A DNA stretch of 42,485 nt from a virus: IMG/VR virus record IMGVR_UViG_3300044707_000408, positions 1 to 42,485 of that record, one strand, 5' to 3'. Below, piece by piece: positions 1 to 42,485 of the stretch. The notes beneath the pieces are model-generated. The model had not been told where the DNA came from. It ran no database searches and was given only the letters and a program-made list of their open reading frames with translations. Positions within the stretch are counted from its first letter, which is position 1. Each line of letters begins with the position of its first letter. Made by a program: the position numbers and the translations under genes.

Positions 1-186
1 CACCTTTGCCTTGATGGATGTCCGCCCAGCCAGCCGGTCAAAAGTCAGCGACAGGCTGATTGAGAATCTGCCCGCGATGCTGGTTTTGCCAGCCTCGGCC
101 AGGTGCTGTTTGAGCAGATAGCTCGCCAGCTCCTGCGCCTTGGTCAGCTCCCGCTGTTCGAGCTCCAGTTGGTCAAAAGCTGATGT
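1..186. repeat. Terminal redundancy, left copy (186 bp)
   Basis: Bases 1-186 repeat at 42300-42485 with a single difference: A at 59 versus G at 42358. The repeat lies entirely inside a small coding gene in the middle of the replication region, not at a module boundary. It is therefore better read as the overlap of a circular contig, or of a permuted genome, than as a T7-style packaging repeat. Confidence 0.85.
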
Positions 187-240
187 GCAATCGACCCCAT
201 TGACTTCAACGGTTGCTCTGCCCACGGATGATTTAGGCAT
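1..240 (-). CDS. Small hypothetical protein, 5' part (gene continues across the contig join)
   Basis: The gene starts at ATG 238-240 and runs off the left edge after 80 codons. Because bases 1-186 match 42300-42485, the reading frame continues from 42299 to a TGA at 42210, giving 109 residues (MPKSSVGRATVEVNG...). The start overlaps the TAA of the upstream 69-aa gene, and the end overlaps the start of the RuvC-like gene in ATGA style, so it is one link in a coupled chain. The protein is Lys/Glu/Gln-rich in its first half (ELEQRELTKAQELASYLLKQ) and probably helical there. It has no signal peptide or membrane segment. No family was recognised. Its place between SSB and a RuvC-like nuclease suggests a DNA-metabolism role, but that is inference. 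Confidence 0.75.
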   Translation of the reverse strand, partial: MPKSSVGRATVEVNGVDCTSAFDQLELEQRELTKAQELASYLLKQHLAEAGKTSIAGRFSISLSLTFDRLAGRTSIKAKV

Positions 241-442
241 TGGCGCCACCCTTGCGACGCTTGATCTCCTCAACTTCGCTCCGCACTTGACCGCGGCAGA
301 AGTTGTAGAGGCCGTGGCTATGCGTATCTATCTCCTCGGCAGGTACAACTGCTTGCGCGGAGCACGAGATATCCACGTTTTCGTAGTTGCCTAGGTTGAC
401 CTTGGCGGAGAATGACCGCGTGATCTTGATTTCTTGGCTCAC
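233..442 (-). CDS. Hypothetical 69-aa protein downstream of SSB
   Basis: The start is GTG 440-442, preceded by an AGAGGT Shine-Dalgarno about 6-7 bases upstream. It lies 12 bases after the SSB stop, and its TAA overlaps the start of the next gene. The product begins MSQEIKITRSFSAKVNLGNYENVDI and ends with a basic EEIKRRKGG segment. The N-terminal half looks like alternating beta strands, and the segment VPAEEIDTHSHGLYNFCRGQVRSEVEEI looks helical. There is no membrane segment or signal peptide. It is probably a small cytosolic partner of phage DNA metabolism expressed with SSB; the function is unknown. The coupling on both sides supports a real gene. Confidence 0.75.
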   Translation of the reverse strand: MSQEIKITRSFSAKVNLGNYENVDISCSAQAVVPAEEIDTHSHGLYNFCRGQVRSEVEEIKRRKGGANA

Positions 443-454
443 CAGGGCACCTCT

Positions 455-1087
455 TCAGTACTGGTGGGGACCTGGATTAGCATCGAATCCGAACGGATCC
501 GCAGCAGCCGGGGCCAGGGTGGTGACGTCCGTGCCTTCCTCCGGCGCACCGAAGACGCCAGGATCCACGGCTTGCATCACGTACGGGACGTGGTTAAGAA
601 CACGCACGCCAAGCAGCTGCAGGGTTAACCCCTTGCCGCCAACCGGGTGGTCCCACGACCAAATGGAATAAGCAATCTTGCAAACCGAACCGTTGCCGAT
701 CGCCCTATCAACCGGCCAGGGATTCCCTTTGGCGTCTTGCACCATGGGAGGCGGTAATTCGGTGCCGCGAGATGTTGCAATGTCCCTGGAAAACGTGATA
801 CGGACAAGTCCGGTAGGGACTTCGATGCCTTGTTCGTTGGTAAGCGTTTCCCGCTTCCATTTCTTGCCGTTGGCCCCGTACTTGGCGTTACCGCCAAAGT
901 CATCCATGAATTGTTTATGCAGGGAGCCGATGAATTGCTTCGATATCGGGTCCCGCTCGGGGTCTGATTGAAGCAGCACAATTCCGTACTGCAATTTGTC
1001 GCCCGAATCGTTCTTGACCAGCTTGGGCCTCAGGACGTTTGCAAACAGGACCTCGCCGGCCGGGGTGACCAGCGTTTCGGATGCCAT
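455..1087 (-). CDS. Single-stranded DNA-binding protein (DUF2815 / T7 gp2.5-like)
   Basis: This 210-aa protein should coat single-stranded DNA during replication and recombination. What I see is a beta-rich protein beginning MASETLVTPAGEVLFANVLRPK, with GIVLLQ, the conserved block MVQDAKGNPWPVDRAIGNGSVCKIAYSIWSW around residues 130-160, then GKGLTLQLLGVRVLNHVPY, and an acidic/Pro-rich tail. The order (strand, 'G..V....Y', 'KG..L.L..V.VL') is what DUF2815 and gp2.5-type phage SSBs show. An in-frame ATG at 1129 would add 14 residues, but these overlap the palindrome at 1127-1146, so I prefer 1087. It follows the RNA polymerase as in T7-like phages. The acidic C-terminal tail with a terminal aromatic that gp2.5 uses for partner contacts is only weakly present (ends GPHQY). 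Confidence 0.8.
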   Translation of the reverse strand: MASETLVTPAGEVLFANVLRPKLVKNDSGDKLQYGIVLLQSDPERDPISKQFIGSLHKQFMDDFGGNAKYGANGKKWKRETLTNEQGIEVPTGLVRITFSRDIATSRGTELPPPMVQDAKGNPWPVDRAIGNGSVCKIAYSIWSWDHPVGGKGLTLQLLGVRVLNHVPYVMQAVDPGVFGAPEEGTDVTTLAPAAADPFGFDANPGPHQY

Positions 1088-1126
1088 GCTCTGCAGGGGT
1101 GTAGGGCTCCCAGATACTAGGGCATC

Positions 1127-1146
1127 CACTAGCGCTTGCGCTAGTG
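1127..1146. promoter_or_regulatory. Perfect 20-bp palindrome CACTAGCGC-tt-GCGCTAGTG
   Basis: Nine-base arms are separated by TT, with further CTAG copies either side (ACTAG at 1116-1120, CCTAG at 1147-1151). It sits between the RNA polymerase stop (1148) and the SSB start (1087). There is no T-run on either side, so an operator or processing hairpin is more likely than an intrinsic terminator. CACTAG half-sites also make up the inverted repeat at 5068-5097. Confidence 0.6.
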
Positions 1147-1147
1147 C

Positions 1148-3574
1148 CTAGCTGAACAGGTACGGGTTGTTGCCGATCCCCCCGATCTCCAGCGCCCCCC
1201 GTGGCGGCGGCGGCGGCAGCGCCTTAAGCCCTGCGTTGCAACGGATCTCCTCGGCAATGGCCTCCAGCCAGTCGGTGGCATAGAGGGCCCGGAACTCGTC
1301 GAGCAAGGTCCTCTGGAGCCAGCTGGCGTTGGCTGGATCGGTGGCGAAACAGTCGTGGTTGGTCAGCAACGGCACCCCCTGCTCTCCAGCCCTGTAGGCC
1401 ACGGCATGCACCAGGGCCGCGTCGAAGCTGTGCACCAGGTTGGCGGTGATGCTGCTGTTGGTCCGCCGGGCGGACAACTCCCCCTCCGGCGGGTCCATCT
1501 CGAAGGTGACGGCCGCGAGCTTGCCGAGGAGGTGCGTGCGGATCACGGATTTGCTGGGTGTCGTCCGGCCTACCTGCATGGGCCAGCCCATCGGCGCGGT
1601 CCACCGGATCTGCTGCTGGTGGCGGCCGACCACCTCGCGGCCCACATCGCAGAGCCAGCGGCGGAGCTGCAGCAGTGCTGCGGTTTCGGTGCCGAGCACC
1701 ACCCGCAGCCGGGCTTCCAGGTAGCTGCTGGGCCGATAGATCCGGCCTGCCCAGTCATCCACGGGCCCCAGCCGCTGCTGCAGCTGGTCCTGGATGCCAT
1801 CGGCCACGGTGCGGGAGGTGGAGCCGAACGGCGTGTGCATCACGGCGGCCTTCACCCAGCTGCGATCGATCCCAAGCTCCAGCCAGCCGGCTGCGAGTTG
1901 GTGGGTCCGCGCATCCCCGCAATTCAGATCGATCTCCAGCTGCTGCTGCAGTCGCTTCACCACAGCGGAATAGAGGTCATTCGGCCCGGTGCCGCAGACA
2001 TTGCAGAGCTCGGCCATCGCTCGATCCCGTAGCAGGGTTGCGATGATTCCGGCGCCGGAGCAGGTCTGATCCAGGCGTATGGGCACTCTGCGACCCATGC
2101 CCGGCTCAGACCATGCCCGCGCCATCTGCAAGAACTGCCATGGCTGCTTGGCCTCGCGCCACAAGTCGGCGTTGCCGATGGGGTCTTCGGCGATTTCCTC
2201 CAGCCGCCACATTTCATTGACGCCCCAGGTCAATCGATCGTCCCAGCTGCTGCGCGTCAGGCCCCAGTGCCCTGCTGCTGCCTTAAGAACCCAGTTCATC
2301 GCCTCGTAGTTCATCCCTTCGTGCCCGACCGTTGGCCCAGCGCCAAACCGCAGCAGTGCCTTCTGGTGGTCGGGGCCCTGGTGCGTGAGGCCTCGGTTTG
2401 CGGTGAAGGCTCGCCCCCTGAAGTCGAGGAAGTGAGCCTGATAGATCGGCCGGCCCACCAGCGTCTCGGCGGTCTGCAAAGCCCGCTCGATCGCCAGCCG
2501 CTTGGAGCTGTTGTCGCGCAGGTCTTGGTGGTGCCGGGCTTGGTTGCGCCGCCAGGCATCCTGTACATCCGGCGGCTCGCTGACGGGGAATGGCCCTACA
2601 TCGGGAACAGGGTCCCGCTCAACCGGGAACAGGCCGGGGATGCCCCGGTCCCATGCCTCGCGCTGAACGCGCAGCATCCACGGGTCCACCTCCAGTTGCT
2701 GTCGCTGGAGGATGTTGACGGCCGCCAGCTGCGGCTCGATCCGCCCCGACAGGTAACTGATGGCCGCGTGGTTGCGCGCCGCCCGGACCTGCACCACCGG
2801 TGAGGTGTTGGCCAGGTGGCCGCCGCCTACCAGCCCCTTCCAGGGGTTCGGCTCGATCACCATCGGACCCCGATTCGGCCGGAGACTGCGGGGAGGGTGG
2901 CGCCGGATGAAGTCCAGTGCCTTGGCTGAGGGCAGCACCCGCCACTGAGAGCGCCGGTTGGGTTGGTCGCTCTTATCGATAATTACCAGCCCGGTTTCCC
3001 GCCGCACCACCTCAAGCAGCAGCAGGCCCACGGTCGCCCGCTCCTGCCGTGTCCAGATCGGATCGGCCCCCTCGATGGGTCGTGCGGCGATCGCCAGCAC
3101 TGCCTTCCGCTTCTCTGCTGTGGTCCGCTTGAGCAGTCGATCCAGGCTGGCGGGGGCCCGCTTGCCGATTTCACCGGCTTTCACCTCGGCATCCACGGCC
3201 AGGCCGATGGTCAGGGCCAACCCCTGGAATGTGACGGCATGGGAAAGGCGATCCAGGATCGTGACCAGGGCCACCGCCGCGATTCGTTGCGGGCTGCCGA
3301 GGGCGGCCACCAGCGGCAGAGCCCCATAACCAGGGCCGCCCAGCTTTGGGTTCTCTTGCCAGCGGTAAAGGATCGCCTCGATCTCTCGGCTCACGGGATC
3401 AGCGAACTGCTGGAACAGGGCGGTTCCGTATTCGGTGCAGCTCTCCCGCCGATACCGGCGGAGCACCTGCCGCATCACCTGCGCTCGCTGCTCGGCATTG
3501 GTGGCCTCGCGCCATTCCAGCTGCTGCTGGAGGTCCCTGTCCACCGTGGTGGATTTGCTGCTTGCCGAATCCAT
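1148..3574 (-). CDS. T7-like single-subunit DNA-dependent RNA polymerase
   Basis: This 808-aa enzyme should transcribe the middle and late phage genes. The palm motifs are clear. Motif A is RLDQTCSGAG with catalytic Asp502. Motif B is RSWVKAAVMHTPFGST with Lys575, and motif C is TNHDCFATDP with Asp741. VHSFDAALVHA matches the T7 His784 region. Spacing matches T7 RNAP (D537, K631, D812; 883 aa). Two departures stand out: the residue aligned with T7 Tyr639 is Phe583 (codon 1826-1828), and that aligned with Arg632 is Ala576. The frame is open up to 3814, but that extension reads through the tRNA-Leu attP (WRNWHTQRTQKPL is a typical tRNA-Leu translation), so I take ATG 3574 (MDSASSKST). No strong Shine-Dalgarno is visible. 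The gene lies downstream of integrase and attP and upstream of SSB. Confidence 0.93.
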   Translation of the reverse strand: MDSASSKSTTVDRDLQQQLEWREATNAEQRAQVMRQVLRRYRRESCTEYGTALFQQFADPVSREIEAILYRWQENPKLGGPGYGALPLVAALGSPQRIAAVALVTILDRLSHAVTFQGLALTIGLAVDAEVKAGEIGKRAPASLDRLLKRTTAEKRKAVLAIAARPIEGADPIWTRQERATVGLLLLEVVRRETGLVIIDKSDQPNRRSQWRVLPSAKALDFIRRHPPRSLRPNRGPMVIEPNPWKGLVGGGHLANTSPVVQVRAARNHAAISYLSGRIEPQLAAVNILQRQQLEVDPWMLRVQREAWDRGIPGLFPVERDPVPDVGPFPVSEPPDVQDAWRRNQARHHQDLRDNSSKRLAIERALQTAETLVGRPIYQAHFLDFRGRAFTANRGLTHQGPDHQKALLRFGAGPTVGHEGMNYEAMNWVLKAAAGHWGLTRSSWDDRLTWGVNEMWRLEEIAEDPIGNADLWREAKQPWQFLQMARAWSEPGMGRRVPIRLDQTCSGAGIIATLLRDRAMAELCNVCGTGPNDLYSAVVKRLQQQLEIDLNCGDARTHQLAAGWLELGIDRSWVKAAVMHTPFGSTSRTVADGIQDQLQQRLGPVDDWAGRIYRPSSYLEARLRVVLGTETAALLQLRRWLCDVGREVVGRHQQQIRWTAPMGWPMQVGRTTPSKSVIRTHLLGKLAAVTFEMDPPEGELSARRTNSSITANLVHSFDAALVHAVAYRAGEQGVPLLTNHDCFATDPANASWLQRTLLDEFRALYATDWLEAIAEEIRCNAGLKALPPPPPRGALEIGGIGNNPYLFS

Positions 3575-3650
3575 GCCGTTTTTTGCTGCGGCAACAGGGC
3601 CGTTCGGCAGAAAATCCACCGGGGCCCTGTAGAGGTGAGTCCCCCTATCC

Positions 3651-3887
3651 TCACCCCAGCCGGGGAAACTGTTCTGCAGGGTCGCAAAGGTGAGCAGCGG
3701 TTTTTGAGTCCGCTGCGTATGCCAATTCCGCCATGCCCCCGCTAGTCCTGGCCTGGGTTCTCGGGTTTTCGGCTGCTGCTTCTGCTGCTTTGGAAAGCAG
3801 CAATCCGGCAGCAAGAAACGGCAACCAGAGAACGGGTGGACGTGTCCACAGTACGGCTGCGGCCACCTTTTGAGTTACGTCTTCCAT
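3651..3887 (-). CDS. Small membrane protein whose 3' end runs through attP
   Basis: This is a 78-aa frame starting at ATG 3887. The start overlaps the integrase TGA (TGATG) and has GGAGG about 8 bases upstream, so translation should be coupled to integrase. Residues 1-35 (MEDVTQKVAAAVLWTRPPV then LWLPFLAAGLLLSKAAEAA) contain one hydrophobic segment, followed by a polar linker. From about residue 50 onwards the codons are those of the tRNA-Leu fragment (GGMAELAYAADSKTAAH), so the C-terminus is dictated by the attachment site and would change on integration. The function is unknown. The good start signal favours a real gene, although the lower half may simply be read-through of attP. Confidence 0.5.
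   Translation of the reverse strand: MEDVTQKVAAAVLWTRPPVLWLPFLAAGLLLSKAAEAAAENPRTQARTSGGMAELAYAADSKTAAHLCDPAEQFPRLG
3694..3740 (-). other. Phage attachment site attP: 5' half of a tRNA-Leu gene
   Basis: Read on the minus strand, the 47 bases start GGGGGCATGGCGGAATTGG, continue through a D-arm, and include an anticodon arm GCAGCGGACTCAAAA followed by CCGCTGC, that is, a Leu(CAA) anticodon loop. The acceptor 3' strand, variable arm and T-arm (no GGTTCGA) are missing, so it is not a functional tRNA. It lies directly downstream of the integrase. Marine cyanopodoviruses such as P-SSP7 carry a comparable tRNA-Leu match next to integrase. Position 39 (A instead of the T that would pair with A31) differs from a perfect stem, so the exact identity core may end in the anticodon loop. 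Confidence 0.85.
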
Positions 3888-4894
3888 CACCCGGCCTCCA
3901 GCGCTTCCACGCATGCCGAGAGGGCATCGGTGCTCAAGTGCAGGTAGCGCTTAACGGCAGCCAGGGAGCTCCAGCCCCCGAAGGTCATCAACTGCACCAG
4001 TGAGATCCCCGCGCTGGCCAGCTTCGAAGCACAGGTGTGCCGGGTAGTGTGGATGGTCAGGCTTGAGTCGTGCGCGAGGCCGATGTGCTCTTTGGCCCGA
4101 TCGAATAGCCGGCGGTAGCGGTCGTAGCTGTAGGGGAACACTCTGGTGTTGGGCACCGGCACGCCGAAAGCCTTCACCGCATCGAGGGCCCTGGCAGTCA
4201 GCGGCACTGTGCGGGGGTGCCTGTTTTTTGTCTTCCAGAAGGTCACCCGGTTCAGCTGAAAATCAACATCGCCCCAACGCAGCCGCTCCACCTCTCCCCA
4301 GCGAGCGCACGATTCCAGCAAGAACACCAGCACCAGGGCCGCGCCGGGCTCCTCGATCTTCTGGAAGTAGGCGCACAGCTGGTCTCGCTCGCGGTCGCTC
4401 ATCACCCGGTCCTTGTCGCCGCCGGGCTTCAGCTGCTTGGGCATGGCCGGCCTGGTGGTGATGCGTCCGTGCAGCTGGGCATCCGAGAACATGGCTTTGA
4501 GTGCGCTGAGCTTCCGGTTGATGGTGGCCGGACGGTTGCCCTGGCCCTTGAGCGAGGTCCGCCACTGCTCCACCGCTGTGGCGTTGATCGACTCAAGCGG
4601 CGTCGAGGGCCCGAAGAACTCCACCGCTGCAGCGGAATAGATGGCGGCCGTTCGCTCATAGGCCAATCCAGCCCACCGCACCTGTAGCGATAGCTGCCGG
4701 GCCTGGGCGACGGTGAAGCCCTGGGCGTTCACCACTGGTTCGGCCATCAGGTGGTCCCGTAGCTCGCGGCGCTTTCGCTCGGCCTCGGCCTTAGTGCGGC
4801 CGCTGGCTTGCCGCCGCTTGCCGTCGATCGTGACATCAGCAATCCAGCGGGTCTGGCCGCTGGCGTCGGTTCGTTTCCGAACAGCTCCCGTCAT
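3887..4894 (-). CDS. int: Tyrosine recombinase, phage integrase
   Basis: This 335-aa protein should catalyse site-specific recombination between the phage tRNA-Leu attP and the host tRNA-Leu gene. It has an N-terminal arm-binding part (MTGAVRKRTDASGQTRW.ADVTIDGKRRQ), a core-binding helical domain (about residues 60-160, EQWRTSLKGQGNRPATINRKLSALKAMF), and a C-terminal catalytic domain. Catalytic residues visible are Arg in SCARWGEVERLRWGDVD, a Lys in the beta-hairpin WKTKNRHPRTVPL, the HTTRHT box, Trp in GGW (replacing the usual LGH), and the nucleophile Tyr in KRYLHLS. The length is typical. The start at 4894 has no Shine-Dalgarno; instead a CACCTACCCA leader lies 10-20 bases upstream. The gene is intact, so temperate growth is plausible. 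Confidence 0.95.
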   Translation of the reverse strand: MTGAVRKRTDASGQTRWIADVTIDGKRRQASGRTKAEAERKRRELRDHLMAEPVVNAQGFTVAQARQLSLQVRWAGLAYERTAAIYSAAAVEFFGPSTPLESINATAVEQWRTSLKGQGNRPATINRKLSALKAMFSDAQLHGRITTRPAMPKQLKPGGDKDRVMSDRERDQLCAYFQKIEEPGAALVLVFLLESCARWGEVERLRWGDVDFQLNRVTFWKTKNRHPRTVPLTARALDAVKAFGVPVPNTRVFPYSYDRYRRLFDRAKEHIGLAHDSSLTIHTTRHTCASKLASAGISLVQLMTFGGWSSLAAVKRYLHLSTDALSACVEALEAG

Positions 4895-4903
4895 GGTGTG
4901 GTG

Positions 4904-4914
4904 TGGGTAGGTGG
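4904..4914 (-). promoter_or_regulatory. CCACCTACCCA leader motif of integrase
   Basis: The minus-strand sequence CCACCTACCCA lies 10-20 bases before the integrase ATG. The same core (CACCTACC) precedes the starts of the genes beginning at 6618, 7141, 7402 (four tandem copies) and 7978. It resembles the anti-Shine-Dalgarno rather than a Shine-Dalgarno, so it cannot act as an ordinary ribosome-binding site. Confidence 0.5.
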
Positions 4915-4915
4915 T

Positions 4916-5059
4916 TCACAGGTTTTTGATCTGGCGGCGCAGGGCCCGACCCCGACTCGAAAGCGAAATCAGGAACACCTGGACGTGGTGGAGCGGGAGC
5001 GCGGTCGGCTCCAGAACTGAGAAAGCGGCCAAAGCGGCTGCAAGTCTATCCAGATCCAT
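4916..5059 (-). CDS. 47-aa protein, possible remnant of a winged-helix regulator
   Basis: The short frame begins ATG 5057-5059, just after the inverted repeat at 5068-5097, and ends 21 bases before the integrase start. The product MDLDRLAAALAAFSVLEPTA then LPLHHVQVFLISLSSRG resembles the first helices of MarR-type winged-helix proteins, in which a 'P..V..FL..A' helix precedes the recognition helix-turn-helix. The recognition part is missing. It then ends in a basic tail, RALRRQIKNL. It could be a truncated regulator, a tiny excisionase-like DNA-binding protein, or chance. Position between operator-like repeat and integrase is suggestive; the call is tentative. Confidence 0.4.
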   Translation of the reverse strand: MDLDRLAAALAAFSVLEPTALPLHHVQVFLISLSSRGRALRRQIKNL

Positions 5060-5067
5060 GGCCTAGT

Positions 5068-5097
5068 GGGTGCACTAGGGCGGACACTAGTGCACCC
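5068..5097. promoter_or_regulatory. Inverted repeat GGGTGCACTAG-N8-CTAGTGCACCC, operator candidate
   Basis: Perfect 11-base arms (5068-5078 and 5087-5097) are separated by eight bases. Another CTAGTG copy lies just before the left arm (5063-5068). It sits immediately upstream of the 47-aa frame and the integrase-RNA polymerase block, and shares CACTAG half-sites with the palindrome at 1127-1146. The geometry suits a dimeric repressor; the winged-helix protein encoded at 5198-5587 is the nearest candidate ligand. Confidence 0.6.
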
Positions 5098-5160
5098 CTG
5101 TAGCCTGATCCTGGAAGCGGTGCGGGAGCGATGCAGCCATGCAGCAAAATGAAAAGGCCC

Positions 5161-5173
5161 CTTACGGGTGGGC
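5161..5173 (-). promoter_or_regulatory. Candidate phage RNA-polymerase promoter GCCCACCCGTAAG
   Basis: The minus strand reads GCCCACCCGTAAG, sharing CACCCGTAA with the Syn5 cyanophage promoter as I remember it. It is in non-coding sequence upstream of the operator-like repeat, integrase and RNA polymerase, and would fire towards them. The following AAGGGGCCTTTTCATTTT contains a weak GC stem and T-runs, so an intrinsic terminator for the genes above it is the main alternative reading. Confidence 0.4.
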
Positions 5174-5197
5174 ACCTCAAACGAGAGAATTAGCATT

Positions 5198-5587
5198 CTA
5201 GTTTCCATTTTTAGCCTGTAATTGCAGGGATGTATTTATCCCCCCCCCCAGAAGCTCTTCAGCCTCCGGTGTCAGGGCCAAGAGGTAGCCGCGACGGTGC
5301 GGGTGCCGGCGGGTCTTGATCAACTGAAACGGTGCCGCCACCCATTTCCCTGCAGCCATCCGATCCCGGCCACGCAGAGCGGAGAGGATGCGGTTGGTGC
5401 TGGCCACGGCCTGAGGGCGCCCCGGCTGACCCATGGCCGTGCCAAGGTCCTTGGTGTTGTCCACCCCGGCGGCGACCCACAGCAGGGCCTCCACGGTGGC
5501 GATTGTAACCCGACCGCAGCCAGCGGTTTCGATCGCCGACATTCTGAGCCGGTGCAGGATTTCGGCCTGGTGCTGGTGGTGGTTCAT
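5198..5587 (-). CDS. Winged-helix (MarR-like) DNA-binding protein, putative regulator
   Basis: This 129-aa basic protein starts at ATG 5587, overlapping the upstream stop (ATGA). Residues 5-50 form a helical opening with a helix-turn-helix-like block (VTIATVEALLWVAAGVDNTKDLGTAMGQPGR). They are followed by VASTNRILSALRGRDR as a recognition-helix region and by a wing, PFQLIKTRRHPHRRGYLLALTPEAEELL. The phrase 'R.Y.L.LT.EA..LL' is typical of MarR-type or phage winged-helix proteins. A run of ten C (5240-5249) encodes Gly-Gly-Gly near the C-terminus (LLGGGINTS) and makes the last 17 residues frameshift-prone. It is likely the regulator of the nearby palindromes; this is inference. Confidence 0.65.
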   Translation of the reverse strand: MNHHQHQAEILHRLRMSAIETAGCGRVTIATVEALLWVAAGVDNTKDLGTAMGQPGRPQAVASTNRILSALRGRDRMAAGKWVAAPFQLIKTRRHPHRRGYLLALTPEAEELLGGGINTSLQLQAKNGN

Positions 5588-5775
5588 GCGCCCCGGCTCC
5601 GTTCGTTGGCGAACACCACAACGTGGTATGCAACCGATGGCCGGCGCCTTGGCCGCATCTGGCCTCGAACCTTGCGGGCCCGCTTCTGCTTCTGGTGTTG
5701 CTGGTATGTGATCAGTAGCACGGGGCCCAGGGCGAAGGCTGTGGCGATTGCCACGGCTGCAGCAGTGGGGCTCAT
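5584..5775 (-). CDS. Small single-pass membrane protein
   Basis: The 63-aa product starts at ATG 5775, overlapping the previous stop by four bases (ATGA), and its own stop overlaps the winged-helix gene in the same way. Residues 3-22 (PTAAAVAIATAFALGPVLLI) form a hydrophobic segment. A strongly basic cytoplasmic tail follows (QQHQKQKRARKVRGQMRPRRR). The topology would be N-out, C-in by the positive-inside rule. No family was recognised; small early membrane proteins of this kind are common in phage accessory regions, for example in superinfection exclusion, but nothing here demonstrates that. Confidence 0.65.
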   Translation of the reverse strand: MSPTAAAVAIATAFALGPVLLITYQQHQKQKRARKVRGQMRPRRRPSVAYHVVVFANERSRGA

Positions 5776-5966
5776 TTCCCGGCTCCGATGTTGAGGAGCG
5801 CGATCAGGGCACTACGGCCCAGGTCGAGCTGGTCTGCCGTGGATGCCCAGTCGCCATTGCCTGCAGGCAGATCCTGCACCTGCGCGGCTAGCAGCTCCTC
5901 CAGGGCTTGCACCCGTGGAGCTAGGGCCGCGGCAGCAACCTGGGCCTGTGCTTGGTTAAGTCTCAT
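5772..5966 (-). CDS. Hypothetical 64-aa Ala/Leu-rich helical protein
   Basis: It starts at ATG 5966 directly after the inverted repeat 5972-5990 and ends in an ATGA overlap with the next gene. The sequence MRLNQAQAQVAAAALAPRVQ then ALEELLAAQVQDL predicts a long amphipathic helix, followed by a short second helix, STADQLDLGRSALIALLNIG. There is no membrane segment. It is the first gene of a three-gene coupled unit (5966 down to 5198) that ends with the winged-helix protein. Function unknown. Confidence 0.6.
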   Translation of the reverse strand: MRLNQAQAQVAAAALAPRVQALEELLAAQVQDLPAGNGDWASTADQLDLGRSALIALLNIGAGK

Positions 5967-5971
5967 TGAAT

Positions 5972-5990
5972 TTGTAAGCGAGATTTACAA
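5972..5990. promoter_or_regulatory. Inverted repeat TTGTAA-N7-TTACAA
   Basis: Perfect six-base arms lie five bases upstream of the ATG at 5966, where a ribosome-binding site would be. It could be an operator for a dimeric repressor or an RNA hairpin covering the start. It is also the most AT-rich stretch of this intergenic gap. Confidence 0.4.
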
Positions 5991-5993
5991 GTT

Positions 5994-6014
5994 GCCGGGC
6001 TTGCGGCGCCCGGC
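5994..6014 (-). terminator. GC-rich hairpin below the 196-aa gene, possible terminator
   Basis: GCCGGGC and GCCCGGC can pair around a seven-base loop, 14 bases downstream of the stop of the gene at 6028-6618. The following minus-strand sequence (AACTTGTAAATC) has only a weak T content, so termination would be inefficient or factor-assisted. Confidence 0.4.
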
Positions 6015-6027
6015 GAGCCGTGGGCGA

Positions 6028-6618
6028 TTAGGCGTTAAGCATCAGCGGAGAAGACAGAAGTAACTTTGAGATTAGATCAGCCAATTTTTCCCCTTTCTCT
6101 AGCGGGAAAAATTGCGAATCGATGCCAAGAATAGGCAAATTCCATGAAAGCAAATTTTGCCTTTTTTTAATTACTTCATGCTGTGCCACTAGCAAAGGGC
6201 AGTATTCATCTGGCATCGATTTGGGCTTGATCCCTGTCAGGCGTTCGATGCGGTTTGTCTCCAAGCAGAAGGCGCGATACGCCTCCCTGCTTGCCGTCCA
6301 GGCGTGCTCCGGTGCAGTGATTGGTCGCCCGGTCTTTTCGTCTACCAAGGGTTGGCCGTTGCGGTACCGCTTAAGCAGTTCCTCCCGTTGAATCGCCTTC
6401 ACCTTGGGGCGTATTGCATCAATGGCCGCCAGTGCGGCCTGGTAGGCCAGCACTCGCTGAAGGTTGGCATCGGTAATCAGTTTGGCCTCTAGGGTGCGAG
6501 TCGACCACGGCTGCGTCGGGGCTGAAACAGTTGCCGCTTCCATGTCGTCGGCAGATGTGACCTCATGGGCCAGGCTTGTTACCTCGTGGGCCGGAATTGC
6601 GATTAGTTGCGGATCCAT
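6028..6618 (-). CDS. Hypothetical 196-aa phage protein
   Basis: The start ATG 6618 (MDPQLIAIPAHEVTS) lacks a Shine-Dalgarno but carries the CACCTACCCA leader 23-32 bases upstream. The N-terminus contains a duplicated peptide, AHEVTS-LAHEVTS. The middle is helical and charged (ALAAIDAIRPKVKAIQREELLKRYRNGQPLVDE), followed by an acidic/aromatic segment with MPDEYCPLLVAQHEVIKKRQ. Proteins with this 'DEYCP.L.A.H' phrase occur as uncharacterised genes in phage early regions, as far as I recall. The last third is AT-richer than its surroundings (about 6040-6200), which hints at a separate origin. No function can be assigned. Confidence 0.65.
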   Translation of the reverse strand: MDPQLIAIPAHEVTSLAHEVTSADDMEAATVSAPTQPWSTRTLEAKLITDANLQRVLAYQAALAAIDAIRPKVKAIQREELLKRYRNGQPLVDEKTGRPITAPEHAWTASREAYRAFCLETNRIERLTGIKPKSMPDEYCPLLVAQHEVIKKRQNLLSWNLPILGIDSQFFPLEKGEKLADLISKLLLSSPLMLNA

Positions 6619-6640
6619 GGCGCGAAGTGGCTGGTTGGTT

Positions 6641-6650
6641 GGGTAGGTGA
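6641..6650 (-). promoter_or_regulatory. TCACCTACCC leader motif
   Basis: TCACCTACCC lies 23-32 bases upstream of the ATG at 6618, one of five copies of the CACCTACC leader motif shared by the accessory genes. Confidence 0.45.
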
Positions 6651-6710
6651 GCAGGTGGTGAGACCTGCAGGAGAGGCACCGGACGCAGCCGGCAGCCTCT
6701 CGGGCAGGGT

Positions 6711-6815
6711 TCAGCCGGGCAGGTTGAACAGAGGGCCTAGATGGCTCCCATCGCTCATCGCTGAAGGGGAGCTGGTTTTGCTGGCTTCGATTTTTTTGCG
6801 AACTGCTCCGGTCAT
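6711..6815 (-). pseudogene. 34-aa frame with integrase-like N-terminus (remnant)
   Basis: ATG 6815 overlaps the TGA of the gene above. The product starts MTGAVRKKIEASKTS, matching the integrase opening MTGAVRKRTDASGQT in the first seven residues and closely at DNA level across about 45 bases. After that it diverges and stops (ends GPLFNLPG). I read it as a fragment of a second, lost integrase start, or of a duplication of the integrase 5' end. A translated mini-gene cannot be excluded, because the ATGA overlap would couple it to the upstream gene. Confidence 0.45.
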
Positions 6816-7141
6816 TCGCCCAGCTCCACGGTGGAAAGCCAATCGGGCATCAAGGGGTCGTAAGCGGCTTCAAGGGCTGGGCGTAGCTCGGCGCGGGTGA
6901 CGCGGATCACTCCGCCATCAACGCCCCATTCGTGGTAATGGCCTCCAATGTGCGTGCGGGCCAGAACGTCTTCAACACTGGGGATGTGGGACTCGGGGCC
7001 AAACGTCTCAACGATCAGCGCGACCCGATCGGCGTGGCTCATGGCGTCAAATTGCTCACGGGTGATGGTCGCCTGAGGATCGACGTATTCCTGCCAGAGA
7101 TCGAAGCTGTTGGCTTGCTGGGCGTAGTTGGGTGCAGTCAT
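6812..7141 (-). CDS. Hypothetical acidic 109-aa protein
   Basis: It starts at ATG 7141 (MTAPNYAQQANSFDLWQEYVDP) with the CACCTACCCA leader 22-31 bases upstream and no Shine-Dalgarno. The protein is acidic and mostly helical. The segment ATITREQFDAMSHADRVALIVETFGPE looks like a helix-loop-helix of the kind found in small phage inhibitors. No membrane segment or Cys cluster is present. Its stop overlaps the integrase-like mini-frame. Low molecular weight, acidity and an early position would suit an anti-host factor, but there is no direct evidence. Confidence 0.65.
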   Translation of the reverse strand: MTAPNYAQQANSFDLWQEYVDPQATITREQFDAMSHADRVALIVETFGPESHIPSVEDVLARTHIGGHYHEWGVDGGVIRVTRAELRPALEAAYDPLMPDWLSTVELGE

Positions 7142-7162
7142 TGATTGGGATCGGTGTGATTT

Positions 7163-7172
7163 GGGTAGGTGG
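7163..7172 (-). promoter_or_regulatory. CCACCTACCC leader motif
   Basis: CCACCTACCC lies 22-31 bases before the ATG at 7141, in a 75-base gap otherwise without recognisable signals. Confidence 0.45.
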
Positions 7173-7216
7173 CGCCGGGATTGGGTACGGCTCCCGGCTG
7201 GTCGCGGCAGGCCTGT

Positions 7217-7402
7217 TCAGCAGGGGCTGCTGTCTGCTGCGGTAACGGTGAATTGGTGATCCGGGTAGGTCTTGGCCAGGCCAGCGGCGCGAGTGAGTAA
7301 CCGCGAGCGGTTGGCCTCTGTGTGCTGGTGGTGCCAGCGCTGCCATCCGTCAGACGGGGAGCCGCTTAGATCAGGGGAGCGGCACCAGAGGGACCAGAGC
7401 AT
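7217..7402 (-). CDS. Hypothetical 61-aa protein
   Basis: The start ATG 7402 lies five bases after the tandem CACCTACC array at 7407-7438. The product MLWSLWCRSPDLSGSPSDGW contains three Trp in the first 20 residues, then WHHQHTEANRSRLLTRAAGLAKTYPDHQFTV. The pattern 'LA..YPDHQF.V' recurs in small phage proteins of unknown function. It is weakly basic with no membrane span. The codon pattern fits the neighbouring genes. Function unknown. Confidence 0.55.
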   Translation of the reverse strand: MLWSLWCRSPDLSGSPSDGWQRWHHQHTEANRSRLLTRAAGLAKTYPDHQFTVTAADSSPC

Positions 7403-7406
7403 TGGG

Positions 7407-7438
7407 CTAGGTGGGTAGGTGGGTAGGTGGGTAGGTGA
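7407..7438. repeat. Four tandem 8-bp units GTAGGTGG
   Basis: Units at 7407, 7415, 7423 and 7431 differ only at the ends (CTAGGTGG, GTAGGTGG, GTAGGTGG, GTAGGTGA). Read on the minus strand this is CACCTACC repeated immediately before the ATG at 7402. It is the multi-copy form of the leader motif seen singly before four other genes. Confidence 0.85.
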
Positions 7439-7457
7439 GCGGCCAGAGGGCAGCAGA

Positions 7458-7473
7458 GAGGCCCGAAGGCCTC
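7458..7473 (-). terminator. GAGGCC-TTCG-GGCCTC hairpin
   Basis: A six-base perfect stem with a stable TTCG tetraloop (minus strand) lies 14 bases below the stop of the gene at 7487-7978. No T-run follows, so it may be an RNA-stabilising 3' hairpin rather than a strong terminator. Confidence 0.4.
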
Positions 7474-7486
7474 ACTACTGCAGGCT

Positions 7487-7978
7487 TCAGGCGGGCACCA
7501 GTGCTGCCAGCAGCTCGCTGCGGCGTCCCTGGCGTGCCAGCTGGCGGTGTCCTGCAGCCCTGGCCATCTGGCGCAGTTCCCGGACTGCCAGTCCGGCCAG
7601 GTTGCGGTAGGCGGCGGCCTGCTCCTCGCGGCGGGTGATCACCGCTGCAGCAACGACTGGTGCGCTGGGCTTGGTTTGGTAGCAGCCGGTCATTAGCGCG
7701 GTCAGGCTGCTGTATTCGGCGATCTCCTCCTCAGTAACCATTGGGATGGCAGCCCAGCAGCTGACGGCAGGCTCAGCAGCTGCAGCCATTGCCTCCCGGC
7801 GACGGCGGGCAGCCAGGGCCAGCTCGTGGCCGCAGCCGGCCAGCGTGAGGGCTAAGGCAATGGCAGGGGCCAGGGCTGCAGCGATGCCCTGAGCCAACAA
7901 CTCGGCGGCCAGCGATGCCAGGGCCAGGCCAGCAGCAGCTGGGGCGGTGGTGGTGGTGGTGGTGGTGGTGGTTTTCAC
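7487..7978 (-). CDS. Ala-rich protein with poly-Thr start, hydrophobic segment and SAP/Rho-N-like C-terminus
   Basis: This 163-aa protein starts at GTG 7978. Residues 3-11 are nine Thr encoded by a (GGT)9 microsatellite (7946-7972, plus strand). Residues 13-50 are a long hydrophobic Ala/Leu stretch (AGLALASLAAELLAQG, then ALAPAIALALTLAGCG), compatible with one or two membrane passes or an Ala-rich helix. The C-terminal 35 residues (YRNLAGLAVRELRQMARAAG then HRQLARQGRRSELLAAL) have the 'L...A...G.......K/R.ELL..L' pattern of SAP/Rho-N nucleic-acid-binding helices. It is the first leftward gene after the large non-coding region, so probably early. Function unknown. Confidence 0.6.
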   Translation of the reverse strand: MKTTTTTTTTTAPAAAGLALASLAAELLAQGIAAALAPAIALALTLAGCGHELALAARRRREAMAAAAEPAVSCWAAIPMVTEEEIAEYSSLTALMTGCYQTKPSAPVVAAAVITRREEQAAAYRNLAGLAVRELRQMARAAGHRQLARQGRRSELLAALVPA

Positions 7979-8638
7979 GGCGGTAAATGGCGGTAGGTGG
8001 TGCCAAGTTCCCTTGGCCTCCGAAAACTACACATGTGGAATGGTTGGGTGGGGCGGGCTTTGCCATACTGAAACAAATCGTTACAAAAGGTGGTTGACAG
8101 CAGGTCATGGCAGCCCCCGGACCCGGCGGCCACAGACCGCAGCGGATGTTCAATCCACCGAGACCCCCTGCAGCACGATCAACCTGCTCTGGCTGCTGCT
8201 GATCCCATGGCTGCGACCGCTGCCCAGGGTGGATCGGCGCCCCCCGACGGGGGGGGGATTGCGCGCCGAGCGCTGGGGGGACCCCCCGACCAAATGCGCC
8301 ATATTTTCCGGGCTGCTTTGGGTGTGTTGGTCACCAGTGCTGCAGCGGTTGCCGTGGGTCCGACGCTTCGCGTGGTTGTGGGGTTGGTGTCTCGTTCGGC
8401 TTCGCCCCACAGCGCCCCTGAACAGCCCGCCTCGCCGGCGGGGCATCCCGTCTCCGCTGCGCTCCGTCGGGATTCGCACGGGGGAAGAGGGGATGTGTGT
8501 GCTCGGGGGGTGGAGAGCAGCCGTGAGGCCCGGCATCCGGGGAGGGCCTTGGATCGACGGTTGCTATGGGAGCACTAGAGAGATCATCAGATCAATTACC
8601 AAACGGGCCCGTGGTGGCGAGGCGTTTGGGGGGTAGCT
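7979..8638. other. 660-bp non-coding divergent region, candidate origin/early control region
   Basis: No convincing gene is visible on either strand; the longest plus-strand frame (to 8636) has low-complexity, Arg/Pro/Trp-rich composition unlike a protein. The region lies between the leftward early genes and the rightward RepL-like/terminase genes, so it must hold divergent promoters. It contains a small hairpin CCAAG-TTCC-CTTGG (about 8003-8016) and a TTGACA at 8094-8099 without a clear -10. Two G/C blocks also stand out: six C, GAC, nine G at 8240-8257, and GGGGGGACCCCCC at 8275-8287. A CACTAG copy lies at 8572-8577. Divergent placement, strong secondary structure and the adjacent initiator-like gene make it the best origin candidate. 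No iteron series was found. Confidence 0.5.
7991..8000 (-). promoter_or_regulatory. CCACCTACCG leader motif
   Basis: The minus-strand sequence CCACCTACCG lies 13-22 bases upstream of the GTG at 7978. A second partial copy (TTTACCGCC) lies between it and the start. Confidence 0.4.
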
Positions 8639-9151
8639 TTGGACGGGCCGTTACCGGTCCAAATTGACAACCCTCTCCACGACTGGGCTGCGAAACCAGA
8701 AGTGGATGCAAGCGGGCTGTCTGACCGCCCCATCAGCGATCAACGAATGGACTCTAGGCATTTCATCAAGATGTACCTGCCGGACACCAGCGCCACCGAA
8801 GACCGGCTGCTGCTGCTGGTGCGACAGAAGAAGCTGCAGCCCCGCGACCTGGTCGTGGTGCGAGCTCTGCAGATGTGCATGTGCAGGGCCGCCGGGCGAG
8901 ATCAGGGCCGGATCAAGGCGAGCGCCGCGTATCTGGCGGAGCTGTCGGGCACCAGCCCGCCGCACGTCTCCACGTCGTTGGCCAGGTTGCGGAATGAGTA
9001 CCTGCTGGTGCGCTGCCGGAACCGCCGCAGCGGTGAAGTGTTCTACCTGTTGGACCCGCACCTGTGGGCGATCGGGAGGGCCCAGAAGGAAGGGCACCTG
9101 TGGTCGCAGTTCAAGGAGGCTTATGACCGTGGCGGTGATGTGGAGGACTGA
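8639..9151 (+). CDS. Winged-helix protein resembling RepL-type replication initiators
   Basis: This is a frame of 170 aa from TTG 8639; ATG 8747 (MDSRHFIKMYLPD, 134 aa) is the more likely start because the family pattern begins there. The order is HFIKMYLPD, a helical block (RLLLLVRQKKLQPRDLVVVRAL), a helix-turn-helix (ASAAYLAELSGTSPPHVSTSLARLRNEYLL), and a wing ending VFYLLDPHLWAIG. Plasmid RepL proteins share 'F.K.Y', 'A..L..S...VS..L..L....L.R' and 'Y.L.P....G'. A plain transcriptional regulator with the same fold is the main alternative. It is the first plus-strand gene next to the non-coding region, which would suit an initiator acting on a nearby origin. Confidence 0.55.
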   Translation: MDGPLPVQIDNPLHDWAAKPEVDASGLSDRPISDQRMDSRHFIKMYLPDTSATEDRLLLLVRQKKLQPRDLVVVRALQMCMCRAAGRDQGRIKASAAYLAELSGTSPPHVSTSLARLRNEYLLVRCRNRRSGEVFYLLDPHLWAIGRAQKEGHLWSQFKEAYDRGGDVED

Positions 9152-9192
9152 GGAAGGCGGCGTTAGATTTCGCCCGACACTGCAATCCACCC

Positions 9193-9933
9193 GTGTACCT
9201 GAGCAACGCCGAGAAGGAGGCCCTGTGGCTGACCGGCTACGGCGATGCCCTGCCGCGGGTGGTGGAGCAGGCGCTGGAGCAGGCGCTGGTAAGGGGGACC
9301 TACATCCCTGGAGAAGAGTCGCTGCGGTTGCGGCTGGCGGATGCGCTTGATCTGGAGGAGCGACTGGCGGCCGCTGTGCCGATGGAGCGGGAGGCCGAGG
9401 AGGTCGCGGCCATCGAGGGGGCCGGAGTCTTCACAGCTGAGCAGATAGCGGACTCCCTCGCGTTTCCGGGGGGGCACGAAGGCCACCCTGGCGACCGCGA
9501 GCGGATGCAACTGCTACGCCAGCTCCACAATGCAAAGCCCACCACGGAGGGCCAGGAGGCCGCCAAGGAGCCCCCGGCCGAGCAAGCCACCACGGAGGGC
9601 CAGGAGGCCGCCAAGGAGCCCCCGGCTGACCAGTGGCGCTCTCCGCTGGAGATCGTGACCGAAGGGCCCGAGGAGACGGAGGGCGAGAGCGCTTTGGCCG
9701 GCGACGAGCCCGTTGTTGATGGGGTGTGGGTCGCCACGGACGGCGAGGATGCCGCTCCGTCCGCCGTGCATCCGGAGGTCGAGGACCAAGACTTCTCCAG
9801 CTTCTCCAAGCTTGAGCTGGTGGACTATGCGTTTGACATGTTCGGAGTGAAGCTCAAGCAGTCGGAGTCCAAGGATCGCCTGATCGCCCATGTGCAAGGC
9901 CTGGTAGATGAGGCCAACGGGACAGAGGTATGA
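9193..9933 (+). CDS. Acidic repeat-containing protein upstream of the large terminase
   Basis: This 246-aa protein starts at GTG 9193 (MYLSNAEKEALWLTGYG) without a Shine-Dalgarno. Residues 1-70 are helical. A 16-residue tandem repeat (TTEGQEAAKEPPA-E/D-Q) lies around residues 117-148. A long acidic low-complexity region follows, and the C-terminal domain FSKLELVDYAFDMFGVKLKQ...KDRLIAHVQGLV has the 'L...A..L...K..LI..V' form of SAP/HeH nucleic-acid-binding folds. Position directly before the large terminase could suggest a packaging accessory. A small-terminase candidate of more typical size is encoded at 11885-12175, so I do not call this TerS. Confidence 0.65.
   Translation: MYLSNAEKEALWLTGYGDALPRVVEQALEQALVRGTYIPGEESLRLRLADALDLEERLAAAVPMEREAEEVAAIEGAGVFTAEQIADSLAFPGGHEGHPGDRERMQLLRQLHNAKPTTEGQEAAKEPPAEQATTEGQEAAKEPPADQWRSPLEIVTEGPEETEGESALAGDEPVVDGVWVATDGEDAAPSAVHPEVEDQDFSSFSKLELVDYAFDMFGVKLKQSESKDRLIAHVQGLVDEANGTEV
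9541..9636. repeat. 48-bp tandem repeat, two copies, in coding sequence
   Basis: Two consecutive 48-bp units begin at 9541 and 9589 and encode TTEGQEAAKEPPAEQA and its near copy. They differ at only a few bases near their 3' ends, which implies recent duplication by slippage. Confidence 0.85.
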
Positions 9934-9951
9934 TCTGGCCGTCGGTGGGGA

Positions 9952-11877
9952 GTGGTAACCCTTCCGGTAGGTGGTGGGAACCCCCGTCCTGGCTTGCCTT
10001 GGCGGGGTTTCCCTTTGATCCCTGATTGGGAGCCGCTGCCGGAGGAGCTGTGGCCGGCCGATGCGTTTGCGGCCTACATCCTGCAGGAGCTGGGCCTGGC
10101 CGATGAGCCGACCAAGCAGCAGCTGGGCATCATCGAATGGGGGGATTCTGGTCCCCAGTTTCAGATCACTGTCGGTTTCCGGGGGGTGGCCAAGTCCACG
10201 CTGGCAGCCATCGATGCGATGCGGCGGCTGCGGATCGACCCCAAAAACGAGCGAGTGCTGATCGTTTCCAACACCGACGAGAAGGCGGCTGAGATCACCG
10301 GGCAGATGCTTGCCTGGACCCAGAGCATCGACATTCTGCGGTGCCTGCAGCCGCGGCCTGATGGCCTCAAGGCCGCCGGTGCGTTCAATGTGGCGCCGGC
10401 CCGGATCGGGGCGGAGCAGGCGCCTTCTGTGCGGGCCTCGGGGATCCTGGCGTCAGCGCTGACTGGGAAGCGGGCGACCTTCATCGTGCCCGATGACATC
10501 GAGACCCTGAACAACTCGATCACACCGCTCAAGGTCGAGCGGTTGTTCCATGCGATCAGCGAGCTCGAATCGATCATCAAGCCGGCGGATCGTGACTGGG
10601 ATGCAGCGAACCCTCCCAGCTTCGACATGGCCGACCAGGTGCGGCAGGTGTTCCCGCGGAAGATCTGCTACAAGGGCACCCCTCACCTCGAAACGAGCCT
10701 TTACTGGCGGCTGGTGCGCGAGCGGGGCTATGCCATCCGCTTCTGGCCGTGCCGGTATCCAGATCCCAGCAAGCCGGACGAGTGGGGGGCCTACGAAGGG
10801 CACCTCGACCCGCTGATTGCTCAGGAGGTGCAGGCGCATCCAGAGCTGGTGGGGATGCCCACCGATCCGGAGCGCTTCGACCACGAAGAGCTGCTGGGCC
10901 GCCAGAGCCGGCTGAGCCGCCAGAACTGGCAGTTGCAGTGGATGCTGAACACCAGGATCAGCACGGCCGATCGGTATCCAATCCGCCTCGGCGACCTGGT
11001 GGTGTTGCCGCTGGATGGGAAGGCGCTGCCGGAGTTGGTGGTGTGGTCCGACGATGCCGAGCTGCGTCACACCGATCTGGTGTGCGTGGGGATGGGCGCC
11101 GATCGGCACTACCACAAGCCCAAGGTGCTCGGCAGCTGGTTGCCACGGTCGGAGCACTGGAACGCCGGCCTGTTCATCGATCCATCCGGCCGCGGCGAGG
11201 ACGAACTGGCCTGGGCCGTGCTGGTGGAGCTGAACGGCAACATCTTCTTGCTCGAAGAGGGCGGCACCAGCGCCGGCTACGGGGAGGAGGTGCTGACGAT
11301 GCTGGCCCAGCGTGCCAAGCACTGGGGGGTCGTCACCGTGAAGGCCGAGTCCAACTTTGGCGACGGCATGTTCGCGGTCCTGCTGCAGCCGGTGATGACC
11401 AAGATCCATCGGGTCGTGGTCGAAGAGGAGCGGGTCAGCCAGCAGAAGGAACTGCGGATCGTGGACAGCCTGGCGCCGTTGATCCAGCAGCACCGGCTGA
11501 TCGTGGCCAAGGCGGTCCTGCAGCGCAGTTATGCCGAGGCCGAGCAGGACCCGGAGCACGGCCATTTGCGATCACTGCCTTACCAGCTCTCACGTATCAC
11601 GACGGAGCGAGGCTGCCTGGAATGGGACGACAGGGCGGACGTCCTTTCGTTCGGCGTGAAGCACTTTCTTGACCTGCTGGCGAAGGACCAGGAGAAGGAG
11701 CAGCAGCGGCGAGTGGATGAAGAGGAAGACGCCCTGCTGGAACTGTTCCTGAGCGATGACGCGAGCGCGATCGACACCCTGGTAATGGGCGGCCGGCGGC
11801 CTGCGCGGCGGGGGCCCCAGGGGGGCATCACCCGGGAGCCGCGGCCGATGGCCCAACCATCCGGGAAATCCAGATAG
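9952..11877 (+). CDS. Terminase large subunit (T7 gp19-like packaging motor)
   Basis: The frame is 641 aa from GTG 9952 and should form the ATPase/nuclease motor that packages DNA at the portal. Walker A is GFRGVAKST (residues 75-83), Walker B is TFIVPDDIE, and a coupling segment NSITPLKVER follows. The C-terminal nuclease shows acidic residues in FIDPSGRGEDELAWAV, VKAESNFGDG and DDRADVLSFG. T7 gp19 is 586 aa. The first 20 codons overlap a GC hairpin (9976-10013), so TTG 10015 (LIPDWEPLPEELW) may be the true start, giving 620 aa. Unlike T7, it lies on the opposite strand from the structural genes, and converges with the putative small terminase. Confidence 0.93.
   Translation: MVTLPVGGGNPRPGLPWRGFPLIPDWEPLPEELWPADAFAAYILQELGLADEPTKQQLGIIEWGDSGPQFQITVGFRGVAKSTLAAIDAMRRLRIDPKNERVLIVSNTDEKAAEITGQMLAWTQSIDILRCLQPRPDGLKAAGAFNVAPARIGAEQAPSVRASGILASALTGKRATFIVPDDIETLNNSITPLKVERLFHAISELESIIKPADRDWDAANPPSFDMADQVRQVFPRKICYKGTPHLETSLYWRLVRERGYAIRFWPCRYPDPSKPDEWGAYEGHLDPLIAQEVQAHPELVGMPTDPERFDHEELLGRQSRLSRQNWQLQWMLNTRISTADRYPIRLGDLVVLPLDGKALPELVVWSDDAELRHTDLVCVGMGADRHYHKPKVLGSWLPRSEHWNAGLFIDPSGRGEDELAWAVLVELNGNIFLLEEGGTSAGYGEEVLTMLAQRAKHWGVVTVKAESNFGDGMFAVLLQPVMTKIHRVVVEEERVSQQKELRIVDSLAPLIQQHRLIVAKAVLQRSYAEAEQDPEHGHLRSLPYQLSRITTERGCLEWDDRADVLSFGVKHFLDLLAKDQEKEQQRRVDEEEDALLELFLSDDASAIDTLVMGGRRPARRGPQGGITREPRPMAQPSGKSR
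9976..10013 (+). terminator. GGGAA-CCCC ... GGGG-TTTCCC hairpin, possible terminator
   Basis: The arms GGGAACCCCCG and GGCGGGGTTTCCC pair around a loop containing TGGCTTGCC, followed by a short CTTTGAT. It lies after the acidic repeat gene and overlaps the first codons of the GTG-started terminase frame. The poor T-run leaves termination uncertain. Confidence 0.4.
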
Positions 11878-11884
11878 TTGGTGG

Positions 11885-12175
11885 CTAGGCCGCCCCCTCC
11901 GCCGATGTGTTGGGCAGGGCCACCAGGCGGCGCTTCTCCCGGATGCGGCTGCTGTCGATGTTGCCGGCGATCTTTGCCTTCAATTTCTCCCGCTGCGAAT
12001 CACCGATCGAGCTGGTGATGCCGTTGTGCTTGAGCACCGCCAAGGCAATGCGCTTGTCCTCATCGGTCGGCACCAGCACTCTGCCGTCTTCGAGGACGCG
12101 GACGTCAAGGCTGGCCTCGATGTCCGCCAGCAGCTTCGCCTGGATCGACTCCAGCTGTTCCTGATGGTCGGCCAT
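11885..12175 (-). CDS. Putative terminase small subunit (T7 gp18-like)
   Basis: This is a 96-aa protein from ATG 12175 (MADHQEQLESIQAKLLADIE). An upstream in-frame start at 12202 would read through the inverted repeat and is less likely. The size matches T7 gp18 (89 aa). The segment LVPTDEDKRIALAVLKHNGITSSIG resembles the 'A...LK.N.I' core of small terminases of T7-like and cyanopodoviruses, with a basic C-terminal region (DSSRIREKRRL). It would bind DNA ends and recruit the large subunit. Its position next to TerL supports the call even though the two genes face each other, with only seven bases between their stops. Confidence 0.55.
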   Translation of the reverse strand: MADHQEQLESIQAKLLADIEASLDVRVLEDGRVLVPTDEDKRIALAVLKHNGITSSIGDSQREKLKAKIAGNIDSSRIREKRRLVALPNTSAEGAA

Positions 12176-12184
12176 CCTTACATT

Positions 12185-12203
12185 GGTGCAGACTTCCTGC
12201 ACC
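12185..12203. promoter_or_regulatory. Inverted repeat GGTGCAG-ACTTC-CTGCACC
   Basis: Perfect seven-base arms fill the 32-base gap between two divergent starts (12175 minus, 12208 plus). It may act as an operator or as a leader hairpin; promoters for either gene must overlap neighbouring coding sequence. Confidence 0.45.
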
Positions 12204-12207
12204 CATC

Positions 12208-12732
12208 ATGCCCTCCCTCGTCGGACCAACCAAGACACCGCACCAGTTCGGCTTCAAGTCCGGTGACTCCCACCGGTTGGTAAACGACAAAACCGAAACA
12301 CTGAGGGCCTTTGACTTCAAGGGGGTCAATCTGTTCACCATCCGCTGTCTGGCGCGGGGGCAGGGCGCCGACAACGAATGGAAGTCGCCCAACACCGACA
12401 CCCCGCCGGGCCTGTACAAGGTGGGAACCGTGTGGCGCGACTACTACCGGCTGGGGGAGCATCCGGAATTCGTGCCGGCTGAGCTGCTGCCCTATGGATG
12501 GTTCACGCTCGACCTGATGGAACTGGAGGCCCAGGAGCGCCGCTACGGGCGAGCGGGCATTGCCATCCACGGTGGCGGGTCGGCGCTGGGGCATCGCGGC
12601 TGCTGGCAGCCATATCAGGATTTGCTGCCAACCCACGGCTGTGTAAGGGTCCATAACGCTGATCTGCGCGACAAGATCGTGCTCCTGCTGGCCACGGGCA
12701 CGGTGTTCGTGTCGGTTTATCAGGAAGCTTAG
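12208..12732 (+). CDS. L,D-transpeptidase (YkuD-fold) catalytic-domain protein, putative lysis or wall-modifying enzyme
   Basis: The product is 174 aa. The diagnostic signature is present: IAIHGGG (His), then about 20 residues later THGCVRVHNADL with the catalytic Cys in the HGC-V-R box, preceded by TDTPPGLYKVG. YkuD-fold enzymes act on peptidoglycan stem peptides, normally forming 3-3 cross-links; phage versions may cleave instead. There is no signal peptide or LysM domain, so export would need a holin. No amidase or lysozyme of the T7 gp3.5 type is present elsewhere, which makes this the most likely endolysin-like gene besides the virion glucosaminidase. It is transcribed against its neighbours and its stop overlaps that of the second fibre gene. 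Confidence 0.75.
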   Translation: MPSLVGPTKTPHQFGFKSGDSHRLVNDKTETLRAFDFKGVNLFTIRCLARGQGADNEWKSPNTDTPPGLYKVGTVWRDYYRLGEHPEFVPAELLPYGWFTLDLMELEAQERRYGRAGIAIHGGGSALGHRGCWQPYQDLLPTHGCVRVHNADLRDKIVLLLATGTVFVSVYQEA

Positions 12733-13817
12733 ATAAAACTGGCGCTGACCTGCACTTGGCCAGCTGTCACCGGCGTGTTGTCAAGCAGGGTCGTACCGGC
12801 TGTTATTGATATGGCAATACCCGCAGAAAATCGCTTGCCGTACATACCAAAGTTTAACAACTTAAACTCGCCAGCCGGAACAATAATCGAAAACAAGGGA
12901 ACGGTTGTTCCCACCGTGGGAGCTGTGGCTAAGTTATGCACGTTTACGGCACATGCTGCTAAACCCCTATTATTGACGAATATTTCGTAAAGGTTTCCGG
13001 CAGTTGCCTTGATGGAGACGGCGTTAGTGGAGGCGAGGCTGTTTAGAGCGTAAGATGTCAAGGCGCCAACAGTTGCGCTTGGGACTATTGTCGGCTGATT
13101 GGAGGAAATTGATACAGGGCCTGCCAGCTGTATGCCGCTTCCTGGGGATAGCGTGCCCCTGCCGCCAACAATTTCGGCGGCCATCTCTTGATATTCAGCT
13201 GCGTTTAGCACTGTTATCAAAGCATTAGTGCTAGAAGCTGGCGCGGTTGCGCCGTTCGCCCATCTCAGCCTGATTCTGTACTTCTTTGTCGCGTCAGGGG
13301 CCCTGAGCAAAAGCCTATAGCTATTTACTCGAGCTGTGATGCCGTCAATAACGGTTGTTCCGTGAAACCAGCAATCATCTGGGGTTGCTTCTATTTCGAA
13401 CAGCGCGGCGGTGGCGGCAGTGGGGTAAGTGCTGGCACTAGAAGTGTTTGGGGTTAATCCGCCTGTTGTGACTTGGTGTTTGGCTTGGGTGACAGTGGTG
13501 TTGTCAAATAAAATTGCCGCCTGATCTTGCCCGTCCGGCAAGCCGGTATTGGGGTCTACTGAGACCAGCTCAATAAAGAAGCTCTGGTTAGCAATCCGCT
13601 GACTGAGCTGCAGGCCAACTGCCAGCTTGCATGGCAACGTGAAATCTTGCAGGCCCAGCACCCACGTTTCCGCCCCAGCCGTTGTGCCGCTGGCCAGCGT
13701 CAAAGTGCCGCTGGATTGACTGATTGAGCCACCGCTGCCGATACTGGGCAGCCATCTCGATGTATCAAGGCTCGATGCCGCAAAGTTGTCGCGGAACAAC
13801 GCGCATAGCGTTGTCAT
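12729..13817 (-). CDS. Putative second tail fibre / receptor-binding protein
   Basis: This 362-aa protein, from ATG 13817 (MTTLCALFRDNFAAS), is beta-rich and Ser/Thr/Gly/Ala-rich with no membrane segment. Residues 1-190 look like a lectin-like jelly roll (FRDNFAASSLDTSRWLPSIG, then SGTLTLASG and ETWVLGLQDFTLPCKLAVGLQLS). The C-terminal 110 residues (LASTNAVSIKATAGNLYEIFVNNRG and following) resemble a small beta domain repeated in many phage structural proteins. Base composition is more AT-rich than its neighbours, as is the main fibre, which fits frequent exchange of host-recognition genes. An upstream in-frame start (13937) would overlap the promoter-like motif at 13862-13882 and the previous gene, so I reject it. 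Confidence 0.65.
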   Translation of the reverse strand: MTTLCALFRDNFAASSLDTSRWLPSIGSGGSISQSSGTLTLASGTTAGAETWVLGLQDFTLPCKLAVGLQLSQRIANQSFFIELVSVDPNTGLPDGQDQAAILFDNTTVTQAKHQVTTGGLTPNTSSASTYPTAATAALFEIEATPDDCWFHGTTVIDGITARVNSYRLLLRAPDATKKYRIRLRWANGATAPASSTNALITVLNAAEYQEMAAEIVGGRGTLSPGSGIQLAGPVSISSNQPTIVPSATVGALTSYALNSLASTNAVSIKATAGNLYEIFVNNRGLAACAVNVHNLATAPTVGTTVPLFSIIVPAGEFKLLNFGMYGKRFSAGIAISITAGTTLLDNTPVTAGQVQVSASFI

Positions 13818-13861
13818 CGGGCGGGGTTCTGTAGCTCCCACGGCGGCGGCGCACAAATGCT

Positions 13862-13882
13862 GCCCCCATGCTACGGGGGTGC
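13862..13882 (-). promoter_or_regulatory. Candidate phage promoter CACCCCCGTAGCATGGGGG
   Basis: It lies in the gap between two minus-strand genes, 45-65 bases above the second fibre start. The core CACCCC(C)GTAGCATG recurs at 37925-37942 and, diverged, at 14370-14389 and 34125-34142. The flanking C and G runs make a hairpin with loop GTAGCAT, so an RNA structure is the alternative reading. Confidence 0.5.
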
Positions 13883-13899
13883 AGAGCAACAGGCCAGAT

Positions 13900-14088
13900 T
13901 CAGCGCTTTGCCAGGGGGCCGATGATGCCGGCGGCAATCTCCATCAGCCGGTAGGCCTTCACTGCGCTCCGCTGGAAGCCGGCTAGGGCCTCGTCGTCCT
14001 TGGGGGTGGGGGTGAGATTGACGATCGCCACGGCCAGGACATGGATGGCGGCCAGGACGGGTAGCACCTGCATGATGCGGTCAGTCAT
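13900..14088 (-). CDS. Small membrane protein, holin-like
   Basis: This 62-aa protein starts at ATG 14088, overlapping the previous gene by eight bases. Residues 5-25 (IMQVLPVLAAIHVLAVAIVNL) form one hydrophobic segment. An acidic linker (TPTPKDDEAL) follows, and then an amphipathic or weakly hydrophobic helix (YRLMEIAAGIIGPLAKR). Size, topology and position after the tail fibre match the T7 gp17.5 holin locus. The class is not certain; a pinholin or anti-holin is possible. Confidence 0.6.
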   Translation of the reverse strand: MTDRIMQVLPVLAAIHVLAVAIVNLTPTPKDDEALAGFQRSAVKAYRLMEIAAGIIGPLAKR

Positions 14089-14350
14089 TTCTGTTCTCCA
14101 GGACTGTGATTCGGTGTTCGTGGTCGTCGTAGCGCTGCCATAGCCGCTCCAGCGATGCGTCAAGGCGCGTAATTGTCACGTCAAGGTGGCTCAGGCTGAT
14201 CTCCAGCCTGGTCAAGGTGATGGCCATCGTATGAAGCTCAGTAGCTGCCTTGTCGTCTGACTTCTTGACTTGCGCCGACCAGCGGTCTGCCTTGCCAAGC
14301 AACCAGCCGCCCAGAAGGACGACCAACCCTACGGCAAGCTCGGGAAGCAT
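14081..14350 (-). CDS. Membrane-anchored coiled-coil protein of the lysis region
   Basis: This is an 89-aa protein starting at ATG 14350. Residues 3-19 (PELAVGLVVLLGGWLLG) form an N-terminal membrane anchor. The rest is a heptad-patterned helix with repeating 'TRLEISLSHLDVTITRLDASLERL', ending HEHRITVLEN. This architecture is seen in haemolysin XhlA-like and spanin-like phage proteins, which work with holins at the membrane. It sits directly above the holin-like gene and below the candidate promoter at 14370-14389, so the two probably form one lysis unit. Confidence 0.6.
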   Translation of the reverse strand: MLPELAVGLVVLLGGWLLGKADRWSAQVKKSDDKAATELHTMAITLTRLEISLSHLDVTITRLDASLERLWQRYDDHEHRITVLENRND

Positions 14351-14369
14351 CGGCGCCGGGCATGGGGCA

Positions 14370-14389
14370 GCCGCATACTACAGGGGTGG
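14370..14389 (-). promoter_or_regulatory. Candidate phage promoter CCACCCCTGTAGTATGCGGC
   Basis: It lies in the 103-base gap between the tail fibre stop and the lysis-type gene start at 14350. It matches CACCCC(Y)GTAG(Y)ATG. Unlike the copy at 13862, its flanks do not pair well, which argues for sequence recognition rather than a hairpin. Confidence 0.5.
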
Positions 14390-14453
14390 AAAAAGTTCGC
14401 TGGGCAGCTGATAGGTGTCAGCCAGGCCATGGGCCGCTGTGGTAGTGGTTATT

Positions 14454-16853
14454 TTAGAGTGGGCTCAAGAGGCTGTAACGTATGCTATACAAACCACCGT
14501 ATGCGGCTGTTCCCCCTGCTGTATTTCCCTTGATCTGCAAATTTTCACCTGACAACTGAACATATGTTGCTCCAATTCCCGTAAAAGTAAGAGCAGGTGG
14601 GTTTCCGTTGTGTGCGTAGATTGTGCCAACGCACATAGTACGGTCATTCGTACCAATCTGGATTTGCGCCGCAATAGATGCGTTTGCAGGAATTGAAAGC
14701 ACCGTCACAAATGAATCAAACACCTGCCCAGACTGGGTGAACTCGTTAGCAGCTCTGTTGACGTAATACGGCGACAACGTGGAGGCGCCAGCTTGGTCAG
14801 AGAATTGCCGTTGCACCATCAGGGCAGACTTCGTGGTTGAGGTAGCTACACCGTTGGCGTATGAAGTGTTGCCTTCCATGACGGCCAATGCCGCGCCAGT
14901 CACATTGGTAAAACCAGCAGAGCCAGTAGCCTGGTCCCACTCGTTGTTGGTCAGGATGATGCGATCAGATGCTGTCGGAAGTCCTGATGTGAACTGGACT
15001 GCATTGTAGCCAGTATCACTTGTATTAAAAACCGTAAATCTGTTGTTAGAAATGTAAATATCTTTTGCTGAATACCCGCCAGTATCTGTATTCATCTTCA
15101 GCTCAATGCAAGCCTGAGCACTTGTGCTGACCATGTTGTTGGAGATGCGAAGCTGGCGAGAGGTGCCAGTCTGGATGCCAGACGAAACTCCAAAGATGTT
15201 GTTTCCATCGATGACGACTTGGCCTTGGTTGCCATAGTTTGTGCCAGCAGTGCCGATGTTGTTGCCAATTCGCATACCAACTGACACATTGGAAATTGTG
15301 TTTCCCGACACCGTAATGTTTCGGCTGAACACACCGTTGTAAAGCTGGGGGTTAGCAACAGCCGCAGCTACGGTCGTGGGTGTCGCGTTCTCGTCCCACT
15401 CAACGCTGATGCCAGAGGCGGTGCCGAGAACTACAGTGTCTACCGCCATGTTGGTTACGCTGTTTCCAACAACTGCGATGTTTGAAGATCCGTGGACGTT
15501 GCATCCATCACCCTTGCCGTCGGCGCACACGTTGCCTGTAATCGTGCCTTTGTTGACCTGCTGAAAGCAAATACCACGACCCCGCTCTTGGTTCAGCACG
15601 AGGTTGTTGGACACAGTGACACTAGAACATCCATACAGCCAGATGCTGTTGTCGCCTCCATTAAACACCTGGTTGTTGTTAACCTGTGTCTTTGTGACGT
15701 TCCATGCAGTAATACAAGGCATCGAGTTGGATATTGTGTTAACCACTGTCATTTCCGACAGGATGATGTTGTTTGCGTCAAAAACAGTGAAGTTTATAGG
15801 AAACTTTTCTGGCACGTTTACGGTGTAAGCAGGGTTTGCACCCTCGCCTGCATTTATTTTTCCACCAAACCATGCAAAGTCACTACAGCCCTTAAATGCA
15901 AACACATTGCCGTAAACACTGGTAAACGTGGCGGAACGTGCATCAACGGTCAAGCCGTCGATGTTCTGGCATAGCACAGTCGTGACTTTGTATGTTCCTG
16001 TAGGGAATACAACATGACCACCGTTCTGGAAAGCCAGGAGAATAGCAGCCGTGTCATCGACCACACCATCTCCAACTGCCCCAAATTCAGGGTCCTTAAC
16101 GGACACAACGTCCCTAAGCTTGGAATCAACGGTCCTTGCGGTTCCACCAGTACCCGCTTGGGTAAAGGCTAACTTGGTGGCCACGATACCCGCCGAAGCG
16201 TTAACATCAGCGTTGACGATTGCACCGTCTTGGATCTTGCTGCTGGTAACCGCACCGTCTTGGATCTTGCTGCCGGTAACCGCACTGTCCTGGATCTTGC
16301 TGCTGGTAATTGCACCGTCTTGGATCTTGCTGCTGGTAACCGCACCGTCTTGGATCTTGCTGCCGGTAACCGCACCGTCCTGGATCTTGCTGCTGGTAAC
16401 CGCAGCGTCCTGGATCTTGATTGTAGTGACGGCATCGCTTGACAGTTTGTTGGCTGTGATTGACCCGTCTGTGACGTTTGTGTTGGGGTTGATCCCCAAT
16501 GCCTCGATGTAGTCCTTGTGTTCCTGGATGGCGTAGAAGTTCTGCAGGTCAGCGGTATCCAGCTCATCAGCGGTCGGGGCGCTGCCATTGTTCCAATCCA
16601 CCAAGCGGCTGGTGGTTGGTGTTTCGCGGCGGATGCTCAGCGTTTGGCCAACAACCGGCGCGGCACTGAGCTGCACCTGTGTAGCACTCGTCCAGGTGTA
16701 GTTGACGCCATCGGCCAGCAGCTGCGTGTACCCGCCGCTCTGCAAGCTCAACCCGTAGTACAGCTTGACGTGTGCCCGCAGCAGGTACGGGAACGGCACT
16801 GTGAACGTGACCGTTGACCCGTTGCCCGGGTACGATACGAAGGCAAAAGCCAA
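14454..16853 (-). CDS. Tail fibre with T7 gp17-like N-terminus, repeat stalk and beta-helix body
   Basis: This 799-aa protein starts at TTG 16853; a TGA upstream in frame leaves no ATG. Residues 1-135 match the T7 tail-fibre attachment domain (FTVPFPYLLRAHVKLYYG, LSIRRETPTTSRLVDW, LDTADLQNFYAIQEHKDYIE). Residues 140-212 are about seven 10-residue repeats of the form KIQDGAVTSS. From about 225 a pectate-lyase-like right-handed beta-helix begins (DPEFGAVGDGVVDDTAAILLAF), with many N-N-x-V/I rungs (VTVSNNLVLN, ITGNVCADG). A C-terminal receptor-binding region follows. The family adsorbs the phage and may degrade surface glycans. The beta-helix part is AT-richer than the virion genes around it. 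Confidence 0.85.
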   Translation of the reverse strand: MAFAFVSYPGNGSTVTFTVPFPYLLRAHVKLYYGLSLQSGGYTQLLADGVNYTWTSATQVQLSAAPVVGQTLSIRRETPTTSRLVDWNNGSAPTADELDTADLQNFYAIQEHKDYIEALGINPNTNVTDGSITANKLSSDAVTTIKIQDAAVTSSKIQDGAVTGSKIQDGAVTSSKIQDGAITSSKIQDSAVTGSKIQDGAVTSSKIQDGAIVNADVNASAGIVATKLAFTQAGTGGTARTVDSKLRDVVSVKDPEFGAVGDGVVDDTAAILLAFQNGGHVVFPTGTYKVTTVLCQNIDGLTVDARSATFTSVYGNVFAFKGCSDFAWFGGKINAGEGANPAYTVNVPEKFPINFTVFDANNIILSEMTVVNTISNSMPCITAWNVTKTQVNNNQVFNGGDNSIWLYGCSSVTVSNNLVLNQERGRGICFQQVNKGTITGNVCADGKGDGCNVHGSSNIAVVGNSVTNMAVDTVVLGTASGISVEWDENATPTTVAAAVANPQLYNGVFSRNITVSGNTISNVSVGMRIGNNIGTAGTNYGNQGQVVIDGNNIFGVSSGIQTGTSRQLRISNNMVSTSAQACIELKMNTDTGGYSAKDIYISNNRFTVFNTSDTGYNAVQFTSGLPTASDRIILTNNEWDQATGSAGFTNVTGAALAVMEGNTSYANGVATSTTKSALMVQRQFSDQAGASTLSPYYVNRAANEFTQSGQVFDSFVTVLSIPANASIAAQIQIGTNDRTMCVGTIYAHNGNPPALTFTGIGATYVQLSGENLQIKGNTAGGTAAYGGLYSIRYSLLSPL
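16222..16430. repeat. Seven tandem 30-bp units in the tail-fibre stalk
   Basis: The plus strand shows repeated TGGATCTTGCTGCTGGTAAC units every 30 bases, with scattered third-position changes. They encode the KIQD-x-A-V/I-T-x-S decapeptide. The copy number sets the stalk length and could change by slippage. Confidence 0.9.
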
Positions 16854-16912
16854 GGCGATGCACTGCAGCCGTGTATCGCCCCATTGTGGCTCAGCCGGAG
16901 CCCATCACAAGG

Positions 16913-19900
16913 TCAGCGGACGCTGCTTGGCACCAGGATCTCAGTGATGGCGCGGAACTGGTTGTTGGCCTCGGGGATGCTGTTGGCGTAGGCCTGGGCC
17001 GCCATGCCCTGCCATTCCTTAGCCCAGGAGGTATCGCTGGCCTGCAGCTGACCAGTGGCGCGAAGGTCGTAGTAGGTGGCGATCTCCCGGATCACCCATG
17101 GCCCCGGCATCTGCTGGCGCTTGGCCGGCGGCCGGTCCTTTACCTCGCGGTTTGATGACGTGGCCGGATCAGCCTGCAGGGCCCGGTACTCGGGCGAGCG
17201 GAACAGCCAGTTGTAGGCCTCGTAGATGGTGCGGCCCTTGATTGCCTGGGCAACCAGGTTGTGCAGCTGCGTTTCGAGCATGTCCTGGTCCTTAACCGTG
17301 ACCTTCTCGCCGTTGTCCCGCTTCAGCACCTGGGCTTGGATCGTTTTGATGCTGAACTCCCCCGATCGGCCGTGGAGGTCGTTGAGCAGGTCGTAGTCGT
17401 TGCCGCCCTTGGTGCCGTAGCGGTATTGGTTCCACTCCTTCTGGGCCTCTGGAGCCAAGGGGACGCCGTTGAGGCGGCCGGTCAGCAGTGGCTGCGGGGG
17501 GTCGAGGAGGTCTTGCTTGTCCAGCTCCCGATGCACCGGGCCGGTGTAGAAGCCCGGCATCCCCACCGGGTGGTCCTCCTGCCGCATTCCATCGGACAAG
17601 TGGATGTCGCGGCCCAGGTGGTCCTTCTCCCGATAGGCCACGCCGGCAATGCGGCCCAATGCCGGCTGCAGGGAGACTAGCAGGTTGCGCAGGCCGTCCT
17701 CGGTGTACCTGATCTCCTCGGGCAGGTTGCGCATCAGATCGCGGTCGGCGGCGGTGATTTCGGGGTAGCGGTAGAAGTCCTTGCTGCCGCTTTCGCCAAG
17801 ACGCTCAGCGGTGCGGACCAGGCCGCTGACGGGGTTCCCCTGGCCCGATGCCACCCAGCCGAAGAACCGCTTCCATTGCGATTCGTCGTTGCTCTGCAGC
17901 ACCAGCAGGAACTGCTGCAGGAACTGCAGGGGGGTGGCTCTCACGATGGCGCCGGTCATCACTTGCCCGATGCCGGAGGCGATCGTCGCGTGGTCGTAAT
18001 GGCTGGCGCCAGCGGCGTCCGCAGCATCTCGAAGGTCTTTCCACAGCATCAGCGTGCTCAACAGCGGCACCTGGCCCAACGGGATCGGGATGCCGAAGAC
18101 GGTGTTGGGGATGTTCCCTGCAGCCAGCCATTCCCGCCGCTGCTTGGGGTCCTGCGGGCCGTTGCCGGTGAGCTTCCCCCATGGGCTATCGAGCGCGAAG
18201 AAGCTGGCCCCCAGGAAGGCTTGCAGCACCCAGGCGCTTTCCACCTCGGCGATCTGCGCCTTCGTGGGGCTGGGGCCGTGGAGGTGCTGGGTCAGCAGCT
18301 TTGCGGTCTTGAACCCCGCCCCCAGCGGGCCCATGGACGTGTCGAGCAGGAAGGCAATGCTGTTGGTGGGGATCCGAGGGAACGGGAAGGCCGTGGAGTC
18401 CAGGATCCAGCTGGCCTCTTGCCCTGCTTTTTGGAACTCGAAGGCTTTGCCGGCCCATCCCTCCGGGTCGTTCTGCATCCGCATCTGCTGGGCATAGTCC
18501 CAGGCCCCCTGCTGCATGTCGTTGGCCAGCACGGGGGTGCCGGGGATCCCCTTCTGCGCCATGTAGGCCCGCAGGTCTTCGTCGCTGGCCAGGTCCTTGG
18601 TGATGCCGTTCTTGCGGCGGAAGTCGATCAGGTTCTGCTCGCTCGGGATCTCCTGGTAGATCGCGTCCTCAAGTCGCTTGTCCACGTAGGCCTTGAGCCT
18701 GGCCTGATCGGTCACGCCGGTCTGTGCATCCACCAGGCCCAGCTGGATGCCGTTGCGCTTGGCATCCATCACCAGATCGTTATGGAGCTTGAACCGGTAC
18801 ATCCGGGCGCCCACCACGTTGTCGTCCACCGACAGCATTCGAAAGCCCGGCGTCACCGGGAAGTTGGTGACGCCGGGGATCTTCTCGGCCAGGGATTTTT
18901 GGGTCAGCTTCCAGGCCACATGTAGCTTGTCGCGGATGTCGCGGATCAGGCCCTCGTCGCCGAGTGGGTTCTTGTCGGCGCTGGCCCACAGCCGCGGGTC
19001 CCAGTTGATCGGCTTCTGCAGCACCTCCCGCGCCTGCTGCAGCTCCTGCTCGGGGGTCAGTGCCCGCCCGTGCATGTCCACGTCGTTGGCGAACGGTGTG
19101 TTGCCGTCCAGGAATCGCTCCCAGTAGAGCTCCCGGAAGCCCAGTCGCATTGCACGCTGGGTGGTCCAGTACGCCTCCCAGGCGGTTTGGTAGCCCTCCA
19201 GCCGATCGCGCCAGGTAGTGCGAAACAACTTGGTGCCGAACGGGGCCATCAACGGTCCGTTCTCCGCTGCCACTTTCGCCAGGCCATAGATCTCCATCAC
19301 CCGGTTGGGGATGGCGCTGCTGAAGATCGGCGTGAAGCCGTTGAACAGCCAGGTGTCCTTCACATAGCCCATATCCCGGCGCACGGCCGGTGATGTCCAT
19401 TTCTCGTCGAGCATGCCGAGGGGGTCCATCCCGGCAATCTGGATGTCCAGCTCCAGCTGCTTCAGCCCGGCCACGCCATCGGGGCCCTGGTCCACCAGGC
19501 TGACCACTTTCCCGAAGATCGAGTCGTCGCTGTAGTCGGCGATCTCCTGCTTGGTGGGGATCGGGTTGTCCTCGGTGCCAGGGCGGACGATCAGGTCCTG
19601 CTCGGGAATCTTCAGCTGCTCGGCAAAATCACCTGGGGATTTCTTGAGGCTTTGCAGGGACTGGCCCAGTCGGCGGCGGTTCAGGGCCCAGTTGCGCTGG
19701 GCCAGCAGGGCCTTTTCGTAGCTGGTGGCAAACTTGCGGCCCAGCTCCACCGGTGCTGGCACCCCGGCTTCTTCCATGAAGGCCCGGATCGAGCGGATGT
19801 CGGCCAGCATGTTCTGCATGGTGAGGTCCGCAATCACCCGGTTGCGGGTGGTGGCCTCCAGGATGTTCTGCACCGGCAGCATGTTCTGAGCCGCGAACTG

Positions 19901-20347
19901 CGCCAGAGCGTCGTAATCGAGGCCAGCGGCGGGGAAGGCCTCTGAGGCCATGTCCGCGAACTGCTCGGGGCTCACCGTCGAGGTGACAAAGGCGTGGTCG
20001 CCGGGCGCCTTGCTGGCCCAGTCGCCGAGCAGCACTTCGGCCGCGGAGGCCATGTCCTCGGCCGGCAGCTCATCGAACCAATCCGCCAGCTGCGCGAAGT
20101 TCTGGAAGCGGCCATCAGCGCCCATCGGCGTTTCGCGCTCCCCCAGCGATCGGCGCACCAGCTTCCGAATCGAGTCGGAATCCATCGCCCCCAGGAAGCG
20201 CCGCAGCATCTGCGTGGCCGGGTCGCCGGTCTGCTCGTTTGAAAGGGCCCGCGACACCCGTTCGGTCTGGTCCAGGTCGGCCTGTTGCCTGGCTTGTCGC
20301 TGCTTCAGCTCGGCAATCTGCCGGAGCAGGTCATCGCAGTTGCTCAT
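16913..20347 (-). CDS. Large internal virion protein (T7 gp16-position)
   Basis: This 1144-aa protein starts at ATG 20347. The start overlaps the stop of the 1620-aa gene and is preceded by GAAGGAGG. It starts with a coiled coil (LLRQIAELKQRQARQQADLDQ) and is otherwise helical with Pro/Arg-rich loops. Landmarks are SSAIPNRVMEIYGLAKVAA, a weakly hydrophobic stretch AFPFPRIPTNSIAFLLDTSMG, and GIGQVMTGAIVRATP. I recognise no enzymatic motif. By position, size and helical content it belongs to the ejection proteins, which leave the head and build the channel through the envelope (T7 gp16 is 1318 aa). Assignment is by context. Confidence 0.7.
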   Translation of the reverse strand: MSNCDDLLRQIAELKQRQARQQADLDQTERVSRALSNEQTGDPATQMLRRFLGAMDSDSIRKLVRRSLGERETPMGADGRFQNFAQLADWFDELPAEDMASAAEVLLGDWASKAPGDHAFVTSTVSPEQFADMASEAFPAAGLDYDALAQFAAQNMLPVQNILEATTRNRVIADLTMQNMLADIRSIRAFMEEAGVPAPVELGRKFATSYEKALLAQRNWALNRRRLGQSLQSLKKSPGDFAEQLKIPEQDLIVRPGTEDNPIPTKQEIADYSDDSIFGKVVSLVDQGPDGVAGLKQLELDIQIAGMDPLGMLDEKWTSPAVRRDMGYVKDTWLFNGFTPIFSSAIPNRVMEIYGLAKVAAENGPLMAPFGTKLFRTTWRDRLEGYQTAWEAYWTTQRAMRLGFRELYWERFLDGNTPFANDVDMHGRALTPEQELQQAREVLQKPINWDPRLWASADKNPLGDEGLIRDIRDKLHVAWKLTQKSLAEKIPGVTNFPVTPGFRMLSVDDNVVGARMYRFKLHNDLVMDAKRNGIQLGLVDAQTGVTDQARLKAYVDKRLEDAIYQEIPSEQNLIDFRRKNGITKDLASDEDLRAYMAQKGIPGTPVLANDMQQGAWDYAQQMRMQNDPEGWAGKAFEFQKAGQEASWILDSTAFPFPRIPTNSIAFLLDTSMGPLGAGFKTAKLLTQHLHGPSPTKAQIAEVESAWVLQAFLGASFFALDSPWGKLTGNGPQDPKQRREWLAAGNIPNTVFGIPIPLGQVPLLSTLMLWKDLRDAADAAGASHYDHATIASGIGQVMTGAIVRATPLQFLQQFLLVLQSNDESQWKRFFGWVASGQGNPVSGLVRTAERLGESGSKDFYRYPEITAADRDLMRNLPEEIRYTEDGLRNLLVSLQPALGRIAGVAYREKDHLGRDIHLSDGMRQEDHPVGMPGFYTGPVHRELDKQDLLDPPQPLLTGRLNGVPLAPEAQKEWNQYRYGTKGGNDYDLLNDLHGRSGEFSIKTIQAQVLKRDNGEKVTVKDQDMLETQLHNLVAQAIKGRTIYEAYNWLFRSPEYRALQADPATSSNREVKDRPPAKRQQMPGPWVIREIATYYDLRATGQLQASDTSWAKEWQGMAAQAYANSIPEANNQFRAITEILVPSSVR

Positions 20348-23300
20348 GTGCCGCAGCCTCCTTCGTTGAGTTTCTGTCGCAGGTCGTCAATCTGGGCCTT
20401 GGTACCCTCAATCTGGCGCTGTTGTTCAGGCAGCGGCAGCCGGGGGCGCCCTGCGGCGAAGTCCTGCACCGGCACCACCACCTCACCTGAAATATCCTGC
20501 GCAGCAGCCTTTACCGCCTCCTTCACGGTCTTGCCGTGGGCGGCCACTTGGTCGGGGTCGAATCCGGCAAAGATCAGCTCATTCCGGAACTTGTTGGCCG
20601 ACTTGGAACCACCCTTGGCCTTGTCGTTCGCCAACACATAGGCAGCGCGATCGAGATCGGACTCGAACTTCAGGGTGTTCCGGCCGTACCGGGGGGAGGC
20701 CTTGGCCAGGTCGGGGGGCAGGGTGAACTGGGGAGCGCCGGATGCCTCGCGGAATATCGATGACAAGGACCCAGGACCATCAGACGTGGGCACTGCCTCC
20801 ATGTCCCACGTCCGCTGGAACCATCCGTCTTTGCTGGATGTCGTAAGAGGTGCAGCTGAATAGTCGTATTTGTTTATAAGATTGCCCTGCCGGAAGTCTT
20901 CGAAGATCGAGCGTGTCGACATAAACCCGTTGCCACTAAGAGCATTCCAAACTTTTTCGCCAAAATCAAGAACACGGTCGACACCGGAGAAGAATTTGAG
21001 CGCCAGTTGCCCGACCTTGCCCTCTGGCGCATACTCCCCAAGGAGGTACTGCGTCGGATCCATTCCACCTTTTCTTGCTGCTGCATAGCGCTGTACCGCA
21101 ACTGCTTGGGATTCGCCATAGGATATCTTGGCGCCGTCCAGCAAATGGCCGCTACCGATGGCAATCTTGAGGCGCGCCCAAATGGAGTCAATCACCCTTG
21201 CTTCTTTTTCGCCAAGGGCTACAAATTGAATGCGGTGCCATGCTTCATGGTAGGCCGTTTCCGTCCCGTCAAAAAGAGTCATGGGGTTATCCATTCCGTT
21301 AATCGTAATGTAGTCTTGTTCAAAATCTGGGGGTTGGTGCGGGGTGTAGGAGCCTTTCACCTCCGCAGTTTCCCCAGGCATGCCACCCCACTCCTTGGGG
21401 ACCTGCCGGGTTGGGTAGACATCATTAAACCGGATCGCTACATCATCGCCTGCTACTTCGCGGATCGTATTCGTGAGTATGGTACGCAACTTATCTTTTG
21501 TTTCTGGGGAAAGTTTTCTGTTCTCAAGGAAGGTCCAGTCAACTCCCAGCCCCTGCGCCTTCTTCTCCTGTAACGAAAGGAGGTCGTAGCCCTCGGCCTC
21601 CCGCGCCGCCTTCTCTGCTGCCCAGGCGATCTCGGCATCCTGCCGGGCGTACTCCGCTGCCAGACGCAGCTCATCGGCGGCGGCCTGCCGGGTGGCGGGC
21701 ATGTTCGGCAGCTGATCCTCCAGCGGCAGCGCCGGATCCATGGCGGCTAACTCCCGTCGCACCGCCCTGATGTCTGCCGATGGGGCCTGGGGGAGACCGA
21801 GCGGCTGCATCTCGGTGGGCCGCACCTCTCCGTTAGCAATCAACCGCTGAACGGCGTGGGCCTCCAATGTCGCCCGATCAATGCCGGGAAGCTCCGCCAT
21901 GACATCAGCAGCCTCGGCAGCAAGGGCCTGCTGTCGTGCCTCGATTCTGTTGGCCTGGCTCTGCAGGTACTTGTCCAGCCCCCGCACTTGGTTGGCGAGG
22001 GTGCCGCCCAAGGCGTTCAGGTCTGCGCCCAGGGCATCGCTGATTGGGGTGCCGCGGCGGCGGCGGCGAGCAGGGCCGGCCGCATCGATAACGGGAAGCT
22101 CGGGGGGGATGCTTGCCAGCTCCTGCGGGGTGGCCTTCATGCCGCTGTTGGCCAACTCCCGCTCGATGCTGTCGCCAATCTCCCGCTGGATCTGCTTGGC
22201 CACGATCGAGGCGTTTTCGCCCTGCGCGATCCGCTCAGCCCCCTTGCTTAACAGCTCCCCCACGGGGCCCGATGCGTTCTTGAGGGTGTCGAACAAGCCC
22301 AGGGCCTGCTGCGCATCAGCCACCCGCTGGCCGGCGGCAGCGGTGTCGATCGTGGTGGCGCCGGCCTCGCTGAGGGCATCGGCGTTCCGGGTGGCGAATC
22401 CGAACAGGCGCCGGTCCTTGGCCAGGCCCGACCGGACATCGGCGACCAGCTCGGCCCGCTGCAGCATCGGGTTCAGCACTTCATCGCCAAACAGGCCACC
22501 CTGCGCCGACGAGGCCACCACGTTGCCCTGTTGCTTGGCCTGATCCAACACCTCGCGGAATGTGTCCTCGGTCATCTTCGGCCGCTGCTTCAGCACCTGG
22601 TAGGCGCCGCGCATCCCTGGTTCGTCAAGGCCCGATTCACCCAGTGCCACGTAGCGGCCCAGCCGCTGCTCGCCGTTTACCGCGTCCTGGAAGATGTCCT
22701 GCGGCAACTTGCTCAGGGCTAGGCCCTGTCGTCCCCAACCCTTGTCGAGGGGGATGCCGGCGGCCTGCAGCTGCGCCTGATCGGTCAGCCCGGTGGACCG
22801 GATGAACTTCGCCGCATCAAACGGGGTGCCGTTGCCCGCGCTGATGTTGCTGATCGCTCCGGCGGCCCTGGCCCCAGCGGGGGTGGTGGCGTTCACCTCC
22901 TCCACCCGCAGCGTCGGGACGCCAAGGCGGCCGGCCAGGGCCCGGCGGTTGTGGCCGTTGACCACCTTCGTTCGTCCGTCACGGGGATCCGTGAACACCT
23001 CCAGCACCCCTTCGGCGTTGGGATCCCATCGCTCAACGCCGCCCAGCGACTGCCCCAGCTGCTCGCCCTGCGCGTTGACGCCCTCCTTGTATTGGAACTC
23101 CTGAGGCGCCGCGTAGATGTCCTCGGTTCGCATGGTGCGGATGTCGCCGCGCAACCGGTTCGGCACGATCGTGGTGCCATCGGCGGAGAGGCCCTGCATC
23201 CCGTTGATGACCTCCTCGCGGGAGAAGGGCCACTCCTTGCCGGTGTCGTCGGCGATCCGTTGCGCCAGGGCAGGGCTGGCGTCCGGGTGCGATAACTCCT

Positions 23301-25206
23301 CCAAGGTGGTGGCGGGGAGTCTGTCGAGCTGCGCCGACCAGGGCTGCAGATCACCAGCGCCATTCAGGTAGATGTCGCTGAGCCTTTTGGTCGGGATGCC
23401 GGCCCAGGCCTCGCTGATCTCCGGCCGTGGCTGCGGCGCCGGCCGGGAGGCGATCACCTCCTCGATGTGCTGGAGCGCAGGGCCGCCATCGGCGCCGATG
23501 GCGGCCAGCGCCTGGAGCTCGGCCGGATCCAGCTGGCTCACCAGCTTCTGCACATCCGCCACCTCTGGCAGGTCCGGCTCGTAGGACGACGGATCAAGCG
23601 GGGCGACTTCCTCGGCCGCCGCCGCCGGAGCTGTCAAGGATTCCTTTGGAGCGGGGGGCTCTTGCCGTGCGCCTGCCTTGGCGCCCAGCCACTGCTGCGC
23701 AGGGCTGCTGGGATCAGGGCCCATTCCCCATGGATCGGCGAGTCCCTCACCACGCAGCTCATCTCGTGGCGCCAAGGGTTGCCGAGGCAGGGTGGCGACA
23801 GGAGCAGATTCGACTGGCCTGACCGGAACGATGGCGGTCGAGGCGTTTTTCCGCAGCCACTCCTGATAAGCCGGGCCGCCCTCTCGTGGGACTGGCGCGG
23901 GTGGCTCCACGGGGAGGGCGTCTCCCCGCTCCATCATCCCTAGCGCGTGCTGCACCGGGCTGGCGTCCATCGGCCCTAGGTCGGGGTTGGAGCCGTCGGA
24001 GCCGCGGCGTCCCAGGTAGTCCTGCAACTCCGACGGCTCCGGCACGGCGATCACATTCCGCACGGGTTTCGGCTCCACGGGGGCGGTGACCGGCTGCTGC
24101 TGCCCACCACGGCCCCATCGGGCCAGCACCGCATCGCGGGCTTTATTGGGGGTCTGCGGGATCGGGATCGGGGCCGGCTTCTCCAGCGCCTGCTCGGTGA
24201 AGCGCTGCTGCCCGTCGATGTCCTCCACCAGGCCCCGCGCCTTCAACTTCTCCCCGGCGGTGGTGTGGGCGGTGTTGGCGCCGGCCGCCCGCTGGTATCG
24301 GCGGATGCTGCGGAAGCCTTTACCCACGGCCCTGACACCAGCCGATCCGGCCAGGCCCAGCAGCTCGCCGCCGATGATGTTGGGGATCAGGCTCTTGACG
24401 GCCGCCGTCACCCGGTCGTCCTTTGTCGGGTCCACCGACAGCGGCACGCCGTCGACGCCGGTGAGGGCTCCCACCATGTTGCTTATGTTGCCCTGGGTGG
24501 AGTCCTGCAGCAGGGCCCCCATGCCATGGGTCACGCCCAGGGCGGTCCCGTATCGCAGCCCCCTGGCGGCCCAGCTCGTGCCACCAACAGCGACGCGTCG
24601 GCCAACAGCTCCACCGATTGGCAGGGTGGCGGCCTCAATGCCAGCCATGCGGCCCATGTTGTCGATCACACCGCGCTGTCCCTCGGTCAGATCCTCCGGC
24701 TGCTTGGCCCCCAGCATCTCGTAGCCGGCTCTGGCAATGGCGTTTAGCGCTCGACCCGGTGGCGATCGGCGGGCGTCCGCGTACTTGCCCGGCGCCAAAA
24801 TCTTCTGGCCCAGGGCAATCAGCCCTTCCCCTGCTGTTTGGAAGGCGCCGAAACTGGATGCCGCATTCACCTGCCGCAATACAGGTGAAGACCCTTGGAT
24901 GTTGGAAATTAGCTTTGCTTCGGGAATCACCCTTTCCAGTACGACTTGTAACGGGTCCTTCCATGGCGGCTGGCTGGTCCCCGGCCTCTGCGTCCCCTGG
25001 AGACTGCTGATCTGCTTCCCGGCATACCGCAGTTCGTTGACGATCGGATGCCACCACGGTTTCTCCGCGGCCTTGGCCTTTGGCTTGGCCTTGGCCTTGG
25101 CTTTCGGCTTGGGGCCGGGAGTCGGCGGCGGCGGGACGTGATCCTGCGAGTGATCGTCACCGACCAGCTGCCAACGGCCGTTGACCTTCTTCAGTTCCTG
25201 GGGCAT
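20344..25206 (-). CDS. Giant internal virion polyvalent protein with ParB-like and HExxH domains
   Basis: This 1620-aa protein has a good GGGAGG Shine-Dalgarno. Residues 33-50 are a Lys/Ala/Pro tract (KPKAKAKAKPKAKA). A long Pro-rich middle follows. Around 720-760 lies a ParB/Srx-like block (FTDPRDGRTKVVNGHNRRAL then AGRLGVPTLRVEEV). Around 1290-1350 there is a putative zinc metallopeptidase block: ITINGMDNPMTLF, then TAYHEAWHRIQ with H1320, E1321 and H1324. The C-terminus carries a domain read as 'LPPDLAKASPRYG...LKFESDLDRAAYVLAN', which I recall from other cyanophage virion proteins. Such multi-domain polyvalent proteins are injected with phage DNA and act on the new host. The HExxH segment (about 20870-21560) is distinctly AT-richer than the rest. 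Confidence 0.75.
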   Translation of the reverse strand: MPQELKKVNGRWQLVGDDHSQDHVPPPPTPGPKPKAKAKAKPKAKAAEKPWWHPIVNELRYAGKQISSLQGTQRPGTSQPPWKDPLQVVLERVIPEAKLISNIQGSSPVLRQVNAASSFGAFQTAGEGLIALGQKILAPGKYADARRSPPGRALNAIARAGYEMLGAKQPEDLTEGQRGVIDNMGRMAGIEAATLPIGGAVGRRVAVGGTSWAARGLRYGTALGVTHGMGALLQDSTQGNISNMVGALTGVDGVPLSVDPTKDDRVTAAVKSLIPNIIGGELLGLAGSAGVRAVGKGFRSIRRYQRAAGANTAHTTAGEKLKARGLVEDIDGQQRFTEQALEKPAPIPIPQTPNKARDAVLARWGRGGQQQPVTAPVEPKPVRNVIAVPEPSELQDYLGRRGSDGSNPDLGPMDASPVQHALGMMERGDALPVEPPAPVPREGGPAYQEWLRKNASTAIVPVRPVESAPVATLPRQPLAPRDELRGEGLADPWGMGPDPSSPAQQWLGAKAGARQEPPAPKESLTAPAAAAEEVAPLDPSSYEPDLPEVADVQKLVSQLDPAELQALAAIGADGGPALQHIEEVIASRPAPQPRPEISEAWAGIPTKRLSDIYLNGAGDLQPWSAQLDRLPATTLEELSHPDASPALAQRIADDTGKEWPFSREEVINGMQGLSADGTTIVPNRLRGDIRTMRTEDIYAAPQEFQYKEGVNAQGEQLGQSLGGVERWDPNAEGVLEVFTDPRDGRTKVVNGHNRRALAGRLGVPTLRVEEVNATTPAGARAAGAISNISAGNGTPFDAAKFIRSTGLTDQAQLQAAGIPLDKGWGRQGLALSKLPQDIFQDAVNGEQRLGRYVALGESGLDEPGMRGAYQVLKQRPKMTEDTFREVLDQAKQQGNVVASSAQGGLFGDEVLNPMLQRAELVADVRSGLAKDRRLFGFATRNADALSEAGATTIDTAAAGQRVADAQQALGLFDTLKNASGPVGELLSKGAERIAQGENASIVAKQIQREIGDSIERELANSGMKATPQELASIPPELPVIDAAGPARRRRRGTPISDALGADLNALGGTLANQVRGLDKYLQSQANRIEARQQALAAEAADVMAELPGIDRATLEAHAVQRLIANGEVRPTEMQPLGLPQAPSADIRAVRRELAAMDPALPLEDQLPNMPATRQAAADELRLAAEYARQDAEIAWAAEKAAREAEGYDLLSLQEKKAQGLGVDWTFLENRKLSPETKDKLRTILTNTIREVAGDDVAIRFNDVYPTRQVPKEWGGMPGETAEVKGSYTPHQPPDFEQDYITINGMDNPMTLFDGTETAYHEAWHRIQFVALGEKEARVIDSIWARLKIAIGSGHLLDGAKISYGESQAVAVQRYAAARKGGMDPTQYLLGEYAPEGKVGQLALKFFSGVDRVLDFGEKVWNALSGNGFMSTRSIFEDFRQGNLINKYDYSAAPLTTSSKDGWFQRTWDMEAVPTSDGPGSLSSIFREASGAPQFTLPPDLAKASPRYGRNTLKFESDLDRAAYVLANDKAKGGSKSANKFRNELIFAGFDPDQVAAHGKTVKEAVKAAAQDISGEVVVPVQDFAAGRPRLPLPEQQRQIEGTKAQIDDLRQKLNEGGCGT

Positions 25207-25211
25207 AGCCG

Positions 25212-28145
25212 TTACCTCCCGCGATGGCTGCTGATGATTTGCAGCAGCTTGTTCACGTATGCGGGGTCGGTTGCGTACCCCTGTCTCTTCAGCTCGCGCG
25301 CTGCTTCTTCAAGGCTTGGCATCCGGTTGACGCCACGGTCGCCCTGATACCACTTGCTCACCAGATAGCGCACGCTGTCTTGCGGGCTGGCGAAATCCAT
25401 GAAGCTGTCAACCACGTCGACGCGCTTCCCGTTGATTACCTCCCACGTTCTCTTGCGCGAGCCGGGTCCTTTTTGCCCGAAGTAGCTGTTCCTGCCGCTG
25501 GTGTATTTGCCCCAGCCCGACTCAAGCGCCCACTGGGCGGCGACAAGATCCGGGAACTTTGCCCCAGCCGATTTGGCCCAGGAGACGACCTGGCTCCATC
25601 CAGGGCCGGGCCCCGAGCTGTTGGTGGCCCTGCCGCCGCTACCCATAAAAGGGGCTCCGCCATCCCAGCCGCCTCCGCCATCACGGGCACGCATCGAAAT
25701 CGTGAACTGGCCAGGCGCCGCGCTGCGGGCCCCGAACCTTGGCCACTCGGCAGCCGAAACCGGTTGCGCCCCCGTGGCGGCATCCATGGCCCAGCGGCTG
25801 AAGCTACCCAGCGCTGATTGACCCTGGGAGGCCATCGCCACCAGGTACCGCTGCGGTGTCGTGATAGCGCTGCTCTGATCGTTCAGGCGCTTCATCGCTT
25901 CCGGTGGCACGTTGATCCCGTAGCGGGCCCCCTGGACCCGCAGGAACTCCGCTGGCGATGGCGCCAGCGCATCCATGGCGGCACGCCTCAGCTGGGGAGA
26001 GAAGCCGCCACCGTTCGCGGCGTTCACCAGCTCTCGACCGACTGCCTCCTTGCTCAGGATTGACTCGTTCTGGTAGTTGCGGAGCCGCTGTTGCCGGTTG
26101 GGCATCGTGTCGAGCTGCTTGACGCCCCAGGTCGGTGGTGCGGGAGGGCCGGCCGGCTTGCCGCTGGGTTTGGGGGCATTTGGATCCGGTGCCATGGCAT
26201 TGAGCCCCGGCAGCGAGGGGGTGCCGGAGATTCGCCCCCCAGGGAATAGCAGGTTGAAGGCTGTCGGGTTTTTAGTGGCGAAGTCTGCGGCGGCGCGGCT
26301 GGCCTCCTCGTAGGTCTCCCCAGGGTTCAGCGGTCCGCCTTTCTTTGCGGCGGCTGCGGCGACGGCGCTGTTCACGGCCGGGTACAGGGCCGAGTTGTAC
26401 CGCCGCACCGATTCGGCCAGGTTGGCGGCACGCTCGGTTTTGGCGTTTGTGCTGCCGGCTCGCTGGATCTCCTTGTAGTTGGCGCCGTAGTTGGCGGCCA
26501 GCGCTGCATCCTTGGCGGCCTCCACCGCTCGGTTCACTTCGGCGGGGACCAGCGTGGCGGATCGGCCGTCCTTGGATCGAATGATTGACTCAAGCTTGGA
26601 TGCCGTTTCCCCGAACTTCGACGGGTTGATCTGCCCCCGCGTTGCAGCCAGCTCGCGCCGCAGCGCCGCCGGGTCAAAGTCCGCGCCCCAGGCATCACGG
26701 GCCCTGGCCAGCACATCTTCGCCGGCATCCGGGGCATAGCTCTTGCCCTTGATGTCGATCTGGAGACCCAGCTGGTCGTTGATCACCTTCAGCAGTGGCG
26801 CTACGGGAGCGTTGGGGTTCTGCTGCCGGAACCGCGCCAGGAGCTGATTGCTGCGCTCCACCATGGCGGCCTGATCGAGGGGGGCCTCATTGCCGGGCTG
26901 GTAGATGCCCCCCACCGCCGGCAGGTTCCCGGAAGCCGGGGCTCCATTGATCAGCATGTCGCTGAAATTTTGAACCCCCTGCTCCTCTTGGCGCTTCTGC
27001 ACCGCCCAGCCGTACTTCATCTCGGTGTCGGCGGCCGTTTCCGGGAACATCTGCGCCAGCGTTTGCTGCACCGCCCGCTTGGCGACCGGGTCCCAGAACG
27101 TGGGCCCCACCTTGATGCGATCCACGATGTTTTTGAACACCGGATCCTGCCCGTAGGCCGCCTCGGTGCGCAGCGCCTTGTAGACCGTTTCGGCCAGCTT
27201 CAGCGGCTGCCCGCCGTTGCCCATCAGGCCCGAGTGATAGGTCAGGATCTTGCCGGCCTGGGTCATCACCTCGGCCTGGGCGTCCTCGTTGAAGGTGGGG
27301 CTCTTTCGCTCGAGCATCACCCCCGAGCTGCCGATCGTGATCTGGGGGGCGCCGCCGAGCGCCTGCCGCTGCACATCCATGACGAGGCTGCGGATCTGCC
27401 CCGCGGCCACGCCCGGCAGGGTGCTGTCGAGGAACTTCACCCGGTCCTCGCGGGCCCTGTTGCCGACCTTCTCCTCGGCGGCAGTGATCTTTGGCAGGGC
27501 ATAGTTCAGGAAGCCCGGTGATGCGGTATCGAGCCCGTACTTCTCGGTCAGCTGGCGGATGTAGCCAGCCTTCATCTGCGCCAGGGCCCCCTGCCCTCTG
27601 TCGGGCGAGAGGAACATGGCTGGCCCCATCTCTTCGTAGGCGCCCAGCATCCCGGCCTCGGCCTCGGCGCCGGCCAGCTTCGCCAGCCCCCGCTGCACCC
27701 CCTGCTCCCGGTAGGGGTTAAGCAGGTTCATCAGGATTCCCGCCTCCGGGTCGCGCCTGCCCAGTTCGCGGTTGGCCTTGGCGTAATCGAAGGCACCGGC
27801 CTCGTTGGTCGCATCCGCCTGGCTGAGGGCCTTCAGTGCCATGTTTTTGGCAAAGACACTGGCCTCCCCCTGTTGCGATGCCCAGCCAACGGCGCTTTCG
27901 GCCGCACCCTGGAGCACGCTGGTCAGATTGGCATTGAATGGCGCGAGCGCTTGCGCTAACTCCTGGAACCGGTTGACGCCGGCGTAGCTGGCCTGGTCGG
28001 GGCCTCGCAGCGTGGTGATCCCCTGCAACTGGGGCATGGCCGGCGGGCCCGCAATAGCGCCGGGCTGGGTCTGCGCCGGCTGGATGAAGGCCGCAACTGG
28101 CTTGGCTTCCGGGTTGACCTGGCCGAGAGGGAGATTCGTTTCCAT
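25212..28145 (-). CDS. Internal virion protein with C-terminal glucosaminidase domain
   Basis: This 977-aa protein starts at ATG 28145, overlapping the previous stop (TGATG). Residues 1-840 are helical and Ala/Gln-rich, typical of an ejection-channel protein (T7 gp15/gp16 type). Residues 850-977 form a muramidase domain of the FlgJ/GH73 type: FPDLVAAQWALESGWGKYTSG with the presumed catalytic Glu in ALESGWG, then NSYFGQKG, DSFMDFASPQDSVRYLVS, and a C-terminal ATDPAYVNKLLQII. It would locally open peptidoglycan during DNA entry. T7 places a transglycosylase at the N-terminus of gp16; here a different enzyme is at the C-terminus. The stop codon is embedded in the Shine-Dalgarno of the 1620-aa gene. 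Confidence 0.85.
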   Translation of the reverse strand: METNLPLGQVNPEAKPVAAFIQPAQTQPGAIAGPPAMPQLQGITTLRGPDQASYAGVNRFQELAQALAPFNANLTSVLQGAAESAVGWASQQGEASVFAKNMALKALSQADATNEAGAFDYAKANRELGRRDPEAGILMNLLNPYREQGVQRGLAKLAGAEAEAGMLGAYEEMGPAMFLSPDRGQGALAQMKAGYIRQLTEKYGLDTASPGFLNYALPKITAAEEKVGNRAREDRVKFLDSTLPGVAAGQIRSLVMDVQRQALGGAPQITIGSSGVMLERKSPTFNEDAQAEVMTQAGKILTYHSGLMGNGGQPLKLAETVYKALRTEAAYGQDPVFKNIVDRIKVGPTFWDPVAKRAVQQTLAQMFPETAADTEMKYGWAVQKRQEEQGVQNFSDMLINGAPASGNLPAVGGIYQPGNEAPLDQAAMVERSNQLLARFRQQNPNAPVAPLLKVINDQLGLQIDIKGKSYAPDAGEDVLARARDAWGADFDPAALRRELAATRGQINPSKFGETASKLESIIRSKDGRSATLVPAEVNRAVEAAKDAALAANYGANYKEIQRAGSTNAKTERAANLAESVRRYNSALYPAVNSAVAAAAAKKGGPLNPGETYEEASRAAADFATKNPTAFNLLFPGGRISGTPSLPGLNAMAPDPNAPKPSGKPAGPPAPPTWGVKQLDTMPNRQQRLRNYQNESILSKEAVGRELVNAANGGGFSPQLRRAAMDALAPSPAEFLRVQGARYGINVPPEAMKRLNDQSSAITTPQRYLVAMASQGQSALGSFSRWAMDAATGAQPVSAAEWPRFGARSAAPGQFTISMRARDGGGGWDGGAPFMGSGGRATNSSGPGPGWSQVVSWAKSAGAKFPDLVAAQWALESGWGKYTSGRNSYFGQKGPGSRKRTWEVINGKRVDVVDSFMDFASPQDSVRYLVSKWYQGDRGVNRMPSLEEAARELKRQGYATDPAYVNKLLQIISSHRGR

Positions 28146-28984
28146 CAGGCGATGTCAGCCCAGGGGCCAGCGCTGCCCTTGGGCTCAGCGGCCTTTTTGA
28201 GCCCTGACGCGCTGCCCATGTAGGTCTTGACCCCGCCCAGCAGGGCTGAGCCAATCCGCAGTGCGGCGTTGCCGCTGGGGCCAGTGCCGGTCATCGACGG
28301 AGCCGCCGGCTGCATCAGTGCAGGCATCGGCGCGAACGGTTCGATTGGTTCGATGTAGGCAGTCGGCGTGTAGAACTGCTGGCTGTTCCACTCGCTCAGG
28401 TATCTCCCCACCAAAGCGGTCTGCTCCCGGCTGAACTGATTGCGCTGCAGCCGGTCGTTGATCTGCGCGATCGTGTTGTAGTCGCCAGCTTGCCGGGCGT
28501 AGTTGTTGATCAGCCGATCAACGGAAAGGCCCTCGGCGTCCATGGCTTGCACCGAGGCCCTGGCCTGCAGTGTCCGCCAGCCGTACTGCTGCTGGGCGAC
28601 CGCGGCTCGCATGGCAACCTCCTGCAGGCGGTTCGATGCGGCCTGCGAGTTGCCGAGGAACTCCGCACCAGCGGCGGCACGGCTGTCGCGCACCACATTG
28701 GCCTGGTTGATCTGTTTTGCCAGCTCGAAGCTCTGCAGCTGGTGGACATAGCCCAGCTGCTGCTGGTACTGCACCTGCTGGCCCCAGAATTGATACTGGG
28801 CGTTGGCATCACTGAAGCGCTGGTTTTGACCGGCCTGCCACTGGGCAAACTGATTATTTACCTTTTGGAAAGTGCTCTGATTTAGGTAGTCCTGCTTTGC
28901 GGCCGCATCTTGTTGCGCACCCGTAAACAGGCCCAGGGCGGTGTCGGCAACCGCGATCCCTGCGCTGAACGGATCGATTATCAC
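28145..28984 (-). CDS. Internal virion protein (T7 gp14-like)
   Basis: This 279-aa protein starts at GTG 28984, overlapping the upstream stop (GTGA). It begins MIIDPFSAGIAVADTALGLF, a short hydrophobic segment with small residues as in T7 gp14 (196 aa). This is followed by long Gln/Ala-rich helices (QFAQWQAGQNQRFSDANAQY, VHQLQSFELAKQINQANVV), and a Pro-rich C-terminal tail (IEPIEPFAPMPALMQPAAPS). In T7, gp14 forms the outer-membrane part of the ejection channel. The order gp13-like, gp14-like, then two large core proteins is kept here. Confidence 0.75.
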   Translation of the reverse strand: MIIDPFSAGIAVADTALGLFTGAQQDAAAKQDYLNQSTFQKVNNQFAQWQAGQNQRFSDANAQYQFWGQQVQYQQQLGYVHQLQSFELAKQINQANVVRDSRAAAGAEFLGNSQAASNRLQEVAMRAAVAQQQYGWRTLQARASVQAMDAEGLSVDRLINNYARQAGDYNTIAQINDRLQRNQFSREQTALVGRYLSEWNSQQFYTPTAYIEPIEPFAPMPALMQPAAPSMTGTGPSGNAALRIGSALLGGVKTYMGSASGLKKAAEPKGSAGPWADIA

Positions 28985-29436
28985 TTCGGCACCCCTTCAA
29001 ACATGCAGAACAAAGCGCTGCTGGGACCGAACGGAGTCGGTTGGTAGACCAAGAAACCAAGCGATTTCAGCCACCGAATCGAGTCCACGTTCTTGGCAAA
29101 AACCCAGTTGCTGAGTGGACCATAGCGCTGGAGACAGCGATTTACCCAGCCCTTCCCCTCCCGGATGAACTGCCGCCGGTTGGCAGCGGTGGCCAGCAGT
29201 CCATCAGTGCAAAGCATCCAGATCACGCCACCCCCGGCAACGCCGCACAACGCCACCGGCACGCCGCCGTCATCAACCACGGCATGGCACTCGGTACCGA
29301 GGCTGGCCTGCCAGCTCTGCCGCACGGCTTCGAGGGGGCTCAGGCGATTGCTCAGCCATACCTCGCGGCGGTCCGCTTCCCGCAGGTTGTGGCCGATGAA
29401 GTCCACCACGTCGCTGGTGGCATGGGCCCATCTCAT
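28981..29436 (-). CDS. Internal virion/acetyltransferase-fold protein (T7 gp13-like)
   Basis: This 151-aa protein starts at ATG 29436, three bases after the tail tubular B stop; an in-frame start at 29499 lies inside that gene. The sequence pattern is GNAT-like (DUF2833 type). A helix WLSNRLSPLEAVRQSW comes first. Strands around ECHAVVDDGGVPVALCGVAGGGVIWMLCTDG follow, then RRQFIREGKGWVNRCLQ, and a final SIRWLKSLGFLVYQPTPFG, the last matching the 'L.SLGF' end of acetyltransferase folds. The acetyl-CoA-binding Q/R-x-x-G-x-G/A loop is not obvious, so it is probably non-catalytic. T7 gp13 has the same location between gp12 and gp14. Confidence 0.7.
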   Translation of the reverse strand: MRWAHATSDVVDFIGHNLREADRREVWLSNRLSPLEAVRQSWQASLGTECHAVVDDGGVPVALCGVAGGGVIWMLCTDGLLATAANRRQFIREGKGWVNRCLQRYGPLSNWVFAKNVDSIRWLKSLGFLVYQPTPFGPSSALFCMFEGVPK

Positions 29437-29438
29437 TG

Positions 29439-32171
29439 CTACACCGCCCGGCCCTTGCCGGTGATCAGCCCGGTCCATTCCAGGCTTGAGAACTTGCACG
29501 GGTGCGCCGTGTCGTTTTCGATCGTGACCGTGATGTTCTCCCCCCGGCCGAACATCGGGATGCGGAACACCCCCTCCTGGCCCTCGTCCACACCCTGCAG
29601 TAGGCCAATCGTGCTGCCGGGGAAGGTGTAGACGGCCTCATCACGGTTGCCGGTGGGCGTGACCCGCACTTGGAAATAGCCGGTTTCGTGGTATCTCAGC
29701 CGGGCCTGGCGGATCTGCGCCCGCAGCGTGTTGCTGGCCACCTGACCGCCGCCCTGGGTCCGCATCGGCTTGAACCGCGATGGTCGATAGCGGAACGGAT
29801 AGGGCTCTCCGAAGTAGACCTGCGCCGCCGACCAGTCGCCGCGGGCCGTGATCGTGTTGCCGCTGCTGGCGGATCCCAGCAACACCCCGCCCTGGTAGCC
29901 CGGCTGGTAGGCGGACCATGCCTGGGCCGTGGCGCTGATCGTGAATGGCAGCGTCCAGGTCGTGTTCCGCGTCACAGAGCTGTAGACGCCATCGGGCACT
30001 CGCATGGCGGCTGGGCTGGCGGTGGTGGTGCTGACCCAGCGATCGAGCAACAGCGGGTACGGCGCTGCGGCGACCGACTGCCGATCAAGCACCGGCATTT
30101 TTTCGAGGAACACCCCCCCTTCGCGCTGGACCAGGAGGTAGAGCGTTTCCTGAATCGCCACAATCGACAGGATGATGTCTGCCCCAGGGAGCTCCCAGTA
30201 GCTCCAGCTGGATTGGGCTCGCTCGATCCCGCTGCCGGTATTCCGGTAGAAGTATTTATATGTGTAGATCCTGTTTGTGTAGCCGGTCTTGCTGCTGATG
30301 CAATACAGCGAATTGCCCGTATCGTTGGCTGCAAGCTGAAAAACCCCGGACGGGATATAGCTGCTCGCATGATCGGTAATGCTTTCGGCATCGCCCACCA
30401 GCGCAGTGCCGGCGCCGCGCACGGAGAACTGCCGCAGCTGACTCCATTCCCCGTTGGCCTGGCAGAACACAACCGAGCCGCCCATCTGGATTGGCCGTAC
30501 CCCTGGATCAATTTCATAGCTTGTAAGGATCGTGATTGCATCCGTTGCTGGCGTTAGCACAGCATCAGTCGCGTAGGATCTGAACTGATAATCATCGCTA
30601 AATAACAGCATCTCGCCCTGGAATGGCACCGCATACCGCAACACGCTCACCTTGGAGCTGCTGGCGGTCTTGTCGATCGGGTCCGAATCCAGCACGGTTG
30701 TCACGGTTTCCGGGAAGAAGGCGAAGAAGTCCTTCGCCCGGCTGAAGATTCGCTTCTCGTCGGCCAGGATCCCAAGCCGCCCGCGGTGAATAAAGATGTC
30801 GTTCACGGCTTGGCCCACGAAGCTCGGGTCCGGCGCTGATTCGCTGTCGCCCGCCACCCGCTGGCCCCAGGTCGGCAGGGTCAAGCCCGTCAGTGCTGCA
30901 CCGTTGAGAGGCCCGAAGTACCACGTCCCCGCCGGTAGCCGCACCAGCACCTGCGGCATGGTGGCCGGGTTGAGCTTGTACTGCGTTCCCGGCGCCACGG
31001 TCTCCTCCCACGCGCCCTCGCCGAAGGTGCCGGCGCCGGATCGGGGCTCGAACATCACGTAGTAGCCGTCAAAGTTGTTCGTTGGGTCGCCCGTCACCTC
31101 CACCTGGTAACCCTGTGGCGCGATCGTCGGCAGGTTGGTGAATGACTGCACCGAATTGGTGATCGCGGTGATGTCTGCGTTGGCCCTGGCGTCGGTGGCG
31201 CTGACCGTGATGGTCGCCGCTGACTGCAACCACAGCACGGAGCCGGACCTGGCGATCGTCACCCCAGACAGGAGGCCGGCGGCGGCGGTCGCCACCGTCG
31301 CCACTTGCACCGGGGTGGTGTCCGTGCCGCCCTGCAGGAGGTTCCGGGCTACATAAATCTTGGCCCCCGCCTGGTATCCCACCCCGCCACTGCTGATTGC
31401 ACAGGCGGAGACGAACCCGGCGGCGCCGGTCACGTTCACCAGTAGTCCCGACCCGTCGCCATCCGTTGTGGTGGCCACCCCGTTCGCCGTGCCGACCAGA
31501 GTTGTGGCCGATGCTGAGAAGGTCAGAGTCGAGGCAGCCCCGTAGAGCAGGGCGGCAGAAAGCTGCGCCGCAATGTCGGCCGTGCTGATCGTGTTGGTGG
31601 TTGTCACCCCGCCAATGGTCACCACCGGGGACACAACGGTTTTGACCGTGGCTGTTATGCCGTTGACGAAGACCTTGTAGGTCTGGCCGTAATTTGCGGC
31701 CCGGATCCACACCAGTGCCTCGTTAGCCGCCGGCCTGGCCACGGCGGGAGCCACCGCCGCATCCATCGCCACCACCTTGAGCGAGCTGGCCACGAAGGTG
31801 TAGTCGGCCACGGTGCCGCACCGGATCTGCCGCTTCGCATCCGTCACTCCGGAGAGGTAGCCGTAGCCGCTGGGGGCGCTGACGGTCTGCGCCACGCCGT
31901 CGAGATCGAACACCTTCACGGCGCTGCTGCTGATCACCGCCAGATACCGCTCGGTGCGGTCGCGCAAAATCGCGTGGACAAACACATCGCCCAGGCTGGT
32001 GGAGCTCACCCTGGCCAGGGTCTGCGTGGGATCCCGCTTGCGCAAGCCCTCCGCGCTGCTGCTGACCCCGTTGATCTGCAGCTCCGCCTGGGTGGGATCC
32101 CGCTGCGCGTCCGGTTGCTGGCTGACCCCCTGGATCAGGTTCGGAACCGTGGAGGTGAAGAGTTCAGCCAT
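29439..32171 (-). CDS. Tail tubular protein B (nozzle, T7 gp12-like)
   Basis: This 910-aa protein starts at ATG 32171 and overlaps the tail tubular A stop (TGATG). The N-terminus MAELFTSTVPNLIQGVSQQP and 'RDPTQAELQINGVSSSAEGLRKRDP' are hallmarks of the T7 gp12 family. Other family blocks are FVGQAVNDIFIHRGRLGILA, DEKRIFSRAKDFFAFFPETV and SVVFCQANGEWSQLR. The protein is beta-rich and forms the hexameric nozzle through which DNA exits. T7 gp12 is 794 aa; the extra length here lies in the first 300 residues, an Ala/Thr/Val-rich insertion. Confidence 0.92.
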   Translation of the reverse strand: MAELFTSTVPNLIQGVSQQPDAQRDPTQAELQINGVSSSAEGLRKRDPTQTLARVSSTSLGDVFVHAILRDRTERYLAVISSSAVKVFDLDGVAQTVSAPSGYGYLSGVTDAKRQIRCGTVADYTFVASSLKVVAMDAAVAPAVARPAANEALVWIRAANYGQTYKVFVNGITATVKTVVSPVVTIGGVTTTNTISTADIAAQLSAALLYGAASTLTFSASATTLVGTANGVATTTDGDGSGLLVNVTGAAGFVSACAISSGGVGYQAGAKIYVARNLLQGGTDTTPVQVATVATAAAGLLSGVTIARSGSVLWLQSAATITVSATDARANADITAITNSVQSFTNLPTIAPQGYQVEVTGDPTNNFDGYYVMFEPRSGAGTFGEGAWEETVAPGTQYKLNPATMPQVLVRLPAGTWYFGPLNGAALTGLTLPTWGQRVAGDSESAPDPSFVGQAVNDIFIHRGRLGILADEKRIFSRAKDFFAFFPETVTTVLDSDPIDKTASSSKVSVLRYAVPFQGEMLLFSDDYQFRSYATDAVLTPATDAITILTSYEIDPGVRPIQMGGSVVFCQANGEWSQLRQFSVRGAGTALVGDAESITDHASSYIPSGVFQLAANDTGNSLYCISSKTGYTNRIYTYKYFYRNTGSGIERAQSSWSYWELPGADIILSIVAIQETLYLLVQREGGVFLEKMPVLDRQSVAAAPYPLLLDRWVSTTTASPAAMRVPDGVYSSVTRNTTWTLPFTISATAQAWSAYQPGYQGGVLLGSASSGNTITARGDWSAAQVYFGEPYPFRYRPSRFKPMRTQGGGQVASNTLRAQIRQARLRYHETGYFQVRVTPTGNRDEAVYTFPGSTIGLLQGVDEGQEGVFRIPMFGRGENITVTIENDTAHPCKFSSLEWTGLITGKGRAV

Positions 32172-32830
32172 CAGTCAAACCAGCTTGGGCTGCTGCGGCC
32201 GGCCAACCCAGCAGCAGGGTTGAAGGTGCCAAACGGCATCACCCCGCGCTGGCCGCTCAGGGCATTGGGCTGGAGCTGCTGCAGCTCGTTCCGGTCCAAC
32301 TCGGCCCTGGCCATCATCAGGTCCTGCTGGGTGTAACGCTCGATCGAGTCGGACCCCAGGAACCGGTTGGCGAAAGCCCTGGCGCCCAGGATGCTGATGT
32401 ACCGATTGAACACCTCCGGGCAGTCATCCCACGGCAGCGTCCACACCACGTCGGCGGTGAGCTGTGTGACGGCGGCACCCGACAGCACGTAGGTGCGGTT
32501 TGTCCGGTCGTAGACCCGATGCCCCCGGAGGACGAAGCGCCCGTCCCACTGGAATGGGTCGGGGGCAAAGCGGGTGAGGTTGCTCGGCACGGTGATGGTG
32601 CCGTCCGTGGCCACGGCGAAGGGGTAGTCCTGCTCGCTGTTCCAGCTCCAGCCGCGGGTCTGCTCCTGCTTGTGGAACTCGAGAAGGGTCCGCTCGGCAA
32701 TGCTCGATTCGGTCATCACCGGGTCGTCGAGGCTGTTGACCGGGGCTTCACCGATCACGGCCAGCAGGATGTTTACGGCATCCAGCAGGCTGGTGCGGCC
32801 TGGCGTTGCCGACTGGTTGGCCAGGCCCAT
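32171..32830 (-). CDS. Tail tubular protein A (gatekeeper, T7 gp11-like)
   Basis: This is a 219-aa protein from ATG 32830 (MGLANQSATPGRTSLLDAVN). An earlier in-frame ATG (32854) would add only eight residues. Family features are SLLDAVNILLAVIGEAPVNS, ERTLLEFHKQEQTRGWSWNSE and WTLPWDDCPEVFNRYISILGARAF. T7 gp11 is 196 aa. It forms the dodecameric ring between portal and nozzle. It lies below the terminator at 32873-32899, so it needs its own promoter or read-through; GCAGCCGATAGCATGTG at about 32852-32868 is a weak match to the phage-promoter motif. Confidence 0.92.
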   Translation of the reverse strand: MGLANQSATPGRTSLLDAVNILLAVIGEAPVNSLDDPVMTESSIAERTLLEFHKQEQTRGWSWNSEQDYPFAVATDGTITVPSNLTRFAPDPFQWDGRFVLRGHRVYDRTNRTYVLSGAAVTQLTADVVWTLPWDDCPEVFNRYISILGARAFANRFLGSDSIERYTQQDLMMARAELDRNELQQLQPNALSGQRGVMPFGTFNPAAGLAGRSSPSWFD

Positions 32831-32872
32831 GAACAATCCAGCGGTGCAGAGCACATGCTATCGGCTGCCATG

Positions 32873-32899
32873 AAAAAGGCCCCCGGCAAGCCGAGGGCC
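32873..32899 (-). terminator. Intrinsic terminator after the major capsid gene
   Basis: The minus strand has GGCCCTCGGC-TT-GCCGGGGGCC followed by TTTTT, a stem of about ten pairs with one mismatch and a proper T-run, about 60 bases below the capsid stop. T7 places its main terminator (T-phi) in the same spot after gene 10. Confidence 0.88.
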
Positions 32900-32957
32900 A
32901 GATGATTCGGCGAGGACCGAGTCAAGCATCGCCGAAGCGATACACCAGTGCAAGGGC

Positions 32958-33974
32958 TCAGGGGATCACGATGCAGGCAGCGCATTCATCCCGCAGCCGG
33001 CCGATGCCGATCGACTGCGTGGCCACGCCAAGGATGGACTGGTACATGATGTTGAAGTCGCCATCTTCGCTGGTCATCTGGAACTTGGGAGCCCGTAGGG
33101 TGAGCATCCCCACGGCTTCCCGGCTGAAGATCAAGGCCCGGCACTTGCTGAGATCCTGAGCATAGTCAGGGTTCTTGTCGAACGAGCTCAGCGTGTAAGC
33201 GGACTGGATCAGGTGGTTGGACTCGTAAACAGGAATTGATTTCACCCGGCCAACCGCGCCATTGGCGATAGTGCCGTTGCTCTGGCCGCCGTTGAAATCC
33301 GTGTTGATAACACGAGTGCCCTCATTGAGGAAATCGTATTCATCGGGCGGCACTATGCAAACCAGCGAGGAAACGGGCACGTCCTTTTTCCTCATGGCAA
33401 CCTTGATGTCGCCGATGGCGGATGCCAACTCGTCGCCCTTGGCCTGCTTCGATGCGGCGGCATAACCGGCCGATAGGGTCTTCTTGGTGCCGATTCGGCC
33501 AGTGTTGACCGTTCGGGCCAGGGGTTCGGTGGTGCTGTTGGCCGCTGCAAACAGGATGCGAGCGATGCGCTTGTCCCGCTCCCAGGCCAGAGCGATGCCC
33601 AGCTGCTCGAAGTATTCGCTGCGCACATCGGCGTAATTCATCAGCTCGTCGAGGCTGAAGATCGCCTGGTCAGCGGCCATGAGGCCATCAACGGGGATCG
33701 TCTTGACGTTGGTGTCGCTGGGGGAGTTGCCGCCCAGACCACCCAGCAACGGCACGCCAGGCTCTACGTACGCCGCAGTGGCGCGGCCGGTGATCTGGAA
33801 CTCAGCGGACTTGCCCCTCTTGATGTTCCGAGTCTTCACGAATCTCTCGAAGAGGCACTCACGCTTCATCGCGTTCAGAATCTCGGATTGCCCGAGGCTC
33901 TTGAACACGGCATCAACTGCGCCGGTTCCCCGGATTTGGCCAAGCCTGGCCAGCAAGGCATCATTAACCGCCAT
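32958..33974 (-). CDS. Major capsid protein (T7 gp10-like)
   Basis: This 338-aa protein starts at ATG 33974 (T7 gp10A is 345 aa) and has the HK97 fold by family. Visible family features: FKSLGQSEILNAMKRECLFE and VKTRNIKRGKSAEFQITGR at the N-arm, TIPVDGLMAADQAIFSLDEL, the helix SEYFEQLGIALAWERDKRIA, PVSSLVCIVPPDEYDFL, and the C-terminal SREAVGMLTLRAPKFQMT. Its leader is about 195 bases, with a hairpin and a promoter-like motif, and is followed by a strong terminator, fitting a separately boosted transcript. No slippery sequence or extended minor capsid form is evident. Confidence 0.95.
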   Translation of the reverse strand: MAVNDALLARLGQIRGTGAVDAVFKSLGQSEILNAMKRECLFERFVKTRNIKRGKSAEFQITGRATAAYVEPGVPLLGGLGGNSPSDTNVKTIPVDGLMAADQAIFSLDELMNYADVRSEYFEQLGIALAWERDKRIARILFAAANSTTEPLARTVNTGRIGTKKTLSAGYAAASKQAKGDELASAIGDIKVAMRKKDVPVSSLVCIVPPDEYDFLNEGTRVINTDFNGGQSNGTIANGAVGRVKSIPVYESNHLIQSAYTLSSFDKNPDYAQDLSKCRALIFSREAVGMLTLRAPKFQMTSEDGDFNIMYQSILGVATQSIGIGRLRDECAACIVIP

Positions 33975-34024
33975 GGTTGCAAAAAGCGTTTGGGTTGTTT
34001 GCCCGTGGCTTCTTGCAACCTGTG

Positions 34025-34052
34025 TTTAGCGATTCCCCCTTGAGGGGCTAAA
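34025..34052 (-). promoter_or_regulatory. Hairpin in the capsid leader
   Basis: CCCC-TCAA-GGGG forms a tetraloop stem, extended by TTTAGC/GCTAAA with an internal asymmetric loop, about 50-80 bases upstream of the capsid start. There is no T-run, so an mRNA-stabilising 5' structure or processing site is likely. Confidence 0.5.
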
Positions 34053-34124
34053 CGATGCAGAGACGCTGTAGCTGTAACGGCTGACTTGACCGGTGAGAGG
34101 TGTGCGGACCTCTCCCGCAGGGAG

Positions 34125-34142
34125 GCCAGCACTACACAGGTG
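34125..34142 (-). promoter_or_regulatory. Candidate phage promoter CACCTGTGTAGTGCTGGC
   Basis: It lies between scaffold and capsid genes and aligns with the copy at 14370-14389 at CACC, TGTAGT and GGC. It also overlaps the palindrome CTACAC-CT-GTGTAG, so it is the weakest-scoring of the four main sites, but its position is where T7 phages keep the strong capsid promoter. Confidence 0.4.
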
Positions 34143-34170
34143 TAGCAGTCGTTGCGCCGATGTTACATCT

Positions 34171-35196
34171 TCATGCCCAATCTGGCGAGTTGGCAATGGC
34201 CTCCATCACCCGCCTGGCGTAAACGGGATCGACGTGCATCAACCGATCGCCGGCAGCATTGCGCCGATCGACAGCCGCGTTCTGCTGCTCGATTGAGGCG
34301 AACCGCATTGCGGCCTGGCCGCGCCCGCCCCTGGCCAGCTGCGGTTCACTGCGGGGCCGTGGGTTGCTGCCGGCGGCGGCCCGCGCCTGCAGGGCCTTCA
34401 CCGCAAAGGCGGCCAGCTTCGGGTTGCCGGAGTCGATAGCTGCGTTGTAGCCAGCTAGATCCACCTCGCTCAGGTTGGCAAGGGCCCAACCGCTCAGCGC
34501 CCGGAACTGCTCATCGCCGCCAACCGATTGCCGGATCGCCGCACCATCTTCCGCGCTCAGCTGGGGGGTGGCGGCCGGTGAGGCGGCCTTGACCCCATCG
34601 AGATAGGTCTGCACCACGGCTTTTGGTAGGCCTGCCTTTGTGGCCAGTGCCTCCACCGCTTCGCTCACATCGCCGCCGGCCCGCAGGGTTGCATCGAGCT
34701 GCAGGGGGTTCACCTCGGCGGCGGTGAATAGTCCGGTCAGGGCCTCGCCGTACAGCGCCTTGCCCAGCTCGGGGGTGTAGGCCTCCGGGGGAAGCGTGTT
34801 CCCGGTGGCGGGCGCCGCCTTGGCCTTGGCTTCGGCCAGGGCGATCACCTCCTTCATCGACTTGCCCCGGTATTCCTCCGGGATCCCGTCGGCGGCGGCC
34901 TGGTCGCCGTCGGTGGTGGTGTCGTCCTTGGCCGGGGTGAGCAGGTCGGCCAGCGGGTCGTCGGCGTCGCTGCTGTCATCCGCCGCAGATGCAGCTGGCC
35001 GCCGGGGAGGCGTGGCCTTCTGCTGCTGCTCGGCCCGCTCCTCGGCCGCCAGCATGCGATCGAGGGGGTGGGTCATATCCCATTCCTCACTGGTCGGCTG
35101 GCTGCCTTCCGCTTCGATCTCATCCAGTGCGGCGCTAAGGCGGTCCTCCTCGCCTGGGCGCACCAGGTTAAGGAGCTGTTCGGTGGTGGTGCTCAT
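34171..35196 (-). CDS. Capsid scaffolding protein (T7 gp9-like)
   Basis: This 341-aa protein starts at ATG 35196. It is acidic and Ala-rich, with a disordered N-terminal 100 residues (AADDSSDADDPLADLLTPAKDDTTTDGD). The phrase 'IPEEYRGKSMKEVIALAEAKAKA' is typical of phage scaffolds, followed by helical YTPELGKALYGEALTG, AGLPKAVVQTYLDGVKA and a basic C-terminus that would contact the capsid. T7 gp9 is 307 aa. Gene order portal, scaffold, capsid is as in T7. Acts in prohead assembly and is then expelled. Confidence 0.9.
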   Translation of the reverse strand: MSTTTEQLLNLVRPGEEDRLSAALDEIEAEGSQPTSEEWDMTHPLDRMLAAEERAEQQQKATPPRRPAASAADDSSDADDPLADLLTPAKDDTTTDGDQAAADGIPEEYRGKSMKEVIALAEAKAKAAPATGNTLPPEAYTPELGKALYGEALTGLFTAAEVNPLQLDATLRAGGDVSEAVEALATKAGLPKAVVQTYLDGVKAASPAATPQLSAEDGAAIRQSVGGDEQFRALSGWALANLSEVDLAGYNAAIDSGNPKLAAFAVKALQARAAAGSNPRPRSEPQLARGGRGQAAMRFASIEQQNAAVDRRNAAGDRLMHVDPVYARRVMEAIANSPDWA

Positions 35197-35207
35197 GGTT
35201 CAGGGGG

Positions 35208-36881
35208 TTATTCGGGGGGCGGGGGTTCGCCCTGCATCTGTTGGGCGGTGGCCGCAGCGGTGGCCAGCTTTGCCGGATCCGCCATGGGGCTTTGCATCAG
35301 CTGCTGCTGCTGCGCTGCCTGCGCCTGCTGTGCCTTGATCTCTTTGACCTTCTCCTCCGAGAGCACCAGGTCGATTGACTCAAGGCCCAGGCCATTGCTC
35401 AGCCGGGTAATGGCATCGCTTACATCGACGCGAGCGGCGACCTCATCGGGGCCCACGATCTTGGCCAGTGCCTCCAGGCCCTGGATGAACCGCATCATCT
35501 TCTCGAGATCGTTGCCACGGCCAACCGCGGCCAGGCCAACCGACACCACCGGCTTTACCAGATCCTCAGGCAGCTGGATCTTTCCTTGGCGGAGCAGGAC
35601 GTGGAGCTTCCTGTTGGTGTACGGGTACTGGAACTCAGTCGTGAGGATGCTGTAAATCCCGACTTGCCCTTCATCCATCTGCAGGGCCACCATCCGAATC
35701 TCCTCGGCGGTGGTCCGCTCGCTGTCCCGGACGTTGGACATCATGAAGGCCCGCTTCAGCGAGGCCTCCACCCGTTGCAGGCGGGCTTCCGCCACCACGA
35801 GGCCCTGCCCCCTGCGACCATCGGAGCCCAGCTCCTTCACGTCGTCTGGGTGGCCAATCACATACCCGCCGTTTCGACATGCCACCAAGTCTTTAATGCT
35901 GGTAGCCCCGCCAGGGCGGACCACATTCTTACTTTCGGCGGCGATCATTGCCCCCTCGGTCAGGGCCTGACTCAGGCTTTCGGCGGTCTGCAGTGCCGCC
36001 AGGCACCGGGCTTCGATGTAGCCGGGGCCGTAGTCGCAGCTGTCGATCCTCGTCGCTCGCAGCGGCATCCATGGGGAGATTTCAATATCGACCTCTTTGT
36101 CCTGTCCATCGATCTCTTCCCCCTTGCATTCCTGGCACCACTTGACCTTGCCCTTGGTGTAGTCCCACTCCACATGGGTGTAGACCTTGATCACATCCTC
36201 CTCGTCCATCACCTTGTTGGAAGCCAATGGATCGGGGCTGTAGTCCTCGCTCTCCTCGTCCTTGAGTAGGCCCAGGTGCTCGGCCACCACCTTCGGCAGG
36301 CTGTCCTCGGTGAAGCTCTCGCATATCACCAGCTCCAGCGGCCGGCCCATCGGGTCCCGCCTAATGCAGTAGCGGTTCAGGTGGTAGCAGGTCAGTCCGT
36401 CCTGCTCGTCGTCATAGAGAACGATGTTGCCGGGGCCGATCAGATGCACCATCGCCTCCAGCGCCACGGCGCGATCAGCGGAGCTGTTGATCTCGCGGAG
36501 TACCGACTGCTCAAGTGCCAATAGTCCGCGGTCGAACTCCACCATGGATTTGGCGATGTCCGCCTCTGGGGTCCCGGCCTGCCGGGCATCACTGATCAGG
36601 GTGGCCCGCTGCTTCTCGTCAATCGTGTATTTGAAAAACGTCTCGGAAGCCGGCATGACCGCCAGCAGCCAGCGGCTTGCCAGGTGCTGGTGGCCCTCGG
36701 CGCCAATGTCATTCCATGGCAGCGGGTAGGTTTCCGGCTGGCCCTGGTCCGGGTCGTTGGCGGCCGGCACCAGCCAGGGCAGCGTTAGCCGGCAGGACCG
36801 CCGGGCACGCGACAGCCAGATGTCACGATCAGACCGGAGTTTTTCGTAGCGCTGCTCGGCTGGCCCTTGCGCGGTCTCCAT
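35208..36881 (-). CDS. Portal / head-tail connector protein (T7 gp8-like)
   Basis: This 557-aa protein starts at ATG 36881, two bases after the previous stop; the frame upstream overlaps that gene. Characteristic segments are EKLRSDRDIWLSRARRSCRLTLP, then WNDIGAEGHQHLASRWLLAVMP, FGNIVLYDD-like GPGNIVLYDDEQDGLTCY, SESLSQALTEGAMIAAESKNV, and the long helix ERTTAEEIRMVALQMDEG. T7 gp8 is 536 aa. The dodecameric ring docks the terminase and the tail. The Gln/Ala-rich tail (QAQQAQAAQQQQLMQSP) is common in the family. Confidence 0.94.
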   Translation of the reverse strand: METAQGPAEQRYEKLRSDRDIWLSRARRSCRLTLPWLVPAANDPDQGQPETYPLPWNDIGAEGHQHLASRWLLAVMPASETFFKYTIDEKQRATLISDARQAGTPEADIAKSMVEFDRGLLALEQSVLREINSSADRAVALEAMVHLIGPGNIVLYDDEQDGLTCYHLNRYCIRRDPMGRPLELVICESFTEDSLPKVVAEHLGLLKDEESEDYSPDPLASNKVMDEEDVIKVYTHVEWDYTKGKVKWCQECKGEEIDGQDKEVDIEISPWMPLRATRIDSCDYGPGYIEARCLAALQTAESLSQALTEGAMIAAESKNVVRPGGATSIKDLVACRNGGYVIGHPDDVKELGSDGRRGQGLVVAEARLQRVEASLKRAFMMSNVRDSERTTAEEIRMVALQMDEGQVGIYSILTTEFQYPYTNRKLHVLLRQGKIQLPEDLVKPVVSVGLAAVGRGNDLEKMMRFIQGLEALAKIVGPDEVAARVDVSDAITRLSNGLGLESIDLVLSEEKVKEIKAQQAQAAQQQQLMQSPMADPAKLATAAATAQQMQGEPPPPE

Positions 36882-36882
36882 C

Positions 36883-37284
36883 TCAGGTCCCGATGTTGAG
36901 CCCAGCGCCGGCAGCCGTTGCGGCACTTGCCGGAGCGATTGTCAGTCCGGCGGGTTGTTTCTTCCGGGGTTTGGTCGGCTCAGTCGTCAGGGTTGATCCA
37001 GGGGCTGCGGCTGCGGCTGCGGTAGTGGCGTAGGGCCCTGCCTGTGCCGCAGCCCTTTCGGCCGCCATGGCTGCGGCCTGTTCCGCCAGTGACGCCCTGG
37101 CTCGATCGGCCTCGGCGTTGGCCGCGGCAATTTGCTGGTCCAGCTGGCTTTGCATCCGCTGGGTGGCCTCTTGTTGTTGTTGTCGCGCCGTTTCCATCCG
37201 CTGGTTATGCGCGTTGATCTCTTCTTGGCTTGGGCCCTGGTAGACGATCTGCGGCGCCTGCGGACCTCCTCCCCCGAAACACAT
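36883..37284 (-). CDS. Small virion-associated protein with MC-x-GGGG start (copy 1)
   Basis: This is a 133-aa protein from ATG 37284. It begins MCFGGGGPQAPQIVYQGPSQ, continues as a Gln/Ala coiled coil (NQRMETARQQQQEATQRMQS through AEQAAAMAAERAAA), and ends GAGLNIGT. The next gene upstream has the same N-terminal (MCMGGGG) and C-terminal (GAGLNITVGY) signature, so the two look like diverged paralogues. The location just before the portal fits small head-tail or ejection accessory proteins (T7 gp7.3 region). The Met-Cys-Gly start is not a lipobox. Function unknown. Confidence 0.65.
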   Translation of the reverse strand: MCFGGGGPQAPQIVYQGPSQEEINAHNQRMETARQQQQEATQRMQSQLDQQIAAANAEADRARASLAEQAAAMAAERAAAQAGPYATTAAAAAAPGSTLTTEPTKPRKKQPAGLTIAPASAATAAGAGLNIGT

Positions 37285-37286
37285 GA

Positions 37287-37694
37287 TCAGTACCCCACGG
37301 TGATGTTGAGTCCGGCGCCAGAGCCTGCGGCGGTTGTTGCTGCTGCTCGATCAATTCGCAGTGACTGCTTGCCAGTCGGCCGCTTTTCACCGGTGCGATC
37401 GGAACCGATCACAGGGGCCGATGCGGGCTTCTCTGGCGGCGGTGCGCCAACCAGTGCCGCCAGCCTGGCCGCCTGCGCGGTCGTGTTGCTGGCCCGTGCC
37501 GTGGCCGCCGACTGCTCCTGGGTCTGCAGCGCGATCCGGTCGCGCACCAAAGCATCCAGCTGGCCCTGCTTGGCCAGCACATTGGAGCTCTGGGTCTGCT
37601 GCATCAAGGCCAGCTGCTGGCTGGCCATCTTGTCGTAGGCCCCGGTATCGGGCGCGTAGATGGTCGCCCGGGATCCCCCGCCGCCCATGCACAT
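37287..37694 (-). CDS. Small virion-associated protein with MC-x-GGGG start (copy 2)
   Basis: This is a 135-aa protein from ATG 37694, placed one base after the preceding TGA. It begins MCMGGGGSRATIYAPDTGAY, has a helical Gln/Ser/Ala middle (MASQQLALMQQTQSSNVLAK, LDALVRDRIALQTQEQSAAT), a basic linker (GSDRTGEKRPTGKQSLRIDR) and ends SGAGLNITVGY. In T7-like phages, small proteins at this locus (gp6.7, gp7.3) are virion components needed for adsorption or tail assembly; assignment here is by position and shared architecture with the following gene. Confidence 0.65.
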   Translation of the reverse strand: MCMGGGGSRATIYAPDTGAYDKMASQQLALMQQTQSSNVLAKQGQLDALVRDRIALQTQEQSAATARASNTTAQAARLAALVGAPPPEKPASAPVIGSDRTGEKRPTGKQSLRIDRAAATTAAGSGAGLNITVGY

Positions 37695-37695
37695 C

Positions 37696-37905
37696 TCAGC
37701 CCCTCCCAGTGTCGAAGGAGGGCGGGTAGACCGTGGGCGCATCGGCGTCGCTGGTCAGCAGCTCGGCGCGCAGCCACCGGACCACTTGAACAGAGCCGAT
37801 CTGCTGCTGAATCTCGCGGTCCGTGGCCTCAGGGTGCGGGGCGATGTCGGGCCAAAGGGCCATTGCTCTTTCGACCAGCTCTTCCGCATTGACGGGCTTT
37901 GACAC
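37696..37905 (-). CDS. Hypothetical 69-aa protein
   Basis: It starts at GTG 37905 (MSKPVNAEELVERAMALWPD). It is acidic and helical, with 'TDREIQQQIGSVQVVRWLRAELLT' in the middle and a Pro-rich tail (DADAPTVYPPSFDTG). There is no membrane segment. It is the first gene of the virion module below the exonuclease, with two promoter-like motifs (37901-37920 and 37925-37942) at and above its start. The start codon lies within the first of these, so a promoter there would make a nearly leaderless transcript. Function unknown. Confidence 0.6.
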   Translation of the reverse strand: MSKPVNAEELVERAMALWPDIAPHPEATDREIQQQIGSVQVVRWLRAELLTSDADAPTVYPPSFDTGRG

Positions 37906-37920
37906 TACAGGGCTGCAGAA
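37901..37920 (-). promoter_or_regulatory. Secondary promoter-like motif GCAGCCCTGTAGTGTC
   Basis: It shares CCCTGTAGT with the 14370 site but lacks the leading CACC and the ATG end, and overlaps the GTG start of the 69-aa gene. Recorded as a weaker copy next to the better one at 37925-37942. Confidence 0.25.
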
Positions 37921-37924
37921 TTTA

Positions 37925-37942
37925 GCCCCATGCTACGGGGTG
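37925..37942 (-). promoter_or_regulatory. Candidate phage promoter CACCCCGTAGCATGGGGC
   Basis: The motif is nearly identical to that at 13862-13882 (loop GTAGCAT between C and G runs), at the boundary between the exonuclease and the virion genes. The exonuclease TAG is inside the motif. Its location fits a late promoter driving the portal-scaffold-capsid block. Confidence 0.5.
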
Positions 37943-38715
37943 TCGTCAGGTGGGTTCCACAGGATTGGCAATTCTCGATCCACGTCATACTCGCCAGCCC
38001 GCAGAATCCGAGCCAGCCTCACCTGGGTGAGGGCATCCTTCCGAGTCAGGCCGGCCTTGGCGAAAGCCTTCAGCACGGCTGCCCACATCGCGGCAGCATC
38101 GGGCTGCCCGGCCAAGATGCCCTCCGCCTTGACCTTGCCGATGCCAGGGCAGCCGGGATAGTTGTCCGTGGTGTCGCCGATCAGCGCCTGCGAAAACACA
38201 TTCAGGTCGGCCTGATGCTCGGAAACCTCCACGAACTCCGTGCCTCGAAGGTGCAGCCCAGGGATCCCCAGCAGGTCCTTGTCCTCTGAGACAATCACAT
38301 CGCCAGGGCGGCAAAAAATCCCCATTACATCGTCGGCCTCAACCTCAGCCAGCATGGCGATAACGTGTGGTTCCGCATTTACCACGTTCCAGCCCCGCAC
38401 CTCTCCGGCAGCGATCACCCACTGAAGCAATTCGCTGTAGCCGGCCGGCTTGCGGCTGGCCTTGCGGTTTGCCTTGTAGAGGGAGAACAGGGAATAGCGG
38501 AAGCTGGCGGCAGTGCCGAGGCACAGGTGCAGCTGGTGGTCGGGCAGCGCGTCGCGGACGGATGCCAGAAAATCCTGAAAGCGGGCCTTTGCCTCGTCGT
38601 GACGGCAGGTATAGGTCCAGTCACCCGGCGCCCATTCGATTTCGTATTCGGCCACGGCGGTGCAGCGGCGGAGATAGAGCTCCGCATCTACCAGGGCCCT
38701 GGGTTGGTCGGTCAC
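37933..38715 (-). CDS. 5'-3' exonuclease (T7 gp6-like, FEN/XPG superfamily)
   Basis: This is a 260-aa protein from GTG 38715, which overlaps the upstream stop as GTGA; the frame above that is inside the previous gene. It begins ALVDAELYLRRC (first metal-binding Asp), then WTYTCRHDEAKARFQDFL, and YSLYKANRK-like FSLYKANRKASRKP. Catalytic acidic residues occur in AEVEADDVMGIF and VIVSEDKDLL. A helix-3-turn-helix DNA-binding loop follows: LIGDTTDNYPGCPGIGKVKA. T7 gp6 removes RNA primers and degrades host DNA. Its position at the end of the DNA-metabolism genes matches T7, although no DNA polymerase precedes it here. Confidence 0.9.
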   Translation of the reverse strand: MTDQPRALVDAELYLRRCTAVAEYEIEWAPGDWTYTCRHDEAKARFQDFLASVRDALPDHQLHLCLGTAASFRYSLFSLYKANRKASRKPAGYSELLQWVIAAGEVRGWNVVNAEPHVIAMLAEVEADDVMGIFCRPGDVIVSEDKDLLGIPGLHLRGTEFVEVSEHQADLNVFSQALIGDTTDNYPGCPGIGKVKAEGILAGQPDAAAMWAAVLKAFAKAGLTRKDALTQVRLARILRAGEYDVDRELPILWNPPDDTP

Positions 38716-39026
38716 GACGCCACCTCCGGCGGTACCGGGCGGCCCTGCAGCCAGGCCTGAACCTTGGTCAGCACGTCGGGCGAGACGTGCTTGGAGCGAA
38801 ACGGAAGCCAGCAAGATCCATCCCACTCGCCATCGGGGAGCCATGCGGCGCATTGGTCCAGAAGCTTCCGCTTTCTATTGGTGCGAACGAACCTCACAAG
38901 CCACCGGTGATAGAGCCCAGGGCAAGCGGTCACGACGATGCGGGTGAAGCCGATCTGTTCATCGAGAATTGAGTGGATTTCAGGCATCAGAGGATGGAGT
39001 TGTAGTTGCTTCGGCAGTTCGGTCAT
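38712..39026 (-). CDS. Hypothetical 104-aa protein before the exonuclease
   Basis: It starts at ATG 39026 (MTELPKQLQLHPLMPEIHSI) and overlaps the exonuclease start by four bases. The sequence suggests a compact alpha/beta fold with many aromatics: IVVTACPGLYHRWLVRFVRT, a basic NRKRKLLDQ, then LPDGEWDGSCWLPFRSKHVS and LTKVQAWLQGRPVP. There is no membrane segment. Coupling to the exonuclease suggests a role in nucleic-acid metabolism. No family recognised; the basic loop could contact DNA. An in-frame start at 39062 is possible but would overlap the 30-aa frame below. Confidence 0.6.
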   Translation of the reverse strand: MTELPKQLQLHPLMPEIHSILDEQIGFTRIVVTACPGLYHRWLVRFVRTNRKRKLLDQCAAWLPDGEWDGSCWLPFRSKHVSPDVLTKVQAWLQGRPVPPEVAS

Positions 39027-39048
39027 GCCAATTCGATCTCTTACTCCG

Positions 39049-39141
39049 CTAGTCATGCGCAAAAGCTGAAATAATTAGAAGGGCTAACAGAAGAGAAGCC
39101 TCTACTGCCACTGCAAAGCGAATCAGGTCGCTGGTTGTCAT
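39049..39141 (-). CDS. 30-aa single-pass membrane peptide
   Basis: ATG 39141 to TAG 39049 encodes MTTSDLIRFAVAVEASLLLA then LLIISAFAHD: a short polar start and a hydrophobic helix of about 20 residues with one Glu. It fills the only gap between the genes at 39167 and 39026. No Shine-Dalgarno is visible; the leader is A/C-rich (CTAACCAACCACC). Tiny membrane peptides of this kind occur in many phages and cyanobacteria. Real but undetected genes of this size are common; chance is possible. Confidence 0.4.
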   Translation of the reverse strand: MTTSDLIRFAVAVEASLLLALLIISAFAHD

Positions 39142-39166
39142 TTGAATTGCTGGCAATGGTGGTTGG

Positions 39167-39928
39167 TTAGAACAGCGGTCCTTGTGTGCGCCTGGCGTAT
39201 GCGGCCAGGTCGCGAAAGTGGCGGTCACGGAACTGGGGGTGTTCCTCCAGGAACCCGATGCTTGGCAGCACGGGGGGAGCAGGGCTGGGCCCGTTGAACT
39301 GCGTTACCGACCACAGCCCCTGCCGCAGCCCTGTTTCCAGCACGTTCCTGGTGGCAAATGGCTTGCTCCATGGCAGCTGGGAACCTGGAGAATCGGTGCC
39401 AGTGGCAGCCCCCTGGAGATAGGCCTGCCACTTGGCATCGGTGATGCGGGTGGTGTCGTCCGGGTCGTCCTCCTGCGCCGGCGGCAAAGCCTCCGGTTGC
39501 AGCAGGTGGCCAGGTGGCCGGGGCAATCGCTCGTAGGCCCTGGCGACGATGGGGTCGGGGTAGGGCTCCACCGACTGCACAGCAGGCGGCAGTTGATCGA
39601 GCTGCTCGGCGGTGAACTGCACCGACCTCGGCAGATCGGGGCGGGGGCCCCAGCTGCGGTTGGCTATGCCGTTCTCACACCGATAGAGCGGCACCATCAG
39701 CTGCCGCCACGTCGGGAAGCGCAGAAACTCATCGTCGGTCTCCTGAATCCAGCGCTCGCAGGTCCACAGGAATTGCGGCGTGTTGACCTCCGGGAATTCG
39801 GAATTGAAGCTGACAAATTTCAGCTTGAAATCCTCGGGGGTCCAGGTGACCTCTGACCTGGTCCTGATGTGGCGCTCGATCATGCGGCAGCCACGGGTGA
39901 AGGCCTCCGGATCAAGCAGCACCGGCAC
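39167..39928 (-). CDS. Hypothetical 253-aa protein, possible helicase-loader-type replication partner
   Basis: It starts at ATG 39928, overlapping the zinc-ribbon gene by 17 bases. Residues 1-90 are helical and resemble the body of phage P-type loaders: FVSFNSEFPEVNTPQFLWTC then ERWIQETDDEFLRFPTWRQL, where 'F...P.P..W..L' precedes 'MVPLYRCENG'. Then comes a conserved-looking NRSWGPRPDLP, followed by a Pro-rich, probably disordered half, and a C-terminal motif PSIGFLEEHPQFRDRHFRDLAAYARR. No nucleotide-binding or catalytic motif is present. In T7 this locus carries primase-helicase and DNA polymerase. A helicase-loader role is inference from position and general shape only. Confidence 0.6.
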   Translation of the reverse strand: MPVLLDPEAFTRGCRMIERHIRTRSEVTWTPEDFKLKFVSFNSEFPEVNTPQFLWTCERWIQETDDEFLRFPTWRQLMVPLYRCENGIANRSWGPRPDLPRSVQFTAEQLDQLPPAVQSVEPYPDPIVARAYERLPRPPGHLLQPEALPPAQEDDPDDTTRITDAKWQAYLQGAATGTDSPGSQLPWSKPFATRNVLETGLRQGLWSVTQFNGPSPAPPVLPSIGFLEEHPQFRDRHFRDLAAYARRTQGPLF

Positions 39929-40532
39929 CCTCCAGCATTTGTCGGATCGCCAATGCGGCCGGATCGCCTGCGGGGGTGGCGGCAGTCGATTTCAGGGTTG
40001 CGTAGCTGCCGCGCAGGTACTCAGGCTTCAGGGCCTGCCAGCCGTGCTCGATGCCGGCATCCACCAGGGAGTGGGCTATGTGGGACTGGCTCTGTTTGAC
40101 CAGGTAAACCACCCGACCGGCCGACAAAGTAAATGCCAGTTGAGTCCATGTGGCTTGGGCCCCGTGCTTGCCCCAGCGGCTTTCGTTCCACCACGTCAGC
40201 ATTTTGTCTAAAAGCTCCGGCGGCAGGCCATCGCGCTCGATGTCCGCGAGCCAGTGCTCGGCGCCAGTGATCGGATGCAGCCGAGCCGGAGCGGGGCCGG
40301 CGGCCCGCTTCCGGGGTGCGGCCGGTGCCGAGGCCACCGGCTTCGGATCGGGCACGACGGCCAGAGGCACCGGCTGCCAAGCCCCGTCCTGAAACGCCTC
40401 GACCCGTTGAACTGTGCTGAACGATTTGCCGCACCCCCGGCAGGCGTGGCGGCGGCGGATGGCGTTATCGCTTGGGCTCTCGCGGGTTTCGAGCACCCGG
40501 TTGCGATGGTGGCCGCAGTGGGGGCATTTCAT
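39912..40532 (-). CDS. Zinc-ribbon protein with NrdR-like N-terminus and replisome-organiser-like C-terminus
   Basis: The product is 206 aa; the ATG at 40532 overlaps the previous stop (TGATG). Residues 1-45 are a four-Cys zinc ribbon: MKCPHCGHHRNRVLETRES, then RRRHACRGCGKSFSTVQRVE. This is very close to the start of NrdR repressors, but the ATP-cone domain is absent. A Pro/Ala/Lys linker follows. The C-terminal helical region (LLDKMLTWWNESRWGKHG, ATWTQLAFTLSAGRVV, SLVDAGIEHGWQALKPEYL) resembles the tails of phage replication organisers, with 'W..W' and 'a...AI.NGW.GL.P'. It could bind DNA and recruit the host replisome, or be a transcription factor. Confidence 0.65.
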   Translation of the reverse strand: MKCPHCGHHRNRVLETRESPSDNAIRRRHACRGCGKSFSTVQRVEAFQDGAWQPVPLAVVPDPKPVASAPAAPRKRAAGPAPARLHPITGAEHWLADIERDGLPPELLDKMLTWWNESRWGKHGAQATWTQLAFTLSAGRVVYLVKQSQSHIAHSLVDAGIEHGWQALKPEYLRGSYATLKSTAATPAGDPAALAIRQMLEGAGAA

Positions 40533-41734
40533 CAGACCTTGCTCCAATCGACCTTGATGGCCGGGTGCAGGGTGCCGGCGACCAGGGCGTCGGCGACACC
40601 TATGCGGCTCAGTGGTTTCATCCGCTCTGCAATTTCATCGCGCAGCCGCAGCAAGTCGGAGGTGGCCGGCGCCTGTTGCTTGGCAGCAAAAAACACTGCC
40701 TCCTGTTGTGCGGGGAGGTAAGCCTCATGGGTGTCCCTCAGTCGGACCGGCCTCCGATCCACGGCAGAGACGCCCGCCACGGCCTTGTCGCTGATCTCGA
40801 TGCCTGGAGGCTCCGGCACCATCGCCGGCTTGATCGCCAGCAGGGCCTCCGGGGCCTCTCCAACCGCAGCCTCCAACTCTTCGAGGTACATGGCTCGAAC
40901 TGTTTTGTCGGCCTCCTCCTGGTCCCTTGCTGCGTCGATTGCTTGCTGCCGTGCCAACGCAGCTTCGGCAGCATCGGCCCGAGCCTGGGCCTCTGCCGCC
41001 TTGCGCTCCGACTCCTCCACCGCTGCGATCGCAGCAGCATCGGCCTCTTCCTGCGCCTTGCGGACCGCTTCGGCGACGGCTTCCTGCTGTGCCTTGATGC
41101 GTGCGTCCTCGGCTTCCTTCTCCTTCTGGATCCGCTGCTGCTCGCGCAGCTGGGCCAGCTCGGCAGCGGCGACCTCGTCGGCCAGGGCCTTGGTGTGCGC
41201 GGCTTCGAGGGTGCGGATCGTCTCCAGCAGGGCGGCGGCGGCCTCTTCCTTGAACTCCTCCAACCCGTCGATGTCGGTGGCCTTGGCCTCGGCCAGCCAG
41301 TAGCCAATGGCTTCGGACGTGGCGCCGAACCCGACATTGCCGTAGGCCCTGATGCCGTCGATCACATCGCGGTGCCGCCGCACCCGATCGGCTTCGGCCT
41401 TGGCGATGGCATCGATCGCATCTTGGTGCGGCTTGATCAGCGCCGCCACCTGATCCTTGAGCTCGGCGGCCTGCTCGTCGACTTTGCGGCCATAGGCCAG
41501 CGCGTAGGACTTGGCATCGGTGCGGGCCGATTCGATCCTGGCGTTGAGCTTGCGCTGGGAGAAGATGTAAGAGCGGGCCTGCTTATTGCCCTTGGGGTCG
41601 GCGTAGTCGAACGTGACATCGGCGGCCTTGGCTTTTGCCTCGGCGATGTCGTCCAGCAGCACATGAAACTGGCTGATAACGATGGGACTGTGCGCGGCGG
41701 CCAGGGCCTCGGGTGGTGGTGCGGTGGTGGTCAT
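40532..41734 (-). CDS. Long coiled-coil protein (400 aa)
   Basis: It starts at ATG 41734 (MTTTAPPPEALAAAHSPIVI), overlapping the RuvC-like gene by four bases. Residues 20-150 are charged helices (DDIAEAKAKAADVTFDYADP, LNARIESARTDAKSYALAYG), and residues 150-290 form an uninterrupted Ala/Glu/Lys/Gln coiled coil. The C-terminal 100 residues include GIEISDKAVAGVSAVDRRPV and SRIGVADALVAGTLHPAIKV. Proteins with this order, an N-terminal helical domain, a long coil and a small C-terminal domain, occur beside recombination genes in many temperate phages. No enzyme motif. Likely a scaffold for recombination or replication complexes. Confidence 0.65.
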   Translation of the reverse strand: MTTTAPPPEALAAAHSPIVISQFHVLLDDIAEAKAKAADVTFDYADPKGNKQARSYIFSQRKLNARIESARTDAKSYALAYGRKVDEQAAELKDQVAALIKPHQDAIDAIAKAEADRVRRHRDVIDGIRAYGNVGFGATSEAIGYWLAEAKATDIDGLEEFKEEAAAALLETIRTLEAAHTKALADEVAAAELAQLREQQRIQKEKEAEDARIKAQQEAVAEAVRKAQEEADAAAIAAVEESERKAAEAQARADAAEAALARQQAIDAARDQEEADKTVRAMYLEELEAAVGEAPEALLAIKPAMVPEPPGIEISDKAVAGVSAVDRRPVRLRDTHEAYLPAQQEAVFFAAKQQAPATSDLLRLRDEIAERMKPLSRIGVADALVAGTLHPAIKVDWSKV

Positions 41735-42213
41735 TTCGTTTGGTTGAGAACGTGGTGTGCGTAGACGGCAACGGCAAGTGCTGCCCACATATCCTTTTTG
41801 ATCCCGTATGTAGGGCCGGGATTCTTCTTGACACCAGCGGGGCCCAGTAAATCAATCAATGCCTGGCGAACATTGGAATCCTTGGCCCGAGTGAAACCGC
41901 ATAGATGCAGCTTGATGTCCTTGCGGAAATAGCGAGCCGCTAGGCCCTCGTCGTCGAAGGCCTCCTCGAAGCGACCGATCCAGGTGCAGGTCTCGAAGAC
42001 CTCCGCTCCTACAGGCATTCCGTAGGAGGCAATCATCTCGATTGCTACGTGGGGCCAGCCGGGGGTCCCGAGGGTCCTGTTCCACCAGCGAGCCTTCAGG
42101 ATGCTGGCAACATGCTTGTTGCTCTCGATGCTGGCCTCAAGGATCTTTCGATCAGGGCTAAGCAACACAAGGGCCGATTGCACCGGGCCTGGGTCAATCG
42201 CCAGGATGTTCAT
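41731..42213 (-). CDS. RuvC-like Holliday-junction resolvase / RNase H-fold nuclease
   Basis: This is a 160-aa protein from ATG 42213. The N-terminal strand MNILAIDPGPVQSALVLLSP carries the first catalytic Asp (residue 7). The second acidic residue is in HVAIEMIASYG. The C-terminal pair is in YGIKKDMWAALAVAVYAHHV, where RuvC proteins have 'D..DA.a.A'. Spacing and length suit phage RuvC-like resolvases. It should cut branched DNA before packaging, replacing T7 gp3 endonuclease I. It is linked by four-base overlaps to genes on both sides. Confidence 0.8.
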   Translation of the reverse strand: MNILAIDPGPVQSALVLLSPDRKILEASIESNKHVASILKARWWNRTLGTPGWPHVAIEMIASYGMPVGAEVFETCTWIGRFEEAFDDEGLAARYFRKDIKLHLCGFTRAKDSNVRQALIDLLGPAGVKKNPGPTYGIKKDMWAALAVAVYAHHVLNQTK

Positions 42214-42485
42214 ACATCCCCGCTTATGCTCTCGAATAGACCGCCCTGGCCATGCTGCGCAAATTCCACCAGCTCGTCGGTGTACTTGCGGGAATAGGCC
42301 ACCTTTGCCTTGATGGATGTCCGCCCAGCCAGCCGGTCAAAAGTCAGCGACAGGCTGGTTGAGAATCTGCCCGCGATGCTGGTTTTGCCAGCCTCGGCCA
42401 GGTGCTGTTTGAGCAGATAGCTCGCCAGCTCCTGCGCCTTGGTCAGCTCCCGCTGTTCGAGCTCCAGTTGGTCAAAAGCTGATGT
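42210..42485 (-). CDS. Small hypothetical protein, 3' part (continues from the left edge)
   Basis: This is the 3' portion of the 109-aa gene that starts at 240: codons from the right edge to TGA 42210-42212, ending in ...YTDELVEFAQHGQGGLFES. Residue 61 is Thr (ACC) in this copy but Ile (ATC) in the left copy, because of the single difference in the terminal repeat. The stop overlaps the RuvC-like start. Confidence 0.75.
   Translation of the reverse strand, partial: TSAFDQLELEQRELTKAQELASYLLKQHLAEAGKTSIAGRFSTSLSLTFDRLAGRTSIKAKVAYSRKYTDELVEFAQHGQGGLFESISGDV
42300..42485. repeat. Terminal redundancy, right copy (186 bp)
   Basis: This matches bases 1-186 with one substitution (G at 42358 versus A at 59). 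See the left copy for interpretation. Confidence 0.85.

Follow-up and report, generated by a model that had tools for sequence, protein, structure and literature searches.

Gene content around the joined genome ends

The window analyzed here is a single virus record, IMGVR_UViG_3300044707_000408, taken at its whole length of 42,485 bp. Its gene content shows the hallmarks of T7-like phages (Autographiviridae), namely a single-subunit RNA polymerase (RNAP) together with portal, capsid, tube, nozzle and terminase of the T7 type. The features are as follows:

1-186, no strand: direct terminal repeat, left copy; 185/186 bases match 42300-42485
455-1129, minus strand: gp2.5-like ssDNA-binding/annealing protein (SSB); phrog_112, E 1e-14
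1148-3814, minus strand: T7-type single-subunit RNA polymerase, 888 aa; phrog_414, E 1e-127; PF00940, E 1e-43
3887-4894, minus strand: tyrosine integrase; phrog_1, E 1e-50; PF00589
9952-11877, plus strand: T7-type terminase large subunit; PF22530, phrog_38
35208-36926, minus strand: portal (head-tail connector), first gene of the T7 virion block; PF12236
37933-38853, minus strand: 5'-3' exonuclease, T7 gp6-like; phrog_107, E 6e-44; PF01367/PF02739
38712-39062, minus strand: small protein, 116 aa; overlaps the exonuclease start; present in most close relatives
39167-39928, minus strand: p253, 253 aa; 17-nt overlap with ZnR; 77-member family
39912-40547, minus strand: ZnR, NrdR-type zinc ribbon and C-terminal helical domain weakly resembling O-like initiators; PF22811, E 2e-13
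40532-41788, minus strand: coiled-coil protein (CC); phrog_1376, E 2e-13; kept in relatives
41731-42213, minus strand: RuvC-like Holliday-junction resolvase, 160 aa; phrog_1770, E 9e-15; orthologues in relatives
42210-42485, minus strand: ORF of about 110 aa that continues at the left end of the window once the ends are joined; frame open at the closed junction
42300-42485, no strand: direct terminal repeat, right copy; 1 mismatch to the left copy

Read in the direction of transcription over the joined ends, the genes between SSB and exonuclease are the ORF of about 110 aa, the RuvC-like resolvase, the coiled-coil protein, ZnR, p253 and the 116-aa protein. A preliminary description of this DNA had placed a RuvC-like, a coiled-coil, a zinc-ribbon and a 253-aa protein here; all four were confirmed and the two small ORFs were added to the list. 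The coiled-coil protein has its probable start at an internal ATG near 41734, and ZnR likely starts at Met6 (40532). For the 116-aa protein no family match was obtained in Pfam or PHROGs. Pfam and PHROG matches also confirmed that RNAP, exonuclease, SSB and virion block are retained as described, the latter with capsid, tube, nozzle, internal proteins and a T7-type tail fibre (PF21703, PF17212, PF25675, PF03906). No RNAs or tRNAs were found, and a PADLOC analysis of ten proteins revealed no defence or anti-defence gene. GGGTAGGT occurs in tandem at 7413-7436.

Both 186-bp ends are alike but for one base, indicating a closed genome of 42,299 bp; the repeat represents either assembly closure of a circular or permuted genome or a physical repeat. 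The junction falls between the SSB and the RuvC-like gene, i.e. within the replication module, so that a segment lost at this point would imitate the absence of DNA polymerase and primase-helicase. The preliminary description had itself pointed to a possible missing segment. However, several independent IMG/VR contigs are contiguous over the order integrase-RNAP-SSB-RuvC-CC-ZnR-p253-exonuclease-portal, most of them also with the 116-aa gene. Since these relatives read through the junction of the window and the ends overlap by 186 bp, a missing segment is excluded, and we regard an assembly artefact in which a gp4/gp5 segment dropped from the contig ends as already refuted.

Absence of DNA polymerase and primase-helicase in the window and its lineage

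T7-like phages are known from textbooks as phages with a minimal replisome of their own, and a family-A DNA polymerase is common, though not universal, in Autographiviridae. In the window, a search of all six frames gave no match to DNA_pol_A (PF00476), DNA_pol_B (PF00136), DnaB_C (PF03796) or Toprim_2 (PF13155). The same profiles detected their targets in positive controls (DNA_pol_A, DnaB_C and Toprim_2 in related or control phages, DNA_pol_B in control genomes). The six-frame search consisted of these four profiles. Nearly all long frames were in addition compared with Pfam and/or PHROGs, which returned other functions or nothing, but no DNA polymerase, primase or helicase. Both results bear out the original observation that no frame holds polymerase-A or helicase motifs.

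The same profiles were applied to a comparison set of 30 whole genomes or records. T7-type RNAP is encoded in all 30, and p253 in 26, the window and 25 others. None of these 26 matches DNA_pol_A, DNA_pol_B, DnaB_C or Toprim_2. The four genomes free of p253 (S37C6, S31C1, P-SCSP1c and CRP-114) all carry DnaB_C and Toprim_2, which occur nowhere else in the set; primase-helicase is thus present exactly where p253 is absent. DNA_pol_A was detected only in CRP-114, which served as control, and DNA_pol_B in 0/30. As the p253 genomes had been gathered via p253 or its module, this tally shows consistency and not the frequency or rarity of the opposite combination.

Neither DNA polymerase nor primase-helicase is thus found in the window genome or its lineage. 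The search for relatives with the same replacement yielded 25 other genomes, and their uniform lack of both enzymes suggests that the DNA is copied by host machinery. We therefore consider host-dependent replication very probable. The idea of a hybrid phage, with transcription and virion of T7 type and replication dependent on the host, is well supported, RNAP being present in every p253 genome tested and Pol A/B, TOPRIM and DnaB_C in none.

Relatives of p253 are encoded in at least 117 IMG/VR stretches and in two phages, the isolate S-SRP02 and the fosmid phage S38C3. Three bins also have contigs that encode them; two of these bins are Cyanobium, and the third carries the label Sphingomonadaceae. 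The Cyanobium bins and the Synechococcus host of S-SRP02 point to picocyanobacterial hosts, and the window virus probably infects freshwater picocyanobacteria. S-SRP02 (MW822601; PMC8790148), a freshwater cyanopodovirus, shares the order integrase-RNAP-SSB-nuclease-ZnR-p253-exonuclease-virion with the window (identities: RNAP 41%, ZnR 38%, p253 44%, portal 48%) and is likewise without Pol A/B, TOPRIM and DnaB_C. In contrast to the window, RusA replaces RuvC, the coiled-coil gene is absent and a beta-clamp-like gene is present; clamp-like genes of this type were found in 5/30 genomes. The absence of replicative enzymes would also fit a satellite-like phage that obtains them from a co-infecting or co-resident phage. 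We consider this very improbable, since the virion set is complete and S-SRP02, with the same module, was isolated on Synechococcus SR-C1 according to its description (PMC8790148).

The paper on S-SRP02 defines an S-SRP02-like cluster and takes "DNA polymerase" as a marker; it mentions neither "primase" nor "helicase" (PMC8790148). The exonuclease of the window corresponds to just the N-terminal domain of Pol I and has no polymerase domain; NCBIfam Pol I models match with their N-terminal part only. The product p034 of S-SRP02, labelled "DNA polymerase I" in both record and paper, was accordingly rejected as a polymerase: it is the exonuclease, the genome lacks DNA_pol_A, and its homologue in the window matches this N-terminal part. 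In the literature searched, which lay outside subscription journals and preprints, we found no report of the absence of both enzymes in the S-SRP02-like group.

The ZnR and p253 proteins

The N-terminus of ZnR matches the ribbon structure of NrdR (Z 6.3, rmsd 2.1, 46 residues), and of the 71 members 68-69 keep the four ribbon cysteines. The possibility that ZnR is a genuine NrdR repressor was rejected, as the ATP-cone is absent and TIGR00244 covers only positions 1-46 of 147 with 36.9 bits against a cut-off of 124.65. For the C-terminus a helical domain is predicted (pLDDT mostly >90), in which the motifs WW..R and E.GWQ are invariant. Nineteen of 71 members match phrog_678 "replication initiation O-like", although weakly (best E 0.0016), and in both members inspected the match lies in the C-terminal part of the profile. 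We used hhalign to compare ZnR with 75 initiator-like proteins of phages, represented by their C-terminal domain; several are O proteins encoded directly upstream of a lambda-P homologue. This gave a probability of 56%, E 1.1e-4 and a score of 27.1, whereas the maximum score in 200 column shuffles was 22.1. The ZnR C-terminus thus appears weakly but measurably akin to the O-like initiator domain, a lead with a control rather than a proof of homology. The N-terminal winged helix of O-like initiators is absent from ZnR, which has the NrdR-type zinc ribbon in its stead, and there is neither an iteron cluster in the ZnR gene nor a multi-copy iteron family at 37900-42485. From its sequence, ZnR is on balance probably a replication initiator, if a putative one.

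The p253 family comprises 77 members with 21 invariant positions. Residues 1-120 form a globular domain (AF2 pLDDT mostly >90), followed by a low-confidence linker and a conserved LTxxxWxxYL helix; a slightly relaxed form of this tail motif was found in 62/77 members as opposed to 0.06 in shuffles. The p253 of the window matched nothing in Pfam, PHROG, NCBIfam or PADLOC. No homologue outside the lineage was detected when the 77 members were compared with Pfam and when p253 was compared with PDB sequences. Comparisons with the lambda-P family, with one G39P homologue and, by Foldseek, with the folds of the PDB gave no match either. A viral fold library returned only the protein's own orthologue and faint matches, one of them named "replisome organizer" (E 8.7), to which we give no weight; the VIA-align alignment of p253 covered the poorly modelled tail only. 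As a control we compared lambda P and G39P, which failed to detect each other. The lack of a loader match for p253 therefore neither supports nor excludes a loader.

Throughout the lineage the two genes form a pair. In 167/167 loci, which overlap and represent fewer independent contigs, p253 directly follows ZnR, and the genes usually overlap by 4-25 nt. Lambda O and P are likewise an adjacent pair with overlapping genes (4 nt, 39582-39585), and the ZnR C-terminus resembles that domain of O-like initiators adjoining P. In contrast to lambda-type O, ZnR carries a zinc ribbon and not a winged helix, and no iterons lie in its gene; p253 shows no detectable similarity to P or G39P. Judged from gene order, overlap and architecture, we give even odds to p253 being a putative helicase loader or adaptor. 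The preliminary description had noted a faint resemblance of the two proteins to an initiator and helicase-loader pair. Its initiator half is moderately strengthened by the phrog_678 matches and by the hhalign score above all shuffles; homology lent nothing to the loader half, with no lambda-P, G39P or fold match.

Alternatively, ZnR and/or p253 might be a novel, unrecognised primase, helicase or polymerase. Primases can carry zinc ribbons, and the domain of p253 is confidently predicted but has no known match. On the other hand both proteins are small, their invariant positions include neither an Asp/Glu cluster nor a Walker motif, and the ZnR C-terminus resembles non-catalytic initiator domains, which together make such an enzyme improbable.

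Exchange with the primase-helicase and a model for replication

The ZnR-p253 pair occupies the place of gp4 and gp5 in T7-like phages. At the same locus Oinezvirus S37C6 (AP013546) and Nohivirus S31C1 (AP013547), which have related RNAP and virion proteins and no Pol A/B, carry a zinc ribbon of 56-64 aa followed by a T7-type primase-helicase. As in the window, an NrdR-type ribbon directly precedes the replication gene, but here it is stand-alone, and a TOPRIM-DnaB primase-helicase stands in place of the ZnR C-terminus and p253. The pair and the primase-helicase thus alternate at one locus. The MPP-C phages (P-SCSP1 group), nearest in marker genes to the window, are T7-like picocyanophages that lack a gene for DNA polymerase and keep the primase-helicase, and recruitment of a host polymerase was proposed for them (PMC9860041). 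They share the absent polymerase gene with the window; unlike it, they retain a T7-type primase-helicase (PF03796 and PF13155 in P-SCSP1c) and have no ZnR or p253.

In a portal tree P-SCSP1c branches first, then S37C6/S31C1, and last the p253 genomes, all in one group (support 1.0). This would correspond to an initial loss of the polymerase and a subsequent single exchange of the primase-helicase. In the RNAP tree, however, S37C6/S31C1 fall among the p253 genomes, next to the S-SRP02 group (54-genome group, support 1.0); such a history would require either a reversal or two separate exchanges. As the trees disagree on S37C6/S31C1, the swap may have run in either direction.

As explanation for the whole we favor, with a probability of roughly 0.55, a picocyanophage lineage in which the host replisome is recruited by ZnR as initiator and p253 as a loader-like partner. 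The DNA polymerase would have been lost, as in MPP-C, and the primase-helicase swapped for the pair. The zinc ribbon of ZnR would bind the phage origin and its O-like C-terminal domain would cooperate with p253, which would bring in DnaB, the helicase of the host; the phage DNA would then be copied by the host's primase and Pol III. SSB/annealing protein, 5'-3' exonuclease and RuvC-like resolvase of the phage would act in concatemer formation and resolution, while its RNAP would serve transcription.

Genes for SSB/annealase, exonuclease and RuvC-like resolvase flank the pair, and neither ZnR nor p253 has a proven replication homologue. Both facts would suit a replication by recombination only, in which these three proteins make D-loops from which the host restarts its replisome, with ZnR and p253 acting in regulation or host takeover. 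We consider this unlikely, as the pair is invariant, lies where relatives have their primase-helicase, alternates strictly with it in the genomes searched and includes an initiator-like C-terminus. Somewhat less likely still is an initiation in the style of T7, where a transcript made by the phage RNAP serves as primer at the origin, host Pol I or Pol III extends it and the host helicase is recruited without a dedicated loader. Pol I is non-processive, and the conserved pair would be left unexplained; the RNAP kept throughout the 30 genomes and the host Pol I or Pol III recruitment proposed for MPP-C (PMC9860041) speak in its favor.

Recruitment of the host replisome by ZnR and p253 may extend well beyond the window. 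T7-like cyanophages without replicative enzymes would then be widespread in freshwater and marine habitats, the O-like ZnR and p253, as an undescribed loader family, would capture host DnaB and Pol III, and the module would alternate with the T7-type primase-helicase; we hold this general form about as probable as its contrary. MPP-C demonstrates that loss of the polymerase is possible. New here is that the primase-helicase is gone as well and a compact gene pair is in its place, which offers a defined and testable answer to the question of the MPP-C authors, how a T7-like phage without polymerase replicates. In addition p253 suggests a new family of helicase-recruiting proteins acting on cyanobacteria. 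Surveys keyed on DNA polymerase, or on the "DNA polymerase I" label of S-SRP02, will miss or misplace phages of this type.

Replication-related genes in the relatives

In Synechococcus phage S-SRP02, an isolate with the same module, and in the relative S37C6, the annotation 'DNA polymerase I' masks the fact that the genome has no DNA polymerase. Both genes so labelled encode a 5'-3' exonuclease domain only:

S-SRP02, 22389-23129: p034, annotated 'DNA polymerase I'
S37C6, 20750-21481: gene annotated 'DNA polymerase I'

The S-SRP02 paper took the label of p034 as a polymerase marker (PMC8790148). A weak beta-clamp-like protein of this phage (10903-11607; PF02767, E 0.0065) would fit with the use of host Pol III. 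When homologues were sought across the set of 30 genomes, they were found in 4 others and the gene was absent from the window.

In S37C6 and S31C1, which carry a primase-helicase, a small ORF directly upstream of the primase-helicase gene encodes a stand-alone zinc ribbon of the ZnR type, which is either ancestral to ZnR or a vestige of it:

S37C6, 23557-23820: stand-alone zinc ribbon
S31C1, 23-217: stand-alone zinc ribbon

The ACCTACCC element

Exact copies of ACCTACCC precede four early minus-strand ORFs, 11-23 nt upstream of the ATG:

4905-4912, minus strand: ACCTACCC
6641-6648, minus strand: ACCTACCC
7163-7170, minus strand: ACCTACCC
7413-7436, minus strand: tandem array of three copies

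The window contains 8 exact copies versus 0.61 expected, and in several relatives the element is also located upstream of the integrase. It is possibly a leader, promoter or operator element, or an origin iteron.

Host and tail fibre

Relatives of the 253-aa protein are also encoded on two contigs from Cyanobium genome bins (L237 and L239; 72% and 43% identity, respectively), which supports picocyanobacterial hosts. The tail-fibre gene contains eight direct repeats (16162-16491) at 30-bp spacing, corresponding to a 10-residue repeat in the protein.
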